Shown here: positions 1 to 57,715 of the stretch, piece after piece | Layout: each line of letters begins with the position of its first letter | Position numbering within the stretch: position 1 is the stretch's first letter | Assembly (NCBI GenBank): GCA_020720365.1 | Contig: DYOU01000007.1 | Coordinates: 1 to 57,715 of the forward strand | Direction: 5' to 3' | Length of the DNA stretch: 57,715 nucleotides | DNA from: Candidatus Elulimicrobium sp. | GTDB taxonomy: Bacteria; Omnitrophota; Gorgyraeia; Zapsychrales; Fredricksoniimonadaceae | The notes under the pieces: model-generated | The model's input: the letters and a program-made list of their open reading frames with translations, nothing else | The model's database searches: none | Told to the model about the DNA's origin: nothing | Translations under genes and position numbers: made by a program

Positions 1-200
1 AAATGACATCATAAAGTCATGTGAATTCGTTCCCCGTAGTGAAGGATGCCCGAACGACAGATTATCTTCCTCATTGCAAGCAATGATTTATTCAATAATT
101 GACAGTAATCATAACAACCTATTTTTTTTCAAGAAGTCCTGGAGATGCTTGTATTTCCTCTTTGTTATAATATAATTTTTAAATGATTAGGAGACAAAGA

Positions 201-1706
201 ATGAATATATTGGTTTTAGAGCGTTTTAAGATGGGGTTTTGTATCTTTTCTTTGGGAATTTGCGCAACTGCATTGATATTGTGGATTACCCATTCTGATG
301 GGCTTGTCACAAGCTGGGATTCGGCGGCGTATTATCAGGGTGCGCAATCGCTGAATAATGGGGAAGGTTTTATGATTTATTCCAAGTATGGAACGCTTGT
401 GCCTTTGACAGGGCATCCTCCGGGATATAGCATGATTCTTTCTGTTGGAAAGTCTTTTGGTAAGGATATTCCGGAGTGGGCCAGGATTGTGAACGCTGCT
501 TTGTTCGGGATGAATATTGCTTTGATCGCTCTTTTTGGATCTTATGTGACTAGGCGTATGGTTGGGGGGCTTGTTGGCGGTGGCCTGGCTTTGTTTTTTT
601 CCTGTCTTCTTGAAAATCATGTTGGTGCTACCTCAGAGGGGTTGTTTATTTTCTTTTTGATTATTTGGTTGTGGTTGATGATCGCTTATGTTCAAAGTTC
701 TCGGGCAGGCTTGTTGATCGCCGCGACGATGCTGGCAAGCTTAGCTTGTATGACCAGGTATGCTGGCATTTCCGTTGTATTGGCAGGTGGTATGAGTATC
801 GGGTTTCTTACACAGAAATCACAGAGGCAGCGAATGGTTGCCGTGGTTATATACAGTGTTCTTTCTTTAGCTATGCCTGTAGTGTGGGTTATCAGGAATT
901 TTAAAGTAGACGGACATCCTGCTGGATTTACGACAGGTATTTCTTTACAAGCGCTGGATAGTTTGATCAGGGGCATTTCAGCGGTGTATGATTACTTTCT
1001 GCCATTCAATATGCCTTTGAGGTTTCAGACTATTGTTGTTTTAGTTGTTATGGTGGCAGGGATTATAGGGATACGGCGTGCTCTGCAGTCTAGAATATCC
1101 GCTCAGAATGATACTGTGATGGCGGGATGGCGCGTGACAGGGCTGTTTTGTGCAGCGTATCTTTTTACAGTGGTAATAGCTGCGTTGATAAGTAAAGGTG
1201 AGGTTTCGCTTATTGCGCGGATTCTTTTGCCATTGCCAGTTGCTGTGATTATGCTAATGCCAACGATTTTAGTGGGACGTAAGAGGCTGGAGGTGTTAGG
1301 GATCAGCACATTCGTTTTGATTTGTTTTATGGGATTGATGGCTTTAAGGACGGGTTTTAAGAGTGTGGAGCTTTACAAAAGCGGAGTGCTGTCGCATGAA
1401 GGGTCAGACTTTATAAAGAGGCTTAAGGCGATTCCTGAAAAGAGTTTTGTTTATACGGATGATATGCGCAGGTTTTATTTAGATACGGGTCGGGCACCTG
1501 TTGAGATTCCATCGAGATTGCGTGATGCATCATATTTCTTGCCTTTAGAATTGGCGCGTAAGCGGTTTCTGGATCAGAGCGCTGTTGTTGTTATTTATAA
1601 AGAGAAGAAATTTGATCCTCATGAGGTATGGAAGAATTTGGTACAGTTGGTTGATCTTAAACAGACTTTCAGTGATGGTTATAGTGGTATTTATGTTGTT
1701 CAGTAG
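201..1706 (+). CDS. GT-C type membrane glycosyltransferase (ArnT/PMT-like), multi-pass membrane protein
   Basis: ORF 183..1706; ATG at 201 has AGGAGA upstream. N-terminal TM followed by loop 'DSAAYYQGAQSLNNGEGF...GHPPGYSMIL', typical of GT39/GT-C proteins; many TM segments. Confidence 0.72.
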   Translation: MNILVLERFKMGFCIFSLGICATALILWITHSDGLVTSWDSAAYYQGAQSLNNGEGFMIYSKYGTLVPLTGHPPGYSMILSVGKSFGKDIPEWARIVNAALFGMNIALIALFGSYVTRRMVGGLVGGGLALFFSCLLENHVGATSEGLFIFFLIIWLWLMIAYVQSSRAGLLIAATMLASLACMTRYAGISVVLAGGMSIGFLTQKSQRQRMVAVVIYSVLSLAMPVVWVIRNFKVDGHPAGFTTGISLQALDSLIRGISAVYDYFLPFNMPLRFQTIVVLVVMVAGIIGIRRALQSRISAQNDTVMAGWRVTGLFCAAYLFTVVIAALISKGEVSLIARILLPLPVAVIMLMPTILVGRKRLEVLGISTFVLICFMGLMALRTGFKSVELYKSGVLSHEGSDFIKRLKAIPEKSFVYTDDMRRFYLDTGRAPVEIPSRLRDASYFLPLELARKRFLDQSAVVVIYKEKKFDPHEVWKNLVQLVDLKQTFSDGYSGIYVVQ

Positions 1707-1883
1707 ACAGGAGATGTTTGGCACATCTTTTTGATGAGGTATTGGTTTGTGATGTGCATTTTTGTTTTTGTTCTTCGACTGCACTAAATGTTAGTTCTCT
1801 CATGGAGGGATGGAAGTTCAGCTTGACAAAGTTATTTTCGCAGTTATTATTAACATATGTCAATAATGAAATAAAAGGTTGTT

Positions 1884-2204
1884 ATGGTAAGACCGTGCAA
1901 AAAACGAAATGTATGCTTGAAACTAAAAGCGGGATACTTTCGTCCTGAAGAGTTTTCAGGTTCTGGATTGAAGGAAGTTGTTCTGGAGGTGGATGAGATC
2001 GAGGCCATCAGACTTGCTGATTTTAACGGTGAGTATCAGGTTGTCGCTGCGAAGAAAATGGGTGTTTCGCGTTCGACTTTTAGCAATATTATCAACCGTG
2101 CTCATCAAAAGGTTGCGGAAGCTTTTATTCGGGGGCTGGCGATCCGGATCAATTGTTCTAAATTTATGAAAAGAGTTCAGAGTAGAGAAGCTGGAGGCGG
2201 GTAA
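1884..2204 (+). CDS. DUF134 family predicted DNA-binding protein
   Basis: ORF 106 aa; 'MVRPCKKRNVCLKLKAGYFRP...LEVDEIEAIRLADFNGEYQVVAAKKMGVSRSTFSNIINRAHQKVAEA' matches the DUF134/YgbJ-type HTH pattern. Confidence 0.88.
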   Translation: MVRPCKKRNVCLKLKAGYFRPEEFSGSGLKEVVLEVDEIEAIRLADFNGEYQVVAAKKMGVSRSTFSNIINRAHQKVAEAFIRGLAIRINCSKFMKRVQSREAGGG

Positions 2205-2316
2205 AGATATCCGGTTTGATCGGGATCTTCTGTCTTAGTTGAAGTCGGTAGTATTAATGGTGCTTTTACGTTTTCTGTTTTAGCCGAGAAGTTTTTAAGA
2301 AAAAAGGAGAGTTAGA

Positions 2317-3282
2317 ATGACGGTATTGAAAGAAACCAACAGGTTAAAGAATTTTCCTATCAGCTTTTATGCTGTTGTTTTAGGGTTGATTGGCTATACT
2401 CTCGCCATTTTGAAAGCCGAGGTTGTTTTTCATTTCCCTCATTATTATCATATTCTTTTGGGAGGAACGATAGCTGTTTTTGGTCTTATAACGGTTATTT
2501 ATTTATATAAAATTCTTAATTTCCCCGATGAGTTAAGAAAAGAACTAGATCATCCCATAAAAATTAATTTTTTCCCGATATTGGCAAAGATTCTTCTGGT
2601 GGCCAGCATTATCTTTTTATCGATCGATCTTGGTGTGTCGAAAGCTTTATGGGGAATCGGGGCCGTCTTGCAGTTGGTTGCTTCACTTGCGGTGTTATCG
2701 ATATGGTTTCGGCATACCAAATTTCAATATCATCATCTTAATCCATCGTGGTTCATTCCGATTGTCGGGAATGTGATCGTCCCTATTGCCGGGGTCGCTC
2801 ATGGTTTTCATGAAGTTTCCTGGTTTTTCTTCAGTATTGGGCTCTTTATGTGGCTCTCACTGTTTGTTATTGTGCTTAACAGGATTATTTTTCATGAGCC
2901 GATGCATGAGAAGATGATCCCAACATTATTTATTCTTTTTGCGCCTCCGGCTATTGCGTTTATTGCGTATGTGAAGTTAACCGGATCTCTTGATCCGTTC
3001 GGAAAGGTTCTGTATTACATTTCTTTCTTCCTGTTGTTGTTTGTTTTTTGTCAGGCAAGAATGTTTTCCAAGATTAAATTCTATTTGTCCTGGTGGGCGT
3101 ATTCATTTCCTATGTCTGCGATGACAATCGCGACTATATTGATGTATGAAAAGACCAATTTCTGGTTTTTTGAAGCAGTGGCATTAGTCCTTCTTTTTTT
3201 CTTGACAATGATCGTCGTTTATCTTTCTTTGCGAACAGTAAGAGAGATTTCAAATAAAACGTTGTGTGTTGAAGAAAGTTAA
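2317..3282 (+). CDS. SLAC1/TehA-type (TDT family) anion channel or C4-dicarboxylate transporter
   Basis: 321 aa, about 10 TM segments; 'FPISFYAVVLGLIGYTLAILKAE', 'HLNPSWFIPIVGNVIVPIAGV' typical of SLAC1/TDT. Confidence 0.82.
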   Translation: MTVLKETNRLKNFPISFYAVVLGLIGYTLAILKAEVVFHFPHYYHILLGGTIAVFGLITVIYLYKILNFPDELRKELDHPIKINFFPILAKILLVASIIFLSIDLGVSKALWGIGAVLQLVASLAVLSIWFRHTKFQYHHLNPSWFIPIVGNVIVPIAGVAHGFHEVSWFFFSIGLFMWLSLFVIVLNRIIFHEPMHEKMIPTLFILFAPPAIAFIAYVKLTGSLDPFGKVLYYISFFLLLFVFCQARMFSKIKFYLSWWAYSFPMSAMTIATILMYEKTNFWFFEAVALVLLFFLTMIVVYLSLRTVREISNKTLCVEES

Positions 3283-3293
3283 AGGAGGTCGTG

Positions 3294-3653
3294 ATGAATG
3301 TAGCAGTGATCGGGGCATCCAATAAGCCTCAACGCTATTCTTATCAGGCAATGATGCTTTTAAAGGAGAAAGGGCATAAGGTTTTTCCTGTGCATCCGAA
3401 TATCAGGGAAATTGAAGGTGTTGTGGTGTATAAAACTATTCAAGATATTCCCGATATGGTTGATACTGTCACGATGTATGTTGGAGAGGGAACTTCGAAC
3501 GACATGATAGACGATATTTTGAAGAAAACATCTCGAAGGATCATTTTTAATCCTGGGGCGGAGAATGCGATCTTAAGGGATCGGGCGAAAGATCGCGGTA
3601 TTGAAGTTTTGGACGCGTGTACACTTGTTTTGCTGAGGACGGGACATTTTTAA
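3294..3653 (+). CDS. CoA-binding domain protein (YccU-like)
   Basis: 'VAVIGASNKPQRYSYQAMMLLKEKGHKVFPVHPNIREIEGVVVYKTIQDIP' and 'IIFNPGAEN'. ATG at 3294 with AAAGGAGG RBS; ORF track starts at GTG 3291. Confidence 0.9.
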   Translation: MNVAVIGASNKPQRYSYQAMMLLKEKGHKVFPVHPNIREIEGVVVYKTIQDIPDMVDTVTMYVGEGTSNDMIDDILKKTSRRIIFNPGAENAILRDRAKDRGIEVLDACTLVLLRTGHF

Positions 3654-3775
3654 CCTGATTGTGTATTCAGGGAAGCCGTAAAAGCGGGATGTGTTTTTTA
3701 TAGTATGTTTTTTACGGAGTTGTATAGGAAGCCTTTTAGATGTTTATGTTCGGAATGGCAAGTTAAGGAGAGAAT

Positions 3776-4120
3776 ATGTTAAATACCAAATTGAAGCATT
3801 TGACGAGTCGACAAGACCTTGATGATCTTTTGAAGGTTAGTAAGAACGTGATGGTTTGCTGCGGACGCATGGGGCCTATGTGTATTCCTGTGTATCGTGT
3901 GATGGAGAAGTTGCAAGCCCGATATTCTCATGTTGCTTTCAGGGATATGGAATTTGATATATCTGCAGCCGATTGTATAAGAGGTCTTCCCGAGTGTGCT
4001 TCGTTTATGGGTTTGCCGTTTACGGTTTATTTCAAGGATGGAAAGGTTGTTAAGGCCACGAGCAGTATACAAAATGAGAAACAGGTCGTTGCTGTATTGG
4101 ATGCGGTATTCAAAGAATAG
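3776..4120 (+). CDS. thioredoxin-like protein with atypical active site CGRMGPMC
   Basis: 114 aa thioredoxin-fold pattern: 'NVMVCCGRMGPMCIPVYRVMEKL...GLPFTVYFKDGKVV'. Confidence 0.75.
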   Translation: MLNTKLKHLTSRQDLDDLLKVSKNVMVCCGRMGPMCIPVYRVMEKLQARYSHVAFRDMEFDISAADCIRGLPECASFMGLPFTVYFKDGKVVKATSSIQNEKQVVAVLDAVFKE

Positions 4121-4270
4121 TTGATGGTATAAAGACGGATTTTTTGATCATTGGCTTTGGTCCTGCCGGTTTTCACGGTATTAAATTCTTTATAAAATTT
4201 ATTTCTATATTATAGTATGTCAATGTTCTTCTGAGCGGTTCATTTAAACCAGCAAAGGATACGTCTTGTA

Positions 4271-5917
4271 ATGAAAAAATTACGCCTCGAACGCCACGGC
4301 ATTACACAGTATGATGAGATCTTTTATAATTTATCTTACGAGGAATTGCTGAAGCATGAGACTGATCCCGCTACTTCGGCCAATGAACGGGGCACTATAA
4401 CCTCTTCCGGGGCAGTCGCTATTGATACCGGCAAATATACGGGTCGTTCGCCCAAAGATAAATATATTGTTTCAGAGGAGACGTCCCGGGATAAGATCTG
4501 GTGGGGTGTTGGCGCGGTTGTCCCGATTACAAATAATTCTGATAATCAGCAGATTTCAGAGGAAACGTGGTATTACCTGAAAGATCTCAGCCTTAATCGT
4601 TTGAATGGGAAGAAACTGTATGTCACAGATGCGTTCTGCGGCGCTAATGCCGATTCCCGTATTCGAGTGCGGCTGGTGACGGAAATTGCCTGGAAAGCTC
4701 ATTTCTTCAAGAATATGTTTATTCGTCCAACGGAAGAAGAGCTTGAAGCTTTTGTTCCTGACTGGACTATTCTGGACGCCTGTAAGGTGACCTGTCCGCA
4801 TCCTCATCGGCATAATTTACGGACAGAGGTCTTTATTGCGTTTAATATGATGGAGCGGATGACTTTGATCGGCGGGACATGGTACGGCGGGGAGATCAAG
4901 AAGGGCGTATTTTCGGTCATGAATTATTTTCTTCCTTTGAAAGGGATAGGCTCTTTTCATTGTTCAGCGAATATGGGCAAGAAAGGAGATACGGCGATCT
5001 TCTTTGGCTTGTCGGGCACAGGGAAAACGACGTTATCGGCGGATCCTAAGCGGTTGTTGATCGGTGATGATGAGCATGGCTGGGATCATGACGGTGTGTT
5101 TAATCTTGAAGGCGGCTGTTATGCCAAGTGTATTGATCTTTCCGCTGAAAAAGAGCCGGATATATTCCGTGCGATCCGTCAGGACACCTTGTTGGAGAAT
5201 GTGGTATTCGACAGTAAGGGGGTTGTGGATTATGCTTCTGACAAGAAGACCGAGAATACCCGCGCGTCGTATCCGATCTATCATATCGATAATATTGTTC
5301 GCCCTGTATCGCGCGGCGGGCATGCCAACAAGATTATTTTTCTGACTTGCGATGCTTACGGGGTTTTACCGCCTGTATCCAAATTAAGCAGTGATCAGGC
5401 CATGTATCATTTTTTAAGCGGGTATACGGCTAAGGTTGCGGGGACTGAGTTAGGCGTTACTGAACCCAAGGCCACATTCTCAACCTGCTTTGGCCAGGCT
5501 TTCCTGCTTTTACATCCGACTAGGTATGCCAAGATCCTTGGTGAATTGATGGATAAGCACGGAGCGCATGCGTATTTGGTCAATACCGGTTGGGTGCGAG
5601 GGAAATATGGCGTTGGCCAGCGAATGGACCTGCCCAGTACGCGCAAGATCATAGATGCTGTTCTTGACGGGTCACTGGAGAAGGCGGAGTTTGAGACTCT
5701 GCCGATCTTTAATCTGCAGATACCTAAAGCTGTCGCTGGTGTGGACAGTGCGATCCTTAATCCCCGTAATGTTTGGAAAGACAAGTCGGAATACGATAAA
5801 GCCTGTTATAATTTGGCAGAGATGTTTATTGCTCATTTTAATAATTTTACGGATACGGAGAAAGGAAGGCATCTGGTCGATGCAGGTCCGCAATTGAGTG
5901 CCGAGATACGTGATTAA
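4271..5917 (+). CDS. pckA: phosphoenolpyruvate carboxykinase (ATP)
   Basis: 548 aa; '[11 protein letters not shown]', P-loop '[28 protein letters not shown]', '[23 protein letters not shown]'. Confidence 0.98.
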
Positions 5918-5938
5918 GCCTTGAGGAGATGCTTTATT

Positions 5939-6709
5939 ATGGATATATTATCAGCAGTTATTCTTGGAATTGTCGAAGGTGTTACGGAATTCCTTCCGGT
6001 ATCTTCGACGGGGCATATGATCTTGACGGGTAAGCTCCTGGGATTGCCTGATATCGATTTTCTTAAAAGTTTTGAGATCGTTGTCCAGCTGGGAGCGATC
6101 CTGGCTGTAGTTGCCTTGTACGCGCGGTCGTTGCTTGTAAAGCCTATGGTTTTACTTAAGGTGGCGGTGGCCTTTCTTCCTACCGCAGTCATCGGTTTCT
6201 TTTCTTACAAGATCCTGAAAAGTTTCCTTCTGGGAAGTACGCAGGTTGTTCTTTGGTCGCTGCTGCTTGGGGGTGTGTTTTTGATCATTTTTGAATTGTT
6301 GTATAAAAAACCTAAGAATGAGGGAAATATTGATCAGGTCACAGTACGGCAGGCCTTTGTGATCGGGGCCTTTCAGTCGCTGGCGATTATTCCCGGTGTT
6401 TCCCGTTCAGCGGCAACGATCATTGGAGGTCTTTTCCTTGGATTGGGCCGAACAACAGCCGCTGAGTTCTCTTTTCTTTTGGCTATTCCCACCATGGGGG
6501 CCGCAGTAGCTTTGGACCTGTCAAAGAATGCGATGGTCTTTACATGGAATGACATAGTGGCTTTGACGGTTGGATTTTTTGTTTCATTTGTCGTTGCTAT
6601 TTTGGTTATTAAAGTCTTTATGCGGTATTTACAGCAGAATAATTTTATATCTTTTGGTATTTACCGTGTTGTATTGGCATTGGTGTTATTGTTTATTTGG
6701 CAGGTGTAA
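5939..6709 (+). CDS. uppP: undecaprenyl-diphosphatase (BacA/UppP)
   Basis: 'MDILSAVILGIVEGVTEFLPVSSTGHMIL' and 'GVSRSAATIIGGLFLGLGR'. Start refined to ATG 5939; ORF track starts at 5921. Confidence 0.97.
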   Translation: MDILSAVILGIVEGVTEFLPVSSTGHMILTGKLLGLPDIDFLKSFEIVVQLGAILAVVALYARSLLVKPMVLLKVAVAFLPTAVIGFFSYKILKSFLLGSTQVVLWSLLLGGVFLIIFELLYKKPKNEGNIDQVTVRQAFVIGAFQSLAIIPGVSRSAATIIGGLFLGLGRTTAAEFSFLLAIPTMGAAVALDLSKNAMVFTWNDIVALTVGFFVSFVVAILVIKVFMRYLQQNNFISFGIYRVVLALVLLFIWQV

Positions 6710-6892
6710 CTACGCCTGGAGGATGGTAGGGATGATCAAGGCACGTAACGAACGAAAGGGTAAACTTATGAACTGGTTGTTTGTTGGTCTGTCTGAGCCT
6801 TTCTTTTGTAGCAACTGCCGCGACCGCTCGCCGTCTTCCACCGTGTTCTTCTTTTAAAAGAATGCGTAAATTAAAAAAAAGGAGAAATTGTG

Positions 6893-7273
6893 ATGAGTAC
6901 GATGACGGGTTTGATGATGGTGTGCGTGATGGCAGGAGTGATTCTTGTGGGGTGTGCGCAAAAGACTGTTGCAGATAATGCGACGCAGGTTATTGAACAG
7001 TCCAAGGCTCAGGGGCCGGTGGAAGCTCAGGCTAATTTCCTGATGGAACAGGCCAATGCGTTAGTCTCTAGTAAGAACTACCAGGAAGCGATGAATGTGG
7101 CTCATTATGTGATCGCTAATTTTAAGGACAAAGCGCCTGAAGCTCAAAAATTACTCCAGGATATTCAGGTCAATGTTCAGCAGATGTTTCAGGAAAAGAT
7201 GGGAACTGTCAAAAAAGACGTGGGTGCTGCCGCTAAAGATCTCAATAAGACACTCGGTTCTTTTGGGAAATAA
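6893..7273 (+). CDS. small lipoprotein (putative)
   Basis: Signal peptide with lipobox 'VILVGC'; helical repeat-like mature part; AAAAGGAGA RBS. Confidence 0.65.
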   Translation: MSTMTGLMMVCVMAGVILVGCAQKTVADNATQVIEQSKAQGPVEAQANFLMEQANALVSSKNYQEAMNVAHYVIANFKDKAPEAQKLLQDIQVNVQQMFQEKMGTVKKDVGAAAKDLNKTLGSFGK

Positions 7274-7330
7274 GGTTTGTTAATTCCAGGAATGAATAGT
7301 ATTTCTAAACTGTAAAAAGGAGAGGAAGGT

Positions 7331-8080
7331 ATGCATCGGATGATAAAGAAAATATTAGGTGTATGTTTCTTTATTTTTTTAAGTGTGGGGATACTGGAGG
7401 GGAATGCGTATGCCGCTGAAGGCCAGTGGATAGGGAATGTCTTTGCCGGGTATGATCAGAGCAACGGGAACACGAAGAAGGGTGCGGCAACACTTTCAGC
7501 GCAGGCTGAAAAGAAAGTTGGAGTGAATGCTTTTTTGTTGAAAGGGAATACATCTTACTCATCGACGAACAGTAAGATGGATGGCCAGAAATGGGATGCT
7601 TTGGGTAAATATTCTTATAATTTTGGTCATGAGAATAAATGGTTTAATTTTTATCAGATCTCTGCGGATCATGATCGCTTCTCTGACATCAAATACAGAC
7701 TTACTCCGAGTATCGGTATTGGTTATCATATCGCGGCTTCTGATGAGTGGGCCTGGGATGCTGACGCGGGTTTGGGTTACAGGATCACCCGTCATAATGT
7801 TAATAAAGCCAAGGATGATGAAGTCTTGACAGGTTTGTTACATACGTTTATGAAAAAGAGTATTTTTGAAAAGTCCTATCTTTCAGAAGATCTCACGGTT
7901 TATCCGGGGTTTGAGAGTGATGCGGGTGTTCTTGTGCGTTCGGAGACAGTATTTACCAATCCGCTGTCAGCCAAGATGGATCTTCAGCTGAAGTATATTG
8001 TGGATCATGACACTGAAGCGGCAGAAGGAAAGAAAAAGACCGATACGCGTTTTATCGCCGGTTTGAAATATAACTTTTAA
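7331..8080 (+). CDS. DUF481 family (YdiY-like) outer-membrane beta-barrel protein
   Basis: Signal peptide, alternating strands, 'GKYSYNFGHENKWFNFYQISADHDRFSDIKYRLTPSIGIGYHI', C-terminal 'FIAGLKYNF'. Confidence 0.82.
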   Translation: MHRMIKKILGVCFFIFLSVGILEGNAYAAEGQWIGNVFAGYDQSNGNTKKGAATLSAQAEKKVGVNAFLLKGNTSYSSTNSKMDGQKWDALGKYSYNFGHENKWFNFYQISADHDRFSDIKYRLTPSIGIGYHIAASDEWAWDADAGLGYRITRHNVNKAKDDEVLTGLLHTFMKKSIFEKSYLSEDLTVYPGFESDAGVLVRSETVFTNPLSAKMDLQLKYIVDHDTEAAEGKKKTDTRFIAGLKYNF

Positions 8081-8101
8081 TGACTTTCAGGGAGATTAGT
8101 T

Positions 8102-8503
8102 ATGACCATCATTCAGGAATTTAAAGCGTTTGCTTTACGCGGCAATATTATCGATATGGCTGTGGGTATTATTATTGGAGCAGGGTTCGGGAAGATCGTC
8201 GACTCTGCGGTGAAAGATATTTTAATGCCGCCGCTTGGTTATATTGTTGGCGGTATTGATTTCAGTAATCTGGAGATCGTTCTTCGAAGTGCTGGTTTAA
8301 CAACTCCAGCGGTAACGATCAAATACGGTTTGTTCCTGAACGCTATGATAAGTTTCACGATCGTGGCGTTTGCTGTATTCATGCTGATCCGCGGGATCAG
8401 TGCTTTACAGAAGAAAGAAACGGCGGCGCCGAGTGTTCCGCCTCAGCCGAGTAACCAGGAGATCCTTCTGGCTGAAATCCGGGACCTGTTAAAGAGAAAA
8501 TAA
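8102..8503 (+). CDS. mscL: large-conductance mechanosensitive channel MscL
   Basis: 133 aa; 'EFKAFALRGNIIDMAVGIIIGAGFGKIVDSAVKDILMPPLGYIVGGIDFSNL'. Confidence 0.98.
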   Translation: MTIIQEFKAFALRGNIIDMAVGIIIGAGFGKIVDSAVKDILMPPLGYIVGGIDFSNLEIVLRSAGLTTPAVTIKYGLFLNAMISFTIVAFAVFMLIRGISALQKKETAAPSVPPQPSNQEILLAEIRDLLKRK

Positions 8504-8527
8504 TTGTTCAAGTGGATCATGAGGAAG

Positions 8528-8560
8528 CCTCTGCCGAATCAGTATCGGCAGAGGTTTTTT
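8528..8560 (+). terminator. intrinsic terminator after mscL
   Basis: Perfect 10-bp stem CCTCTGCCGA / TCGGCAGAGG with 7-nt loop, then TTTTTT. Confidence 0.92.
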
Positions 8561-8658
8561 ATTTTCCTCCTTCTTTCTTGAACTTAATAATGTAAAATAG
8601 CGGGTAGATATAAAGAATTAAAATAAGATATTTAAGGTTTTCATTAAGGGAGTCAGGA

Positions 8659-9345
8659 ATGAGTTTGGATCAATGTGTGCGGGGAGTGGCAGATAAAAAT
8701 ATACTTGTTTCGGATTTTGATGGCACGATCACCCTGTTTGATTTTTATGATTTGATGTGCCGTGAGTTTCCGGAGATCCTGCGTTTAGGCGCATGGGAGA
8801 AATATGAGGCGGGAGAGATTACGCATTTTGAAGCTTTAAGGAGGATGTTCGCTGCGCTGCGGACACAAGAGACAACGTTGTTAAATATTATTGTGCGTAT
8901 GGAGCTGGAACCTCGTATGGGAGCAGCGGTTTCTGCATTGAACCATGCGGGGTGGGAGGTGATTGTGGCGTCAGCTGGCTGTGCCTGGTATATAGAAAAA
9001 CTGCTTGCTCAGGCAGGGGTATCGATCAGTGTTCATGCGAATCCAGGGCGTTTTTCTGCGGACAGGGGTTTGGAAATGTCTTTGCCTAGCGGCTCGCCTT
9101 TTTTATCTCCGGAGCTTGGGATTAATAAAGTAGCTGTTGTGCGAGATGCGCTGCATCGGTCGAGCCGGGTGGCTTTTGCCGGTGATGGTCGGCCGGATCT
9201 TGCGCCAGCTCTTTTAGTACAGCCGGAACTGCGCTTTGCCAAGGGGTGGTTAGCCAAGAAATTGACAGAGATCGGCGAAGATTTTCAGCGCTTTGACCGG
9301 TGGGTTGAGGTTGCTGAAGCATTGACCGGTAAGGAGTTGCCATGA
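8659..9345 (+). CDS. HAD-superfamily phosphatase (MtnX/SerB-like)
   Basis: 'ILVSDFDGTITLFDFYDLM', 'VIVASAGCAWYIEKLL', 'VAFAGDGRPDLAPAL' HAD motifs. Confidence 0.86.
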   Translation: MSLDQCVRGVADKNILVSDFDGTITLFDFYDLMCREFPEILRLGAWEKYEAGEITHFEALRRMFAALRTQETTLLNIIVRMELEPRMGAAVSALNHAGWEVIVASAGCAWYIEKLLAQAGVSISVHANPGRFSADRGLEMSLPSGSPFLSPELGINKVAVVRDALHRSSRVAFAGDGRPDLAPALLVQPELRFAKGWLAKKLTEIGEDFQRFDRWVEVAEALTGKELP

Positions 9346-10388
9346 TAAGGACGTCAATTACGATACCGACATTGGTGCGGATCAAAGCAGGGGCTTTGGA
9401 TCGTCTTGGTTTGTATGTGGTCCGGGGGCAGTTTAAATCTGTGACTTTATTGTATAGCCAGGCATTGGATAATATGCTTGTGGCGCGAATGGATCAGTCT
9501 ATGGCAGGGCAAGGGATTAAAGTCCTTCAGCGGATTGAAGTGGGTTCGTCAAGTTTTGAACATGCGCATGAAGTGTTTCATGCATTGCCGCGGGATACCG
9601 ATGTGATCATAGGGTTTGGTGGGGGGAAGGCGCTTGATGTCGCTAAATATGTGGCGTTTCTGGCGCGGCTTTCGTATATCGCTGTTCCCACATCATTATC
9701 GAATGATGGCTTTTGCAGTCCACAATCCAGCCTTGAATTCAAGGGGATCAGGCGGTCATTCCCGGCGGCAATGCCGTATGGTGTTGTTGTTGATATCGAG
9801 GTGGCGTTGAATGCGCCGAGGATCCTGTGGCTTTCCGGTATTGGAGATATCGTTTCAAAAATAACGGCTGTTTATGATTGGAAGCTTTCTTTTAAAGTAA
9901 AAGGAACTCAAGTCGATGATTTTGCGGCCCTGCTTTCGGATGCGACTGTTTTTCAGCTGATGGCTAAACCCGACAGGGATCTTGATGGTATGCGTTTATT
10001 GGCTACGGCACTGATGTTGAACGGGATCGCCATGGAAATCTGCGGATCGTCGCGTCCGGCAAGTGGCAGCGAACATTTGATCTCACATGCGCTGGATCTG
10101 GTGAGCAAACGGCCGCGCTTGCATGGATTGCAGGTGGGAGTGGCCACTTATATGGTCAGCCAGTTACAGGGACGAGGTTCTCAGCGTATCGCTAACCTGT
10201 TTGATCAAACAGGTTTTTGGGATGCGATCCGTCAGGATCCGTTCGATCGGGATGAATGGATCGAAGCTATTAAGCAAGCTCCGTTGGTCAAATGTAATTT
10301 CATATCTATACTTTCAGAGCAAGATCATACTGAAGATCTGGTGAAGATTTTGGATGTTGATCCATATTTGAAAGGAGTATTCCGTTGA
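9342..10388 (+). CDS. egsA: sn-glycerol-1-phosphate dehydrogenase family (AraM/EgsA-like)
   Basis: 348 aa; 'DVIIGFGGGKALDVAKYVAFLARLSYIAVPTSLSNDGFCSPQSSL', 'RPASGSEHLISHALD'. 4-nt overlap with the upstream gene. Confidence 0.88.
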   Translation: MIRTSITIPTLVRIKAGALDRLGLYVVRGQFKSVTLLYSQALDNMLVARMDQSMAGQGIKVLQRIEVGSSSFEHAHEVFHALPRDTDVIIGFGGGKALDVAKYVAFLARLSYIAVPTSLSNDGFCSPQSSLEFKGIRRSFPAAMPYGVVVDIEVALNAPRILWLSGIGDIVSKITAVYDWKLSFKVKGTQVDDFAALLSDATVFQLMAKPDRDLDGMRLLATALMLNGIAMEICGSSRPASGSEHLISHALDLVSKRPRLHGLQVGVATYMVSQLQGRGSQRIANLFDQTGFWDAIRQDPFDRDEWIEAIKQAPLVKCNFISILSEQDHTEDLVKILDVDPYLKGVFR

Positions 10389-13300
10389 GATCTTTAGCTA
10401 TTCACAGTTTTTTGTCTCGTTGGGATCGTTCTAATATTTTATTTTTTTCAATACTCTTGATTTGTTTGTTGGGGCCGGTATTGGTTATTGTGTCATTGAT
10501 ATATTCTCAGGTTCGGGAGGAGACGAAGAATTCTTATGTGTCTGAAAGGCAGAATAATATCGACATATTGGGGGTATTGTTGGGAGAGAGGATAGAAAAG
10601 ATCAGGGATATTGGTATTTCTTTGGCTACAAGTCCGGTGGTGGTGAAAAATATTAAAGAAGATAAGTGGGAGGAGGCTCTTTCAGCCGTTGTTGATGTTA
10701 AAAAGGTAGCTGCTTCGATCAAGCGTATTCTTTTGGTAGATACAACATCGAAGATTATGGCAGATACGGAGAAGCTTGATAATGCCATTGGGACATCGAG
10801 GGGGGAAACAGATTGGTATAAAGGAGTAAGCCGGACGTGGGAACCATATGTTTCAGAGGTTGTCTATCGTTTTGCTATTCCTCGGGTAAATGTAGTGAAT
10901 GTTGTTATACCTGTTTTGAGCGGATCTTCCCTGGATGGCGACCGAACTGGTCCATTGAAGGATGGAGAGAGGGTTATTGGGCTTATTGTGTTACAGCTGA
11001 TGCTTGAACAATTTTCGGATATTGCTCAAAGTGCTTATAAAAGATTTTATGAAGGTGAGTTGCTGGTGGTGGATCAGAATGGTCATTTGATTTACAGTTC
11101 AATCCGGAAAATGACGGGAGTTTTGATAGATCTGTCTTCAGATAGATATGTTAGCCAGGTGATGAAAGAGATAAAAGGAAGTTCGTCAGGTTCATTAAAG
11201 AAGCGGATTGGCAGTGATCTGGTATTAGCGCAAAAGGTAAAGAAATATAACTGGCACATTATTTTGATTGAGCCGTTCGCAAACATTGAGGCCATGCTTG
11301 ATCAGCGAATACATATGTTTTACTGCCTGATCTTTGGGGGTATGGTTGTTTATGTTCTTATGGTGCTGGTTGTCATGATATTATTATTTGTGACACGTCG
11401 GAGTAATCGTTTATTAAATACCGAGCGGGAGAATCTGCAGAAGATATTTGATGTGGTTCAGGTCGGGTTAATTCTTGTCGGAGAGAAATGTGAGGTGCGG
11501 AGATTTAATCGTGCTTTGGAAAACATGATTCATCGTCCTTTGATTCTTTCAAAAGGGCTTCGGATTGGTGAAATATTATGTGGTGTGAAGTCGGCGGATC
11601 TGGATTCTCCTTGTGGAGAAGCACCTCGTTGCGTCGATTGTCGTATTAACAGCATAATTGTTCAAACATTAAAGAGTGGGACAATTTCTCAGCGTCATGA
11701 GGTTTGTAAGGATATTATGGTCGATAGCCAGATTCAGGAGCGTTGGTTTCTGGTGCAGGCAGCGCCTATGGATATGGGGAGTGAACAACAGGTTCTTCTT
11801 TCGCTGATAGATATTTCGGAGAGTAAGGAAACAGAGCGGGTTGTACGTCTGGCCCAGGAGCAGGTCCTTAAGAGTGAGGCCTGGTGGAGGTCTCTGATTC
11901 AAGAGGTTCCGGCGGTTGCTTTTGTCCTTGAGAAGGAAGGAGTCGTGCGATCGGTGAACAGGTCTTTTGCCGGGATAGCGGTAGAAGAATTGGTGGGGAA
12001 TCCTGTGGACAGGTTCCTGGACGTTAAGCAGGGAGAGGCTTGGGTGCAAGGTTTAAAGGCTGTTTTTGAAAACAAGGAATCTGTTATTTTTGAATCTTCT
12101 GTCCGGACATCCTTGGGGGATGTGGTCTGGTATGAGAATCATATCGGGCCGATTGAAGCAGAGAAAGAATATGTTGGGGCATTATGCCTGTCTTTTGATA
12201 TTACGCAACGTAAGCACAGTGAATCACTCTTGCTTAAAATGTCGTTGGCGGTTAAATACAGCCCGGTTGCAGTGGTTATTACGGATCGTCGGGGCAGGGT
12301 TGAATATGTAAATGCCAGATTTACAGCATCAACAGGGTACAGGATGGATGAGGTGAATGGGCAGGTTTTGCGTATTCTGCGTGAAGGGGAGCTGTCTGAT
12401 GATCGTCGTCAAGATCTTTTGAAGAAAGTATATTCAGGCCAGGAATGGAAGGGTGAATTTGTTGAAAGGACCAAGGAAGGTGTTGAATTGTTTGAAATGG
12501 TCACGGTATCGCCAGTTATGGATACGACGGAAAAAGTGACGCATTTTATTGTGCTTAAAGAAGATATTACAGAACACTATTTGTTACAAAAGCAGAAGGA
12601 AAAAGATCTGCTCTTTTTGAAAGGATTTTTGGATGCGATACCGAACCCGGTATTTTACAAGAATCGTGCGGGTGTATATTTGAGCTGTAACAGATCTTTT
12701 GAAGAATATTATGGTAAATCACGAGCAGAGATCATTGGCCGGACTGTTTATGATATTGCTCCAAAAGCAATGGCGGATGTTTATCATGCGCATGATGAGA
12801 AAGCATTTCTTGAAGGGACGGGAAGTTCTTATGAGGCCAAGGTGCGGTATTGTGATGGTACTGATCATGATGTGATGTTCTTTAAATCTATTTTGCATGA
12901 CCAGGAAGGAAAGATCAGCGGACTTGTTGGCGTTATGCTGGATATTACAGAGCGCAAGGGCATGGAAGAAGATTTGCGTAATAGTGAAGAGCAGTTGATG
13001 AAAGCGTTGGAAGAGGTGAAATCTTTTAATATGCAGCTTGAAAATACCCAGGATATGCTGGTTCAACAGGAGAAGCTTGCGGCGATCGGTTTCTTGGCGG
13101 CGGGAGTTGCCCATGAGATCAATAATCCTTTAGGTTTTGTGAATGGGAATTTGCAGTCCTTGGGGGAGTATTCCAATGCCTTGATTGAGGCAGTAGGGTT
13201 AATAATACCGGTATTTGAAGCGGTGGATTCGGGTGATATGGGCAGGATCTCCCAGGCCAAGGAAAAATTGGCAGAGGTATGGGAGAAACGCTCGGTGGAT

Positions 13301-14638
13301 TATATTCTGAAAGACATCAAAGGGCTTTTGGCCGAGAGCCAGGAAGGGATAGACCGTATTAAAACGATCGTTCTGGGGCTTAAGAATTTTTCCCGGACTG
13401 ATGGCGGTGAAATGGTGATGACGAATATCAATGAATTGATCGATAGCATGGTAACGATTGTCTGGAGTGAGTTGAAGTATCATGTGGAATTGATTCGAGA
13501 GTATGGATCTATCCCATTGATACCTTGTAATTCGCAACAGTTGGGGCAGGTGTTTGTTAATTTGCTGGTGAACGCCTCTCAAGCGATCAAAGAACACGGG
13601 GTGATCACATTGCGTACGTTCTTTCGGGATGGCGGGCTTGTGGTTGAGGTCAAGGATACGGGTTGTGGTATACCAGAAGCTATTCGCACCAAGATATTTG
13701 ATCCATTTTTTACAACTAAAGAACCAGGAAAGGGGACTGGCCTGGGGTTAAGCATCAGTTATGATATTGTCAAGAAGCACGGCGGGCATATTGATGTTCA
13801 AAGCCGGATCGGAGAAGGTACAACGTTTTCAGTTATTATTCCTGTTCGGCAGACAGAACCGATTCAGAAAAGAGGAGAAGGTATGATAAAGAAAGCATTG
13901 TGTTTAGGGATTATGGGTGTGTGTCTGGCCGCTGGCGCGGCTTTCGCTGAGGAAGTGCGGATCGGAGCAGGCGCTGCGGCGACAGAAAATATTTTCAAGA
14001 AGATACAAGCTCCATTCGAACAGGCAACAGGAGTTACTTTATTTATTGAATCGAGCGGCCCGATAGATGGTTTCAAGAAGATGGATGCCGGCGGTTTGGC
14101 TGCTGTTGTGGCAGGAGTTGAGTTTAATGAGTGGATCGCTATGTTGGAGAAAGACGGTTATAAGGTAGCCGATAAGGCGGCTTATGTACAGCAGGTGATC
14201 GGTAAGGATATTATCAAGGTTATTGTGAATAAGGAAATCGCTGTGGCCAGTCTTTCTAAAGAACAGTTGAAGGGTGTTTTTACCGGAAAGATCACGAATT
14301 GGAGTGAGCTTGGCGGACTTGACATGGAGATCGGGGTTATTTTTGCTGAACAGATCCAGGGAACGCAGAATATGGTCAAGAAAGTTGTGATGGATGGGGA
14401 AGAATATACAGGAGACCGGATCGAAGTAGCAACGGCTGATGATGTAAAGAAAAAGGTTGTTGAGACTCCGGGTTCTATTGGCCTTGTACCGCAGTCTTTG
14501 GCTGATGAGGCTGTAACGGTGCCGGCGATCCCTGAGATCGGACGTACGATCATTCTTGCGACCAAAGGGGTTCCGAATCCCGCTGTGCAGAAAGTGTTGG
14601 ATTATATCAAGGGAGATGGCCAGGCTTTGATCAAGTAA
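10385..14638 (+). CDS. multi-PAS sensor histidine kinase reading in frame into a PstS-like periplasmic binding protein
   Basis: 1417-aa ORF (TTG start). Extracytoplasmic sensor, TM, several PAS, HisKA '[17 protein letters not shown]', HATPase 'DTGCGIP...[20 protein letters not shown]', then from codon 1167 '[46 protein letters not shown]...'. Probably two functional products. Confidence 0.85.
13883..14638 (+). CDS. PstS-like substrate-binding protein (251 aa), probable independent internal start
   Basis: AGAGGAGAAGGT-ATG gives a strong RBS; own signal peptide ending AAFA/EE; '[17 protein letters not shown]' is a PstS-family motif. Same frame as the upstream kinase. Confidence 0.75.
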   Translation: MIKKALCLGIMGVCLAAGAAFAEEVRIGAGAAATENIFKKIQAPFEQATGVTLFIESSGPIDGFKKMDAGGLAAVVAGVEFNEWIAMLEKDGYKVADKAAYVQQVIGKDIIKVIVNKEIAVASLSKEQLKGVFTGKITNWSELGGLDMEIGVIFAEQIQGTQNMVKKVVMDGEEYTGDRIEVATADDVKKKVVETPGSIGLVPQSLADEAVTVPAIPEIGRTIILATKGVPNPAVQKVLDYIKGDGQALIK

Positions 14639-14658
14639 GAATAGCGTAAGTTATTGAA

Positions 14659-14689
14659 CCTTGTGATCGCAGGGTCACAAGGGGTTTTT
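14659..14689 (+). terminator. terminator-like hairpin after the binding-protein gene
   Basis: 8-bp stem CCTTGTGA / TCACAAGG, 8-nt loop, then GG and T5. Confidence 0.65.
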
Positions 14690-14710
14690 ACTCCAATTGA
14701 AGGGTGCTTT

Positions 14711-15094
14711 GTGAAAAAAATTCTTGTTGTTGATGATAATGCCGTGAATCGTCAATTGATCCTTGAGGTATTAAGAGAACATGCGGAGTGTGTTGAGGCG
14801 GTAGATGGCGTGGAGGCTTTTGAGAAATACCAGGAGTCTGCGGATTCGTATGACCTGGCACTACTTGATATTGCGATGCCGAGGATGGATGGGATTGAAT
14901 TATTGAGGCAGATCCGCAGGTATGAAGAACAGCGTCAGGTTTTGCCAGCGGATCGCTTGCCGGTTATTCTGGTGACGGCTTTCCCGGATCGTGTTCCTGA
15001 AGGCATGGAAGAGGGGGCGATTGATTATTTGGTTAAACCTCTCTTTTCCCGGATACTGATCGTTAAGGTGGAAGAACATTCAAAAAAACGTTAA
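14711..15094 (+). CDS. response regulator receiver protein
   Basis: 'KKILVVDDNAVNRQLILEVLREH...DLALLDIAMPRMDGIELLRQIR...PVILVTAF...DYLVKPL'. GTG at 14711 preferred over 14654 because the upstream extension would cover a hairpin. Confidence 0.9.
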   Translation: MKKILVVDDNAVNRQLILEVLREHAECVEAVDGVEAFEKYQESADSYDLALLDIAMPRMDGIELLRQIRRYEEQRQVLPADRLPVILVTAFPDRVPEGMEEGAIDYLVKPLFSRILIVKVEEHSKKR

Positions 15095-15234
15095 CGTATT
15101 TGTTCAGCCTTCTTAAGAAATCGTGTATAATCGCATTTGTACTTTTTCTATATAATTTGGATATTATAATCTGTTTTTGATAGAATGTTTTTAGATTTCA
15201 ATCTTAAACCGATCATAAATAGAAAAAATAGATT

Positions 15235-16887
15235 ATGTCTGAAAATAAAGTAATGAAATTGGGTGAAGTTCTTCTGGAAGAAGGCTTGGTCACTCATCAG
15301 CAGTTGATGCACGTGCTACAGTTGCAAAAAGGAAATCCCCGCAAGATAGGGGAGATATTTGTTGATGAAGGGATCATTACGGATCAGCAGTTGTCGCAGG
15401 TTCTCGCCCGGATCTTTCAGCTTCCTTTTGTTTCTTTAACGGATATTACTATTGACGATAAGGTTCTCGGGCTTGTTGCTTTTGATGTTCTTAAGCGGAA
15501 CAAGATGCTCCCGTTCGAACTGAATGGTACTTCCCTGAAAGTCGCTACCAGTAATCCTTTGGATGTTACCGCTTTGCAAGAGATCCAGTATATGAGCGGG
15601 TTCCAGGTTAATCCTGTTGTGGCCGGAGCGAAGGATATCAAGGATAATCTTGACAAGTACTCGTCGGCGATAACCGCGGCGGCCGCGATCAAGATCGGGA
15701 TCGATTCTTCTGTGGATGCCACGCCGATCATCAAGCTGGTGGAGTCTCTCATCGGACGGGCGATCAAAGAACGCGCTTCGGATATCCACCTTGAACCACT
15801 GGCATCGGTTATGCGCGTACGCTTTCGTATTGACGGTGTCCTTTATGAAAAGACGCCGATCGCCAAGAATCTTGAGCGTAAAGTCCTTTCTCGTATCAAG
15901 ATCCTGTCGGGGATGGATGTGGCGGATTCCCGCCGGCCTCAGGATGGGCGTTTGTCGATGCCAGCCCAGTTTTCCGAATATGATCTGCGTGTTTCCACTC
16001 TTCCGGATATTATGGGTGAGAATATGGCCTTGCGTATCCTGGACAAATCATTCACCAAATTCTCTTTTGATACGCTCGGGATGAGCGAGGCGGAAGTAGA
16101 GATTATTCAGAAGATCATTAAACGGCCTTACGGGATCATTCTGGTCACCGGGCCGACAGGCGCGGGTAAGACGACGACCCTTTATTCAATGTTGAACGGC
16201 CTGAATACTCCCACAAGAAATATTATTACCGTTGAAGATCCTGTTGAGTACAAGCTTGCCGGGATCAGCCAGACCGCGATCAATGTGCGGTCAGGGTATA
16301 CTTTTGCAACGGCTATACGCCATATGTTGCGGCATGATCCGAATGTTATTATGATCGGGGAGATCAGGGATCAGGAGACAGCGGATATCGCTATTCGTGC
16401 GGCTTTAACCGGGCATTTGGTCCTATCTACCTTGCATACCAATACAGCGGCGGGCGCTATCATGCGCCTGCTCGATATGGGGATCGAGCCGTTTTTGATA
16501 CAATCATCGATCATTGCCGTTATTGCCCAGAGGCTTGTGCGCCGTTTATGCCCTCATTGCAAGAAAGAATATGTGGTCTCTCCGGAAGTGCGCGAACGAA
16601 TCGCACAGGATTGTCCTGTGCCGGAAGAGCTCAAGTTGGCCGAGCCAGTGGGCTGTGATCAGTGTGTTTCTACCGGCTATATGGGACGGAAGGCTGTTTA
16701 CGAATTGCTTCAGGTGAATGAGGGTATTCGTAATTTGATCCTCAAGTCTCCCAGTGAACATGATATTTCACAGGCAGCGCGTGCGCAGGGTATGAAGACA
16801 TTACGTCAGGCGGGCCTTGCGAAGGCGGTTGATCTTACGACTTCATTAGCCGAGGTCATGGGTATAACATTTATGGAAGGTGATTAA
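15235..16887 (+). CDS. pilB: type IV pilus assembly / GspE-family ATPase PilB
   Basis: 550 aa; Walker A 'LVTGPTGAGKTTTLYSML', Asp box, 'MIGEIRDQETADIAIRAALTGHLVLSTLHTN', CPHC zinc motif. Confidence 0.96.
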   Translation: MSENKVMKLGEVLLEEGLVTHQQLMHVLQLQKGNPRKIGEIFVDEGIITDQQLSQVLARIFQLPFVSLTDITIDDKVLGLVAFDVLKRNKMLPFELNGTSLKVATSNPLDVTALQEIQYMSGFQVNPVVAGAKDIKDNLDKYSSAITAAAAIKIGIDSSVDATPIIKLVESLIGRAIKERASDIHLEPLASVMRVRFRIDGVLYEKTPIAKNLERKVLSRIKILSGMDVADSRRPQDGRLSMPAQFSEYDLRVSTLPDIMGENMALRILDKSFTKFSFDTLGMSEAEVEIIQKIIKRPYGIILVTGPTGAGKTTTLYSMLNGLNTPTRNIITVEDPVEYKLAGISQTAINVRSGYTFATAIRHMLRHDPNVIMIGEIRDQETADIAIRAALTGHLVLSTLHTNTAAGAIMRLLDMGIEPFLIQSSIIAVIAQRLVRRLCPHCKKEYVVSPEVRERIAQDCPVPEELKLAEPVGCDQCVSTGYMGRKAVYELLQVNEGIRNLILKSPSEHDISQAARAQGMKTLRQAGLAKAVDLTTSLAEVMGITFMEGD

Positions 16888-16888
16888 A

Positions 16889-18094
16889 ATGGCATATTTT
16901 ATTATTCATGTCAAAGATGATAATGGCCGGAATCTTCAGGCGGTAATTGAAGCCAAAGACAAGAATGAAGCCAAGCAAAAGGTCCGGAACGAGAATTATT
17001 TTTTTATTTCGGCAGAACCTTGCAAGAAGGATGCGGTTTTTTCAAGGAGTGTGCCTTTTAAAAGCCTGGCCATGTTTACGCATCGGTTAATGTCCATGCT
17101 CGAGACGGGTATTCCGATCCTGGCGGCCATGAATATTCTCTGGCGTCAGACGGAAGATACCACGATCCAGCTGGTTGTCAGTCATCTGAAGCTCCAGCTG
17201 GAAGAGGGGGCTTCCATATCGGCAGCCATGGATGATTTTCCGAAGATCTTTCCGCCTGTTTATCGTTCTTTAATGAGGGTTGGTGAGATGGGGGGGTCGC
17301 TGGTGCCTATCTTGCGTAAATTATCTGAATATCTGGACTACCAGTCGAAAGTGATTGAACGTACCAAACGGGCCACGATGTATCCGACTTTTGTGATCGG
17401 GTTCGCTCTCGTTGTGATCATTGCGATGTTTGCGTTCGTTGTGCCTACATTTCAGAAGGTTTTGTTCAAGTTGAATGTGCCTCTGCCGATGGTGACCAAG
17501 ATCGTCCTTATTTTTTCCAGTATGATCCGTTCGCCGTGGTTCATTATTGGGTTTCCGCTTGTGCTGATCATTGGGTATAAAGTATTCACGGAATGCAAGA
17601 AGGATAAGCGGATGGGGCTGGCGATTGACCGTATGATCTTCAAGCTGCCGTATTTTGGCGAGATCCTTTATCTTTTTTCCCTGAACCATGTTATTCGTTC
17701 TTTAAGTATTCTTTTGGGAGCGGGTGTACCGATCATGGACAGTTTTGACCTGGCGAGTGCAACGGCCGCGAACAAGGTCACAACAGCTGAGATGACTTCA
17801 GTCAAGACCCAGCTGGAACAGGGGAGGTCTTTATATGATTCCTTCCGCAGTATTAAAGAGTTTCCTGTCATGTTGGTGGAAATGATCGGTATTGGTGAAT
17901 CAAGCGGTCTCTTGGTTAATGTATTAGAGAAGGTAACTAAACACTTTGATGAAGAGGTGGATTACCAGATCAACCGCTTTTTGACGATCCTGGAGCCTGC
18001 GCTAACGATCTTTGTAGGGGTGATCGTTGTGGTGACACTTCTGGCGATCTACCTTCCGATCGTGAGTATCTGGCAGGGGTTGATGAATAGATAG
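16889..18094 (+). CDS. pilC: type IV pilus inner-membrane platform protein PilC / GspF
   Basis: 'FTHRLMSMLETGIPILAAMNIL', 'RVGEMGGSLVPILRKLSEYLDYQ', 'MIGIGESSGLLVNVLEKVTKHFDEEVD'. ATG 16889 (track 16880). Confidence 0.95.
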   Translation: MAYFIIHVKDDNGRNLQAVIEAKDKNEAKQKVRNENYFFISAEPCKKDAVFSRSVPFKSLAMFTHRLMSMLETGIPILAAMNILWRQTEDTTIQLVVSHLKLQLEEGASISAAMDDFPKIFPPVYRSLMRVGEMGGSLVPILRKLSEYLDYQSKVIERTKRATMYPTFVIGFALVVIIAMFAFVVPTFQKVLFKLNVPLPMVTKIVLIFSSMIRSPWFIIGFPLVLIIGYKVFTECKKDKRMGLAIDRMIFKLPYFGEILYLFSLNHVIRSLSILLGAGVPIMDSFDLASATAANKVTTAEMTSVKTQLEQGRSLYDSFRSIKEFPVMLVEMIGIGESSGLLVNVLEKVTKHFDEEVDYQINRFLTILEPALTIFVGVIVVVTLLAIYLPIVSIWQGLMNR

Positions 18095-18130
18095 TAAATA
18101 GATAATAATTGTTTGGTTGCTTTAAGAGAA

Positions 18131-18157
18131 AGCGGGGGTGAATACCCTCGCTTTTTT
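18131..18157 (+). terminator. intrinsic terminator downstream of pilC
   Basis: AGCGGGGGT-GAAT-ACCCTCGCT stem (one G-T pair) followed by T6. Confidence 0.9.
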
Positions 18158-18401
18158 AATTTTTTCAATATTAAAGTAACTTTTTTAAAAATAATTCTCC
18201 AGTTTCTCGCATTTTGTTTTTTAAAACAACACCATTATTTCTTATCCACTTACATTTTGTGCTTTATTATGCACAATTCAGGGAAACGGTTTCTTCCCTG
18301 AAGGCCTCCTCACTTGCTTTATGACGATCCTCGTATATACTTTCCATAAGGCTTCCCCATTGAGTGTGGTGAGGCATGCTAACAATAACTAGGAGGTTGA
18401 T

Positions 18402-18776
18402 ATGGGAAAAGTTTTAAAGAAAGGTTTTACATTGGTAGAAATTCTGATCGTATTGGTGGTTATCGGGATCATCCTTGCTGTGGTGCTTCCTAATACGTTG
18501 AGAGCTATTGAAACAGCTAACGTGCGTGATTCAGCGGCAACATTAAGGTCTATTGATACAGCCATTAATGTTTGTTATGCGCAGACGCGTGTATGGGGAT
18601 CATGTGATTCGATTGCGGAATTAACGGGTGCAGTTCCGCCTTACCTGGATGCATTGCAATCGCCTAATGATCCTTTCGGTGTACCGTATGCGCTTCAGGC
18701 GACGGTTTCCGGTGGTTGGGAATCGATTAAAATTACACATTTTCCACTTTGGCCGGCACTGGATCCACATCTTTAA
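18402..18776 (+). CDS. type IV pilin / pseudopilin (candidate major pilin)
   Basis: 'MGKVLKKGFTLVEILIVLVVIGIILAVVLPN' class-III signal; 124 aa; two Cys; AGGAGG RBS. Confidence 0.92.
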   Translation: MGKVLKKGFTLVEILIVLVVIGIILAVVLPNTLRAIETANVRDSAATLRSIDTAINVCYAQTRVWGSCDSIAELTGAVPPYLDALQSPNDPFGVPYALQATVSGGWESIKITHFPLWPALDPHL

Positions 18777-18799
18777 TAATGGAGTTGAACCTGTTGGTT

Positions 18800-18825
18800 C
18801 GGAGGGTGCTTGAGGGCACCCTCCG
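18800..18825 (+). other. strong intergenic stem-loop downstream of the pilin gene, no T-tract
   Basis: Perfect 10-bp stem CGGAGGGTGC / GCACCCTCCG, 6-nt loop TTGAGG. Confidence 0.75.
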
Positions 18826-18866
18826 GACAGCGGGAAAGATCATTAACCTACTGAAAAGAAGACGAT

Positions 18867-20366
18867 ATGGCTCAAAGTTATTTATCACTAGAGATCACAG
18901 CATTACGCCTCCGGTTCATGCTTGTAGATGGGGATCGCCGGGAGTGCAAGGTCCTTGCCTTCGGGGAAGTACCTTATGTGATGAATGTGAACGCGGCAGG
19001 TGAACTGACCCAGGCGATCCAGGGGATCATGGCAGGGGAAGGCATGAAGCCGAAACGGCTCTTCGTTAGTATGTGCGGCCATGAGAATTTTATTCGTCAG
19101 CTGGTTATCCCGAAAATGGCGGCGAAAGACCAGGATGATGTTATTAGAGGAGAGATCGAGATATTCCCCGGCTTTAGTCAGCGTTCATTTGATCATATTT
19201 ACCGGGTTTCTCCATTCTCCGATGAGAAAAATAATGCCGTCTTTGCGGCAGTTGAGTCAACGTTGTTGAGGTATGTTTTTACGGAATGTCAAAAAGTTGG
19301 CCTTCCTTTTGAACATTTGGAAGTGGCTCCGTTGAACCTTAAAGAGCTTGTTCCATTATTGCAGGCGGATAAAGATAATCAGGGGTTTCTGGTGATCGAC
19401 GATAATATCAGCTATCTGATGGTTGCGGGGGCGGGGACATACCGTCTCATCTATCAGGCAGGGATAGGGCTTGAGATGTTATATCCTGATCAGAAAGGGA
19501 TATTGAGTGAAAGGAATGTGTCAAGTTTGAGCGGAGAATTACAGCGGGCCCTTAAATCATATCTTTTTCAGAACCGTGAAGAAAAAGTTAGCAAAATATG
19601 GCTGGTTTGGAATCGTCAGAATGGCGCTGATCTGATTAAAGCGTTCTCAGGGCAGTTTGAAGCGCCTGTTGAAGCGCTCAGCCTTGATAAGCTTTCCATG
19701 TTTAAAGTAGAGGCAGCTGAACCGGCGGCGAACCCTATGCATTCCCTGTTAGCTGTGCCGCTCGTGATCTTCCTGAGCCGGATCAAGGCGCAGTTTCCGC
19801 TGGATCATTTTTGCCGGCAGTTAAATGTGAAAGAATACGCGATGCGACTCCTTCTGACAGCGCTTGTTGTAGTGGGACTGATCGGGGCTGTTATTTTATA
19901 TAAATCTTTCGAGTTCTATCAGAAGACCGTTGCGGTGACCTTGCAGACAGAGGGCCTTGAGAATGAGATCGCTGACCTGAATAATACGAATGCCGATCTG
20001 CGTCGGGAGCACGAGGAGTATTTACGTATCCGTGAAGGCTTGTTGACACAGGCGAATCTGGTCAAAACACTGAACCGTGTGTCCTGGTCGGAAGTCCTTT
20101 CCCTGGTGGCTGAAGAGATGCCCAAGAATATGAGGCTGACTTCCTTCAAGTTCAAAGAGTCAGGAGAAGTAGGGTTCATCGGTGAGTCGCTCGAGATCGA
20201 AACAGTGGCCGAGCTTATTCGCCGGGTCGATCGCTCTTCTATCCTGGAGAATGGGAAGTTCGATTTCTTAAGGGAGAAATCCATTGAAGACGAGAAGCTC
20301 TTTACTTTCGGTATCCTGGCCAATTTAAAGTCTAATGATGATGGTCTTAATAAAGGAAAGCCATGA
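18867..20366 (+). CDS. PilM-PilN fusion (GspL-like) type IV pilus assembly protein
   Basis: N-terminal PilM/actin-like ATPase pattern; TM near 'LLLTALVVVGLIGAVILY' followed by coiled-coil and PilN-like C-terminus. Confidence 0.82.
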   Translation: MAQSYLSLEITALRLRFMLVDGDRRECKVLAFGEVPYVMNVNAAGELTQAIQGIMAGEGMKPKRLFVSMCGHENFIRQLVIPKMAAKDQDDVIRGEIEIFPGFSQRSFDHIYRVSPFSDEKNNAVFAAVESTLLRYVFTECQKVGLPFEHLEVAPLNLKELVPLLQADKDNQGFLVIDDNISYLMVAGAGTYRLIYQAGIGLEMLYPDQKGILSERNVSSLSGELQRALKSYLFQNREEKVSKIWLVWNRQNGADLIKAFSGQFEAPVEALSLDKLSMFKVEAAEPAANPMHSLLAVPLVIFLSRIKAQFPLDHFCRQLNVKEYAMRLLLTALVVVGLIGAVILYKSFEFYQKTVAVTLQTEGLENEIADLNNTNADLRREHEEYLRIREGLLTQANLVKTLNRVSWSEVLSLVAEEMPKNMRLTSFKFKESGEVGFIGESLEIETVAELIRRVDRSSILENGKFDFLREKSIEDEKLFTFGILANLKSNDDGLNKGKP

Positions 20367-20995
20367 ATCTGACACTTATTCGCAATAGTCTGATCGCCTT
20401 GAGCGTAGTCATCCTGCTGGTACTGTGGGCTGTTATGATCTCCCAGTATAATGACTATGATAAAGCCAGTGACGGATTTGAACAGAAGAAAGCCGATCTT
20501 AATGTCAAGAAGATCGAGATCGAGACGCTTAAGAAGGCTTTGGAGAAGTTCAAGGCTGAGAAAGAGGAGTTTTCCAAACTGCTTTTCAATGAGCGGGATG
20601 TGCCGGCATTTCTTGATCAGATCTCTCAATATGCCAAAGAGGCGGAGATCAAGATCGTTGATATGAAAACACAGCAGTTCTATGAGGTGCAGGTCAATAA
20701 AGAGGTCGCGCAGGAAGCCCGCGTAGAGCGCCGGCTGGCGAACCAGATTGAAGCCCAGAAAAAGAGCGATGCGCTCCGCAGCGCTCAGACACTTTCAGCT
20801 ATGCCGATCCAGATCAGGGTGAAGGGCAGTTACGCGTCATTTGTCGGATTCCTTGATCATCTGCAGGAATATAAACAGTTGATCAATATTGCCAATGTTG
20901 AAATCAAGGCGGGGAATGAATATCCTGTGCTGGATTGTGAGTTTGTGATCAGGATATATACCTTAAAAACAACACAAGAGTTAATACGCAAATGA
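20363..20995 (+). CDS. pilO: type IV pilus assembly protein PilO
   Basis: TM, coiled coil, 'IQIRVKGSYASFVGFLDHLQEYKQLINIANVEIK'. Confidence 0.9.
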   Translation: MNLTLIRNSLIALSVVILLVLWAVMISQYNDYDKASDGFEQKKADLNVKKIEIETLKKALEKFKAEKEEFSKLLFNERDVPAFLDQISQYAKEAEIKIVDMKTQQFYEVQVNKEVAQEARVERRLANQIEAQKKSDALRSAQTLSAMPIQIRVKGSYASFVGFLDHLQEYKQLINIANVEIKAGNEYPVLDCEFVIRIYTLKTTQELIRK

Positions 20996-21462
20996 AAATA
21001 ATGACTTGGTTAACCATAGGGTTTGTGACACTCTCGCTGACAGGCTGTGAACAGATGCGCGACGTTCAGCGGCTGTTTAAAAAGAGTAAGGTGCCGCAGG
21101 CGGAGGCTCAAACAGCAGCTGTTATTAATCATGAGGATGAAGTGCGGCTGGCCGAGGTAGTCCTGAAGCCAAAACAGCGCAAGCTTTCGGTCAAATCAGA
21201 TCCGTTTCAGCCTTTGGCTTTGTCCGGTCTTGGCGCCGAGAACGGGCTGGGTGGTGTTGGGGCTGTTCTTTCGACGATCAAATATGTCGGGATGATGAAG
21301 ATGGGAACGGAATCCTCGGTCCTGATCCAGACAGCTAAAGGCAGTAATGTTTACAAGCTTAACGATGAAGTTGAGTATATGCGCATTAGCGAGATTAACG
21401 CTGAATTTATAACTCTCACAAAAGATGGAAAAACGTTCCAACTAAAAAGAGGTGCACCATGA
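20992..21462 (+). CDS. pilP: type IV pilus assembly lipoprotein PilP-like
   Basis: Signal peptide and lipobox 'LTGC'; 'VGMMKMGTESSVLIQTAKGSNVYKLNDEVEYMRISEINAEFITLTKDGK'. Position between pilO and pilQ. Confidence 0.8.
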   Translation: MKIMTWLTIGFVTLSLTGCEQMRDVQRLFKKSKVPQAEAQTAAVINHEDEVRLAEVVLKPKQRKLSVKSDPFQPLALSGLGAENGLGGVGAVLSTIKYVGMMKMGTESSVLIQTAKGSNVYKLNDEVEYMRISEINAEFITLTKDGKTFQLKRGAP

Positions 21463-22874
21463 GATTCAAGAACTTTATTGGTATTCTTTTCGCGGCAGTT
21501 CTGGCTTTGGGATTTTATCCTCCTGGCGAGGCAAGTGCGTTGGATGATCCCATGAAGGTGGAATCAGCCACGGTTTTGTCCAGGAATCTGACGATTGACA
21601 GGGCCATGGCAGAAGCTCGGAAGGCGGACCTTGACTCCAGGACCGCTAATCAGGTGCCGTTGAAAGAGGTTATACTGAAGCCTGCCAGCCTGACGGATTC
21701 CGAGATCATTGAAAGTCTGATGAGCTCGGATATGCAGAAGGCCAAGGTCGACTTTGAATTCGCAAAAATGACCTTGAATGATGTGTTTATGACGGTTGGA
21801 AAAGTCAGTAATCTGAATATCATGCTGGACCCGGACATTAAGGCTCTGGTCGCGGATATTCATTTAAAACAGGTCTCTTTAAAAGAAGCGATGCTTTTGA
21901 TCGGGAATGCGCACAGTTTGGCTTTTCGCCGCATTGAAGGGTCTATTTATGTAACGACGAAAGAAAAGATCAAGCAGCAGTCCACGTTTTCCCAGGTGAT
22001 CAAACTGCGGAATGTGAAGGCGGCTCAAGCGAAGTTAATGATAACTGATATTATCAAAACAGTAAACGTGAGCGAAGATATCAATAGCGTGATCGTCGTT
22101 GGCCAGCCGGATGAGATCGCCAGGGTTGAAAGTGTAATAAAAGAGATTGACTGTCCTCAGCCGCAGGTTATTCTGGAAGCAAAGATCATTGAAGTAAACA
22201 AGGATGCGCTGAAAGATTTTGGTATTGACTGGTCGAGTCAGGTTACGGTTAATTATCAGGAGACAGGTCGTCCGATAACGATAGCGGATCAGGCCGTATC
22301 CGGTGCGGAGGATGTTCTTCAGATCGGGTCTTTTGTTCGTTCACCTTTGTCATTTGCGTCTGCAATCAAGATGCTGGAAACACAGAATAAGGCGAAAGTT
22401 CTTTCGAATCCGCGGGTATCGACAATGAATGACAAGGAAGCCGAGATATTTGTCGGCGACCGTATCCCGTATACAGTTACCACGATCTCGGGTGGTGTGG
22501 CTACAACAGACGTGCGTTTTGAAGAGCCTGGTATCCGCCTGAAGATCACTCCTTCGTTCATCGATGGAGAGTTTGTGGTGATCAAGGTTGAGCCTGAGGT
22601 CAGCTTTATATTCAGCTGGCGCGGCCCGGATAATCAGTATCCCTGGATCAAGAAACGCCAGGCTACCGCGTTTGTTCGTGTGCGGAATAATGAACCCTTC
22701 GTTCTTGGCGGATTGTTGAATGAGGAAGACAAGAAGAACCTGTTCAAGGTGCCGGTACTTGGGAACATTCCGCTGCTGGGGAATTTGTTCACCCATGAGT
22801 CGCATACAGTAACGAATACAGAACTGATCATTACGATTACGCCGACGGTTGTTCAGGATAGCGCCGGCAAGTAG
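21459..22874 (+). CDS. pilQ: type IV pilus secretin PilQ / GspD family
   Basis: 'VILEAKIIEVNKDALKDFGIDWSSQ', 'KAKVLSNPRVSTMNDKEAEIFVGDRIPY', 'VLGGLLNEEDKKNLFKVPVLGNIPLLGNLF'. Confidence 0.96.
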   Translation: MRFKNFIGILFAAVLALGFYPPGEASALDDPMKVESATVLSRNLTIDRAMAEARKADLDSRTANQVPLKEVILKPASLTDSEIIESLMSSDMQKAKVDFEFAKMTLNDVFMTVGKVSNLNIMLDPDIKALVADIHLKQVSLKEAMLLIGNAHSLAFRRIEGSIYVTTKEKIKQQSTFSQVIKLRNVKAAQAKLMITDIIKTVNVSEDINSVIVVGQPDEIARVESVIKEIDCPQPQVILEAKIIEVNKDALKDFGIDWSSQVTVNYQETGRPITIADQAVSGAEDVLQIGSFVRSPLSFASAIKMLETQNKAKVLSNPRVSTMNDKEAEIFVGDRIPYTVTTISGGVATTDVRFEEPGIRLKITPSFIDGEFVVIKVEPEVSFIFSWRGPDNQYPWIKKRQATAFVRVRNNEPFVLGGLLNEEDKKNLFKVPVLGNIPLLGNLFTHESHTVTNTELIITITPTVVQDSAGK

Positions 22875-22894
22875 GAGAAGAGCTAATTCGTACG

Positions 22895-22939
22895 GCAGAC
22901 AGGGGAGGATCCCGCTATTTTGATCTGCCCCTGATCTGC
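22895..22939 (+). other. intergenic stem-loop between pilQ and the large prepilin gene
   Basis: GCAGA-CAGGGG pairs with CCCCTG-a-TCTGC (one bulge), 22-nt loop. Confidence 0.55.
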
Positions 22940-22955
22940 ATTGAGAGGAGAGAGT

Positions 22956-25091
22956 ATGATAAACAGACTTAAGCGTCAGGGCGGGTTTACATTGATCGAG
23001 CTGATGGTCAGTTCAGTCATCGTTACTATTTTAGGTATGACATCGTGGTATGCCGCGAATACCCTGATCGTGGCGAATGATATTGTTCATAACAGTATCA
23101 CGGCTGTTAATCTTCAGCGCAAGAGCCAGGAAGAAATTCGCCGGGTGATCCGTTCGGGGAATAATTATGATATTTTAGGGACTTTGGGCATATGTGATTT
23201 TTCCGCAGTCAATATCTGCGGCTTTGAGGGGGATCTCTCAACTTCTTTCCCTGGGTTTTCCCGTACAATGACAGTTACGAATGAAGCCGGTAGTTCGGAG
23301 TTTAAACGTGTAGTGGTGACGGTGACCTGGAATGAGCTTGGGAAAATAAGGATCTCTAATACGGTAGAGTTGTTATCACGCCCGCCGCAGCCTATGCCGG
23401 GGAATTTGATCGGAAAAGTCACGGATAGTACAACGGGCAATAATCTGGGAAGTGTGGATATCACGGCTTCTTTGGTTTCAGCGCCCGGAACGTTACAGGT
23501 AGTGTCAACATTGCAGGATATTTTAGGTAAGCTGGCGAATTATACGTTTGCGAATGCGGCGGGACAGTCTCAGATGACTACAGGTAACTGGAATATTTCG
23601 GCGAAACGTAATGGGTATCAGAATTATGTTGGCCCGGCGCCGGTAGTGATCAGCGCTAATATAGAGACTCAATTTGACTTTGCCATGATCCCTGTGCCTG
23701 ACAATGCGACGATCACGGTTACTTGGCCATCTGGCGTTGGTCTGCCATATACGCCTAAAGGAACGGTTGCTCTTTACAAGAAGGGCTCTCTTCAGACGCA
23801 ATCGAACGCTAATTTTACAGGAAGCCATATTTTCACGGTTCAGTTTATAGATACCAATCCGCAGTGCTTTACTGTCGCAACAAATACGGACATCTGGAAA
23901 AACGGTTTTGTCGGAAACTTTACATGTTCTTCACCGCCGATGACCCAGGATTCGCGCGGCTGGTCCTCTGCTGTTGTTCGGGCGGATAATAGTCTGGTAT
24001 GCGGGAATCCCTGGGTTGGGAATGCGACTTCAGACAGGATCTGTGTTAATCCGGGAGATGCGATCACGGTGGCTCTTCCGGTGGTTCCGGTCGCGACAAC
24101 CAATCTGACGGGAGAGGTCAAGGATTCAAATAATCTTGCGATCGCGGGGGCCAGTCTGGTTATTCGCTGGCATGATAACGGGGAGTATCCGTGGACAGGG
24201 AAAGCCTTAGCGGTGACAACGGATTCGGCGGGGAAGTATGCCGCAACAGTTCCTGCGGAGCAGAACTTTTTTAATGATGCAAATGGTTTTTATATCAGAA
24301 CATACGCCAGTGCCTCTGTTCCGATGTTACAGTGTTGTAATATAAGCGGGACGGTGCAAGCTTCACCAGGTATGATTCGTGTTGGCCCTTTGACCGCGGG
24401 AGTGAATAAGGTACAGGATTATGTGATTGATACAACGCCTCAAACGCAAACATGTGGAGGGGCGAACGGGCTGGTGATAGACGGCAGTACTCTGAGCGGG
24501 CTGTCTGGCGCAAAAGTTGGGCTGTCAGGGTCGAAGGATACAGATGCGATCGGTAATTATCAATTCCAGTGCCCTGATTTAACTTTGATGAGTGTTCCGG
24601 CAAAGGCGTATTATCTGAATACGACCAAGGCAAATTATTATGATTTCACGACGAAAGGCAATAATTATTATACTCAGGTCGGTACGGGGAAAGTGATCGT
24701 TAATAAGGATGTTGGCAACATTATGCCTAATGTCGAGCTATGGCCAAAAGGTGTTGGGACACTGAATGTGAATGTTGTGGGGCCAGGTGGTTCTTCTCAG
24801 ATTCAGGGCGCAACGGTCAGCCTGGTTGGAACAGCTTCGCCAGCTCCGGTATTGAGTGCCCCAGCGCCGATAGTGACAGGTGCCAATGGCCTGGCGGTAT
24901 TCAATGCTCTTCTGGAAACATGGCCGCCGCCGTCTGTCGTGGGGAATGTGAAATATCAACAGACCGTGAGTGATTATACGATCACAGTGAACCATCCGTC
25001 GTATGAGACTGCGGTTGTCGGGAATGTGAAGCTTGATCGGAATCAAACACTCACACAAACGATCAACTTGATCTTGAAAGCTGGTATGTGA
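22956..25091 (+). CDS. very large minor prepilin with several carboxypeptidase-regulatory-like (Ig-like) domains
   Basis: 'QGGFTLIELMVSSVIVTILGMTSWYAANTLI' class-III signal; repeated modules such as 'GKVTDSTTGNNLGSVDI', 'GEVKDSNNLAIAGASLVI...TTDSAGKYAATV'. Confidence 0.85.
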   Translation: MINRLKRQGGFTLIELMVSSVIVTILGMTSWYAANTLIVANDIVHNSITAVNLQRKSQEEIRRVIRSGNNYDILGTLGICDFSAVNICGFEGDLSTSFPGFSRTMTVTNEAGSSEFKRVVVTVTWNELGKIRISNTVELLSRPPQPMPGNLIGKVTDSTTGNNLGSVDITASLVSAPGTLQVVSTLQDILGKLANYTFANAAGQSQMTTGNWNISAKRNGYQNYVGPAPVVISANIETQFDFAMIPVPDNATITVTWPSGVGLPYTPKGTVALYKKGSLQTQSNANFTGSHIFTVQFIDTNPQCFTVATNTDIWKNGFVGNFTCSSPPMTQDSRGWSSAVVRADNSLVCGNPWVGNATSDRICVNPGDAITVALPVVPVATTNLTGEVKDSNNLAIAGASLVIRWHDNGEYPWTGKALAVTTDSAGKYAATVPAEQNFFNDANGFYIRTYASASVPMLQCCNISGTVQASPGMIRVGPLTAGVNKVQDYVIDTTPQTQTCGGANGLVIDGSTLSGLSGAKVGLSGSKDTDAIGNYQFQCPDLTLMSVPAKAYYLNTTKANYYDFTTKGNNYYTQVGTGKVIVNKDVGNIMPNVELWPKGVGTLNVNVVGPGGSSQIQGATVSLVGTASPAPVLSAPAPIVTGANGLAVFNALLETWPPPSVVGNVKYQQTVSDYTITVNHPSYETAVVGNVKLDRNQTLTQTINLILKAGM

Positions 25092-25555
25092 TGAGACGAC
25101 CGGCCTCTGGTTTTACGTTGGTGGAGTTGTTGACCGTGGTAGTGATCCTCGGGATACTGATCTCGTTCTTTTATACGACATTCTTTTCCAGTTGGGCAGA
25201 GATGGATAATTACGCGACACGCTCAAACCTGTGGCAGGATATGAACAGGGTGATGGATAAGGTGACCGTGCAGGCGCGTCAAGCCAAGGGTATTACTGTC
25301 GCGTCAGATGGCAGGTCAGTGGTGCTCGTTGATTCGTTTGGTTCTAATTTTGCTACATTTGCTTTCAATGTGGCAGGAGAGCTGACTCTGACACAGCCAG
25401 GTTCAGTGGAACTTCTGACAGATCGGGTTGATGTGGGTTTGTCATCGTTCAGCAAGAATAGTGAAGCTTTAGTGGTAAAAATGGTTTTGGCGGATATGCT
25501 AGCTATGAGGAGGGTTCAAATTGAGACAACAACAGAAGTATTCCCTCGGAATTAA
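25091..25555 (+). CDS. prepilin (PilW/GspJ-like minor pilin)
   Basis: 'MRRPASGFTLVELLTVVVILGILISFFYTTFFSSWAEMDNY'; TGATG overlap with the upstream stop. Confidence 0.85.
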   Translation: MRRPASGFTLVELLTVVVILGILISFFYTTFFSSWAEMDNYATRSNLWQDMNRVMDKVTVQARQAKGITVASDGRSVVLVDSFGSNFATFAFNVAGELTLTQPGSVELLTDRVDVGLSSFSKNSEALVVKMVLADMLAMRRVQIETTTEVFPRN

Positions 25556-26744
25556 TAACAAGGGCGTTACCTTGCTGGCCAGTGTTGTAATGACGGTCTT
25601 CCTGGGCCTTATGATCGGAGTTGCTTTCCGTGGCATGAATATGGAAATGCAGGAAGGTGCCTCGAGAGAGGTTTCTCAGGAGTCGTTTAATAATGCCGAA
25701 GCCGGACTGGAATATGCGATCTTTATGCTCCGGCAGGATGAAACCTGGAGTCCTGCAGCGCCATTATCCGTTCAGGTTCTTATTGACCCGTTAGCTCCGG
25801 TCGTCCCTGCGAACATTCAGGGGACCTATACCGTCAGTGTTGCGCCTGCGCTGCCATTTAATGGTTGGCCTTCGGTGTGGGTAACCTCTCAAGGAGTTGA
25901 TCGTGATGGAAAAAATCCCAGGACTATTCTTGCCCAGGTGATCGTTCAAAGCCCTGCAAAGTTTCTGGTGTCGTCTTTGGGTGATATCACAATTCGCAGT
26001 GGTGCTAATTATGGCGGAGACTTTTTGGCGCGTGACATTGATTTTCAGGTTGATACATCCCTGGCTTTAGGTTCTTCTCAGCGTAATATCAATATTATCG
26101 GAAAAGTTTCCTATATGCGCAATTTGTTAAGTAATGTGAATCTGATGAATCCGGCATTGGGTGTTTCGATCACGGGCGGTACGCAGTCATCCCCCGGAGT
26201 TACATTTACAGGGATCGATAAAACGTATTATAAATTACTTGCGCAAACGCAAGGCAGTTACCACGGTGCCAGTAAGACCATATCCGGAAGTCTGGATTGT
26301 ACAACTCTGGGGGCAGTGAATGGAGTGGTCTTTGTAGAGGGTGATCTGCATATTTCAGGAACTTTTGCAGAGAGCCTGACGTTTATTGCAACGGGCGATA
26401 TTTATATAGATGATGATCTTCAGAGGGATGCAACAGTGATCCCTGCACCCCAGGTCGGGCTTTTGGCGGTTAATAATGTGATTATTCCCAGTACAGCTCC
26501 AGCGACCCTTGATCTGGAAGCGTTTGTTCTGGCAGATGGAGGGATTTTTACGGCTGACAAGACGGTAGCCAAGGGAACATTGAATTTTACCGGAGCGATC
26601 GCTGTGCGCGGACGCGTAGGGGGATCAGCGATTGACCTGAACGCTTTTGCGACGCGTAATTACAACTATAATGCGGCGTTCGTTAATAATACGATACCCT
26701 TTCTCTCCTCTATGGCCAATGTTGTTGGCTGGAGCGAGATTTGA
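25521..26744 (+). CDS. PilX-like minor pilin / pilus assembly protein
   Basis: 'NNKGVTLLASVVMTVFLGLMIGVAFRGMNMEMQEGASREVSQESFNNAEAGLEYAIFML'; TTG start, overlaps previous ORF. Confidence 0.78.
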   Translation: MRQQQKYSLGINNKGVTLLASVVMTVFLGLMIGVAFRGMNMEMQEGASREVSQESFNNAEAGLEYAIFMLRQDETWSPAAPLSVQVLIDPLAPVVPANIQGTYTVSVAPALPFNGWPSVWVTSQGVDRDGKNPRTILAQVIVQSPAKFLVSSLGDITIRSGANYGGDFLARDIDFQVDTSLALGSSQRNINIIGKVSYMRNLLSNVNLMNPALGVSITGGTQSSPGVTFTGIDKTYYKLLAQTQGSYHGASKTISGSLDCTTLGAVNGVVFVEGDLHISGTFAESLTFIATGDIYIDDDLQRDATVIPAPQVGLLAVNNVIIPSTAPATLDLEAFVLADGGIFTADKTVAKGTLNFTGAIAVRGRVGGSAIDLNAFATRNYNYNAAFVNNTIPFLSSMANVVGWSEI

Positions 26745-26779
26745 TCGAGAATGAATGAACACATGACGTACTGTTTTTC

Positions 26780-27388
26780 ATGAATCATCCTGCCTTTACA
26801 CAATTAAGACGTCAGATCGATCAGGCGATTACTTTTCATGACCTTGATCATGCCAGGTGTTTGGCAGCAGAAGGCATAACCCTGGCCCAGGGGTTGCAAT
26901 GTCCATCGGAAGTTCTTTATTTTCAGGCACAGCAGGCGATCACTTTTGAGCGTTTTACAGAGGCCATAGATTTGTTAAGTCAGGCCCTTGTGTTGAATCC
27001 ATCAGATGGGGCGGCGTATAACGATATTGCTTTATGTATGGTTGATACAGGCCATATTGAAGGAGTCATGGAATATTTTGATCAGGGGATCGCTGTTGAG
27101 CCCGATTATGCAACTATTCATCATAATAAGGGTTGGTTTCTTAATAAGCTCGGACGGCCGACAGAGGCGATCATTTGTTTTGAGCAGGCGCTAGCATATG
27201 AACCTCAGCGTGTGGTGACGTGGGAGAATATGGGGGATGCTTATGAGGAACAAGGATATATTCAGGAGGCTTTAGCGGCGTACCGGTATGCCTTATTTTT
27301 TTTAGGGGATAGAGATCGAGAGATCGGGGCTCAACTGTGGGGAGAGATCAAAAGATTGGAATTAATGAAACTTCCGACACTATTTTAG
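26780..27388 (+). CDS. tetratricopeptide repeat protein
   Basis: TPR units 'ALVLNPSDGAAYNDIALCMVDTGHIEGVMEYFDQGIAVEPDYATIHHNKGWFLNKLGRPTEAIICFEQALAYEPQ'. Confidence 0.9.
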   Translation: MNHPAFTQLRRQIDQAITFHDLDHARCLAAEGITLAQGLQCPSEVLYFQAQQAITFERFTEAIDLLSQALVLNPSDGAAYNDIALCMVDTGHIEGVMEYFDQGIAVEPDYATIHHNKGWFLNKLGRPTEAIICFEQALAYEPQRVVTWENMGDAYEEQGYIQEALAAYRYALFFLGDRDREIGAQLWGEIKRLELMKLPTLF

Positions 27389-27521
27389 TGTCTAAGTCTT
27401 TGAGGGCTTGAGGATCACTGAAACAGGGGCGTGCCCCGTTAAAAGGATAAAAGGCAGGATAAATCAATAAGGATGGTGGTATGGTGGTATGCGGGTAGGC
27501 TAGATTGTTGTATTAGCAGGG

Positions 27522-27788
27522 ATGTGTGTTTCTTTGGTTGTTGGTGGAGCTACTTTAGCGAAAGCTCAGGATGCGGCGGCTAAGGTGAAAGAGGGAATGG
27601 CGATGTTGAAGGAAAAGACATTAGCTGTTGGGGCTCCAAAGCTGGATGCGGATTCTCTGTATTTTGGTGATGTAGAGATGAATGGGAATTTTGACATTCT
27701 TGGAAGTCAGTATGAGGCTGGTTATGAGCCGATCAAGGATTCCAGCGATGCTGTGATTGGCGTGTTTTATGCTGGTTTTAAACTGTAA
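27522..27788 (+). CDS. small putative secreted protein; N-terminus possibly disrupted
   Basis: 88-aa ORF 'MCVSLVVGGATLAKAQ...'. In-frame upstream codons from ATG 27489 read MRVG-stop-IVVLAG. Confidence 0.5.
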   Translation: MCVSLVVGGATLAKAQDAAAKVKEGMAMLKEKTLAVGAPKLDADSLYFGDVEMNGNFDILGSQYEAGYEPIKDSSDAVIGVFYAGFKL

Positions 27789-27830
27789 GAATTAGAAGAA
27801 ATTATTTTGTATTGTTATGGCAGGAGGTTT

Positions 27831-28739
27831 ATGGGGCATCATAGTCATCAACATGGAATAGTATCAGGAAAAGAAAGCCGATTGATTGTATCGATTATTC
27901 TTAATTTCTGTATTACAACGATTCAGGTGGTTGGAGGGATCCTTTCAGGCAGCCTTGCGCTTCTTTCCGATGCATTGCATAATTTCAGTGATGCCGTTTC
28001 GTTGGTGGTCAGTTTTATTGCGGTGCGATTGTCCAAACGTCTTCATACGGAAACGAGTACTTTTGGTTATAAAAGAGCCGAGATCCTGGCGGCTTTATTT
28101 AATGCAACAACGTTGATCATTGTGGCTTTCTTTCTCTTTAAAGAGGCGGTTTATCGCTTCAGCACTCCATCGGGTATTGATAGCCTCTTGATGATAGCGG
28201 TGGCGGGGATGGGTTTGGTGGTGAACGTTGTTTCGGCGATCCTTCTCAAAGGAGATTCCGGTCACGACATGAATATACGCTCGGCCTATAGGCATCTTTT
28301 TTCAGATGCACTGTCTTCCGCGGCTGTTATGGCGGGAGGTCTTTGTATCTTTTTATTCAAAGTTTACTGGATTGATCCTGTGCTGACGATTGGTATCGGC
28401 CTTTATGTGCTGAAAGGCGGTTTTGATCTGATCGGGGATAGTATCCATATATTGATGCAGAATACTCCCAAAGGCCTTGATGTTAAAGATATTCAAAGAG
28501 AGATAGAGCAGGTTGACGGGGTTAAGAGTATACATCATGTTCATGTCTGGGCCGTTACCGAGAGGGACATTTATTTTGAAGCTCATGTGAATTTGAAGGA
28601 TGATATGCGTTTGAGTGAAAGCGGGGAGGTAAAATCCAGGATAGAGGAAATTTTATTTCATTCATTTATGATCGGGCATGTCACTCTTCAGTTTGAATAT
28701 GAAGGATGTCTTGAAGATGGATTGATAAAAAATCATTAA
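27831..28739 (+). CDS. cation diffusion facilitator (CzcD/ZitB-like) transporter
   Basis: His-rich N-terminus 'MGHHSHQHG', 'SGSLALLSDALHNFSDAVSLVVSFIAV', 'HVHVWAVTERDIYFEAHV'. ATG 27831 with AGGAGG RBS. Confidence 0.94.
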   Translation: MGHHSHQHGIVSGKESRLIVSIILNFCITTIQVVGGILSGSLALLSDALHNFSDAVSLVVSFIAVRLSKRLHTETSTFGYKRAEILAALFNATTLIIVAFFLFKEAVYRFSTPSGIDSLLMIAVAGMGLVVNVVSAILLKGDSGHDMNIRSAYRHLFSDALSSAAVMAGGLCIFLFKVYWIDPVLTIGIGLYVLKGGFDLIGDSIHILMQNTPKGLDVKDIQREIEQVDGVKSIHHVHVWAVTERDIYFEAHVNLKDDMRLSESGEVKSRIEEILFHSFMIGHVTLQFEYEGCLEDGLIKNH

Positions 28740-28866
28740 GTAAGAATTGTTAAAAAGTTCACAGGGATCTAGCGGTGTGATTAAAATTTATTAATTTACA
28801 GTTCTTCTCTGTTAGCATAAACTATAAGCTTCAGGAAATAATTATAATGTATATCAGAGGATCATT

Positions 28867-29214
28867 ATGGAAGAAAAACGAAAGAGCACGCGATATAAGA
28901 AGCCTTATATTGTCAAGTTTGGATTAAAGGATAACGTACATAAACCATTTGATGTGTCGCAATTGTATGATATCAGTAAAGGCGGGTTAAAATTTATTTC
29001 GCATCAGAATTATGGTTCAGGAACAAAGATTGTTTTTTATATCAGGTTTCCTTTCTTGTATCCTCATGAAACGATCGTGGAGGGTGAGATCGTCGCGAAT
29101 CAGGAAGCGTTCATGGGCAAGATGTATAAGATAGGAGCCAAGTTTGTGAATATTACAGCAGAGATCGCGGCTGTCCTGGAGCAGATGGATCAGATAAATC
29201 AGAAGAATCCATAA
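28867..29214 (+). CDS. PilZ domain protein (predicted c-di-GMP receptor)
   Basis: 'KRKSTRYKKPYIVKFGL...YDISKGGLKFISHQNYGSGTKIVFYIRFPF'; RKSxR and DxSxxG motifs. Confidence 0.82.
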   Translation: MEEKRKSTRYKKPYIVKFGLKDNVHKPFDVSQLYDISKGGLKFISHQNYGSGTKIVFYIRFPFLYPHETIVEGEIVANQEAFMGKMYKIGAKFVNITAEIAAVLEQMDQINQKNP

Positions 29215-29227
29215 GGGGTTCCACGTT

Positions 29228-30862
29228 ATGGTTAAAAGAATTTTTAGGTTGGTCCTCAAGATTATTTTGGGGACTTTTCTTTTTTACTTGTTTCTGGGGT
29301 TTATTGTGATCCCGATCGTCCTGAAATGGGGGATAGAGAGCCAGGCGTCCAAGATCCTGAAGGCGGTTGTTCTGGTGCGTTCGGTGAGTGTTAATCCGAT
29401 CATGTTGAGTGCCGGGATGAATGATTTTGAAGTTAAAGATGTAGACAAGCAGGTCCTGGTCGGTTTTGAAAAGTTAACATTTGATATCAGTTTTCTTTCT
29501 CTTTTTAAGAAAAGCTGTCGTATAGAATCTGTGCGGCTGGATGGATTAAGGGTGAATGTACGCTTGTTAGCAGGGAATCGGGTTAATTTAATGGATCTTG
29601 TTCCAGCGCCTTCATCCGCTCCTACGCTGCTTGAGCCGCAAGCAGTACCTTCCGGGGCTCTGGCTGATGCCTCGGAATGGCCGTTGGTTGTTGTGGATAG
29701 CGTATCGGTGAGACGCTCTCAGGTTTATTTTTCAGATGAAACGGTTACCCCTCGGTTTAAAACGACATTGGGAGATATTGATATTCAGTTGACGGGCCTG
29801 TCTACCGATCCTCAGAGCAGCTCAAAGCTTGTTTTTAAGGGAAAGCTGGATGAGAAAGGGTTGATCGCTCTTGAGGCCCAGATGAAGCCGTTCGCTCAGC
29901 CGCTTGATCTGGAGGCGGCGGTATCTTTAAATAATTATGCGTTAACAATATTGTCGCCTTATGTTGAGAAGTATACAGGCCGCAAGCTTGATGATGGCAA
30001 GTTTGATCTGAAGATGGATTATCGGATCGCTGGAAACAAGTTGACCGCTAGCCATAAGATTTTGATTCAGCATTTTACTTTTGGTCAGAAAATAGAAAGT
30101 AAAGATGCTCTTGTTCTGCCTTTCGGGCTTGCTTTGGCTTTACTGGAAGATTCGAATGGACAGATCAAGATTGCTTTGCCGGTGACGGGAGATATGTGTG
30201 ATCCGGAATTCAAATATTGGCCTTTGGTCGGACAAGTTGTAAAGAATTTCTTTTTTAAGGTTGTCACAAAGCCGTTTGCTTTTCTTGGATCGATGATGGG
30301 GAGTGAAAACGGTACGGATGAGCTGGGGTATGTTCGTTTTATTCCTGGCAGGGCAGATATGGCTGATGCGGAGGAAGAAAAATTGGTCACGATCGTGAAA
30401 GGGTTGAAAGAACGCCACAGGCTTCGCCTGCAAGTCCAAGGTAGTTATGATCCGGATACGGATTGGAAGGCGATCAAGGCCGCAACTTTGTTAAAAGATT
30501 ATAATGAGCTTAAACGAGAATCATCTGGTTCTGAAATGAACATCTATGAACAGTTGTATCAGCGGAGTTTTGGTGTCCGGGATCTTTGGGTAGTAACAAA
30601 GAAGTGCAAGCGTCGTGACGGCAGTTACGATGAGGAGAAAGTGGTAGAGGAGCTGAAGCGTCAGTTGATCGAGAATGCGCCTGCGGATCAAGCCGCCATG
30701 GAGGCTTTAGCGGCCGCGCGGGCCAAGCAGGTGTATGAGGCTGTCTTGTCTTTAGGGCTTGATCCTGAAAGGGTGAGTACCGCTCCTGGTCATGCTGTGC
30801 AAGGTAGTATGGGATTCGTGCCTTTGGAGTTCACCTTGACTGTTTTTGACAGTCAATCATGA
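29228..30862 (+). CDS. DUF748 / AsmA-like envelope protein
   Basis: N-terminal TM; 'LTFDISFLSLFKKSCRIESVRLDGLRVNV'; C-terminal 'RHRLRLQVQGSYDPDTDWKAIK' typical of DUF748. Confidence 0.8.
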   Translation: MVKRIFRLVLKIILGTFLFYLFLGFIVIPIVLKWGIESQASKILKAVVLVRSVSVNPIMLSAGMNDFEVKDVDKQVLVGFEKLTFDISFLSLFKKSCRIESVRLDGLRVNVRLLAGNRVNLMDLVPAPSSAPTLLEPQAVPSGALADASEWPLVVVDSVSVRRSQVYFSDETVTPRFKTTLGDIDIQLTGLSTDPQSSSKLVFKGKLDEKGLIALEAQMKPFAQPLDLEAAVSLNNYALTILSPYVEKYTGRKLDDGKFDLKMDYRIAGNKLTASHKILIQHFTFGQKIESKDALVLPFGLALALLEDSNGQIKIALPVTGDMCDPEFKYWPLVGQVVKNFFFKVVTKPFAFLGSMMGSENGTDELGYVRFIPGRADMADAEEEKLVTIVKGLKERHRLRLQVQGSYDPDTDWKAIKAATLLKDYNELKRESSGSEMNIYEQLYQRSFGVRDLWVVTKKCKRRDGSYDEEKVVEELKRQLIENAPADQAAMEALAAARAKQVYEAVLSLGLDPERVSTAPGHAVQGSMGFVPLEFTLTVFDSQS

Positions 30863-32076
30863 CCCGTCGCTCGCTGGCGGGGATATTCGGCGGAGGGTTG
30901 TTCGCCGTTGTTTTTCTTACAAGTTTTTTTCTGGCAGCCCAAAAGCCATTTTGGCTTGACGAACATTATTCATTGACCAAAGCCATTCTCGGGTATTCCT
31001 ATAGTCAAATTTGGCGGGGTCAATTGACAAAGGAGGGGAATAACTCGCCTTTCTTTTATGTGACTCAAAAATGGTTATGTGACCTTGTTTCGTATAGCCC
31101 TGCCAGCCTTCAGGCGTTAAAGGGCAGAGCCGTCCGGGCGAAAGAGCCAGGGACTTCCAGAGTTGTTAATGCCTGGATCTTTCCAGAAATTATTTTTTAT
31201 TATGATCCCTTCTCAACGTCTTATTTGCGTTTGATCTCTATTTTCTTTATGGCTTTAGCTCCTTCGGTATTGTTTTATTATTTTGCAAGGCGTTATTCTT
31301 TATGGTGGGGGAGTTATGCTTTTCTTCTATGCGTTTCTTCCTGGTTTTTCTGGTGGTATGGCCTTGAGGCAAGGCCGTATATTCATGTATTGGCCTTGAC
31401 TGTGTTGCAAATGATCCTTGCTCTGGAATTGCTGAGAGGTTCGTATCGAACAAAAATTTTATGGGTACTTTTGGGAGGGGTTAACATCCTGTTAGCCTTG
31501 ACAGCATCAACGAGTGCGATTCAGATCCTGGTGATAGCCTGTTTTCTGCTATGGGCCAAGCCTGCGTATTTGAGTTTTAGCAGGATGATAGTTGTGTTTA
31601 TCGTTCCGAGCTTGATCATTGTGTATTACTATTACTGGGTTATAAAGTTGAACTGCGGTTTTCATCAGCCTTTGCATAAATATTTTCTTGCAGTCATGCC
31701 GGTTGAGATACTGGCTATCATGGGGCTGTCAGCGTTGACGTTTCTTTGGGATCAAAAGCCTTTTTCAGAGGAGGATCTGACAGCGGGAGGCTTGTTAATG
31801 GTGACGGCAGGGATAGCGGCGTTGTATATGACTTGCCTGTTGTATTTTTATTTTGTTCAGCCTCCAGAGGGTAAGCGGTGGGCGTATTTTTATGAGCGTT
31901 ATCTTATTGCCCTGGTTCCTGTTGGGGTTATCGCCATGACAGTTTTGAGCCGGCAGTTGCTCCGGGTTGTCCGGTTGGGGTGGGTCCAGACGGGGTTGAT
32001 CGTTCTGTTTGTCTTGATCGTGATCGTGCGTTTATGGATTACGTATCAAAGAGTTCATTATTGGATTGGTTTCTGA
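30859..32076 (+). CDS. GT-C / family 39-like membrane glycosyltransferase
   Basis: 'QKPFWLDEHYSLTKAI' (DE motif after TM1), multi-TM; ATGA overlap with the upstream gene. Confidence 0.72.
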   Translation: MTRRSLAGIFGGGLFAVVFLTSFFLAAQKPFWLDEHYSLTKAILGYSYSQIWRGQLTKEGNNSPFFYVTQKWLCDLVSYSPASLQALKGRAVRAKEPGTSRVVNAWIFPEIIFYYDPFSTSYLRLISIFFMALAPSVLFYYFARRYSLWWGSYAFLLCVSSWFFWWYGLEARPYIHVLALTVLQMILALELLRGSYRTKILWVLLGGVNILLALTASTSAIQILVIACFLLWAKPAYLSFSRMIVVFIVPSLIIVYYYYWVIKLNCGFHQPLHKYFLAVMPVEILAIMGLSALTFLWDQKPFSEEDLTAGGLLMVTAGIAALYMTCLLYFYFVQPPEGKRWAYFYERYLIALVPVGVIAMTVLSRQLLRVVRLGWVQTGLIVLFVLIVIVRLWITYQRVHYWIGF

Positions 32077-32203
32077 TATAACAGGAAGTGAGCGTGAGTC
32101 TATTGAGCAATTTATTTTAGAAAGATTAATCGTGATATCAACTTGCGATTATGATATATTCTCTCCTGTATTCTTGTTTTGAAAAAATGAAAGGGGAGAG
32201 TTT

Positions 32204-33247
32204 ATGATGGATATGTTGTCAGACTTTTTTAACTTGAGATGGGGGAATTTTAATATGGATAAGCGATCGGTTGTGGCAGTCGGGATGATCGGGGTCATGT
32301 TGGTGGCTTTCTGGATGTTTGTCGGAATTGTGGATATTAAACCAACAGAGGTTGGGGTGGAAGTTGACAAGGTTCAGGGGAGGGTCATTGAAATGCCCCG
32401 GGGTGTCGGGTATCAGATCTTTAACAAGGTATCGACGGATATTATTGTTTATCATGTGGCCGCCCGTTCTTTCCCCGGCGATGTCATGAAGAATGAGAAT
32501 TCGGATACGTATACGCTTGACCTGAAGACCAATGATGGGCAGAAGATCAAGGTTGATCTGACAGTTCTTTACGCGCTGAAAGCGAATGAAGTCCCTGCTT
32601 TGCATCAGTCGATCGGTTTTAATTATGAGGATCAGATCCTGTTGCCGCAGATCCGATCTGAAGCGCGGATCGCGATCGGCAGTTATGCCGCTGAGGAAAT
32701 TTATAGCGGTAAAGTACGTGATGTGATCCAGAAAGAGATCGCAACGCGTTTGCAAAATGCTGTGGCCAAGTTCCCTGCCATTCAAATTCAGGATGCCTTG
32801 ATCCGTGATTTTGCGTTCAGCGCGGAGTTTGAACGGGCGATTGAGCAGAAAAAGCTTGCGGCTCAGCAGGTAGAGATCAACAAGAATCGGGCGTTGGCTC
32901 AAGAGCAGGAAGCTAATCGTCAGGAAGCTGAAGCTCGTGGAGGAAAATTGAAAGCGATCCAGGAAGCCGAAGGCCGCGCGCAGTCGGCGAAGATCGAGGC
33001 GGATGCCGAGCGTTATAAATTGGAACAGGAAGCTACGGGTAAGCTGGCGATCTACAAAGCAGATGCCGAAGGCAAGCGGCTTCAGGCAGAAGCTTTAGGC
33101 GGCGGACAGAATGTAGTGGCGTTAAAGTTCGCAGAGAATATTCCGGATAAATTTCGTGTATTCGCTATTCCCGTTGGACAAAATTCAACCAGCTTAATGG
33201 ACCTGAACGGGATGTTTAAGGGCATGTTCTCAGGGGCGCAGGAATAA
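32204..33247 (+). CDS. SPFH/band 7 (prohibitin-like) protein
   Basis: N-terminal TM, 'VDIKPTEVGVEVDKVQGRVIEMPRGVGYQIFNKVSTDIIVYHV', long Ala/Glu-rich helix. Confidence 0.9.
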   Translation: MMDMLSDFFNLRWGNFNMDKRSVVAVGMIGVMLVAFWMFVGIVDIKPTEVGVEVDKVQGRVIEMPRGVGYQIFNKVSTDIIVYHVAARSFPGDVMKNENSDTYTLDLKTNDGQKIKVDLTVLYALKANEVPALHQSIGFNYEDQILLPQIRSEARIAIGSYAAEEIYSGKVRDVIQKEIATRLQNAVAKFPAIQIQDALIRDFAFSAEFERAIEQKKLAAQQVEINKNRALAQEQEANRQEAEARGGKLKAIQEAEGRAQSAKIEADAERYKLEQEATGKLAIYKADAEGKRLQAEALGGGQNVVALKFAENIPDKFRVFAIPVGQNSTSLMDLNGMFKGMFSGAQE

Positions 33248-33256
33248 GGAGGGGAT

Positions 33257-33358
33257 ATGATAGCATTTTTGGAAACGGCTGTTCTGATCCAGGCGATCAT
33301 TATTGGGTTCTTGTTATTTAAAGTCCTGGATCTGCAGAAGAAGAAAGACGAGCAGTAA
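33257..33358 (+). CDS. 33-aa single-pass membrane microprotein (candidate)
   Basis: Translated by eye: MIAFLETAVLIQAIIIGFLLFKVLDLQKKKDEQ; AAGGAGGGG RBS; sits between two genes; absent from the ORF track. Confidence 0.6.
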   Translation: MIAFLETAVLIQAIIIGFLLFKVLDLQKKKDEQ

Positions 33359-33363
33359 TTGTA

Positions 33364-34083
33364 ATGTCAGCACCGATCGTGTGGGATGAGCAGGGCATGC
33401 CTCATTCGGTTGCGTTTGACGACAAATATTTTTGCAAGGATAGTGGTTATGAAGAGGCCATTTATGTGGCCTGTCAGGGGAATCATTTACGTGAGCGTTT
33501 TTCCGGGCTTGATCCGGATGTGCGGGGAATATTTACAATAATCGAGACCGGTTTTGGGACTGGTCTCGATTTTTGTTGTGTATGGCAGTTATGGGATGAA
33601 TGTGCCCCGAAAACATGGGGCCTTCATTTTATATCTGTTGAATTCGCCCCTCTCTCGGCAGAAGATATGGCTCGGGCATTAAGTCTTTGGGCCTGCCTGT
33701 CCCCGTATAAAGAAAAATTGCTTCAGGAGTATAGATCGGCATCAGGAGGGATCGGAGAATTTTCTTTCGAGGCCGGCCGCGTGCGGTTAACGTTGGTTTT
33801 TGAACATGTTATAGATGCGTTGAGAATAATCCGGGATAGAGGTTTCTCGCCCGACGGAGCAGATGCCTTGCTGCTAGATGGCTTTGCTCCCTCCAAGAAT
33901 CCGGAGATGTGGTCGGATGCTGTATTCGCAGGAGTACGGGCATTGAGCCGGCCGGGCACAACATTGTCAACATTTACGGTCGCTGGCTTTGTCCGCCGCG
34001 GCCTTGCGGCTCAGGGCTTTGAAGTGACGAGGATCACGGGCCATGGGGTAAAGAAGAATGTTTTAACAGGGGTTCTGGTATAA
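33364..34083 (+). CDS. MnmC-like (MnmC1/DUF752) tRNA methyltransferase domain protein
   Basis: 'DDKYFCKDSGYEEAIYVACQGNHLRERF', SAM motif 'IIETGFGTGLDF', 'LLLDGFAPSKNPEMWS'. Confidence 0.9.
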   Translation: MSAPIVWDEQGMPHSVAFDDKYFCKDSGYEEAIYVACQGNHLRERFSGLDPDVRGIFTIIETGFGTGLDFCCVWQLWDECAPKTWGLHFISVEFAPLSAEDMARALSLWACLSPYKEKLLQEYRSASGGIGEFSFEAGRVRLTLVFEHVIDALRIIRDRGFSPDGADALLLDGFAPSKNPEMWSDAVFAGVRALSRPGTTLSTFTVAGFVRRGLAAQGFEVTRITGHGVKKNVLTGVLV

Positions 34084-34118
34084 AATTCTTTTATCATGAC
34101 CCAGGGGCATTGTAACGT

Positions 34119-35852
34119 ATGAAACATGTGAAAGAAAATCAACTTGGGAGTTTAATGTTTTTAGCAGGGATCGCCGGTATTGTTTTATTAAGGCTGGTGA
34201 TATGGAAGTTTTTTTCAGGTGCCGAGACAATGGTTAAGGAGGACCTGAGCAATCTGATCGTGGCTTTCTTACAATTTTCGGCGGCGGCAGGTTTTATTGT
34301 TTACGCCTATCGACAACGCAGGGGTGTGTGGACGACCGGATTTGAATGGCCGTTGGGTTTGATGGCGGCGGCTTCTTTAGGGACTTTTTTTTATACATTA
34401 GATTTCTCGATGTCGCTGCGTTGGTGGCTTGCCTTGGCAGGAAGTATGGCGATGTTTTATGTATTGACACATACGTTGCAGGATCTTCAGCGGGTTAAAT
34501 GGTTCTTGTATTTTATTCTGGCCTGTGCCTGTCTGACGGCTTTCTTAGGTATTCAGGAGTTTTTTATGTTGTCTGCCCGCCAGCCTCAGCCTGGAGATGT
34601 GGATATAGCCAAGTACAATACCAGTTTTTATTATATTCTTGTTAATCGTCGGGTAACTTCTTTTCTGGGATGGCCGAACTCATTGGCGGGATATTTGTTG
34701 TTGATCTTTCCTTTTGCGGGCCTTTCTATTTTTATGGTTCGTCAGGTGTGGTTGAAATGTTTGCTGGGGGTGATATTTGCGGTTCTGGCAGGTGGCTTGC
34801 TGGTGACTTTTTCTTTTCTGGGGTGGCTGAGCCTCTTGTGTTCAACAGTGATTATTCTTCCGCTTGTCTTCAAGCGTCTTTTACCTCAAATGAATACGCA
34901 TTTAAAGGCTGTAGCGGTTGTTTTCGTTGGTATTCTGGCGATTTCTTTTCTGCTGGTTATTCTTCGTAAGGATTTCGCGGGGTCAATGCAGCCACGGATA
35001 GAATATTATATTCAGGCATGGGAATTGTTGAAGGCACAGCCTTGGGTTGGGTATGGATATGGGGCTTTTGGTATTGCGGCAAGGCCTATGGTGGAAACAG
35101 TGAATGGTTTTACCAATTATGTTCATAATTCTTTTTTGCAATGGTGGGTTGAGTGCGGGCTCCTTGGTCTGGCAGGTATTCTTTCTTTGATAGGCGTTTA
35201 CATTACCGCGGCACGCAGGATCCTTTTGCATTTTAAAGAAGGGGAAGGTAGTTTTGTTGCGATCGCGGTGGTATGGGGGATGTCGGCATTCCTGGTGGAT
35301 AATTTATTCAGTTTCACATTTATCAAACCTAATATTGCCGTGCATGGCTGGGCCATGATGGCGGTCTTTGCGGCGCTTTACCGGCAAACCTTGAAGCCGT
35401 CAGCGGGAGCTTTAGGGATTATTTCCGCAGGAGTTGGGTTTTCTTTGTGCATTGTTTCATTACTTGTGACCGGGGTTTTGATGGCGGCGCTTTTTTTTCT
35501 GCATTATGGAATGACCTCATTTCGAAACGGAGATATTGATGCGGCAGGCCGTGCCTTTGTGAGTGGTTCGTTGATCGACCGCTGGTCGTCTGCATATCCT
35601 TCAGCCGCGGGAGATGCCGCGATCAGGGTCTATCAGATGAGTGGAAGAGAATCGCATCTTCGTCTGGCAGAAGAGAATTTTCTGGAAGCCGTCCGCCGAG
35701 AGCCTTTGCAGTATGGTCCGCATCTTGTGCTGAGCCGTATTTATACGGCTTTAGGAGAGACAGATAAGGCATTAGCGTATGCGCGTGAATCCAAACGGTT
35801 ATCGCCGTATGAATATAACCGGGATATGTCACTGATCATGCCAAAGCACTGA
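34119..35852 (+). CDS. O-antigen ligase/polymerase-like (Wzy_C) membrane protein with C-terminal TPR-like tail
   Basis: Multi-TM; 'LLKAQPWVGYGYGAFGIA...YVHNSFLQWWVECGLLGLAGILSL'; C-terminal 'AYPSAAGDAAIRVYQ...VLSRIYTALGETDKALAYARESKRLSP'. Confidence 0.87.
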   Translation: MKHVKENQLGSLMFLAGIAGIVLLRLVIWKFFSGAETMVKEDLSNLIVAFLQFSAAAGFIVYAYRQRRGVWTTGFEWPLGLMAAASLGTFFYTLDFSMSLRWWLALAGSMAMFYVLTHTLQDLQRVKWFLYFILACACLTAFLGIQEFFMLSARQPQPGDVDIAKYNTSFYYILVNRRVTSFLGWPNSLAGYLLLIFPFAGLSIFMVRQVWLKCLLGVIFAVLAGGLLVTFSFLGWLSLLCSTVIILPLVFKRLLPQMNTHLKAVAVVFVGILAISFLLVILRKDFAGSMQPRIEYYIQAWELLKAQPWVGYGYGAFGIAARPMVETVNGFTNYVHNSFLQWWVECGLLGLAGILSLIGVYITAARRILLHFKEGEGSFVAIAVVWGMSAFLVDNLFSFTFIKPNIAVHGWAMMAVFAALYRQTLKPSAGALGIISAGVGFSLCIVSLLVTGVLMAALFFLHYGMTSFRNGDIDAAGRAFVSGSLIDRWSSAYPSAAGDAAIRVYQMSGRESHLRLAEENFLEAVRREPLQYGPHLVLSRIYTALGETDKALAYARESKRLSPYEYNRDMSLIMPKH

Positions 35853-35892
35853 CTCTTGCCTTTTTTCGTTTCATAGTTAATACTTTATTATT

Positions 35893-37905
35893 ATGACGAT
35901 CTATTCAATGATCATTCAGAGTATGCGTTGTATTGTGGCAGGTGTATGTATGATGAGTGCGCTTGTGATGAGTATTCCCGCAAAGGGTTGGGCTGCGTCT
36001 GGGCCTTATGCGGCGATGGAGCTTCCCGTTCCTGGCCAAATGATGTCACTGAGTTCTAGCACCGATCCCGTCAGGCTTGAAGGGGTCAGGGTATACAGCC
36101 AAGAGCCTTTTCGTTTTGACTTTATTGTGAATAGAGGCCAGGCTGGTGAGGATGTTCGTCAGGAGAGCGAGCGCCTGATCCGGTATTTTCTAGCGGCCTT
36201 GACGGTTCCCGAGGAGGATCTTTGGGTCAACTTATCTCCATTTGAAGAAAACCGCATTATTCCGGAAAAGTTTGGGCAGACAGAGCTGGGCCGGGATCTC
36301 TTATCAGAAGACTATGTACTTAAACAGGTGGCTTCTTCGTTAGTCTATCCTGATGGGGCTGTGGGCAGGGTTTTTTGGAAGAAAGTGTATGCGTTAGCTG
36401 CGGAGAAGTTTGGGATTGATCGCACTGATATTCCGCTAGATGCATTAACTAAAGTATGGATCGTGCCTTCTCAAGCACTTATTTATGAAGATCCAGGAAC
36501 GTCTACGGCATATATTCTTGAATCACGTATGAAAGTGATGCTTGAGAGTGATCATCAGGCTCAAAAGGGAGGGACGGAGAATTCTTCATACATGAGTTCA
36601 GTGGAGTTGGCGAACAAAGATCCGTTGCAGGGAATATCAGAGCAGGTGATCCGTTCGGTTATTATTCCTTTGCTTGAACAAGAGGTGAATGAAGGGGCTC
36701 ATTTCAGTCGTTTACGTCAGGCGTATCAATCTTTGATCCTGGCGGCATGGTATAAACGGAAAGTGAAGGCAAGCCTTTTGGCTTCTGTCTATGTGGATCA
36801 GCGAAGGGTGAAGGGAATAGAGACCGGGGAACCTTTGGCATCGGCGAGAATTTATGAACAGTATCGTCAAGCTTTTCGGCAAGGTGTTTTTAATATTATT
36901 CGGGAAGAACGTATCGGAGAAGAGGAAGATTTTATTGCGCGTAAATATTTTTCCGGTGGGCTGGAGATGGGGGTTGATACAGTAATTCAGATTACCGGTT
37001 TTCAGGATCCAGCCATGGCAGCAGTATTTCGGGAAAGATATGCTTTGCCTGGAGGTGATCAGCGGGTGATTGTTTCGGCGGTGCTAGATCCGGAATTTGA
37101 GGGACAGAGAGAATTGATAAATAGTTCACAACCTGTTGCGGCGATTGATAATGCAATGAAGACTGTGCCGGATCTGTTTAACATGCTTTATAAAGAGGTC
37201 AGTTTTCGTCCGTTATCTCTTGCTGATGCGGAAGCATTACCGATTGAAGACAGCCTCAGCTTTGTGGATCATCCGATATTTAACCCATCAGGTGTGAGTG
37301 TGGTTGCTTTGTATGGAAGGAGTGTATTAAGAAAGACAGATGCTATCTTGCAGGGAGTGGCGATCGTCAGGCAGAGTGACTTCAGGTACAGCGTAGGACG
37401 GAATGATGTGCAAGCCTTCTTGCAGGTTTTCCGATTCGAGAAGACAGATATATTTAAAGAGGCTTTATTGGCCAGGGTTTTGAATGAATTGCGGATGGGG
37501 CGATCTAATCTGCAGGCGTGGAAGTATTTATTAGCTGTTGCCCCCGATAACAAGGAGGCTTTGGAGTTCTTTTTTAAGGCAGGGTTTGTGCTTTTGGCAA
37601 AGAAATTTGATAGTGGCTCAGAGGATCCGGACTATTATGTGATCACGGTCCAACGGGCCGAAGTTTTTGTGAAACGGGTGATGAAGAGCCGATGGTATCC
37701 GGATGATGCTCAAACCGCTAATACGGGTGGTATTGATATGCGTGATGAGCAGATGGTACTTCAGGTTCAGGGGGTTCCATCTTCTGCCGAAGTTTCAACA
37801 GCGAAATTTATTGATCCTTCCGCGTATATGAACGTTCCGGGATTCTCTGTGAGGATCATTGATTTAAAGGATTCAAAGTTCTGTCCCTTGACAGGATGTC
37901 ATTAA
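35893..37905 (+). CDS. large secreted protein of a family recalled from Omnitrophota; C-terminal region possibly GNAT-like
   Basis: Signal peptide; 'MELPVPGQMMSLSSSTDPVRLEGVRVYSQEPFRFDFIVNRG...LIRYFLAALTVPEEDLWVNLSPFEENRIIPEKFGQTELGRDLLSEDYVLKQ'; C-terminal 'NKEALEFFFKAGFVLLAKKF'. Confidence 0.6.
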   Translation: MTIYSMIIQSMRCIVAGVCMMSALVMSIPAKGWAASGPYAAMELPVPGQMMSLSSSTDPVRLEGVRVYSQEPFRFDFIVNRGQAGEDVRQESERLIRYFLAALTVPEEDLWVNLSPFEENRIIPEKFGQTELGRDLLSEDYVLKQVASSLVYPDGAVGRVFWKKVYALAAEKFGIDRTDIPLDALTKVWIVPSQALIYEDPGTSTAYILESRMKVMLESDHQAQKGGTENSSYMSSVELANKDPLQGISEQVIRSVIIPLLEQEVNEGAHFSRLRQAYQSLILAAWYKRKVKASLLASVYVDQRRVKGIETGEPLASARIYEQYRQAFRQGVFNIIREERIGEEEDFIARKYFSGGLEMGVDTVIQITGFQDPAMAAVFRERYALPGGDQRVIVSAVLDPEFEGQRELINSSQPVAAIDNAMKTVPDLFNMLYKEVSFRPLSLADAEALPIEDSLSFVDHPIFNPSGVSVVALYGRSVLRKTDAILQGVAIVRQSDFRYSVGRNDVQAFLQVFRFEKTDIFKEALLARVLNELRMGRSNLQAWKYLLAVAPDNKEALEFFFKAGFVLLAKKFDSGSEDPDYYVITVQRAEVFVKRVMKSRWYPDDAQTANTGGIDMRDEQMVLQVQGVPSSAEVSTAKFIDPSAYMNVPGFSVRIIDLKDSKFCPLTGCH

Positions 37906-37950
37906 ATGTTATACTTCGCATATCCTCTTTATTAATGTTTTTATAGATAA

Positions 37951-39318
37951 ATGACTAAAAAAACACAAACCTTTTTTCTCACCATTCTTTTATTTTTTAT
38001 ACCGCAGGCATGTTTTGCGGCGATAAGCCTAAGTGTTAATCCTGTTGATGGAAGCAACACCCTGCGTTTCAGGCCTTCTGTAGGCGGCATGGAAGATAGA
38101 AAAGAGATCCGTATTCGAGTTAATTCAACGGGAGGTACTCGTTACCAGGTTTTTCAGCGTTTAATGGAACCTCTGGTGAATGAAAAAGGTGAGACCTTGG
38201 ATATTCAGGTATTACAGACAGCGACAACCGGTAATTCGAATGCTTCCGGAACGCTGTATATGCAAAATATTGATCGGATGAGTATGGGAGAGCAGCTTTT
38301 ATATACATCAGGGCAGAATGGCGACAGTGATTCTTTTACGGTTGCTTATGCGGTTGATGCTGGAGTTGTGGATCGGAGCGGTATTTTTTGTGGTCGGGTT
38401 GTTTTTACGGTGCGGGCTATAGGAGAAGCGTCTCAGGAGCAGACATCGGTTAATATCATGATAGAAACGCTTTCTGTATGGAAAGCCGAGGTGGCCGGCG
38501 GCCGGAATAAGGGGTTGGTTCGGGTAAAAGATACAGATGTGACGGATCAGAGTGCTGATTTTGTTAAAGTATCATTTGCCGGTAGTTCTCATCAGGAAGT
38601 TCGTATTTATCAAGAGGTTTTTTCATTGCCGGAAGATGCTCAGGCCAATGAAATGAAAGAAGATGTTTTAAGGTTTTCAGTTGGAGCCAATGACGAGAAG
38701 GGTGTTCGGGCGGCAGGGGTTTCTTCGTTGGGCAGGGACAGCGTTCTTTTATATGCCGGCCAGGCTCAGGAGAATGATATCATCATCCGGTTCTTTGTGG
38801 ATCCGAAGGTTATTGCCCTTCAGGATGCAGGAACGTATTTTGGTAAGGTTAAGTATATTGTCGAGACCAATGATAAAAGGCAAGAGTTCCAGGTTGACCT
38901 GGAATGTGAGGTTCAGCCTGTTTTTACCGTTGATGTTATCCTGCCTCCGGAAGGCGTAAGTTTTAAAAATATTTTACCGAATGCACCGCCTTCGGAGCAT
39001 GAAGTTGTAGTTACAGTTCGCTCCAATCTTCATCGTCCCTATCAGATCCTGCAGGATATGCAGGCTCCGATGGTGAATGAAAAAGGCGAGGCTTTAAAGA
39101 AAGAATATTTTTCCATGAAAGTCGATCTTTCCGGGATGAAGGGCAAGACAAAGTTCACTGATTTTACGCCGATGGAAACCGGAGAATATACCATTTTCTC
39201 ATCGGATAATCAGGGCACAGCGGGTACCTTCAGGGTGATTTATCAGCTGCAGGGGTACCCTCAGATGAGCGGAGGCAATTATGCGGCTCCGATACGTTTT
39301 TCGTTGAATCAAAACTAG
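37951..39318 (+). CDS. secreted protein with three tandem fimbria-like beta domains
   Basis: Signal peptide; repeated 'YQVFQRLMEPLVNEKGETL' / 'YQILQDMQAPMVNEKGEAL' and domain-end motifs 'SGIFCGRVVF', 'AGTYFGKVKY', 'GGNYAAPIRF'. Confidence 0.65.
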   Translation: MTKKTQTFFLTILLFFIPQACFAAISLSVNPVDGSNTLRFRPSVGGMEDRKEIRIRVNSTGGTRYQVFQRLMEPLVNEKGETLDIQVLQTATTGNSNASGTLYMQNIDRMSMGEQLLYTSGQNGDSDSFTVAYAVDAGVVDRSGIFCGRVVFTVRAIGEASQEQTSVNIMIETLSVWKAEVAGGRNKGLVRVKDTDVTDQSADFVKVSFAGSSHQEVRIYQEVFSLPEDAQANEMKEDVLRFSVGANDEKGVRAAGVSSLGRDSVLLYAGQAQENDIIIRFFVDPKVIALQDAGTYFGKVKYIVETNDKRQEFQVDLECEVQPVFTVDVILPPEGVSFKNILPNAPPSEHEVVVTVRSNLHRPYQILQDMQAPMVNEKGEALKKEYFSMKVDLSGMKGKTKFTDFTPMETGEYTIFSSDNQGTAGTFRVIYQLQGYPQMSGGNYAAPIRFSLNQN

Positions 39319-39343
39319 GTTAAACAAAAAAAAGGAGAGATGC

Positions 39344-39964
39344 ATGAAAACAAGGGCAAGTGTTATGATGGCAGCGGCTATTCTGCTCGCGCAGTCTGGC
39401 TCGTTATGGGCACAAACGGTTTTTACGATCACAGCAGCAGTTCCTGCGGCTACGAGTGTAAGCATCGCAGCATCAAGTATCACAGGAACGACATGGTCGA
39501 CTGCAGGTACAGCTTTAACCTTCGGAACGTTGACGTTTGATTCCAGTATTCCTACGGGATCAACCAAACCGTTGAACATTTGGCGTGCGCCGAATTATTT
39601 TGCTATTGATATTTCCAATAATGGCGGTGGCAGCCCGAGCGCATCTTTTACTTATACGGAAGGGTCCAAACCAACAGGACAGGTGCACGGCTTGGGGTAT
39701 AAAGGTACGATCGACTTCAAGAGGGTTACAATTAATACGGCTGGTGTTACGACTGATAATGTTATCACAGGGCATACCAAAAAAGCGTTGAGGGATATCA
39801 CTGTTACAGAGAGTATTTCTTCTTCTTTGACCGCGGGTGGTTGGTTAAGGGCTTATATTGGTCTTGCGGATGGCGCGACAGGAACTCCTGGTGAGCCTTT
39901 CGGTGCTACAGACTTACAGGGTAACTATACAGGAACATTGACGATCACAGCGACAACGATCTGA
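39344..39964 (+). CDS. secreted subunit-like (fimbrial/spore-coat-U-like) protein
   Basis: Signal peptide ending LWA/Q; Thr/Ser-rich beta protein; C-terminal 'GATDLQGNYTGTLTITATTI' resembles subunit terminal strands. Confidence 0.6.
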   Translation: MKTRASVMMAAAILLAQSGSLWAQTVFTITAAVPAATSVSIAASSITGTTWSTAGTALTFGTLTFDSSIPTGSTKPLNIWRAPNYFAIDISNNGGGSPSASFTYTEGSKPTGQVHGLGYKGTIDFKRVTINTAGVTTDNVITGHTKKALRDITVTESISSSLTAGGWLRAYIGLADGATGTPGEPFGATDLQGNYTGTLTITATTI

Positions 39965-39989
39965 TTATTAATGAATATTTGATGCTGAT

Positions 39990-40790
39990 ATGAGAAAACA
40001 AATAATATTTATTATGTTTTTTTGCATCGTCCTTGCCGGACCGGCCATGGCCCAATTCTTCATAGAAGAAGGAAAGGTTGTCTTGTCCGTGTCCGGCGGG
40101 GAACGCATCAATAAATCAGTTATTATTAATAATACAACAGCCAATGATCTGGATGTGCGCGTTTATTGGGAAGATTTTCAGTATGAACCGCCTTATGATG
40201 GCTCAAAGAAGTTCTTTCCTGCCGGGACAATAGAGGGCTCTGCCAGCAGCTGGATCCAGTATGTCCCGCAAGAGTTCAGATTGCCAGCTTTTGGCAAACA
40301 AAAGATTGATTATACACTGAGTGTACCGGATGATATTCAAGGAGGGCATTATGGTGTGCTTTTCTTTGAACGTTTGGGAGATGCGGCTGAAGGCCGTGCC
40401 GCTGTCAAGATCGTAACACGCCTAGGTTGTTTGTTCTTTATTGAAGCCAAAGACAAGACCAAGAGTGCGGAGCTGCAAAACATTAAATTTGAAGGTAATG
40501 ACCTTACAGGATCTTTCGCGAATAACAGTAATGTGGTGTTGATACCTCATACGACATATTACATTATGGATGAAAGCGGACTTGTCGCTGATCGCGGAGA
40601 AGTGGCGAAACTTTATGTTACGCCTGGAGCGGTAGCCTTCTGGAGGGTTTCATTGCCGAAGGATCTGGCCGCAGGGCGATATACATTTTTCCTGAACGCA
40701 GATCTTGAAGATGGAGATCTGGTGGTCAAAGAGATCACCTTTCAAAAAGATTTATCCGGAGGCCTGGTGGTCGAAAAAGTGCAGGATTAA
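39990..40790 (+). CDS. PapD-like periplasmic chaperone candidate
   Basis: Signal peptide; 'EEGKVVLSVSGGERINKSVIINNTTANDLDVRVYWEDF', 'FRLPAFGKQKIDYTLSVPDDIQGGHYGVLFFE', then second beta domain. Confidence 0.62.
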   Translation: MRKQIIFIMFFCIVLAGPAMAQFFIEEGKVVLSVSGGERINKSVIINNTTANDLDVRVYWEDFQYEPPYDGSKKFFPAGTIEGSASSWIQYVPQEFRLPAFGKQKIDYTLSVPDDIQGGHYGVLFFERLGDAAEGRAAVKIVTRLGCLFFIEAKDKTKSAELQNIKFEGNDLTGSFANNSNVVLIPHTTYYIMDESGLVADRGEVAKLYVTPGAVAFWRVSLPKDLAAGRYTFFLNADLEDGDLVVKEITFQKDLSGGLVVEKVQD

Positions 40791-40831
40791 CCTTTGCATA
40801 ACCATCAATCCCGCTGACCGGACAACAGCTT

Positions 40832-43681
40832 ATGATCTTAAGACGAGCGTTATGTTTAATGATGGCGGCCTTTTTGATGTTATGGGCCTTTCCCTCTTTC
40901 GCTGAAGATCCGTATCTTTCCTATGAACAGTATTTGAATGAGGGTGTTCAAGCTTTTAAGAATCGCGATGATCAGGCTGCCTTGGATTATTTCCATCGGG
41001 CGCATCTTTTATATCCTTCAGCAGAAGAGCCGCTGCAATATATTAATCTGATCAAGCGTACTCAGGATGAACGGCTTCAGGTAATGGGTGTTCCTTTAGA
41101 GCCCGATCATCCAGAGGCGCGAGAAAAAGTTATCCAGGCGACTCTTGATCAGTTTGTCGGCCGTGCTCAGAAGCCATTAGCCATAACGCAACAACCTCTC
41201 CTTGAGAAAAAAGTAGAGCAGCCATTGCCTGCCAGGAAAGTGACAGCTTTGCCTGCTCTTTCCGCAACACAGGTAGTCAGTCATTCTTCTGCTATAAGAA
41301 AAACGAATGATGTGCTTTCATTGGATGATGTCGTGGCCTCCAGCCAGGACAGACCGTCGATCCGTATTGTTTTTGGTTCTTCGGTTATTGTAGAGGGAAG
41401 GAATCTGCAGCGGTTTCTGGCTGTTAATCCTGAGGCACTGAATGTTAAGCCGGCAGGGAGGGATCAGATCATTATTGAGGCTAAACATTGGGGAAGCTCA
41501 TTCTTACATATTTGGGATGAACGTGGGCGTACGACGGTGTATGTTGAGGTGATGCTTCCGGCGGCATCGAATGAATTTGTTTCTGCACAATCAGCTGCTG
41601 TGGAACATGCGCCTCCATTTCGTATGAATTATGCGTTGGATAACAGCTCTTTTTATTATGGACCGGATCTGGGTGGATTACGCCGCAGGAGTTTGAATGT
41701 TCAGGAAACGTTTGGACTGACAGGGGAGACGCCATACGGCCTTTTGGATACGTCTTTAGTTGCGACCGGATTTAATCCGGTCCTTGAGATCCCCAATTAT
41801 ACATTGGGGCTTTCGCATGTTCCGATGCCGGGGACGAGCGACCTTAATCTTCGGGTGTTTGACGGGTATCGATTCTTGTCGCCGTTGACGATGGTGGGGA
41901 CACGTTTGAAAGGAGCTTTTGCGGATGTTGTTTCTTTGAATAATATTCTGGCTGTTTCAGTCAGTCATGGGGCGCAAATGGGGTCTTTTAATTATTTACC
42001 AGGCGGCGGGTCGACAACAAAAGATTCGTTTATTGATGCGGTGCGAGTTTCACTTTTTCCGGGCAATACGACGCATGAATATTCGATCAATTTTGCGCAA
42101 GGCAGCGGCAGTGAGCGTGATGAATATTTAACAAAGAAGGTGTATTCGATCGAGGGCAGGCAGAAGTTGGGGCCTGTTGATCTGAATGCTGAGCTGGCTC
42201 GGGATGATGAGAATACTGCTTCATTGGCAGGAGCCCAATGGTTGAATGGGGCGCTCAGGCAGCGGTTGAGCTTCAGGGAGATCAACAAGGATTTTACAAC
42301 GATCGTTTCGTCTCCGTCTAATCAAGGTGAGATCGGTGGTACCTGGACGACGAGTGGAGAGTGGGACAGGCTTTCCATGGATACGTATGTTGATGTATAT
42401 AAAGACAGAATATTCCCCAATGAACAGGATCCTGAGGCGTTAAATCTTGATTCGAATGTTCATACACGGATACCATTTGGAGAAAAATATGCGGTTGATG
42501 CGGCGGTGCGGTACGTACATACGCCAGGAGAAATGTCACCGAGAAGATATGCGAGCGTTGATGGCCGTTTGACACGAGAGCTTCCGGTATGGGGAGGTCG
42601 TAAGGGAAGTGTTTATGTAGGGGGAGTGGATCAGCGAAGCCGGTTTTCGTTTGCCTCGGAATCAGAATACGACCGCGAAGCTGTTTCGGCGGGAGTTCAG
42701 GTGCCGTTGACGAGATCATTATCTGGTTATTTAAATTATGAATATTCATGGCTGCATGAAAAGTTTTCGCTTGAGGATTACAATCCTTCGGTGATGAATG
42801 CGGGGTTATCTTACAGTAAGCAGCTGACCAACAAGCTTTCAGGAAATTTAGGCTTAATGTATCGTGATGAAGAGAATGTTGAGGGGCGTAATAGTTTTTT
42901 GGCCGGGGAGGACAGTGTATCAGCCTCTGCCGGGCTATCGTATAATCCCAAGACCGATGTGAATTTTTTCTGTGATTCGCGTTTAAGGAATGTCCTGGCG
43001 CAAATTCCCGATAATCCTTCTTATAATGACCTGGATGTCCGTTTTGGTATGCGGATGGCATTCGGATTGGGCTTTTCACTGGATTCTGAAGGTATTGTGA
43101 CGGGTTTTGTCTTTAAGGATCGGGATGGGAATAAGAAATTTGATCCACAGGACACGAATGTTTTGGGAGATGAGGGGCTTGCAGGGATCAAGGTCAAGAT
43201 CGGCGATAAAGAGGCGGTGACCGATGAACGCGGTTGGTATCGACTGGCGATCCGCGGTAAAAAAGTTATCGTTACACCGGTGCTCGAGAGTTTACCGACA
43301 GGGTTTGTTTTTTCAACGCCAAGTTTCGCGAAATTGGAGCTTCGTCAGGGGCAGACCAGCCGGGTAGATTTTGGCTTAACGAGTCAATCGGGTGTGTATG
43401 GCGTGGCGTTCGTGGATCGAAATGGAAACGGAATCCCTGATCAGGGTGATCGTTTTGTGAGCCGGGTGAAAGTTCTTTTAGATGGGAAAGGGGCTCAGGT
43501 CACCGATGGCCGTGGAGCGTATTTCTTCAAGAATATCGCCAAGGGCAAGCACACGTTAACGATCGATATGAAAGATCTTCCAGCTGAGTTTATTCCGCTT
43601 GTAAAATTAAAGAATTCTGTGGATGTAGTTGAAGGAACGACCTATGTTTTTCATATTCCGTTGAAAGCCAAGGCGGAATAA
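40832..43681 (+). CDS. composite outer-membrane protein: TPR, CpaC/RcpA-type N-terminal domain, beta-barrel, SdrD-B-like domains (usher-like candidate)
   Basis: Signal peptide; 'NRDDQAALDYFHRAHLLYPSAEEPLQYI'; 'IRIVFGSSVIVEGRNLQRFLAVNPEALNVKPAGRDQIIIEAKHWGSSFLHIWDERGRTTVYVEV'; long beta-rich section; 'GFVFKDRDGNKKFDPQDTNVLGDEGLAGIKVKIGDKEAVTDERGWYRL'. Confidence 0.7.
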   Translation: MILRRALCLMMAAFLMLWAFPSFAEDPYLSYEQYLNEGVQAFKNRDDQAALDYFHRAHLLYPSAEEPLQYINLIKRTQDERLQVMGVPLEPDHPEAREKVIQATLDQFVGRAQKPLAITQQPLLEKKVEQPLPARKVTALPALSATQVVSHSSAIRKTNDVLSLDDVVASSQDRPSIRIVFGSSVIVEGRNLQRFLAVNPEALNVKPAGRDQIIIEAKHWGSSFLHIWDERGRTTVYVEVMLPAASNEFVSAQSAAVEHAPPFRMNYALDNSSFYYGPDLGGLRRRSLNVQETFGLTGETPYGLLDTSLVATGFNPVLEIPNYTLGLSHVPMPGTSDLNLRVFDGYRFLSPLTMVGTRLKGAFADVVSLNNILAVSVSHGAQMGSFNYLPGGGSTTKDSFIDAVRVSLFPGNTTHEYSINFAQGSGSERDEYLTKKVYSIEGRQKLGPVDLNAELARDDENTASLAGAQWLNGALRQRLSFREINKDFTTIVSSPSNQGEIGGTWTTSGEWDRLSMDTYVDVYKDRIFPNEQDPEALNLDSNVHTRIPFGEKYAVDAAVRYVHTPGEMSPRRYASVDGRLTRELPVWGGRKGSVYVGGVDQRSRFSFASESEYDREAVSAGVQVPLTRSLSGYLNYEYSWLHEKFSLEDYNPSVMNAGLSYSKQLTNKLSGNLGLMYRDEENVEGRNSFLAGEDSVSASAGLSYNPKTDVNFFCDSRLRNVLAQIPDNPSYNDLDVRFGMRMAFGLGFSLDSEGIVTGFVFKDRDGNKKFDPQDTNVLGDEGLAGIKVKIGDKEAVTDERGWYRLAIRGKKVIVTPVLESLPTGFVFSTPSFAKLELRQGQTSRVDFGLTSQSGVYGVAFVDRNGNGIPDQGDRFVSRVKVLLDGKGAQVTDGRGAYFFKNIAKGKHTLTIDMKDLPAEFIPLVKLKNSVDVVEGTTYVFHIPLKAKAE

Positions 43682-43686
43682 TCGTT

Positions 43687-43917
43687 TTATAAAACCACAA
43701 TAGATCTTACTGTAACCACTTCCTGATTGCGGACCATCTGCTGCTCCTGGACTATTCCTGATTCATTGAATACTTGCTGGTTTTGATCTGCCGCAGGCAT
43801 TTGAATTAAAGCAGGAACGGTAACCGATAAATTGAAGACCATGGATTCAGCCCAGGCAGAGCCCGCTTGTGCCAAGATGAGAACAGTCAGGATTGTTAAT
43901 GTCAGATGTTTTTTCAT
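43687..43917 (-). CDS. small secreted protein (76 aa), riboswitch-controlled
   Basis: Signal peptide 'MKKHLTLTILTVLILAQAGSAWAESMVFNLSVTVPA'; GGGGG RBS; riboswitch upstream. N-terminus resembles the 39344 protein ('LLAQSGSLWAQTVFTITAAVPA'). Confidence 0.78.
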   Translation of the reverse strand: MKKHLTLTILTVLILAQAGSAWAESMVFNLSVTVPALIQMPAADQNQQVFNESGIVQEQQMVRNQEVVTVRSIVVL

Positions 43918-43967
43918 TGTCGCCCCCTTGTTTAAGGTAAGACGACTTGAAAGAGATGGAAGGACAC

Positions 43968-43996
43968 AAAAAAGAAAGCTAGCGTGCGGTTAGCTT
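43968..43996 (-). terminator. terminator forming the riboswitch expression platform
   Basis: Minus-strand AAGCTA-ACCGCACGC-TAGCTT followed by TCTTTTTT. Confidence 0.82.
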
Positions 43997-44091
43997 CGGC
44001 AACCTGACGACCATTCCCTTATCATAATGATAAGGGGTTAGGCTCACGGCTTTGCGTCCTACTCTTTCAAGTAGTTTGCCTTTTTCGACTA
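43991..44091 (-). ncRNA. c-di-GMP-I (GEMM-I) riboswitch aptamer
   Basis: Minus-strand RNA: AGGCAAACUACUUGAAAGAGUAGGACGCAAAGCCGUGAGCCUAACCCCUUAUCAUUAUGAUAAGGGAAUGGUCGUCAGGUUGCCG. Has GGCAAAC, GAAA-tetraloop P2, GGACGCAAAGCC, CCUAA/AUGG receptor and GUUGCC closing strand. Confidence 0.94.
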
Positions 44092-44119
44092 TAAAGAACA
44101 ATTTCCTTCCCCGATTTAA

Positions 44120-44149
44120 AGCATAACATATTCCGGTTCGCATTGCCAA
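44120..44149 (-). promoter_or_regulatory. predicted sigma70-type promoter for the riboswitch transcript
   Basis: Minus strand TTGGCA - 18 nt - TATGCT, just upstream of the aptamer. Confidence 0.55.
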
Positions 44150-44318
44150 GATTGGCTAGGGAAAACAACCTTTCTTGATTTCGCCCTAAGTACGAATGAA
44201 CCATTTTTCTCTTGAAAAGTCAGGGGTAATTGATCGAATCGTGGTATTATTGCGGAGCCTTAATGTTCGTTAAGGGGTGGACATTGGTTGTGTTAAATTT
44301 TATTCTTAGGAAAATAAA

Positions 44319-45914
44319 ATGAATGATTCAATGAAGGAAGAAATAGCGCGCCGCCGGACATTCGCGATCATTTCGCACCCGGACGCAGGAAAAACAACAT
44401 TAACCGAAAAGCTTTTGCTTTACGGCGGAGCTTTGGATCTGGCCGGTTCGGTTACGGCGAAAAAGAAACAGAGAGAGACGGCATCCGATTGGATGGAGCT
44501 TGAAAAGAAGCGAGGGATCTCGATATCATCCACAGTTTTACAATTTGATTATGAGGGGTATCGGTTGAACTTATTGGATACTCCGGGACATAAGGATTTT
44601 TCTGAAGACACCTATCGCGTGCTTATGGCGGTGGACGCGGTTGTGATGGTGATTGATGCCGGTAAAGGGATTGAAAGTCAGACACGCAAGCTTTTTGAGA
44701 TCTGCCGTAAACGTGGTATTCCGATCTTTACGTTTATGAATAAACTCGACAGGCCTTCGATGTCGGCGCTGGAGTTGATCGATCAGCTTGAAAAAGTGCT
44801 TAATTTGCATGCTTTCCCCGTTAATTGGCCTTTGGGGAACGGCCCGGATTTCAAAGGCATTTATGACCGGGTGAAGAAAGAAGTGCATCTTTTTGAGAGA
44901 GTCCCCGGCGGGGCTTATCGTGCGCCTGTTTCTGTGCATGATCTTGGAGAGCCCTTTGTGAAGGGGCTTTTGTCCGAGGGTACTTACCGGGAAGTGGTTG
45001 AGGAACTTGAAATGCTTGACGGAGCGCATGGCGGGTTTGATCTAAATGAGGTCATGCAGGGGCGGACGACTCCGGTATTTTTTGGCAGTGCTGCCAATAA
45101 CTTTGGCGTGGAGTTTTTGTTGAATGGATTTCTCGAGCATTCGGCTCCGCCGGCACCAAGAAAAACGAAGAATGGGCTTATCCCGTTAGATCATCCTGAT
45201 TTTTCGGCGTTCATTTTTAAAGTTCAGTCCAATATGAATCCTCAACACAGGGACAGGGTGGTATTTGCCAGGGTCTGTTCAGGACGGTTTGTGCGTGATA
45301 TGAAAGTGTTCCATCATCGGTCAAAGAAGGAAGTGAGGTTATCAGATTCATATAATCTTTTTGGACGTGATCGGGAAGTCATTAATGAAGCATATCCGGG
45401 AGATATTATCGGGTTTGTTACAAAACTGGATTACAGGATCGGGGATACGATCAGCACTGATCCGAGCTTGTTTTTTGAAGAGATCCCTCGTTTTGCCCCG
45501 GAATGTTTTGCGTTTCTTCATAATTCAGCGGCTTCTACCTACAAGCCCTTTAGGAAAGGTTTGGACCATTTATTGGCAGAAGATATCGTTCAATCATTTA
45601 CGATGACCGGTTTCCGGAATAATATTCCACTCTTGGGAGCGGTCGGGCCTTTGCAATTTGAGGTGCTTCAGTATCGTTTAAAAGATGAGTATGGCGGTGA
45701 ATCGCGGCTGGAAACGCAACCGTGGAAACTTTTACGCTGGGTTGCGCCTCCCTTTAATGATGAAGAATTAAAGAATTCATTATCCCAGGAAGCGGCTTTG
45801 GCCAAGGATGATCAGGGACGTACGGTCATTCTTTTTGCCAGTGATTGGTCGCTCAAGTATTATTCAGGGAGGTATCCAGCGATAAAATTGTTGGATTCTC
45901 CTTCGTTTAAGTAG
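44319..45914 (+). CDS. prfC: peptide chain release factor 3
   Basis: 'RRTFAIISHPDAGKTTLTEKLLLYGGALDLAGSVTAKK...DWMELEKKRGISISSTVLQF'. Confidence 0.97.
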   Translation: MNDSMKEEIARRRTFAIISHPDAGKTTLTEKLLLYGGALDLAGSVTAKKKQRETASDWMELEKKRGISISSTVLQFDYEGYRLNLLDTPGHKDFSEDTYRVLMAVDAVVMVIDAGKGIESQTRKLFEICRKRGIPIFTFMNKLDRPSMSALELIDQLEKVLNLHAFPVNWPLGNGPDFKGIYDRVKKEVHLFERVPGGAYRAPVSVHDLGEPFVKGLLSEGTYREVVEELEMLDGAHGGFDLNEVMQGRTTPVFFGSAANNFGVEFLLNGFLEHSAPPAPRKTKNGLIPLDHPDFSAFIFKVQSNMNPQHRDRVVFARVCSGRFVRDMKVFHHRSKKEVRLSDSYNLFGRDREVINEAYPGDIIGFVTKLDYRIGDTISTDPSLFFEEIPRFAPECFAFLHNSAASTYKPFRKGLDHLLAEDIVQSFTMTGFRNNIPLLGAVGPLQFEVLQYRLKDEYGGESRLETQPWKLLRWVAPPFNDEELKNSLSQEAALAKDDQGRTVILFASDWSLKYYSGRYPAIKLLDSPSFK

Positions 45915-46094
45915 TTGGAATTATGTTTATTGGGAGGTCGTTCTGGTGGAAATTCAGACATTATCAGGGGAAGGATCAAGAATCCTTTCCTTCAGGTTAA
46001 TTCTGAATGAATAATATTCGTAATTTGTTGACATATATAGCGTTCCGGGAGTATAGTCACAAACAGTAGTATTATTTTGAAAGGCGGGTATTGA

Positions 46095-47018
46095 ATGAGC
46101 TCTGAGCATCGTTCCAACATTCTTCTTGAAGCTCAAACCAGTGAGCTGGAGATCGTTGAATTCTCTGTAGGGGAAGCGGTGTACGGTATTAATGTGGCCA
46201 AGGTGAAAGAGATCATTAAGGCCAGTTTAACGCTTGTTCAGGTGCCTGATGCTCATCCGTCGATTGCGGGTGCCATTAATTTGCGCGGTGCTATTATTCC
46301 AGTTGTAGACCTGTCCCATCATTTAAAGATAAAAACAATCGCAGACCTTAAAAAGAGCCGGATCATTATTGCCGAGTTTAATCGTATTGTATTGGGATTT
46401 TTAGTGAGCGGTGTGGCCCGAATTCACCGGATCTCTTGGAAATCGGTTGAAGTGCCGTCTCAAATGCTGGTTACAACGGAAGGTTATGCTTCAGGGATTG
46501 TTCGAATTGAAAAGAAAGTTATTTTTCTTCTGGATTTTGAAAAGATTGCATTCCATATTAATCCGAATGTTCATATCCTTTCTCCGAAAGGAGGGGAGTA
46601 TGGCGGGTCTTCTGTTGACCGCGGGTCAAAGCGGATCCTGGTGGTCGATGATTCGGATCTGGTGCGTAAGCTGATCGTGGGGCATTTGAATTCGGCAGGG
46701 TATCAAACGGATACCGCTACAAATGGGGTAGAGGCATTGGATAAACTACAAACCTTCGCCGGACGTTCTGATTTTACGTCGATCGATCAGTTTTATCATT
46801 TGATGGTAACGGATATTGAAATGCCTCAGATGGATGGACTTCATCTGATCAAAAAGGTGAAAGAAGATGTCAAATTGCGAAACTTGCCGTGTATTGCTTT
46901 TTCGTCAATTATGTCGAAAGAAATGATCCGTCAATGTCAGTCTTGTGGAGCTGATGGAGAAATATCCAAGCCTGAGATCGCAGAACTGGTCGGACTTGTG
47001 GATGCGAAGGCGTTATAA
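46095..47018 (+). CDS. cheV: CheV-like protein (CheW domain plus receiver domain)
   Basis: N-terminal CheW ('EIVEFSVGEAVYGINVAKVKEIIK...INLRGAIIPVVDL'), C-terminal REC ('RILVVDDSDLVRKLIVGHL...LMVTDIEMPQMDGLHLIKKVK'). Confidence 0.94.
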   Translation: MSSEHRSNILLEAQTSELEIVEFSVGEAVYGINVAKVKEIIKASLTLVQVPDAHPSIAGAINLRGAIIPVVDLSHHLKIKTIADLKKSRIIIAEFNRIVLGFLVSGVARIHRISWKSVEVPSQMLVTTEGYASGIVRIEKKVIFLLDFEKIAFHINPNVHILSPKGGEYGGSSVDRGSKRILVVDDSDLVRKLIVGHLNSAGYQTDTATNGVEALDKLQTFAGRSDFTSIDQFYHLMVTDIEMPQMDGLHLIKKVKEDVKLRNLPCIAFSSIMSKEMIRQCQSCGADGEISKPEIAELVGLVDAKAL

Positions 47019-47068
47019 ATTTTGCCTCAAATGGATTTTTTTAATAACAGATGAACAGAGGGGGTAGC

Positions 47069-48760
47069 ATGCTGGATAATATTCAAATAGGGGTAAAGCT
47101 TATCGCAGGTTTTTTGTTAGTGGCCTTGATTGCGCTTTGTGTGGGTGTCATCGGTTATTATGGAATGTCCGTTATTTCTAATCAGTTAAAGTTTGTTGGC
47201 ATTGACAAAGTTTCTGACATTGAGGCATTGGGGGATTTGAATGAACAGCAAATGGCAATACGAGTAGGAACATTGAGTGTTTATCAGTATGAATTTAAAG
47301 ACAGCGCTCAGGAAGATTTTCGCAGAATTATCGAGGCTCGTCAGGAGAGTTGGAAGATTGTTGATGATGCCTGGAAGCGGTTGATTGAAGTCCCCAGAGA
47401 CGATCAGAAGGAACGGGATTTGATCCAGCGATTAAAAGGTGAATATGAAGCGTGGCGGGCTGCTTATGTAAGGCTTGACGCGAGTATTCTTGAATTGACA
47501 TCAACCACCGCTGATAATAAAAAGGCTGTTTTTGAGAAATACCGTTTGCAGGTCAAGGAAATGATCCATTTGTCGGAGGCCATGGGGAAGACTTTGGATG
47601 AGGTAACAGTGAATAATGCAGCAGCGACAAAGAATCTGGTTGAAAAAAATCTTGCGGCGATGGTTCGGTTGAAGTTGATTCTTGTGGTTTCCATTATTAT
47701 GGGGCTATTTTTGTCAATTATGTTTGGTTTTTATTTCAGTGGATCTATTACGGGTCCTATGGCTTCGAGCGTGAGGGTGATGGAGTCAATGGCCGGTGGA
47801 GATTTAACGCAGAGGCTGGATATGAATCGTGCGGATGAAATTGGTGTGATGGCAAAAACAATGGATACTTTTTCTGACAAGTTATCCAGTATGATGGGAC
47901 AGATCAGTTTGAATGCGGATCAGCTTTTGGGGGCGACCCATGAAGTATCTTCGAGCTCTCAGCAGATCGCTGACGGGGCTCAACAGCAGTCAGCTTCGTT
48001 TGAAGAGTTGTCTTCTTCAGTACAGGCGAATGCCGAAAATGCCCGGAGTGCGAATGGGATCGCCCAGGACGCGTCCAAGGAAGCTCAGGAAGCGGGTCAG
48101 GCTATGGACAATACAGTAGAGGCTATCAGCGGTATTGAGAAGGGTTCAAAGCAGATGGCAGATGCTGTTGAATTGATCACGGATATCGCGGATCAGACGA
48201 ATCTTTTAGCGTTGAATGCGGCTATTGAAGCGGCGCGTGCCGGTGAGCATGGCAAGGGCTTCGCGGTTGTCGCGGATGAAGTCCGTCAGCTGGCTGAGCG
48301 CAGTTCTACATCGGCTAAAGAGATCCAGAATCTGATCAAGGATAATTTGAGGCAGGTTGAGAATGGTGTCAAGATCTCAAAAGAAGCCGGAGCGAAGACT
48401 AAAAATATTTCTGTCAGTATCAAGAAGATCGCTGAACAGTTGATCGCTGTAGCTAATGCTACTCAGGAGCAGGCCGCGGCCATGGAAGAAAATACATCTA
48501 TTACAGAATCCAACGCGTCTGCCGCTGAACAGCTGGCATCTGCCTCTGAACAGATGACGTCCCAGGCGGAAGGTTTGCGTAACCTTGTAGCGCAGTTCAG
48601 GACCAATTCCTCGGGTGCATCTTTTCATGCGGCTCCGGCGGTTGAAAAACGTACGAGTCATTCGACTCCTGTGAAGAAAACAGCCCCTGTGGTTAAGAAG
48701 AGCGGGAGGCCTATAGAGAGATCGGGTAGTAATAAAGAAGAAGGCTTAAGGATCGGATAA
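47069..48760 (+). CDS. methyl-accepting chemotaxis protein
   Basis: TM-sensor-TM-HAMP; hairpin tip '[39 protein letters not shown]'. ATG 47069 with GAGGGGG RBS; track start 47051. Confidence 0.97.
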
Positions 48761-48779
48761 TCGTATTGAGGGAGGGAGC

Positions 48780-49169
48780 ATGGAACGTCGTCAATACATG
48801 AGGGTAAGCGGGAAGCATCTGGTGCGGCATGAGCAGTTCACTATCCCGAGGGGTACGGAGGTTCGGGAAAACAGGGCCAAAAATATCAGTGCGAACGGAC
48901 TTTTGTTTGAGTCATCCGTAAAATATAATATGGGTGTTATTCTTCGGCTGGAGCTTCTGGTCATGGGGATTAACAAGTTCAAGACAGAATTCTATAAACA
49001 TGAACGGCTTTCTAATACAGAGCCGTTCATTGTTTTAGGGAAAGTGGTCCGTGTAGAAATGGTCTATGAGGGGCTTTATGATATTGGGGTGAGTTTAGTG
49101 GGATTGGATTATTTATTCCAGAAGGCTCTCACAAAATATATTGATCATCAATTAAATCAGAATCCCTGA
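48780..49169 (+). CDS. PilZ domain protein
   Basis: 'MERRQYMRVSGKHLVRHEQF...NRAKNISANGLLFESSVKYNMGVILRLEL'; RRxxxR and DxSxxG-like (NISANG) motif. Confidence 0.75.
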   Translation: MERRQYMRVSGKHLVRHEQFTIPRGTEVRENRAKNISANGLLFESSVKYNMGVILRLELLVMGINKFKTEFYKHERLSNTEPFIVLGKVVRVEMVYEGLYDIGVSLVGLDYLFQKALTKYIDHQLNQNP

Positions 49170-49179
49170 GGGTTGGTTT

Positions 49180-49983
49180 ATGAGTGAGCAAGCGATAGAC
49201 AAGAAAAATGGGCCGGAAGGCAGCTTTGATCGTGTTATTCAGTTGATCAGCGAGTGTGTTGTGATCAAAGCCCAGTTACAGCAGTTCATGAGTGACCTGG
49301 ATGGGGAGAAACAGAAATCACGCGCAGTCACTTTAAAAATGAACGAGATCGTTCAAGGTCTTCAGAATGTCCAGAAGGGTGTGGATATTCAAAAGATTTT
49401 AGGGCTGGTGCTGAAGGATTCGGAGGGTTTATATGAAGTCCTTCATTCAAGTCGTTTAGGACCGGTGATCGTCTCTATGGATGAAGCTGTGGCCCGCTTC
49501 AGTAAGGTAATGGGGGATCTTCAGCATGAGTTGGTGACTATGGATCTTGGGGCATCGGCTATTTCTATTATGCAGGTGCTTTTGGTCAAGATCGATGGTG
49601 AGATCTATGCTATTCCGATCGAGGCGGTGTTGGAGATATTCAAGGTGAAAAAGAATGATATTCATTCTGTAGACGGAAATGACACGGTTTCCTTGCGCGG
49701 GCATGCGTTGGGTGTGGTAAATGTCGGACAGGTTTTAGGAATGCCGAATGCCAAAACGAAAGACCTGGTAGACCGTAAGGTGGTTGTTATTACGGATTCG
49801 GCACAACAAATCGGTGTGATCGTGGATGAATTGTTGGGAGAGGAAAGTGTGGTCTTCAAGGATCTTCCTGTGCAGTTAAGGGGGATGAAAGGGCTTCGCG
49901 GGGCATCTATTTTAGGCGATGGGCGTGTGGGACTTATCATTGATTCGGCCATGCTGATCAGTATGGCTGGCGGCAAGGAGTGA
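49180..49983 (+). CDS. CheA-related protein: P3-like helix plus P5 (CheW-like) domain, without HPt or kinase domain
   Basis: N-terminal 'FDRVIQLISECVVIKAQLQQF' resembles P3; C-terminal 'MQVLLVKIDGEIYAIPIEAVLEIF...LRGMKGLRGASILGDGRVGLIIDSAML' matches the CheA P5 signature. Confidence 0.78.
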   Translation: MSEQAIDKKNGPEGSFDRVIQLISECVVIKAQLQQFMSDLDGEKQKSRAVTLKMNEIVQGLQNVQKGVDIQKILGLVLKDSEGLYEVLHSSRLGPVIVSMDEAVARFSKVMGDLQHELVTMDLGASAISIMQVLLVKIDGEIYAIPIEAVLEIFKVKKNDIHSVDGNDTVSLRGHALGVVNVGQVLGMPNAKTKDLVDRKVVVITDSAQQIGVIVDELLGEESVVFKDLPVQLRGMKGLRGASILGDGRVGLIIDSAMLISMAGGKE

Positions 49984-49985
49984 CC

Positions 49986-50489
49986 ATGGCGACAGGTATA
50001 TCAGGGGTCTCAAAAGAGAATTCGATCGAGATTGTTCAGTTCGTTTGCTTTAAATTGGCGAATGAGGAATACGGGATCGATATTAACTGTGTGCAGGAAG
50101 TCCTTCGGCCGCAACAGATCACGCCTATGCCGCAAATGCCGGATTTTGTTTTAGGTGTGATGAACATTCGAGGGATCGTTGTGCCGGTATTTGATCTGCG
50201 TAGAAAATTGCATCTGGCGATGAAAGAGCTGGATGATTACAGCCGGATCATCCTGATCCAGTTAAACGGGGTCATGGGCAGTTATCTGGTTGATGAAGTG
50301 CTGGACAACATCAAGCTGGATGGATCCAAGATCGATCCAACGCCGGATGTTAAAATGTCGATCGCCAGGGATTGTGTGCGCGGGCTGGGAATGGTGGATA
50401 AACGTATCATTGTGATCATTGATCATCAGACAGTTGATGCATCTATATTAAAAGATATTCAGGAAAAACTGGTTTCTAAGCGGGGATGA
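49986..50489 (+). CDS. cheW: CheW-like adaptor
   Basis: 'QFVCFKLANEEYGIDINCVQEVLRPQQITPMPQMPDFVLGVMNIRGIVVPVFDLRRKL'. ATG 49986 (track 49980). Confidence 0.93.
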   Translation: MATGISGVSKENSIEIVQFVCFKLANEEYGIDINCVQEVLRPQQITPMPQMPDFVLGVMNIRGIVVPVFDLRRKLHLAMKELDDYSRIILIQLNGVMGSYLVDEVLDNIKLDGSKIDPTPDVKMSIARDCVRGLGMVDKRIIVIIDHQTVDASILKDIQEKLVSKRG

Positions 50490-50493
50490 ATGT

Positions 50494-50964
50494 ATGGAAG
50501 ATCAGGACAAGTTCTTTCATCTGGTAACATTTGAAATGAACAAGGAAATGTTTGCGATCCCGATCATGAATATTCAGGAGATCATTCGCTGGACGGCCGT
50601 TGTTCCGATCCCGCAGTCTCCGGATTTCGTTGAAGGCGTGATTAATTTACGCAGTAAAGTGATCCCTGTAGTCAGTTTACAGAAGAGGTTTGCTTCCGCT
50701 TCTTTGAAAGGGGCGGTCGATGACAAGACGCGTATTGTGATCGCTGAATTTGGAGAGTTGGTCGTGGGTTTTATTGTGGACAGCGTGCACGAGGTGCTGA
50801 GGATCGATCGAAAGAATTTTGAGCCGACACCGGATATCGCTGTTGTGGCTGACCGCAGATGCGTGAAAGGGATCGTTAAGCAGGACAAAAGCATGATCAT
50901 GGTCCTTGACCTGGAGGGCATGTTCTCCAAGGACGAAGCGGATATCCTCAAAGACGCCCGTTAG
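50494..50964 (+). CDS. cheW: CheW-like adaptor
   Basis: 'HLVTFEMNKEMFAIPIMNIQEIIRWTAVVPIPQSPDFVEGVINLRSKVIPVVSLQKRF'. Confidence 0.93.
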   Translation: MEDQDKFFHLVTFEMNKEMFAIPIMNIQEIIRWTAVVPIPQSPDFVEGVINLRSKVIPVVSLQKRFASASLKGAVDDKTRIVIAEFGELVVGFIVDSVHEVLRIDRKNFEPTPDIAVVADRRCVKGIVKQDKSMIMVLDLEGMFSKDEADILKDAR

Positions 50965-51035
50965 CCCTTCAAAATTCTCTTGCGCCTCAATAAATAATTG
51001 TTATTATACGTACAATTAATGACTGAGGCTTATCC

Positions 51036-51665
51036 ATGTTAAGCTCTATCCAGGGCTTTCTTCAACGTTTGGCGGGATTCCCACTTCAAGGCTCATTGCG
51101 ACATAAAGCCTTTCAGGTGATCTCCATTTATCGTTCTTTGGATCAGGCGTCCGGTCTTTTTAAGGTTCAATCCGGGCTTCATTGCCCGTCTCATTGTGGC
51201 GCGTGTTGTTTTAGTTCAACAGTTGAGTGCAGTGAACTGGAAATGTTGCCGTTGGCTTTTGAACTTGTGCGTTTGTCTCAGGCCGATGAGTGGTACGCTC
51301 GGGCGGGGTTAAACGATAGTGTAGGCCGCTGTGCTTTTTATACATCACAGGACGGTAATGGTCGGTGTCATTTTTATGCCTATCGTCCTTTGGTGTGTCG
51401 CTTATTTGGTTATGCCGGGAATAATGATAAATATGGCCGATTACGTTTGATCACATGCAGGGTGCTAAAAGAAGACTATTCGGATCAGACAGAAGCTGTA
51501 TTGGAAAAGGTTTATAAGGGGGAGTTGATCCCGCCGGTCATGTCTGATCTGGTGATGCGGGTTTCATCGGTGGACCCTTGGATGTCACGGGAGATCCAGC
51601 CGATTAATTTGGCGTTCAGGAAAGCGCTTGAACGGGTGTTGTTAAACAATAAGTTTGTCCGTTAA
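51036..51665 (+). CDS. YkgJ-type cysteine cluster (Zn/Fe-chelating) protein
   Basis: 'LHCPSHCGACCFSSTVECSELEM...GRCHFYAYRPLVCRLFGYAG' (CxxxCxxCC ... RPxxCR). Confidence 0.88.
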   Translation: MLSSIQGFLQRLAGFPLQGSLRHKAFQVISIYRSLDQASGLFKVQSGLHCPSHCGACCFSSTVECSELEMLPLAFELVRLSQADEWYARAGLNDSVGRCAFYTSQDGNGRCHFYAYRPLVCRLFGYAGNNDKYGRLRLITCRVLKEDYSDQTEAVLEKVYKGELIPPVMSDLVMRVSSVDPWMSREIQPINLAFRKALERVLLNNKFVR

Positions 51666-51680
51666 AGGAAATGAGAGTCT

Positions 51681-53432
51681 ATGCCGTCTTACCATATGAT
51701 CGATAATAAAATTATTATTCAGATGCATGAGAATATCTGCGATACAGCAGCCGAGATCCTTGATAGTGATCTTTTTAATGGGATCGTGACCGCCGCTTTT
51801 CAGAAATTGAGCCGGAGGAATTCTATTTTACTGGATGTATTCAGCCGTAGGGATGTTGGCCCGCAAGAGATCCGGGAGTTTATTGAAACATTAAAACTTT
51901 TGATCAAGATGCCGACCGCGCAGGCCCGGCAGGCTTCAGCTTCAGCCGATACTCTATTGAGAAATGTTTCTCATTTTAATGATCTTATTGAATATTTATA
52001 TAATTTCTGGCGCAGTTTTGACCGGTTTATTATTACGGATCAGAAGCAGTGTCAGGACTGTGATAAGAAACCTTATCGCACTTTTAATTTAACGATCGGT
52101 CATTTGACCAATCTGATCCGTGGAATGTACCGGGATATCCAGGAAAATGTTACCGGTCAACATCCGCGCATTTATCGTCAGGTAGCGGCGGGCGGTGAAG
52201 TCGCGACGATCGCTGTCAAGCAATCCGTTCCTCTGCCGCCAGAATATGCCGAGTTGAACAAGATCCCTATGATCCGTCAGATGCTTCTTTATCCTCCGTT
52301 GATCCTTCAGCCGTCAATGAATAAACGGACCGGGCGGATCGAGCCGGTAGGAGAAAGCCCTATCAAAGGTTTAACTTTTCATTCAGCTGACTGGTTATGC
52401 TATCCGGCGAAAGTAGGAGAGCTTGTTATTTTGGTATATTTTCATAATGCTTATGCCGAGTTAGGGCATTCGTTGTGTAATTTGTTTGAGATGGCAAGTG
52501 ATGAAGATCTGAAGCGTCAGCCTGATGGGGTGTATGCTTATGGCGTTCCGCCGGAATCATTAGATCGGTTCAAGAGCGGGCAGGTGTTTTATGATGATCA
52601 GCAGAATAATATTCTTGTTGCGGCGATCCCTTTGAAGTTGGAGTTCGGATATTTTGGTTATGTAAAGAAAATGATCCTGACGTTACATAACGTGATTATG
52701 ATGAAGCGCGGGCGGCTGCCTTTTCATGGGGCGATGGTGCGTTTGATCCTGAAAGGGGATATTGACCGCAATCTTTTATTTATTGGTGATACCGGGGCGG
52801 GAAAATCCGAGACGCTTGAAGCCCTGCGCGGGATCGGGGGAGATGTTATTCAGGATCTCATTATTATTGCCGACGACATGGGGTCTATTCAGTTGGAGAG
52901 TAATGGAGATGTGCTTGGTTATGGAACCGAGATCGGGGCATTCTTGCGCCTGGATGACCTTCAGCCTGGATATGCTCTGGGCCAGATTGATCGTGCGATC
53001 ATTATGAGCGCGAATCAGGTGAATGCCCGGATCATTATCCCTGTGACGACTTTTGAGAATATCATTAAGGGGCAAAAGATCGATTTTGTCTTGTACGCCA
53101 ACAATTATGACGGTATCGACGATGATCATCCGATCCTTGAAAGATTCAAGACTCCGGAGGCGGCTATGGCTGTTTTTCGTGAAGGAACGGCGATGAGCAA
53201 AGGGACCACAACGTCAACGGGGTTGAATCATTCGTATTATGCGAATGTATTCGGACCGGCTCAGTTCAAGGAAATGCATGAACCTTTGGCGAAGAAGTAT
53301 TTCGAAGCTTTTTTTAACAAGAATATTTTCGTAGGGCAGATGCGCAGTCGTTTGGGTCTTGAAGGTTGGGAGCGTAAAGGCCCTGAGGAAGCGGCCAAAG
53401 AACTTTTACGTGTTATTCAGAACAAGGTTTGA
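51681..53432 (+). CDS. PEPCK/HPr-kinase superfamily P-loop protein
   Basis: 'LLFIGDTGAGKSETLEALRGIGGDVIQDLIIIADDMGSIQ' and 'ARIIIPVTTFENIIKGQKIDFVLYANNYDGIDDDHPILERF'. Confidence 0.75.
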   Translation: MPSYHMIDNKIIIQMHENICDTAAEILDSDLFNGIVTAAFQKLSRRNSILLDVFSRRDVGPQEIREFIETLKLLIKMPTAQARQASASADTLLRNVSHFNDLIEYLYNFWRSFDRFIITDQKQCQDCDKKPYRTFNLTIGHLTNLIRGMYRDIQENVTGQHPRIYRQVAAGGEVATIAVKQSVPLPPEYAELNKIPMIRQMLLYPPLILQPSMNKRTGRIEPVGESPIKGLTFHSADWLCYPAKVGELVILVYFHNAYAELGHSLCNLFEMASDEDLKRQPDGVYAYGVPPESLDRFKSGQVFYDDQQNNILVAAIPLKLEFGYFGYVKKMILTLHNVIMMKRGRLPFHGAMVRLILKGDIDRNLLFIGDTGAGKSETLEALRGIGGDVIQDLIIIADDMGSIQLESNGDVLGYGTEIGAFLRLDDLQPGYALGQIDRAIIMSANQVNARIIIPVTTFENIIKGQKIDFVLYANNYDGIDDDHPILERFKTPEAAMAVFREGTAMSKGTTTSTGLNHSYYANVFGPAQFKEMHEPLAKKYFEAFFNKNIFVGQMRSRLGLEGWERKGPEEAAKELLRVIQNKV

Positions 53433-53447
53433 TCAAGGAATGATCAT

Positions 53448-54818
53448 TTGAAAAAAAAAGCGGCTATTTTTTGTTGTTGTATTATTGTTTTGGCTGTTGG
53501 TAGTATTTGTTTTAATAATGGTTTTCCTCGATGGAGCTGGCAGGGCCATAGACGGCCAGTGGATATTAACTTTCATTTTGATCCTGATTCAGTCAATGAA
53601 TGTGTTGTCAAAGCGGGTGGACGGACGATAGAGATGAAACGCGTCTCAGGCCGTTGGCTGGCCGCTCATCTTTTTGATGGCATTCCGATAGATCAATCTT
53701 TTATCCCGAATTATCTTTCTTCTTTAAAACAGGTTAAACTGACAGAATTTTCTGACAGTGTTCATTTTGATCCAGCCTTCGGCTTACAGGTTAAGGCGGA
53801 TGTGGAAATGATCCTTTCTGGTGAAGGAACGGTACAGGAACATCTTGTTTTTTCCTTCAAGGATGTTGAGCCTGGAAAAGTTTTTATTTATCGGCAGGGG
53901 GTTCCGGGAGTATTTCTTTGTGATGAGAATATTTTGCATTCTTTCGGTGTCGGAGCTGGCCGTTTAAATGGGTTAAGCGTGGATCCCTGGCTGGACAAGA
54001 GGCCTGCGGATATCGACGTTTCAGCTGTGGCGGCACTCATTATTCGGGAGAAGGGAAAGGTTCATGCAAACCTTAGAAGAGATGCTGTTGACCATAGGTG
54101 GCATTTTGCGAAAGGATATTTGTATGCGGTTGATATTCAGCGTGTGCAGAGTTATGTGCAGATGGTCAATGGCTTGCAGGGGATAGAGCTTGTTCCGGCA
54201 CAGGACGTAGCGTGGACGCCTAAAGATTGGACGTTGACACTGACGTTTAATAATGGCACGGCGACCGTATTACGGCGGGTTCAGGACGATCAGGAGAATT
54301 TTTATTTGCATGCCGAAGGGCGCCCTTTTGCGGTCAAGGTTTCTGCGAATCATTTTCATGCGTTTGATCATAATGACGGATCTTTCTTTGCGGATAATCC
54401 TTTGGGGATTGATCATGGCCTTCTGAGGGATATCCGGTTTAATCGAGTGAAGGCGAAGGTCAAGGGCCTGGTCTCTCGGGAAGCAGAAGGCAGTATCTGG
54501 AAGAATTCCAGGAAAGAAGTTGTGGGACTTGATGCTATTGTTGAGTTTATTGAGGCTGTTAAGAACCTTCGGTTGAAGACGGTTGTTCAGCCATTGAAGC
54601 GAACTGCGGAAATAATGAGCGTTGCTTTTCGTCAAGGGAATATCTGGCGCGAACTTCGTTTGCGTGATTCTTTAATCTTACCGGATAAGGACGTCTGCTA
54701 TCCGGTTTCTTTTGATCAAGACCCGAAAACCTATTGTTTGGATTCTGTTCATGCCGGCAGGCTGGTGGCGGGTATATCTGCTTTAGTGCCAGCAAAGCCG
54801 CAAGCTGAGCTCCCGTAA
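53448..54818 (+). CDS. DUF4340-like envelope protein
   Basis: 456 aa, TTG start, N-terminal TM, 'VSGRWLAA...IPNYLSSLKQVKLTEFSDSVHFDPAFGL', 'DIDVSAVAALIIREKGKVHANLRR' pattern. Confidence 0.65.
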   Translation: MKKKAAIFCCCIIVLAVGSICFNNGFPRWSWQGHRRPVDINFHFDPDSVNECVVKAGGRTIEMKRVSGRWLAAHLFDGIPIDQSFIPNYLSSLKQVKLTEFSDSVHFDPAFGLQVKADVEMILSGEGTVQEHLVFSFKDVEPGKVFIYRQGVPGVFLCDENILHSFGVGAGRLNGLSVDPWLDKRPADIDVSAVAALIIREKGKVHANLRRDAVDHRWHFAKGYLYAVDIQRVQSYVQMVNGLQGIELVPAQDVAWTPKDWTLTLTFNNGTATVLRRVQDDQENFYLHAEGRPFAVKVSANHFHAFDHNDGSFFADNPLGIDHGLLRDIRFNRVKAKVKGLVSREAEGSIWKNSRKEVVGLDAIVEFIEAVKNLRLKTVVQPLKRTAEIMSVAFRQGNIWRELRLRDSLILPDKDVCYPVSFDQDPKTYCLDSVHAGRLVAGISALVPAKPQAELP

Positions 54819-54936
54819 TGATTGTAAATGCGCGCGGCGGCGTGTTACGCTCAGGGGATACTGGAGGTTCTTATCAAGACGGTGAAGCAGCAGGTTTTAT
54901 TGGCTTGTGTGGAGCAAAGGATCAGGCAGAGTTGAT

Positions 54937-55617
54937 ATGTTATTCCTGAAATTTATTCTTGCTTTTTGCAGCTTGTCGTATGAATTGATCCTGGCGCAGG
55001 GACTGGCGGCTTTTTTGGATAATACAGTATTGCGTTATTCAACGACGATTGGGCTGTATATGTTCATGATGGGGTTGGGTTCATTGGCGTCGGTGAAGAC
55101 GGATATACGTCGTCCGGCGATCTCGCTCTGGCAGACGGAGATCCTTCTGACATTAACAGGTGCGGCTGGAGTTGCCAGTTTTTTTATTTTTTCTGGCTGG
55201 GAAGCAGACATCTGGTTAATGATGACCTGGTCCTATTTTCTGGTAGCCTTGATCGGTTTTCTGACCGGACTGGAGTTGCCGCTCATGTTGATGATGGCGA
55301 CTGGGGACGAGAGGGGTCACCAACGGGTTATTTCAAGAGAGAGCCTGATCGCGGTTGATTATATAGGCTCTTTTGCGGCAGCGCTTGTTTTTGTGATCTG
55401 CTTTTACCCCTGGGCGGGGTTGATCCGCTCGGTGATGGCGGTTGCCTTTCTTAACGCTTTGGCAGCGGTATTTATTTCCAGCCGTTGGCGTGAAGATTTC
55501 GGGGAAGAAAAGCATATGGTCTGTCTGGCGTCACTGGTACTTTCTGGTGGAGCCTTCGCCTTATTATTGTTAAGCGGTTCATTGGAAACGTTGTTATTGA
55601 TGGTCTATGCGGGGTAA
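54937..55617 (+). CDS. membrane protein resembling only the TM half of membrane-anchored spermidine synthases
   Basis: 'ILAFCSLSYELILAQGLAAFLDNTVLRYSTTIGLYMFMMGLGS...GFLTGLELPLML'; same pattern as the N-terminus of the 55994 gene; no methyltransferase-fold domain. Confidence 0.72.
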   Translation: MLFLKFILAFCSLSYELILAQGLAAFLDNTVLRYSTTIGLYMFMMGLGSLASVKTDIRRPAISLWQTEILLTLTGAAGVASFFIFSGWEADIWLMMTWSYFLVALIGFLTGLELPLMLMMATGDERGHQRVISRESLIAVDYIGSFAAALVFVICFYPWAGLIRSVMAVAFLNALAAVFISSRWREDFGEEKHMVCLASLVLSGGAFALLLLSGSLETLLLMVYAG

Positions 55618-55624
55618 ACGTTGA

Positions 55625-55993
55625 ATGGATAGTAAAGAGCACTCTTTTGGTCAGCATTATCTGGTGGAATTTATCGATTGTCCGGCGGATAAATTGTGTT
55701 ATGTGGCTGATATCGAGCGATGCCTGCTTGAAGCGGCCCGTTTGAGCGGAGCTACGATATTGGAGTCGTTCTTTCATCAATTTGAACCGCAAGGTGTGAC
55801 AGGGGTTATTTTTATTGCGGAGTCACATTTTTCGATCCATACCTGGCCGGAATCGGGGTATGCCGCCTTTGATGTGTTGACCTGCGGTCATTCCATGATC
55901 CCTTCAAAAGCCATCGAGTATTTAAAACAGGAGTTACAGCCTTTGCGTGTGGAGGAGAGGGTTTTTACGCGCGGGTTTAACAGGTTAAAGTGA
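55625..55993 (+). CDS. speD: S-adenosylmethionine decarboxylase proenzyme
   Basis: 'GVIFIAESHFSIHTWPESGYAAFDVLTCG' with the ESH processing site. Confidence 0.95.
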   Translation: MDSKEHSFGQHYLVEFIDCPADKLCYVADIERCLLEAARLSGATILESFFHQFEPQGVTGVIFIAESHFSIHTWPESGYAAFDVLTCGHSMIPSKAIEYLKQELQPLRVEERVFTRGFNRLK

Positions 55994-57715
55994 ATGCGTA
56001 TAATTTATATTTTTAGTTTTATGTTAGCCTTCTGCGCATTGTTATATGAGTTGTTGATAGCGCGTGTAGTGTCATTGTGGGCGGTCAACAATGGCATTTG
56101 GTATGCGATGGCTGTGGGGATCTTTATTGGAGGGATGGGGGTTGGCGCATGGTTGAGCAACCGATGGGGTAAGGAAGATCAGATTTGGCAGAAGCTGCTG
56201 AGTGTTGAATGTTGGCTGTCTATTGTTGGTGGATTTTCGGTTCTTGGGATTTATTCAGTAGCATTAGTTTCGCTCTTTTGGGAGGTACAGGGGCATGTCA
56301 TTGCGGCGAAGATGCTTTTCTTCGGGGGGGCTTTTATAACGGCTTCAGCCGTTGGTATTTGTGCTGGTATGGAATTGCCTTTATTGTTGGCCATGGCCGA
56401 TAAAACGGCAGGAGGGTCGTCTCATAAAAGGGTGGCGAAGGTGCTATTGATGGATTATGCCGGGGCATTGGCGGCGGGGTTAATTTTTGCTCTATGGATC
56501 ATCCCTGTGATGAGCGTTATGTCGGCCGTGATCCTGGTAGGGATATTGAATGCCGCTGTCGCGGGGGGCGTGGCCTATTATTACGGGGGTGTATCAGATA
56601 GAATGAAAGCTGGTCTTTTGCTGTTGGGCCTCAGTATTTTTCTGGTTTTATCTCCCTGGTTGGATGAGTATTTTATAGCGAAGTATTACTTTAGTTTTCA
56701 AGATGAGGTTTCTTTCGGTAGTTTTTTTAAGCCAAAGGATTATCCTGGAAGAGTTGAACGGATCCGATCGGCGTATCAGCAGATCGATCTTGTTACGGCG
56801 GATGATATTGGCCCGGAAGCCAGGGGGCTGTCGGCGGCATATATCCAACCTGTGGTTGACGATAACAAGGGGCTGGAAGGGACGGTCCTGTTCTTGAATA
56901 ATGATTTCCAGTTCGCTGTTTCTTTTGAACGTATTTATCATGAAGCGTTTGTGCATATTCCCATGTCTGTTCTGGAGGTTTTGCCGGGCAGGGTATTGAT
57001 CCTGGGGGGAGGGGATGGATTGTTGTTGAGAGAGGTCTTGAAATATCCTGAAGTACGAGAAGTGGTATTGGTGGATATTGACCCTAAAGTGATCGATATG
57101 TTCAGAAACAAGAAGTCGTTGGCCCAATTGAATGATCATGCGTTCCAGGATCCTCGCGTGCGCGTGATCGTTGCAGATGCGTATCAGTATGCACGTCGGT
57201 CCAGCGAGATGTTTGATATGGTTTTTTGTGATTTTCCGAATCCAGATGATTACGACCTTGCCAAACTTTACAGCCGTGAGTTTTATGTCTTTGTCCGCTC
57301 ACGCCTTAAAGAGAATGGCCTATTAGTGATCGATGCCCCAGGACTTGAAAGTGTGGAACAGGGGCGTGAGGCTGAACGCACAATAGGAAAGGTACTTGGG
57401 AGTACTCTTTATGCGTCAGGCTTTAAAGCGATCAGGCCTTTCTTTTCGCGCCTTGAGGAGAATAATCCGACAGCCTTGAAAGCTTTAGGTGAAGATGCCT
57501 CTATGCTAAGGGGTTATCTGGAAGGATTACGATCGGGCTTCATTATGGCGTGCGTCAACCAGTGTTCTTTTACAGCAAAACCGTTGCAGGTCCAGGGCCT
57601 TCGGGTGATGAATGATGAGAGAGTTAGGCTCGGGCTGAATGAGGGGGACTCTTTAATGGGGCTTATTGAAGGATCATCGGTGAACTCAATTGTGCGTCCA
57701 TTATTTCCTTTGAAG
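55994..57715 (+). CDS. speE: membrane-anchored spermidine synthase (SpeE-like), truncated by the window end
   Basis: ATG 55994 reads open to the window end (574 codons); missing from the ORF track because it is unfinished. TM N-terminus then 'LILGGGDGLLLREVLKYPEVREVVLVDIDPKVIDMF' and 'FDMVFCDFPNPDD'. Confidence 0.88.
   Translation, partial: MRIIYIFSFMLAFCALLYELLIARVVSLWAVNNGIWYAMAVGIFIGGMGVGAWLSNRWGKEDQIWQKLLSVECWLSIVGGFSVLGIYSVALVSLFWEVQGHVIAAKMLFFGGAFITASAVGICAGMELPLLLAMADKTAGGSSHKRVAKVLLMDYAGALAAGLIFALWIIPVMSVMSAVILVGILNAAVAGGVAYYYGGVSDRMKAGLLLLGLSIFLVLSPWLDEYFIAKYYFSFQDEVSFGSFFKPKDYPGRVERIRSAYQQIDLVTADDIGPEARGLSAAYIQPVVDDNKGLEGTVLFLNNDFQFAVSFERIYHEAFVHIPMSVLEVLPGRVLILGGGDGLLLREVLKYPEVREVVLVDIDPKVIDMFRNKKSLAQLNDHAFQDPRVRVIVADAYQYARRSSEMFDMVFCDFPNPDDYDLAKLYSREFYVFVRSRLKENGLLVIDAPGLESVEQGREAERTIGKVLGSTLYASGFKAIRPFFSRLEENNPTALKALGEDASMLRGYLEGLRSGFIMACVNQCSFTAKPLQVQGLRVMNDERVRLGLNEGDSLMGLIEGSSVNSIVRPLFPLK

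Follow-up and report, generated by a model that had tools for sequence, protein, structure and literature searches.

In a 57,715-nucleotide stretch of the Candidatus Elulimicrobium sp. genome (GCA_020720365.1, DYOU01000007.1; hereafter "the window"), four co-directional genes and a convergent fifth gene with its own c-di-GMP riboswitch form a conserved cassette. We think that this cassette encodes a divergent chaperone-usher-type system, built around an usher-like protein that lacks a plug, which would assemble a fibre at the cell surface; we put the probability of this reading at roughly 0.7. The cassette recurs in Omnitrophota and is apparently undescribed, as a preliminary description made from the window's sequence had supposed: a literature search, in which subscription journals were thinly covered, found no description of the Omnitrophota cassette or of its relatives in Deinococcus.

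A conserved gene cassette in Omnitrophota

The window belongs to a 1.9-Mb draft genome (198 contigs, 86% complete) whose relatives are Omnitrophota. Open reading frame calling confirmed the five genes as first described, each with a signal-peptide-like N-terminus. The operon (37951..43681, plus strand) begins with SEC (37951..39318; 455 residues), a secreted protein and candidate tip or minor subunit, followed by the fibre-subunit-like SUB (39344..39964; 206 residues), the periplasmic chaperone-like CHAP (39990..40790; 266 residues) and the predicted outer-membrane protein OMP (40832..43681; 949 residues). On the minus strand, a gene for a secreted mini-protein of 76 residues, RS76 (43687..43917), converges on the operon, leaving only 6 bp between its end and the OMP stop codon, and a c-di-GMP-I riboswitch aptamer lies upstream of it (43995..44090, minus strand; Rfam RF01051, 78.6 bits, gathering score 35). 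By consensus match, a promoter-like site (TTGACA-16-TATACT; 37888..37915, plus strand) is found 36 bp upstream of SEC, with 11 of 12 consensus positions matched and an extended -10 element in which TG precedes the second hexamer. Pfam chaperone and pilin models matched none of the cassette proteins, whether in the window or among their homologues, and NCBIfam returned nothing above cut-off for the window proteins. Directly upstream of the cassette lies a gene for a secreted protein of 670 residues (35893..37905) without a Pfam match; a homologue precedes the cassette in another locus (L038), and this protein may be a member of the same surface system.

A collection-wide scan was carried out with an alignment of CHAP, that of OMP being too diverse for scanning contigs. 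This revealed 46 loci, 44 of them titled Omnitrophota, Omnitrophica or Candidatus Aceula, together with one "bacterium" and one "Planctomycetales" bin. The order SEC, at least one SUB, CHAP, OMP was held in 41 of the 46, so that the synteny raised in the preliminary description extends to related genomes, and CHAP was directly followed by OMP in 45, the remaining locus stopping before OMP. A convergent RS homologue was present in 37 of 46 loci. The riboswitch was placed across loci with a covariance model derived from eight aptamer sequences: among the 39 loci whose downstream sequence reaches at least 900 bp, 35 have it past the OMP gene and on the other strand, a few of these scores being weak. 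Dozens of genomes thus share the gene order and the riboswitch position, at identities as low as about 33%, and this conservation rules out chance. Among 58 relatives searched, OMP had strong matches in about half and CHAP was found in 29, the two co-occurring; many of the 46 loci share assemblies with these relatives, so the locus and relative counts are not independent. Phylum-wide, the CHAP profile matched 143 of 392 Omnitrophota genomes, including 101 of the 255 good ones.

Of the distant loci examined, most retain the CHAP-OMP core, and in three of them (L164, L165 and L168) two single-domain-sized proteins of about 160-180 residues stand in place of SEC. We found no CHAP relatives on viral contigs and, at E<=1e-5, no OMP relatives on plasmids. 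The cassette also varies in gene number. One locus (L137; PMCS01000010.1, 286-9983) is expanded, with three CHAP genes, five SUB-like genes and a same-strand, RS-like frame of 84 residues; another (L164; G089:C118:4000-23900) combines two usher-like OMP genes with subunit-like proteins of about 170-190 residues in one cluster. Four further loci (L094, L100, L101 and L107) have two or three copies of the subunit gene, which in L100 precede SEC. A secretin proposed upstream in L134 proved to be a coiled coil.

Among plasmids, convincing CHAP relatives were confined to Deinococcus, where three cassettes (L141, L142 and L143) line up a subunit-like gene, a gene homologous to CHAP (HMM E 2e-24 to 6e-19; hhalign probability 99.7) and one for a large protein containing SdrD_B/CarboxypepD_reg domains. 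In the D. deserti cassette (L143), the latter two genes lie at 8001-8771 and 8773-11292. These genes are annotated as hypothetical or carboxypeptidase-regulatory-like. The large proteins have Ig-like N-terminal domains where OMP has TPR and secretin-type domains, and their similarity to it lies mostly in the C-terminal domains; none of the three matched Pfam Usher, and one gave a chance-level match (E 0.27) to CooC_C, the C-terminal domain of CS1-type ushers. No RS gene was found in the Deinococcus cassettes.

The outer-membrane protein resembles an usher without a plug

Above Pfam gathering scores, OMP contains only SdrD_B and the CpaC-type domain T2SS-T3SS_pil_N. To the latter (PF13629) belongs the secretin-type N-domain that the preliminary description had read in the protein (residues 160-241; 41309..41554, plus strand), which is present in 24 of 26 homologues. 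An AlphaFold model made from 41 sequences (mean pLDDT 84.9) orders the protein as N-terminal helices, a disordered linker, the secretin-type beta domain, a predicted barrel of about 26 strands (residues 264-762; 41621..43117, plus strand) and a pair of beta-sandwich domains of SdrD_B/CarboxypepD_reg type (residues 780-949; 43169..43678, plus strand). The TPR is weak by sequence; the corresponding segment is helical in the AF2 model (residues 27-109; 40910..41158, plus strand), and its family profile matches TPR structures. The domain set proposed at the outset for this protein (TPR, CpaC-type domain, barrel and SdrD_B) is therefore borne out.

When the OMP model was compared with 350,542 PDB chains using Foldseek, the best 14 matches were all FimD or PapC (E 2.1e-18 to 4.5e-9), with porins and other barrels next, from 4e-8, leaving ushers a lead of about ten orders of magnitude. 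This speaks against the plain porin that the preliminary description had allowed for. Full-length FimD and PapC matches span about 800 columns. The TM-scores are low, at about 0.3 by query and mostly 0.33-0.46 by target (rmsd 12-24 A), so that the match rests on local or barrel geometry and domain order rather than on close superposition, and a likeness of predicted fold falls short of proving homology. Moreover, an hhalign comparison of OMP with eight E. coli K-12 ushers (score 48.4, P=2e-4) covered the barrel end and the C-terminal domains in the expected order, with maxima of 24.8 for shuffled and 27.7 for reversed controls.

Conventional profiles see none of this. PF00577 (Usher) matched none of the 58 relatives in a search that detected the E. 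coli positive control, it is absent from the families listed for 26 OMP members, and phmmer with the single OMP sequence found nothing in the PDB. The preliminary description had noted no FimD-type usher pattern; this holds for Pfam profiles but not for the predicted fold or the profile-profile alignment.

Although whole-protein identity drops to 31%, the OMP barrel measures 497-502 residues in all 41 homologues. Porins, unlike OMP, have loops of variable length. In none of the 41 is there an inter-strand barrel loop longer than 15 residues, and hence no plug-sized insertion. In ordinary ushers, the loop that joins barrel strands 6 and 7 houses an Ig-like plug (PMC4356140). Compared with FimD and PapC, OMP shares the sequence of a barrel followed by two C-terminal domains, but it has about 26-27 predicted strands rather than 24, no Ig-like plug after strand 6 and C-terminal domains of SdrD_B/CarboxypepD_reg type, at an identity of about 10-14%. 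The TPR and PF13629 domains occupy the place of the usher N-terminal domain, which in ushers binds chaperone-subunit complexes. PF13629 is also the N-terminal domain of the Tad secretin CpaC/RcpA; the barrel and C-terminal domains of OMP, by contrast, are not those of a secretin, and the operon bears no sign of a Tad system. We conclude that OMP is usher-like by predicted fold, with the plug absent. Because PF00577 goes undetected and the plug is missing, we keep OMP out of the usher family proper while proposing that it works like an usher. The fold match suggests that the system as a whole probably operates as a chaperone-usher system with a divergent usher; the preliminary description had said only that the layout resembles chaperone-usher export, which is correct for the layout but understates the likeness.

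A protein that joins TPR to a barrel might instead export polysaccharide, or be an outer-membrane protein of the PEP-CTERM type, with the beta proteins of the cassette as surface or periplasmic accessories. An O-antigen ligase-like gene upstream of the cassette would suit such a role, as would matches to TIGR03016 (PEP-CTERM-associated outer-membrane protein) in 4 of the 41 OMP homologues (best E 2.1e-6), which in the window's OMP extend over a short stretch of the barrel only. However, polysaccharide exporters such as BcsC and PgaA have 16-strand barrels, far from the 26 or so predicted here, and in the fold search no other barrel in the PDB scores as well as the ushers. An exporter would also leave the obligatory chaperone and the multiplied subunit genes unexplained, and we regard it as unlikely.

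A chaperone-like protein with candidate fibre subunits

In the case of CHAP, the nearest relative of solved structure is EcpB, the chaperone of the E. coli common pilus. EcpB was the best PDB match of the CHAP profile, at values that are not significant by themselves (E=0.29 with 29 sequences, 0.023 with 47), and it was reached by profiles only, phmmer with the single CHAP sequence finding nothing. An hhalign comparison with ten E. coli pilus chaperones extended over 180 columns (score 44.7, P=1.3e-5), above the maxima of the shuffled (23.1) and reversed (15.8) controls and the 32-35 scored by SEC and SUB. In this alignment, P93 of CHAP falls on EcpB Pro60 and is kept in 42 of 47 homologues. 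Pro60, in strand D1, is described as the sole residue invariant across the chaperone superfamily (PMC4654587). The position aligned with EcpB Arg89, the arginine of archaic and alternative chaperones, is an invariant glycine (Gly122), and other invariant residues lie elsewhere (R144, R202 and Y209). PapD Pfam profiles gave no match at E<=1 to the window's CHAP or to 29 members of its family. Of the earlier label "PapD-like chaperone", then, remote similarity and the conserved proline remain, while a PapD Pfam match and the arginine do not. Taken together, the profile comparisons support a relationship of CHAP to pilus chaperones, probably with two Ig-like domains.

Among the closest known arrangements is the alternative chaperone-usher system EcpABCDE of that same pilus, which shares the subunit-chaperone-usher gene logic, the conserved chaperone proline and an usher-like barrel followed by two C-terminal beta-sandwich domains. 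The Omnitrophota cassette differs in an OMP without a PF00577 match or plug, in TPR and secretin-type domains that replace the usher N-terminal domain, in the glycine at the position of EcpB Arg89, in having no recognised pilin family, and in an additional riboswitch-linked mini-protein.

Among CHAP homologues, PF06030 (WxLIP_PGBD) matches 10 of 29 (best E 4.9e-5) and fn3_5 matches 19 of 29, which hints at kinship with the WxL-interacting proteins of Gram-positives. On this basis the cassette could encode a static surface complex akin to Gram-positive WxL clusters, in which CHAP, like the DUF916 WxL-interacting protein, would link surface layers and would not be recycled. The window's CHAP has no PF06030 match, however, no WxL domain was found in its partners, and its best PDB relative is a pilus chaperone. 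Furthermore, we know of no counterpart of the usher-like OMP in WxL clusters, and we consider a complex of this kind very improbable.

Turning to the putative clients of the chaperone, the AF2 model of SUB (pLDDT 91.9) is all-beta, with the N-terminal segment of the mature protein lying outside the sheet; this segment is placed with fair confidence and is not left floating. It holds the strand motif FTITAAVP (39422..39445, plus strand), a candidate donor strand whose motif occurs in 33 of 52 homologues against 0.13% in shuffles. Foldseek matches to the model are weak, none being individually significant (E 0.016-0.07), and they crowd into fibres built by strand donation: Pyrobaculum bundling pili, CS20 pili, TasA and FimG. 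The all-beta model and the motif would fit the description of SUB as subunit-like with a pilin-type strand, and these fibre matches point weakly the same way. In relatives, SUB is present in one to three tandem copies.

SEC is conserved, opening the operon in nearly all loci, and has no Pfam match. It contains internal repeats, and single-domain homologues in distant Omnitrophota each match one of its domains, which agrees with the three related beta domains originally read in it. Profiles of SEC and SUB gave only chance matches in the PDB, mostly to antibodies. A relation between SUB and SEC suggested by hhalign came down to a short common "GxYxG" strand and was discounted.

A riboswitch-linked mini-protein with a candidate donor-strand motif

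The mature part of RS76 comprises about 52 residues and no Ig domain. Its homologues keep a signal peptide, the strand motif (FNLSVTVP in the window; 43813..43836, minus strand), a conserved C-terminal strand and a variable linker, and nothing else; the motif is found in 34 of 38. The preliminary description had noted that RS76 and SUB share a similar N-terminus. Since a full-length hhalign comparison (P=1.4e-8) included signal peptides, we replaced it with one of the mature parts, in which the profiles align over their first 21 columns with a score of 22.0, against 11.7 for the best of 50 shuffles. The common N-terminus thus survives signal-peptide removal and shuffling. In L164, a similar motif stands at the start of a full-length subunit-like protein. 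As RS76 has the strand motif without room for an acceptor domain, it could end or anchor a chain of subunits, and by analogy it is perhaps a chain terminator, a role demonstrated for FimI and suggested for PapH (PMC10673952). RS76 has a subunit-type donor-strand motif and would present no acceptor groove, a feature proposed for terminators. FimI and PapH, in contrast, are complete subunits with an Ig domain, which the chaperone holds, whereas RS76 is domainless and encoded by a separate, convergent riboswitch gene.

The conserved position of the aptamer would place RS76 under c-di-GMP control, in keeping with what had been proposed for this part of the system. Upstream of the aptamer, a consensus match identifies a promoter-like site with an extended -10 element (TTGGCA-18-TATGCT; 44120..44149, minus strand). 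Directly after the aptamer comes a hairpin (GAAGCTA..TAGCTTTC, followed by a T-run; 43968..43997, minus strand) that was missed by a consensus terminator scan and looks terminator-like from its sequence and segment fold. Its 5' arm overlaps the possible 3' strand of the aptamer's P1, and from this overlap with the closing stem we infer the direction of the switch in the window: it suggests an on-switch, with c-di-GMP activating RS76. Other loci show terminators or possible pairing with the ribosome site, and there is no consistent riboswitch platform across loci. The window's genome encodes GGDEF proteins.

In most loci no more than about 50 bp separate the end of the RS gene from the OMP stop codon, with some overlaps, and in the window no clear terminator follows RS76 directly, features that would also fit a gene acting as RNA, that is, a c-di-GMP-controlled convergent transcript antisense to the 3' end of OMP in which the 76-residue frame is incidental. 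We think this improbable: across 37 loci the RS protein conserves a signal peptide, the strand motif and its C-terminus, as an incidental frame would not.

Aptamers of the c-di-GMP-I class are widespread among the 58 relatives, with 1-14 copies in most of the Omnitrophota genomes that belong to this order, so only the conserved position of the aptamer, and not its presence, was counted as evidence. Many of the other aptamers sampled precede secreted or surface-type proteins (e.g. L174, L179, L182, L185, L186, L187 and L188), with pilin-like proteins (L182 and L187) and response regulators (L181 and L190) also represented; a surface regulon is possible. Apparent tandem aptamers precede RS in L125 (6556-6731), L121 (11979-12136) and L129 (12729-12868), the second copies being weak. 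The second c-di-GMP match in the genome, at 38 bits on contig C53, has trp-type genes around it and seems unrelated.

Discussion

From the cassette as a whole we infer filament formation and a chaperone's role for CHAP. In the working model, SEC, SUB and CHAP would be exported to the periplasm via the signal peptides read from their sequences, and CHAP would hold SUB and SEC, leaving their N-terminal strands free. CHAP-subunit complexes would then be received by OMP at its periplasmic TPR and secretin-type domains, as the position of these domains suggests, and subunits would be linked by donation of the N-terminal strand to a neighbour as they exit through the OMP pore, SEC likely serving as the tip or a minor subunit. 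RS76, if made, might fill the groove of the last subunit and so end or anchor the fibre. In the weakest step of the model, c-di-GMP, acting via the riboswitch, might determine how long or how numerous the fibres are. A stronger version, in which TPR and secretin-type domains gate or recruit the plugless usher of a phylum-wide chaperone-usher machinery and a dedicated donor-strand-only terminator, switched directly by a c-di-GMP riboswitch, ends fibre assembly, is speculative, and we hold it to be rather doubtful.

Omnitrophota had no cultured isolate at the time of a 2023 survey, and host attachment or predation is suspected (PMC10066038); the survey reported type-4a and Tad pili and did not mention an usher or fimbria (PMC10066038). 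If our reading is true, chaperone-usher assembly would extend to Omnitrophota, and, as standard profiles miss the whole system, its distribution may far exceed what annotation indicates. A plugless usher would raise the question of how the pore is sealed, while a riboswitch-controlled, donor-strand-only terminator would tie fibre growth directly to a second messenger. Through its relatives in Deinococcus, the cassette comes within reach of tests in culturable bacteria.

Elsewhere in the window, translations reveal a type II secretion/type IV pilus-like cluster (15235..26744) with genes for a GspE/PilB-like ATPase, a PilC-like protein, a PilQ-like secretin and several pseudopilins. Near the cassette, a chemotaxis-type run (46095..50964), likewise read from translations, encodes CheW-like proteins and a methyl-accepting protein and includes a PilZ-like protein of 129 residues (48780..49169).

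Follow-up and report, generated by a model that had tools for sequence, protein, structure and literature searches.

A conserved c-di-GMP-I riboswitch module suggests control of a divergent chaperone-usher-like pilus in Candidatus Omnitrophota

Background

Several described systems bear on the locus presented here. In the c-di-GMP-I (GEMM-I) riboswitch Cd1 of C. difficile, an antiterminator competes with the aptamer, the closing helix P1 is undetected by NMR, and the element works as a transcriptional OFF switch (PMC9262584). Riboswitches may also act in antisense, for which one survey uses the positional criterion of an element on the opposite strand, at most 500 nt from the 3' end of its target gene; in that survey c-di-GMP riboswitches showed the strongest antisense tendency (PMC9943018). 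Among chaperone-usher pili, the pilins of the Csu system possess an N-terminal strand with alternating hydrophobic residues that serves as donor strand (PMC4654587), and the minor subunit FimI is able to end assembly (PMC4654587, PMC12122975).

We found no paper joining Omnitrophota with c-di-GMP, and ushers are not mentioned in the main Omnitrophota genome survey. Here we analyse a stretch of 57,715 nt (hereafter the window; contig DYOU01000007.1) from a genome of this phylum (1.89 Mb, 86% complete) that carries five GGDEF domains. By its sequence, the aptamer in the window is a new example of a known riboswitch class, and it lies inside a new conserved module that comprises a small secreted protein and a convergent operon with an usher-like gene.

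Results and discussion

The aptamer and its promoter

The aptamer, at 43995-44090 on the minus strand, matches the full RF01051 model (positions 1-87) with 78.6 bits (E 8e-14) against a gathering score of 35 in Rfam, and precedes a 76-aa ORF on the same strand. An earlier note on this DNA, made from the letters of the sequence, had proposed a GEMM-I aptamer upstream of a small secreted protein, and both parts of this proposal are confirmed. The same is true of its promoter, a sigma-70-type element at 44120-44149 (minus strand) consisting of TTGGCA (44149-44144), an 18-nt spacer and TATGCT (44125-44120), which matches at 9/12 positions, has a TG preceding the -10 box, and follows a TTGGCA..TGnTATRYT pattern that is found again upstream in relatives.

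Other aptamers encountered during our searches differ in architecture. The only other c-di-GMP switch found in the same genome (locus L087, 10620-10790) fits the c-di-GMP-I-GGC model with a long insertion at 56.6 bits, narrowly missing the gathering score (59); downstream of it lies the gene of a cysteine-rich protein of 102 aa. Elsewhere in the family (L077, L086), similarly long aptamers stand before related proteins. Large GC-rich hairpin insertions within the conserved core occur in the aptamers at L141 (1285-1419) and L241 (5431-5576).

The earlier note envisaged an ON switch, in which c-di-GMP stabilises P1 through pairing of UAGU with GCUA, thereby breaking a hairpin, H1, and preventing termination. 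The letters of UAGU and GCUA are indeed present, as are the hairpin and its U-rich tail (43968-43997, minus strand), one congener possesses a stronger hairpin at the place of H1 (-6.0 kcal/mol, UCUUUUUGU) with a U-tract, and pilM operates in this ON manner (PMC9262584). However, the flanks of the window aptamer pair no better than shuffled sequence (-2.3 kcal/mol versus a shuffled mean of -3.4, p 0.76), and flank complementarity over 41 loci likewise shows no excess over shuffled sequences (Fisher p 0.85). Moreover, the H1 stem (GAAGCUA/UAGCUUU, 43997-43975) has few G-C pairs and reaches only about -4.9 kcal/mol; two terminator scans of the window did not list it, H1 falling short of the stable GC-rich stem of a terminator, and in most of the family the hairpin at this position has no U-tract. 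Given flank pairing at the level of shuffled sequence and a weak stem, we set the model aside and consider it unlikely. The missing P1 does not in itself disqualify the element from the c-di-GMP-I class, since Cd1 also lacks a detectable P1.

The small secreted protein

The ORF at 43687-43917 (minus strand) encodes a predicted secreted protein of 76 aa, as had been claimed, and in the ORF list of the window no second gene on the minus strand was well supported, in agreement with the note. Homologues are present in 14 of the 34 genomes in the family, 42/86 in the order and 45/392 in our sample of the phylum, a few of these matches being pilin N-termini. Three close homologue pairs yield dN/dS values of approximately 0.14, 0.35 and 0.24; values this low indicate that the ORF encodes a real protein, one that by this measure is under purifying selection, and which was previously undescribed.

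The consensus of the family runs from a signal peptide through the motif xxFxLSVTIPxxx and a variable linker to ExxxRNNxxxxxxTIVxx at the C-terminus. In the AlphaFold model (mean pLDDT 76, pTM 0.31), a signal helix (residues 3-16) is followed by an extended stretch without a pairing partner, and residues 55-63/66-74 make up a beta-hairpin. The N-terminus matches that of the operon pilin described below in a profile-profile comparison (E 4e-8, with the signal peptide included in the match), and an alternating pattern is seen in the N-terminal region. Judged from these comparisons, the N-terminus is pilin-like and resembles a donor strand, and a predicted C-terminal beta-hairpin follows it. A fold search with the small protein returned no structural match, and searches of Pfam, NCBIfam and PDB sequences with the small protein, the pilin and the chaperone-like protein yielded nothing useful.

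Two further coding observations are recorded here. In five loci of distant Omnitrophota (L228, L230, L237, L239 and L242), the riboswitch is separated from the small secreted gene by an extra small ORF of the type MKxxEEIxx..FLxRxELDFLD. Elsewhere in the window (10385-14638), a sensor histidine kinase and a phosphate-binding-like protein are joined in one ORF of 1417 aa. The phosphate-binding-like part comes with a start, a ribosome site and a signal peptide of its own, which looks like the result of a stop lost between two genes.

Linkage to a divergent usher-like operon

The small gene is far from being the lone gene of the earlier note. Its stop lies 5 nt from that of the last gene of a plus-strand operon (37951-43681), which encodes a conserved secreted protein of 455 aa (37951-39318), a pilin-like subunit (39344-39964), a periplasmic chaperone-like protein (39990-40790) and an usher-like outer-membrane protein of 949 aa (40832-43681), and which is kept around the small gene. 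Across Omnitrophota, whose genome contigs were also searched with an alignment of the chaperone-like protein, we gathered 58 small-gene loci, and the pair forms a phylum-wide module. A large usher-like gene lies tail-to-tail with the small gene in 56 of the 58, with gaps of -29 to +161 nt, and in 46 of them the small gene is directly preceded, on its own strand, by an aptamer of the c-di-GMP-I, -GGC or -UAU family, all three families being found at orthologous small genes. Two family members retain the small gene without the aptamer. At L099 and L100 the small gene and its promoter are kept, with aptamer and boxA-like site (see below) absent, and these natural riboswitch losses are useful for comparison.

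For the 949-aa protein, AlphaFold predicts a helical N-terminal part, a large barrel and, at the C-terminus, two beta domains (mean pLDDT 82.8), a fold with the outer-membrane barrel and C-terminal domains of an usher, in which TPR, pil_N, barrel and two Ig-like parts can be distinguished. The 13 best Foldseek matches in the PDB are all FimD or PapC (E 6e-19 to 7e-9), with global TM-scores of only 0.2-0.5. Given these low scores, and since the Pfam usher model matched none of the 31 members of this protein family that were scanned, "usher-like" is the appropriate term. The chaperone-like protein shows weak Ig-like Pfam matches, and a PDB sequence search with it was empty.

Could the peptide be an ordinary riboswitch-controlled secreted product without any tie to pilus assembly, its neighbourhood having been inherited by chance? 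The failure of the fold search to match the small protein would fit such a scenario, yet the linkage spans many genera, the small gene co-occurs with the chaperone-like gene in 42/45 cases (Fisher p 4e-20), and the N-terminus is pilin-like, so that we regard it as highly improbable.

Just upstream of the pilus operon (35893-37905) lies a gene for a 670-aa protein that resembles proteins of the MVxLSPxxNPPILKGI..FRFDFI type, which elsewhere in the family (e.g. L058, L064, L075, L079) sit directly behind c-di-GMP-I riboswitches.

A conserved alternative pairing

Between aptamer and gene lies a stretch that we term arm X (GUGUCC..CUCUUUCAAGU, 43945-43967, minus strand), which can pair with strand A, the 3' strand of the aptamer's tetraloop helix (ACUUGAAAGAGUAGGACGC, 44054-44072, minus strand). 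The duplex in the window has a predicted energy of -22.8 kcal/mol, matched by 0/400 shuffles. Pairing of X with the aptamer is far above that of shuffles in 27 loci (Fisher p 8e-32, about 1e-31), and in 22 of these 27 X prefers the tetraloop-helix strand over every other 20-mer of the aptamer. Pairs from the same locus also outperform pairs taken across loci (p 8e-6), a comparison confounded by relatedness.

In 13 relatives X overlaps a terminator with a U-tract, and in most of the window's family it is the 5' half of a hairpin in which the Shine-Dalgarno (SD) sequence is buried; X is missing from the short leaders of four family members. With X serving as terminator in the former and as SD hairpin in most close relatives, the conserved alternative pairing predicts an OFF switch similar to that of Cd1. 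The window's own genus departs from this arrangement: its SD hairpin (43919-43946, minus strand, burying AAGGGGG, -12.3 kcal/mol) lies beside X, forms without it, and overlaps it by only two bases, so that the action of X there is the weakest link of the model. Static modelling of SD accessibility gave a small change (0.17 vs 0.03 in the window, 0.17 vs 0.16 across 31 loci). At other riboswitches of the family, complementarity to the aptamer with p<0.05 is seen for 8/25 terminator arms, which is mixed as support for the OFF logic.

A boxA-like site and antisense overlap

Directly 5' of the aptamer is a candidate boxA-like Nus antitermination site (GTTCTTTA, 44092-44099, minus strand) with the motif GYTCTTT. 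This motif is found within 60 nt 5' of 24/36 RF01051 aptamers at small genes, against 0.45 expected, mostly 6-13 nt ahead of the aptamer, and at 6/54 of the other riboswitches of the family. The described boxA consensus, GYTCTTTAANA, is gamma-proteobacterial (PMC5725501). In this family GTTCTTTGACA occurs in the rRNA leaders; the motif has both a fixed place in the riboswitch leader and a match in the family's own rRNA leaders, and the genome possesses a NusB gene. On inspection we rejected the possibility that the motif is just another strand pairing with the aptamer, because an A stands where pairing requires a C and the motif ignores a change from GAAAGAG to GAAAAAG in L101. A plausible role for the boxA-like site would be to shield an untranslated, convergent transcript from Rho, and the locus is a place to ask whether loading of the Nus complex tunes a riboswitch.

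No intrinsic terminator in the sense of the small gene was detected within 600 nt in 53/55 loci. Given this and the 5-nt gap, the two mRNAs should overlap in antisense, Rho aside. The aptamer edge (43995) is approximately 313 nt from the stop of the usher-like gene (43681) on the opposite strand, which places it within the 500 nt of the positional criterion above. The riboswitch might then be mainly antisense-acting, its transcript serving chiefly to interfere with the usher operon, while the small protein would play a secondary part. This spacing without an intervening terminator, the retention of the tail-to-tail arrangement in nearly all loci, the antisense tendency of c-di-GMP riboswitches in the survey, and a boxA-like site that could guard antisense transcription against Rho (PMC5725501) are all consistent with such a role. 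However, purifying selection acts on the ORF, which is conserved throughout the phylum, and the small gene persists without the aptamer, and we consequently see a mainly antisense role as rather doubtful. Small ORFs beside "antisense-acting" riboswitches, which a survey dismissed as annotation errors, can be conserved genes.

A model for the module

The reading that we favour, with moderate confidence, is that the 76-aa protein is a secreted accessory of a divergent pilus of the chaperone-usher-like kind and that the riboswitch controls it by a Cd1-like OFF mechanism combined with an antisense effect. Without ligand, arm X would pair with the tetraloop-helix strand and the small gene would be on; with c-di-GMP bound, the aptamer would fold and free X, which would then turn the small gene off by folding into a terminator, in many relatives, or, in most close relatives, into the hairpin that masks the SD. 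At low c-di-GMP, the peptide would be made and, by offering the chaperone or one of the pilus subunits its donor strand, may cap, adapt or block pilus assembly. Meanwhile the small-gene transcript, having no detectable intrinsic terminator, would run antisense into the usher gene, such that each of the two effects would help to keep pili off at low c-di-GMP. The direction of the switch, the function of the peptide and the antisense effect are thus predictions of the model, and the locus as a whole suggests that c-di-GMP controls pilus building via a mini-pilin, an antisense transcript, or both. A more far-reaching and rather improbable version is a phylum-wide riboswitch "excludon", in which a c-di-GMP-gated, boxA-protected transcript would both encode a donor-strand mini-pilin that caps or blocks the pilus and run antisense through the usher gene, silencing the pilus at the protein and RNA level at low c-di-GMP.

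What is new here is a family of small proteins, a divergent usher-like system that escapes the Pfam usher model, and its conserved association with predicted c-di-GMP control; together they form a putative regulatory module, open to test, in a phylum without isolates.

Comparison with known systems

Like chaperone-usher pili of the archaic Csu and type 1 Fim kinds, the system described here has an usher-like barrel, two C-terminal Ig-like domains and a donor-strand-like subunit N-terminus, yet it matches no Pfam usher or chaperone model, carries N-terminal TPR and pil_N domains, and includes a mature peptide of 50 residues in place of a full pilin. It shares with the antisense-acting riboswitches (SAM at ubiG-mccBA, cobalamin at PocR; PMC9943018) a position at the 3' end of an operon on the opposite strand, whereas here a conserved protein-coding gene intervenes. 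The Geobacter pilM switch (GEMM-I, ON) has the same aptamer class and is in its mechanism the closest to the ON model set aside above, but aptamer and terminator are mutually exclusive in pilM, and we found no P1-based exclusion here. With Cd1 the locus has in common a GEMM-I aptamer, a strand predicted to compete with the aptamer and an undetected P1; it differs in that the tetraloop helix would provide the competing strand, the arm can also be an SD-masking hairpin, and the genes are different.
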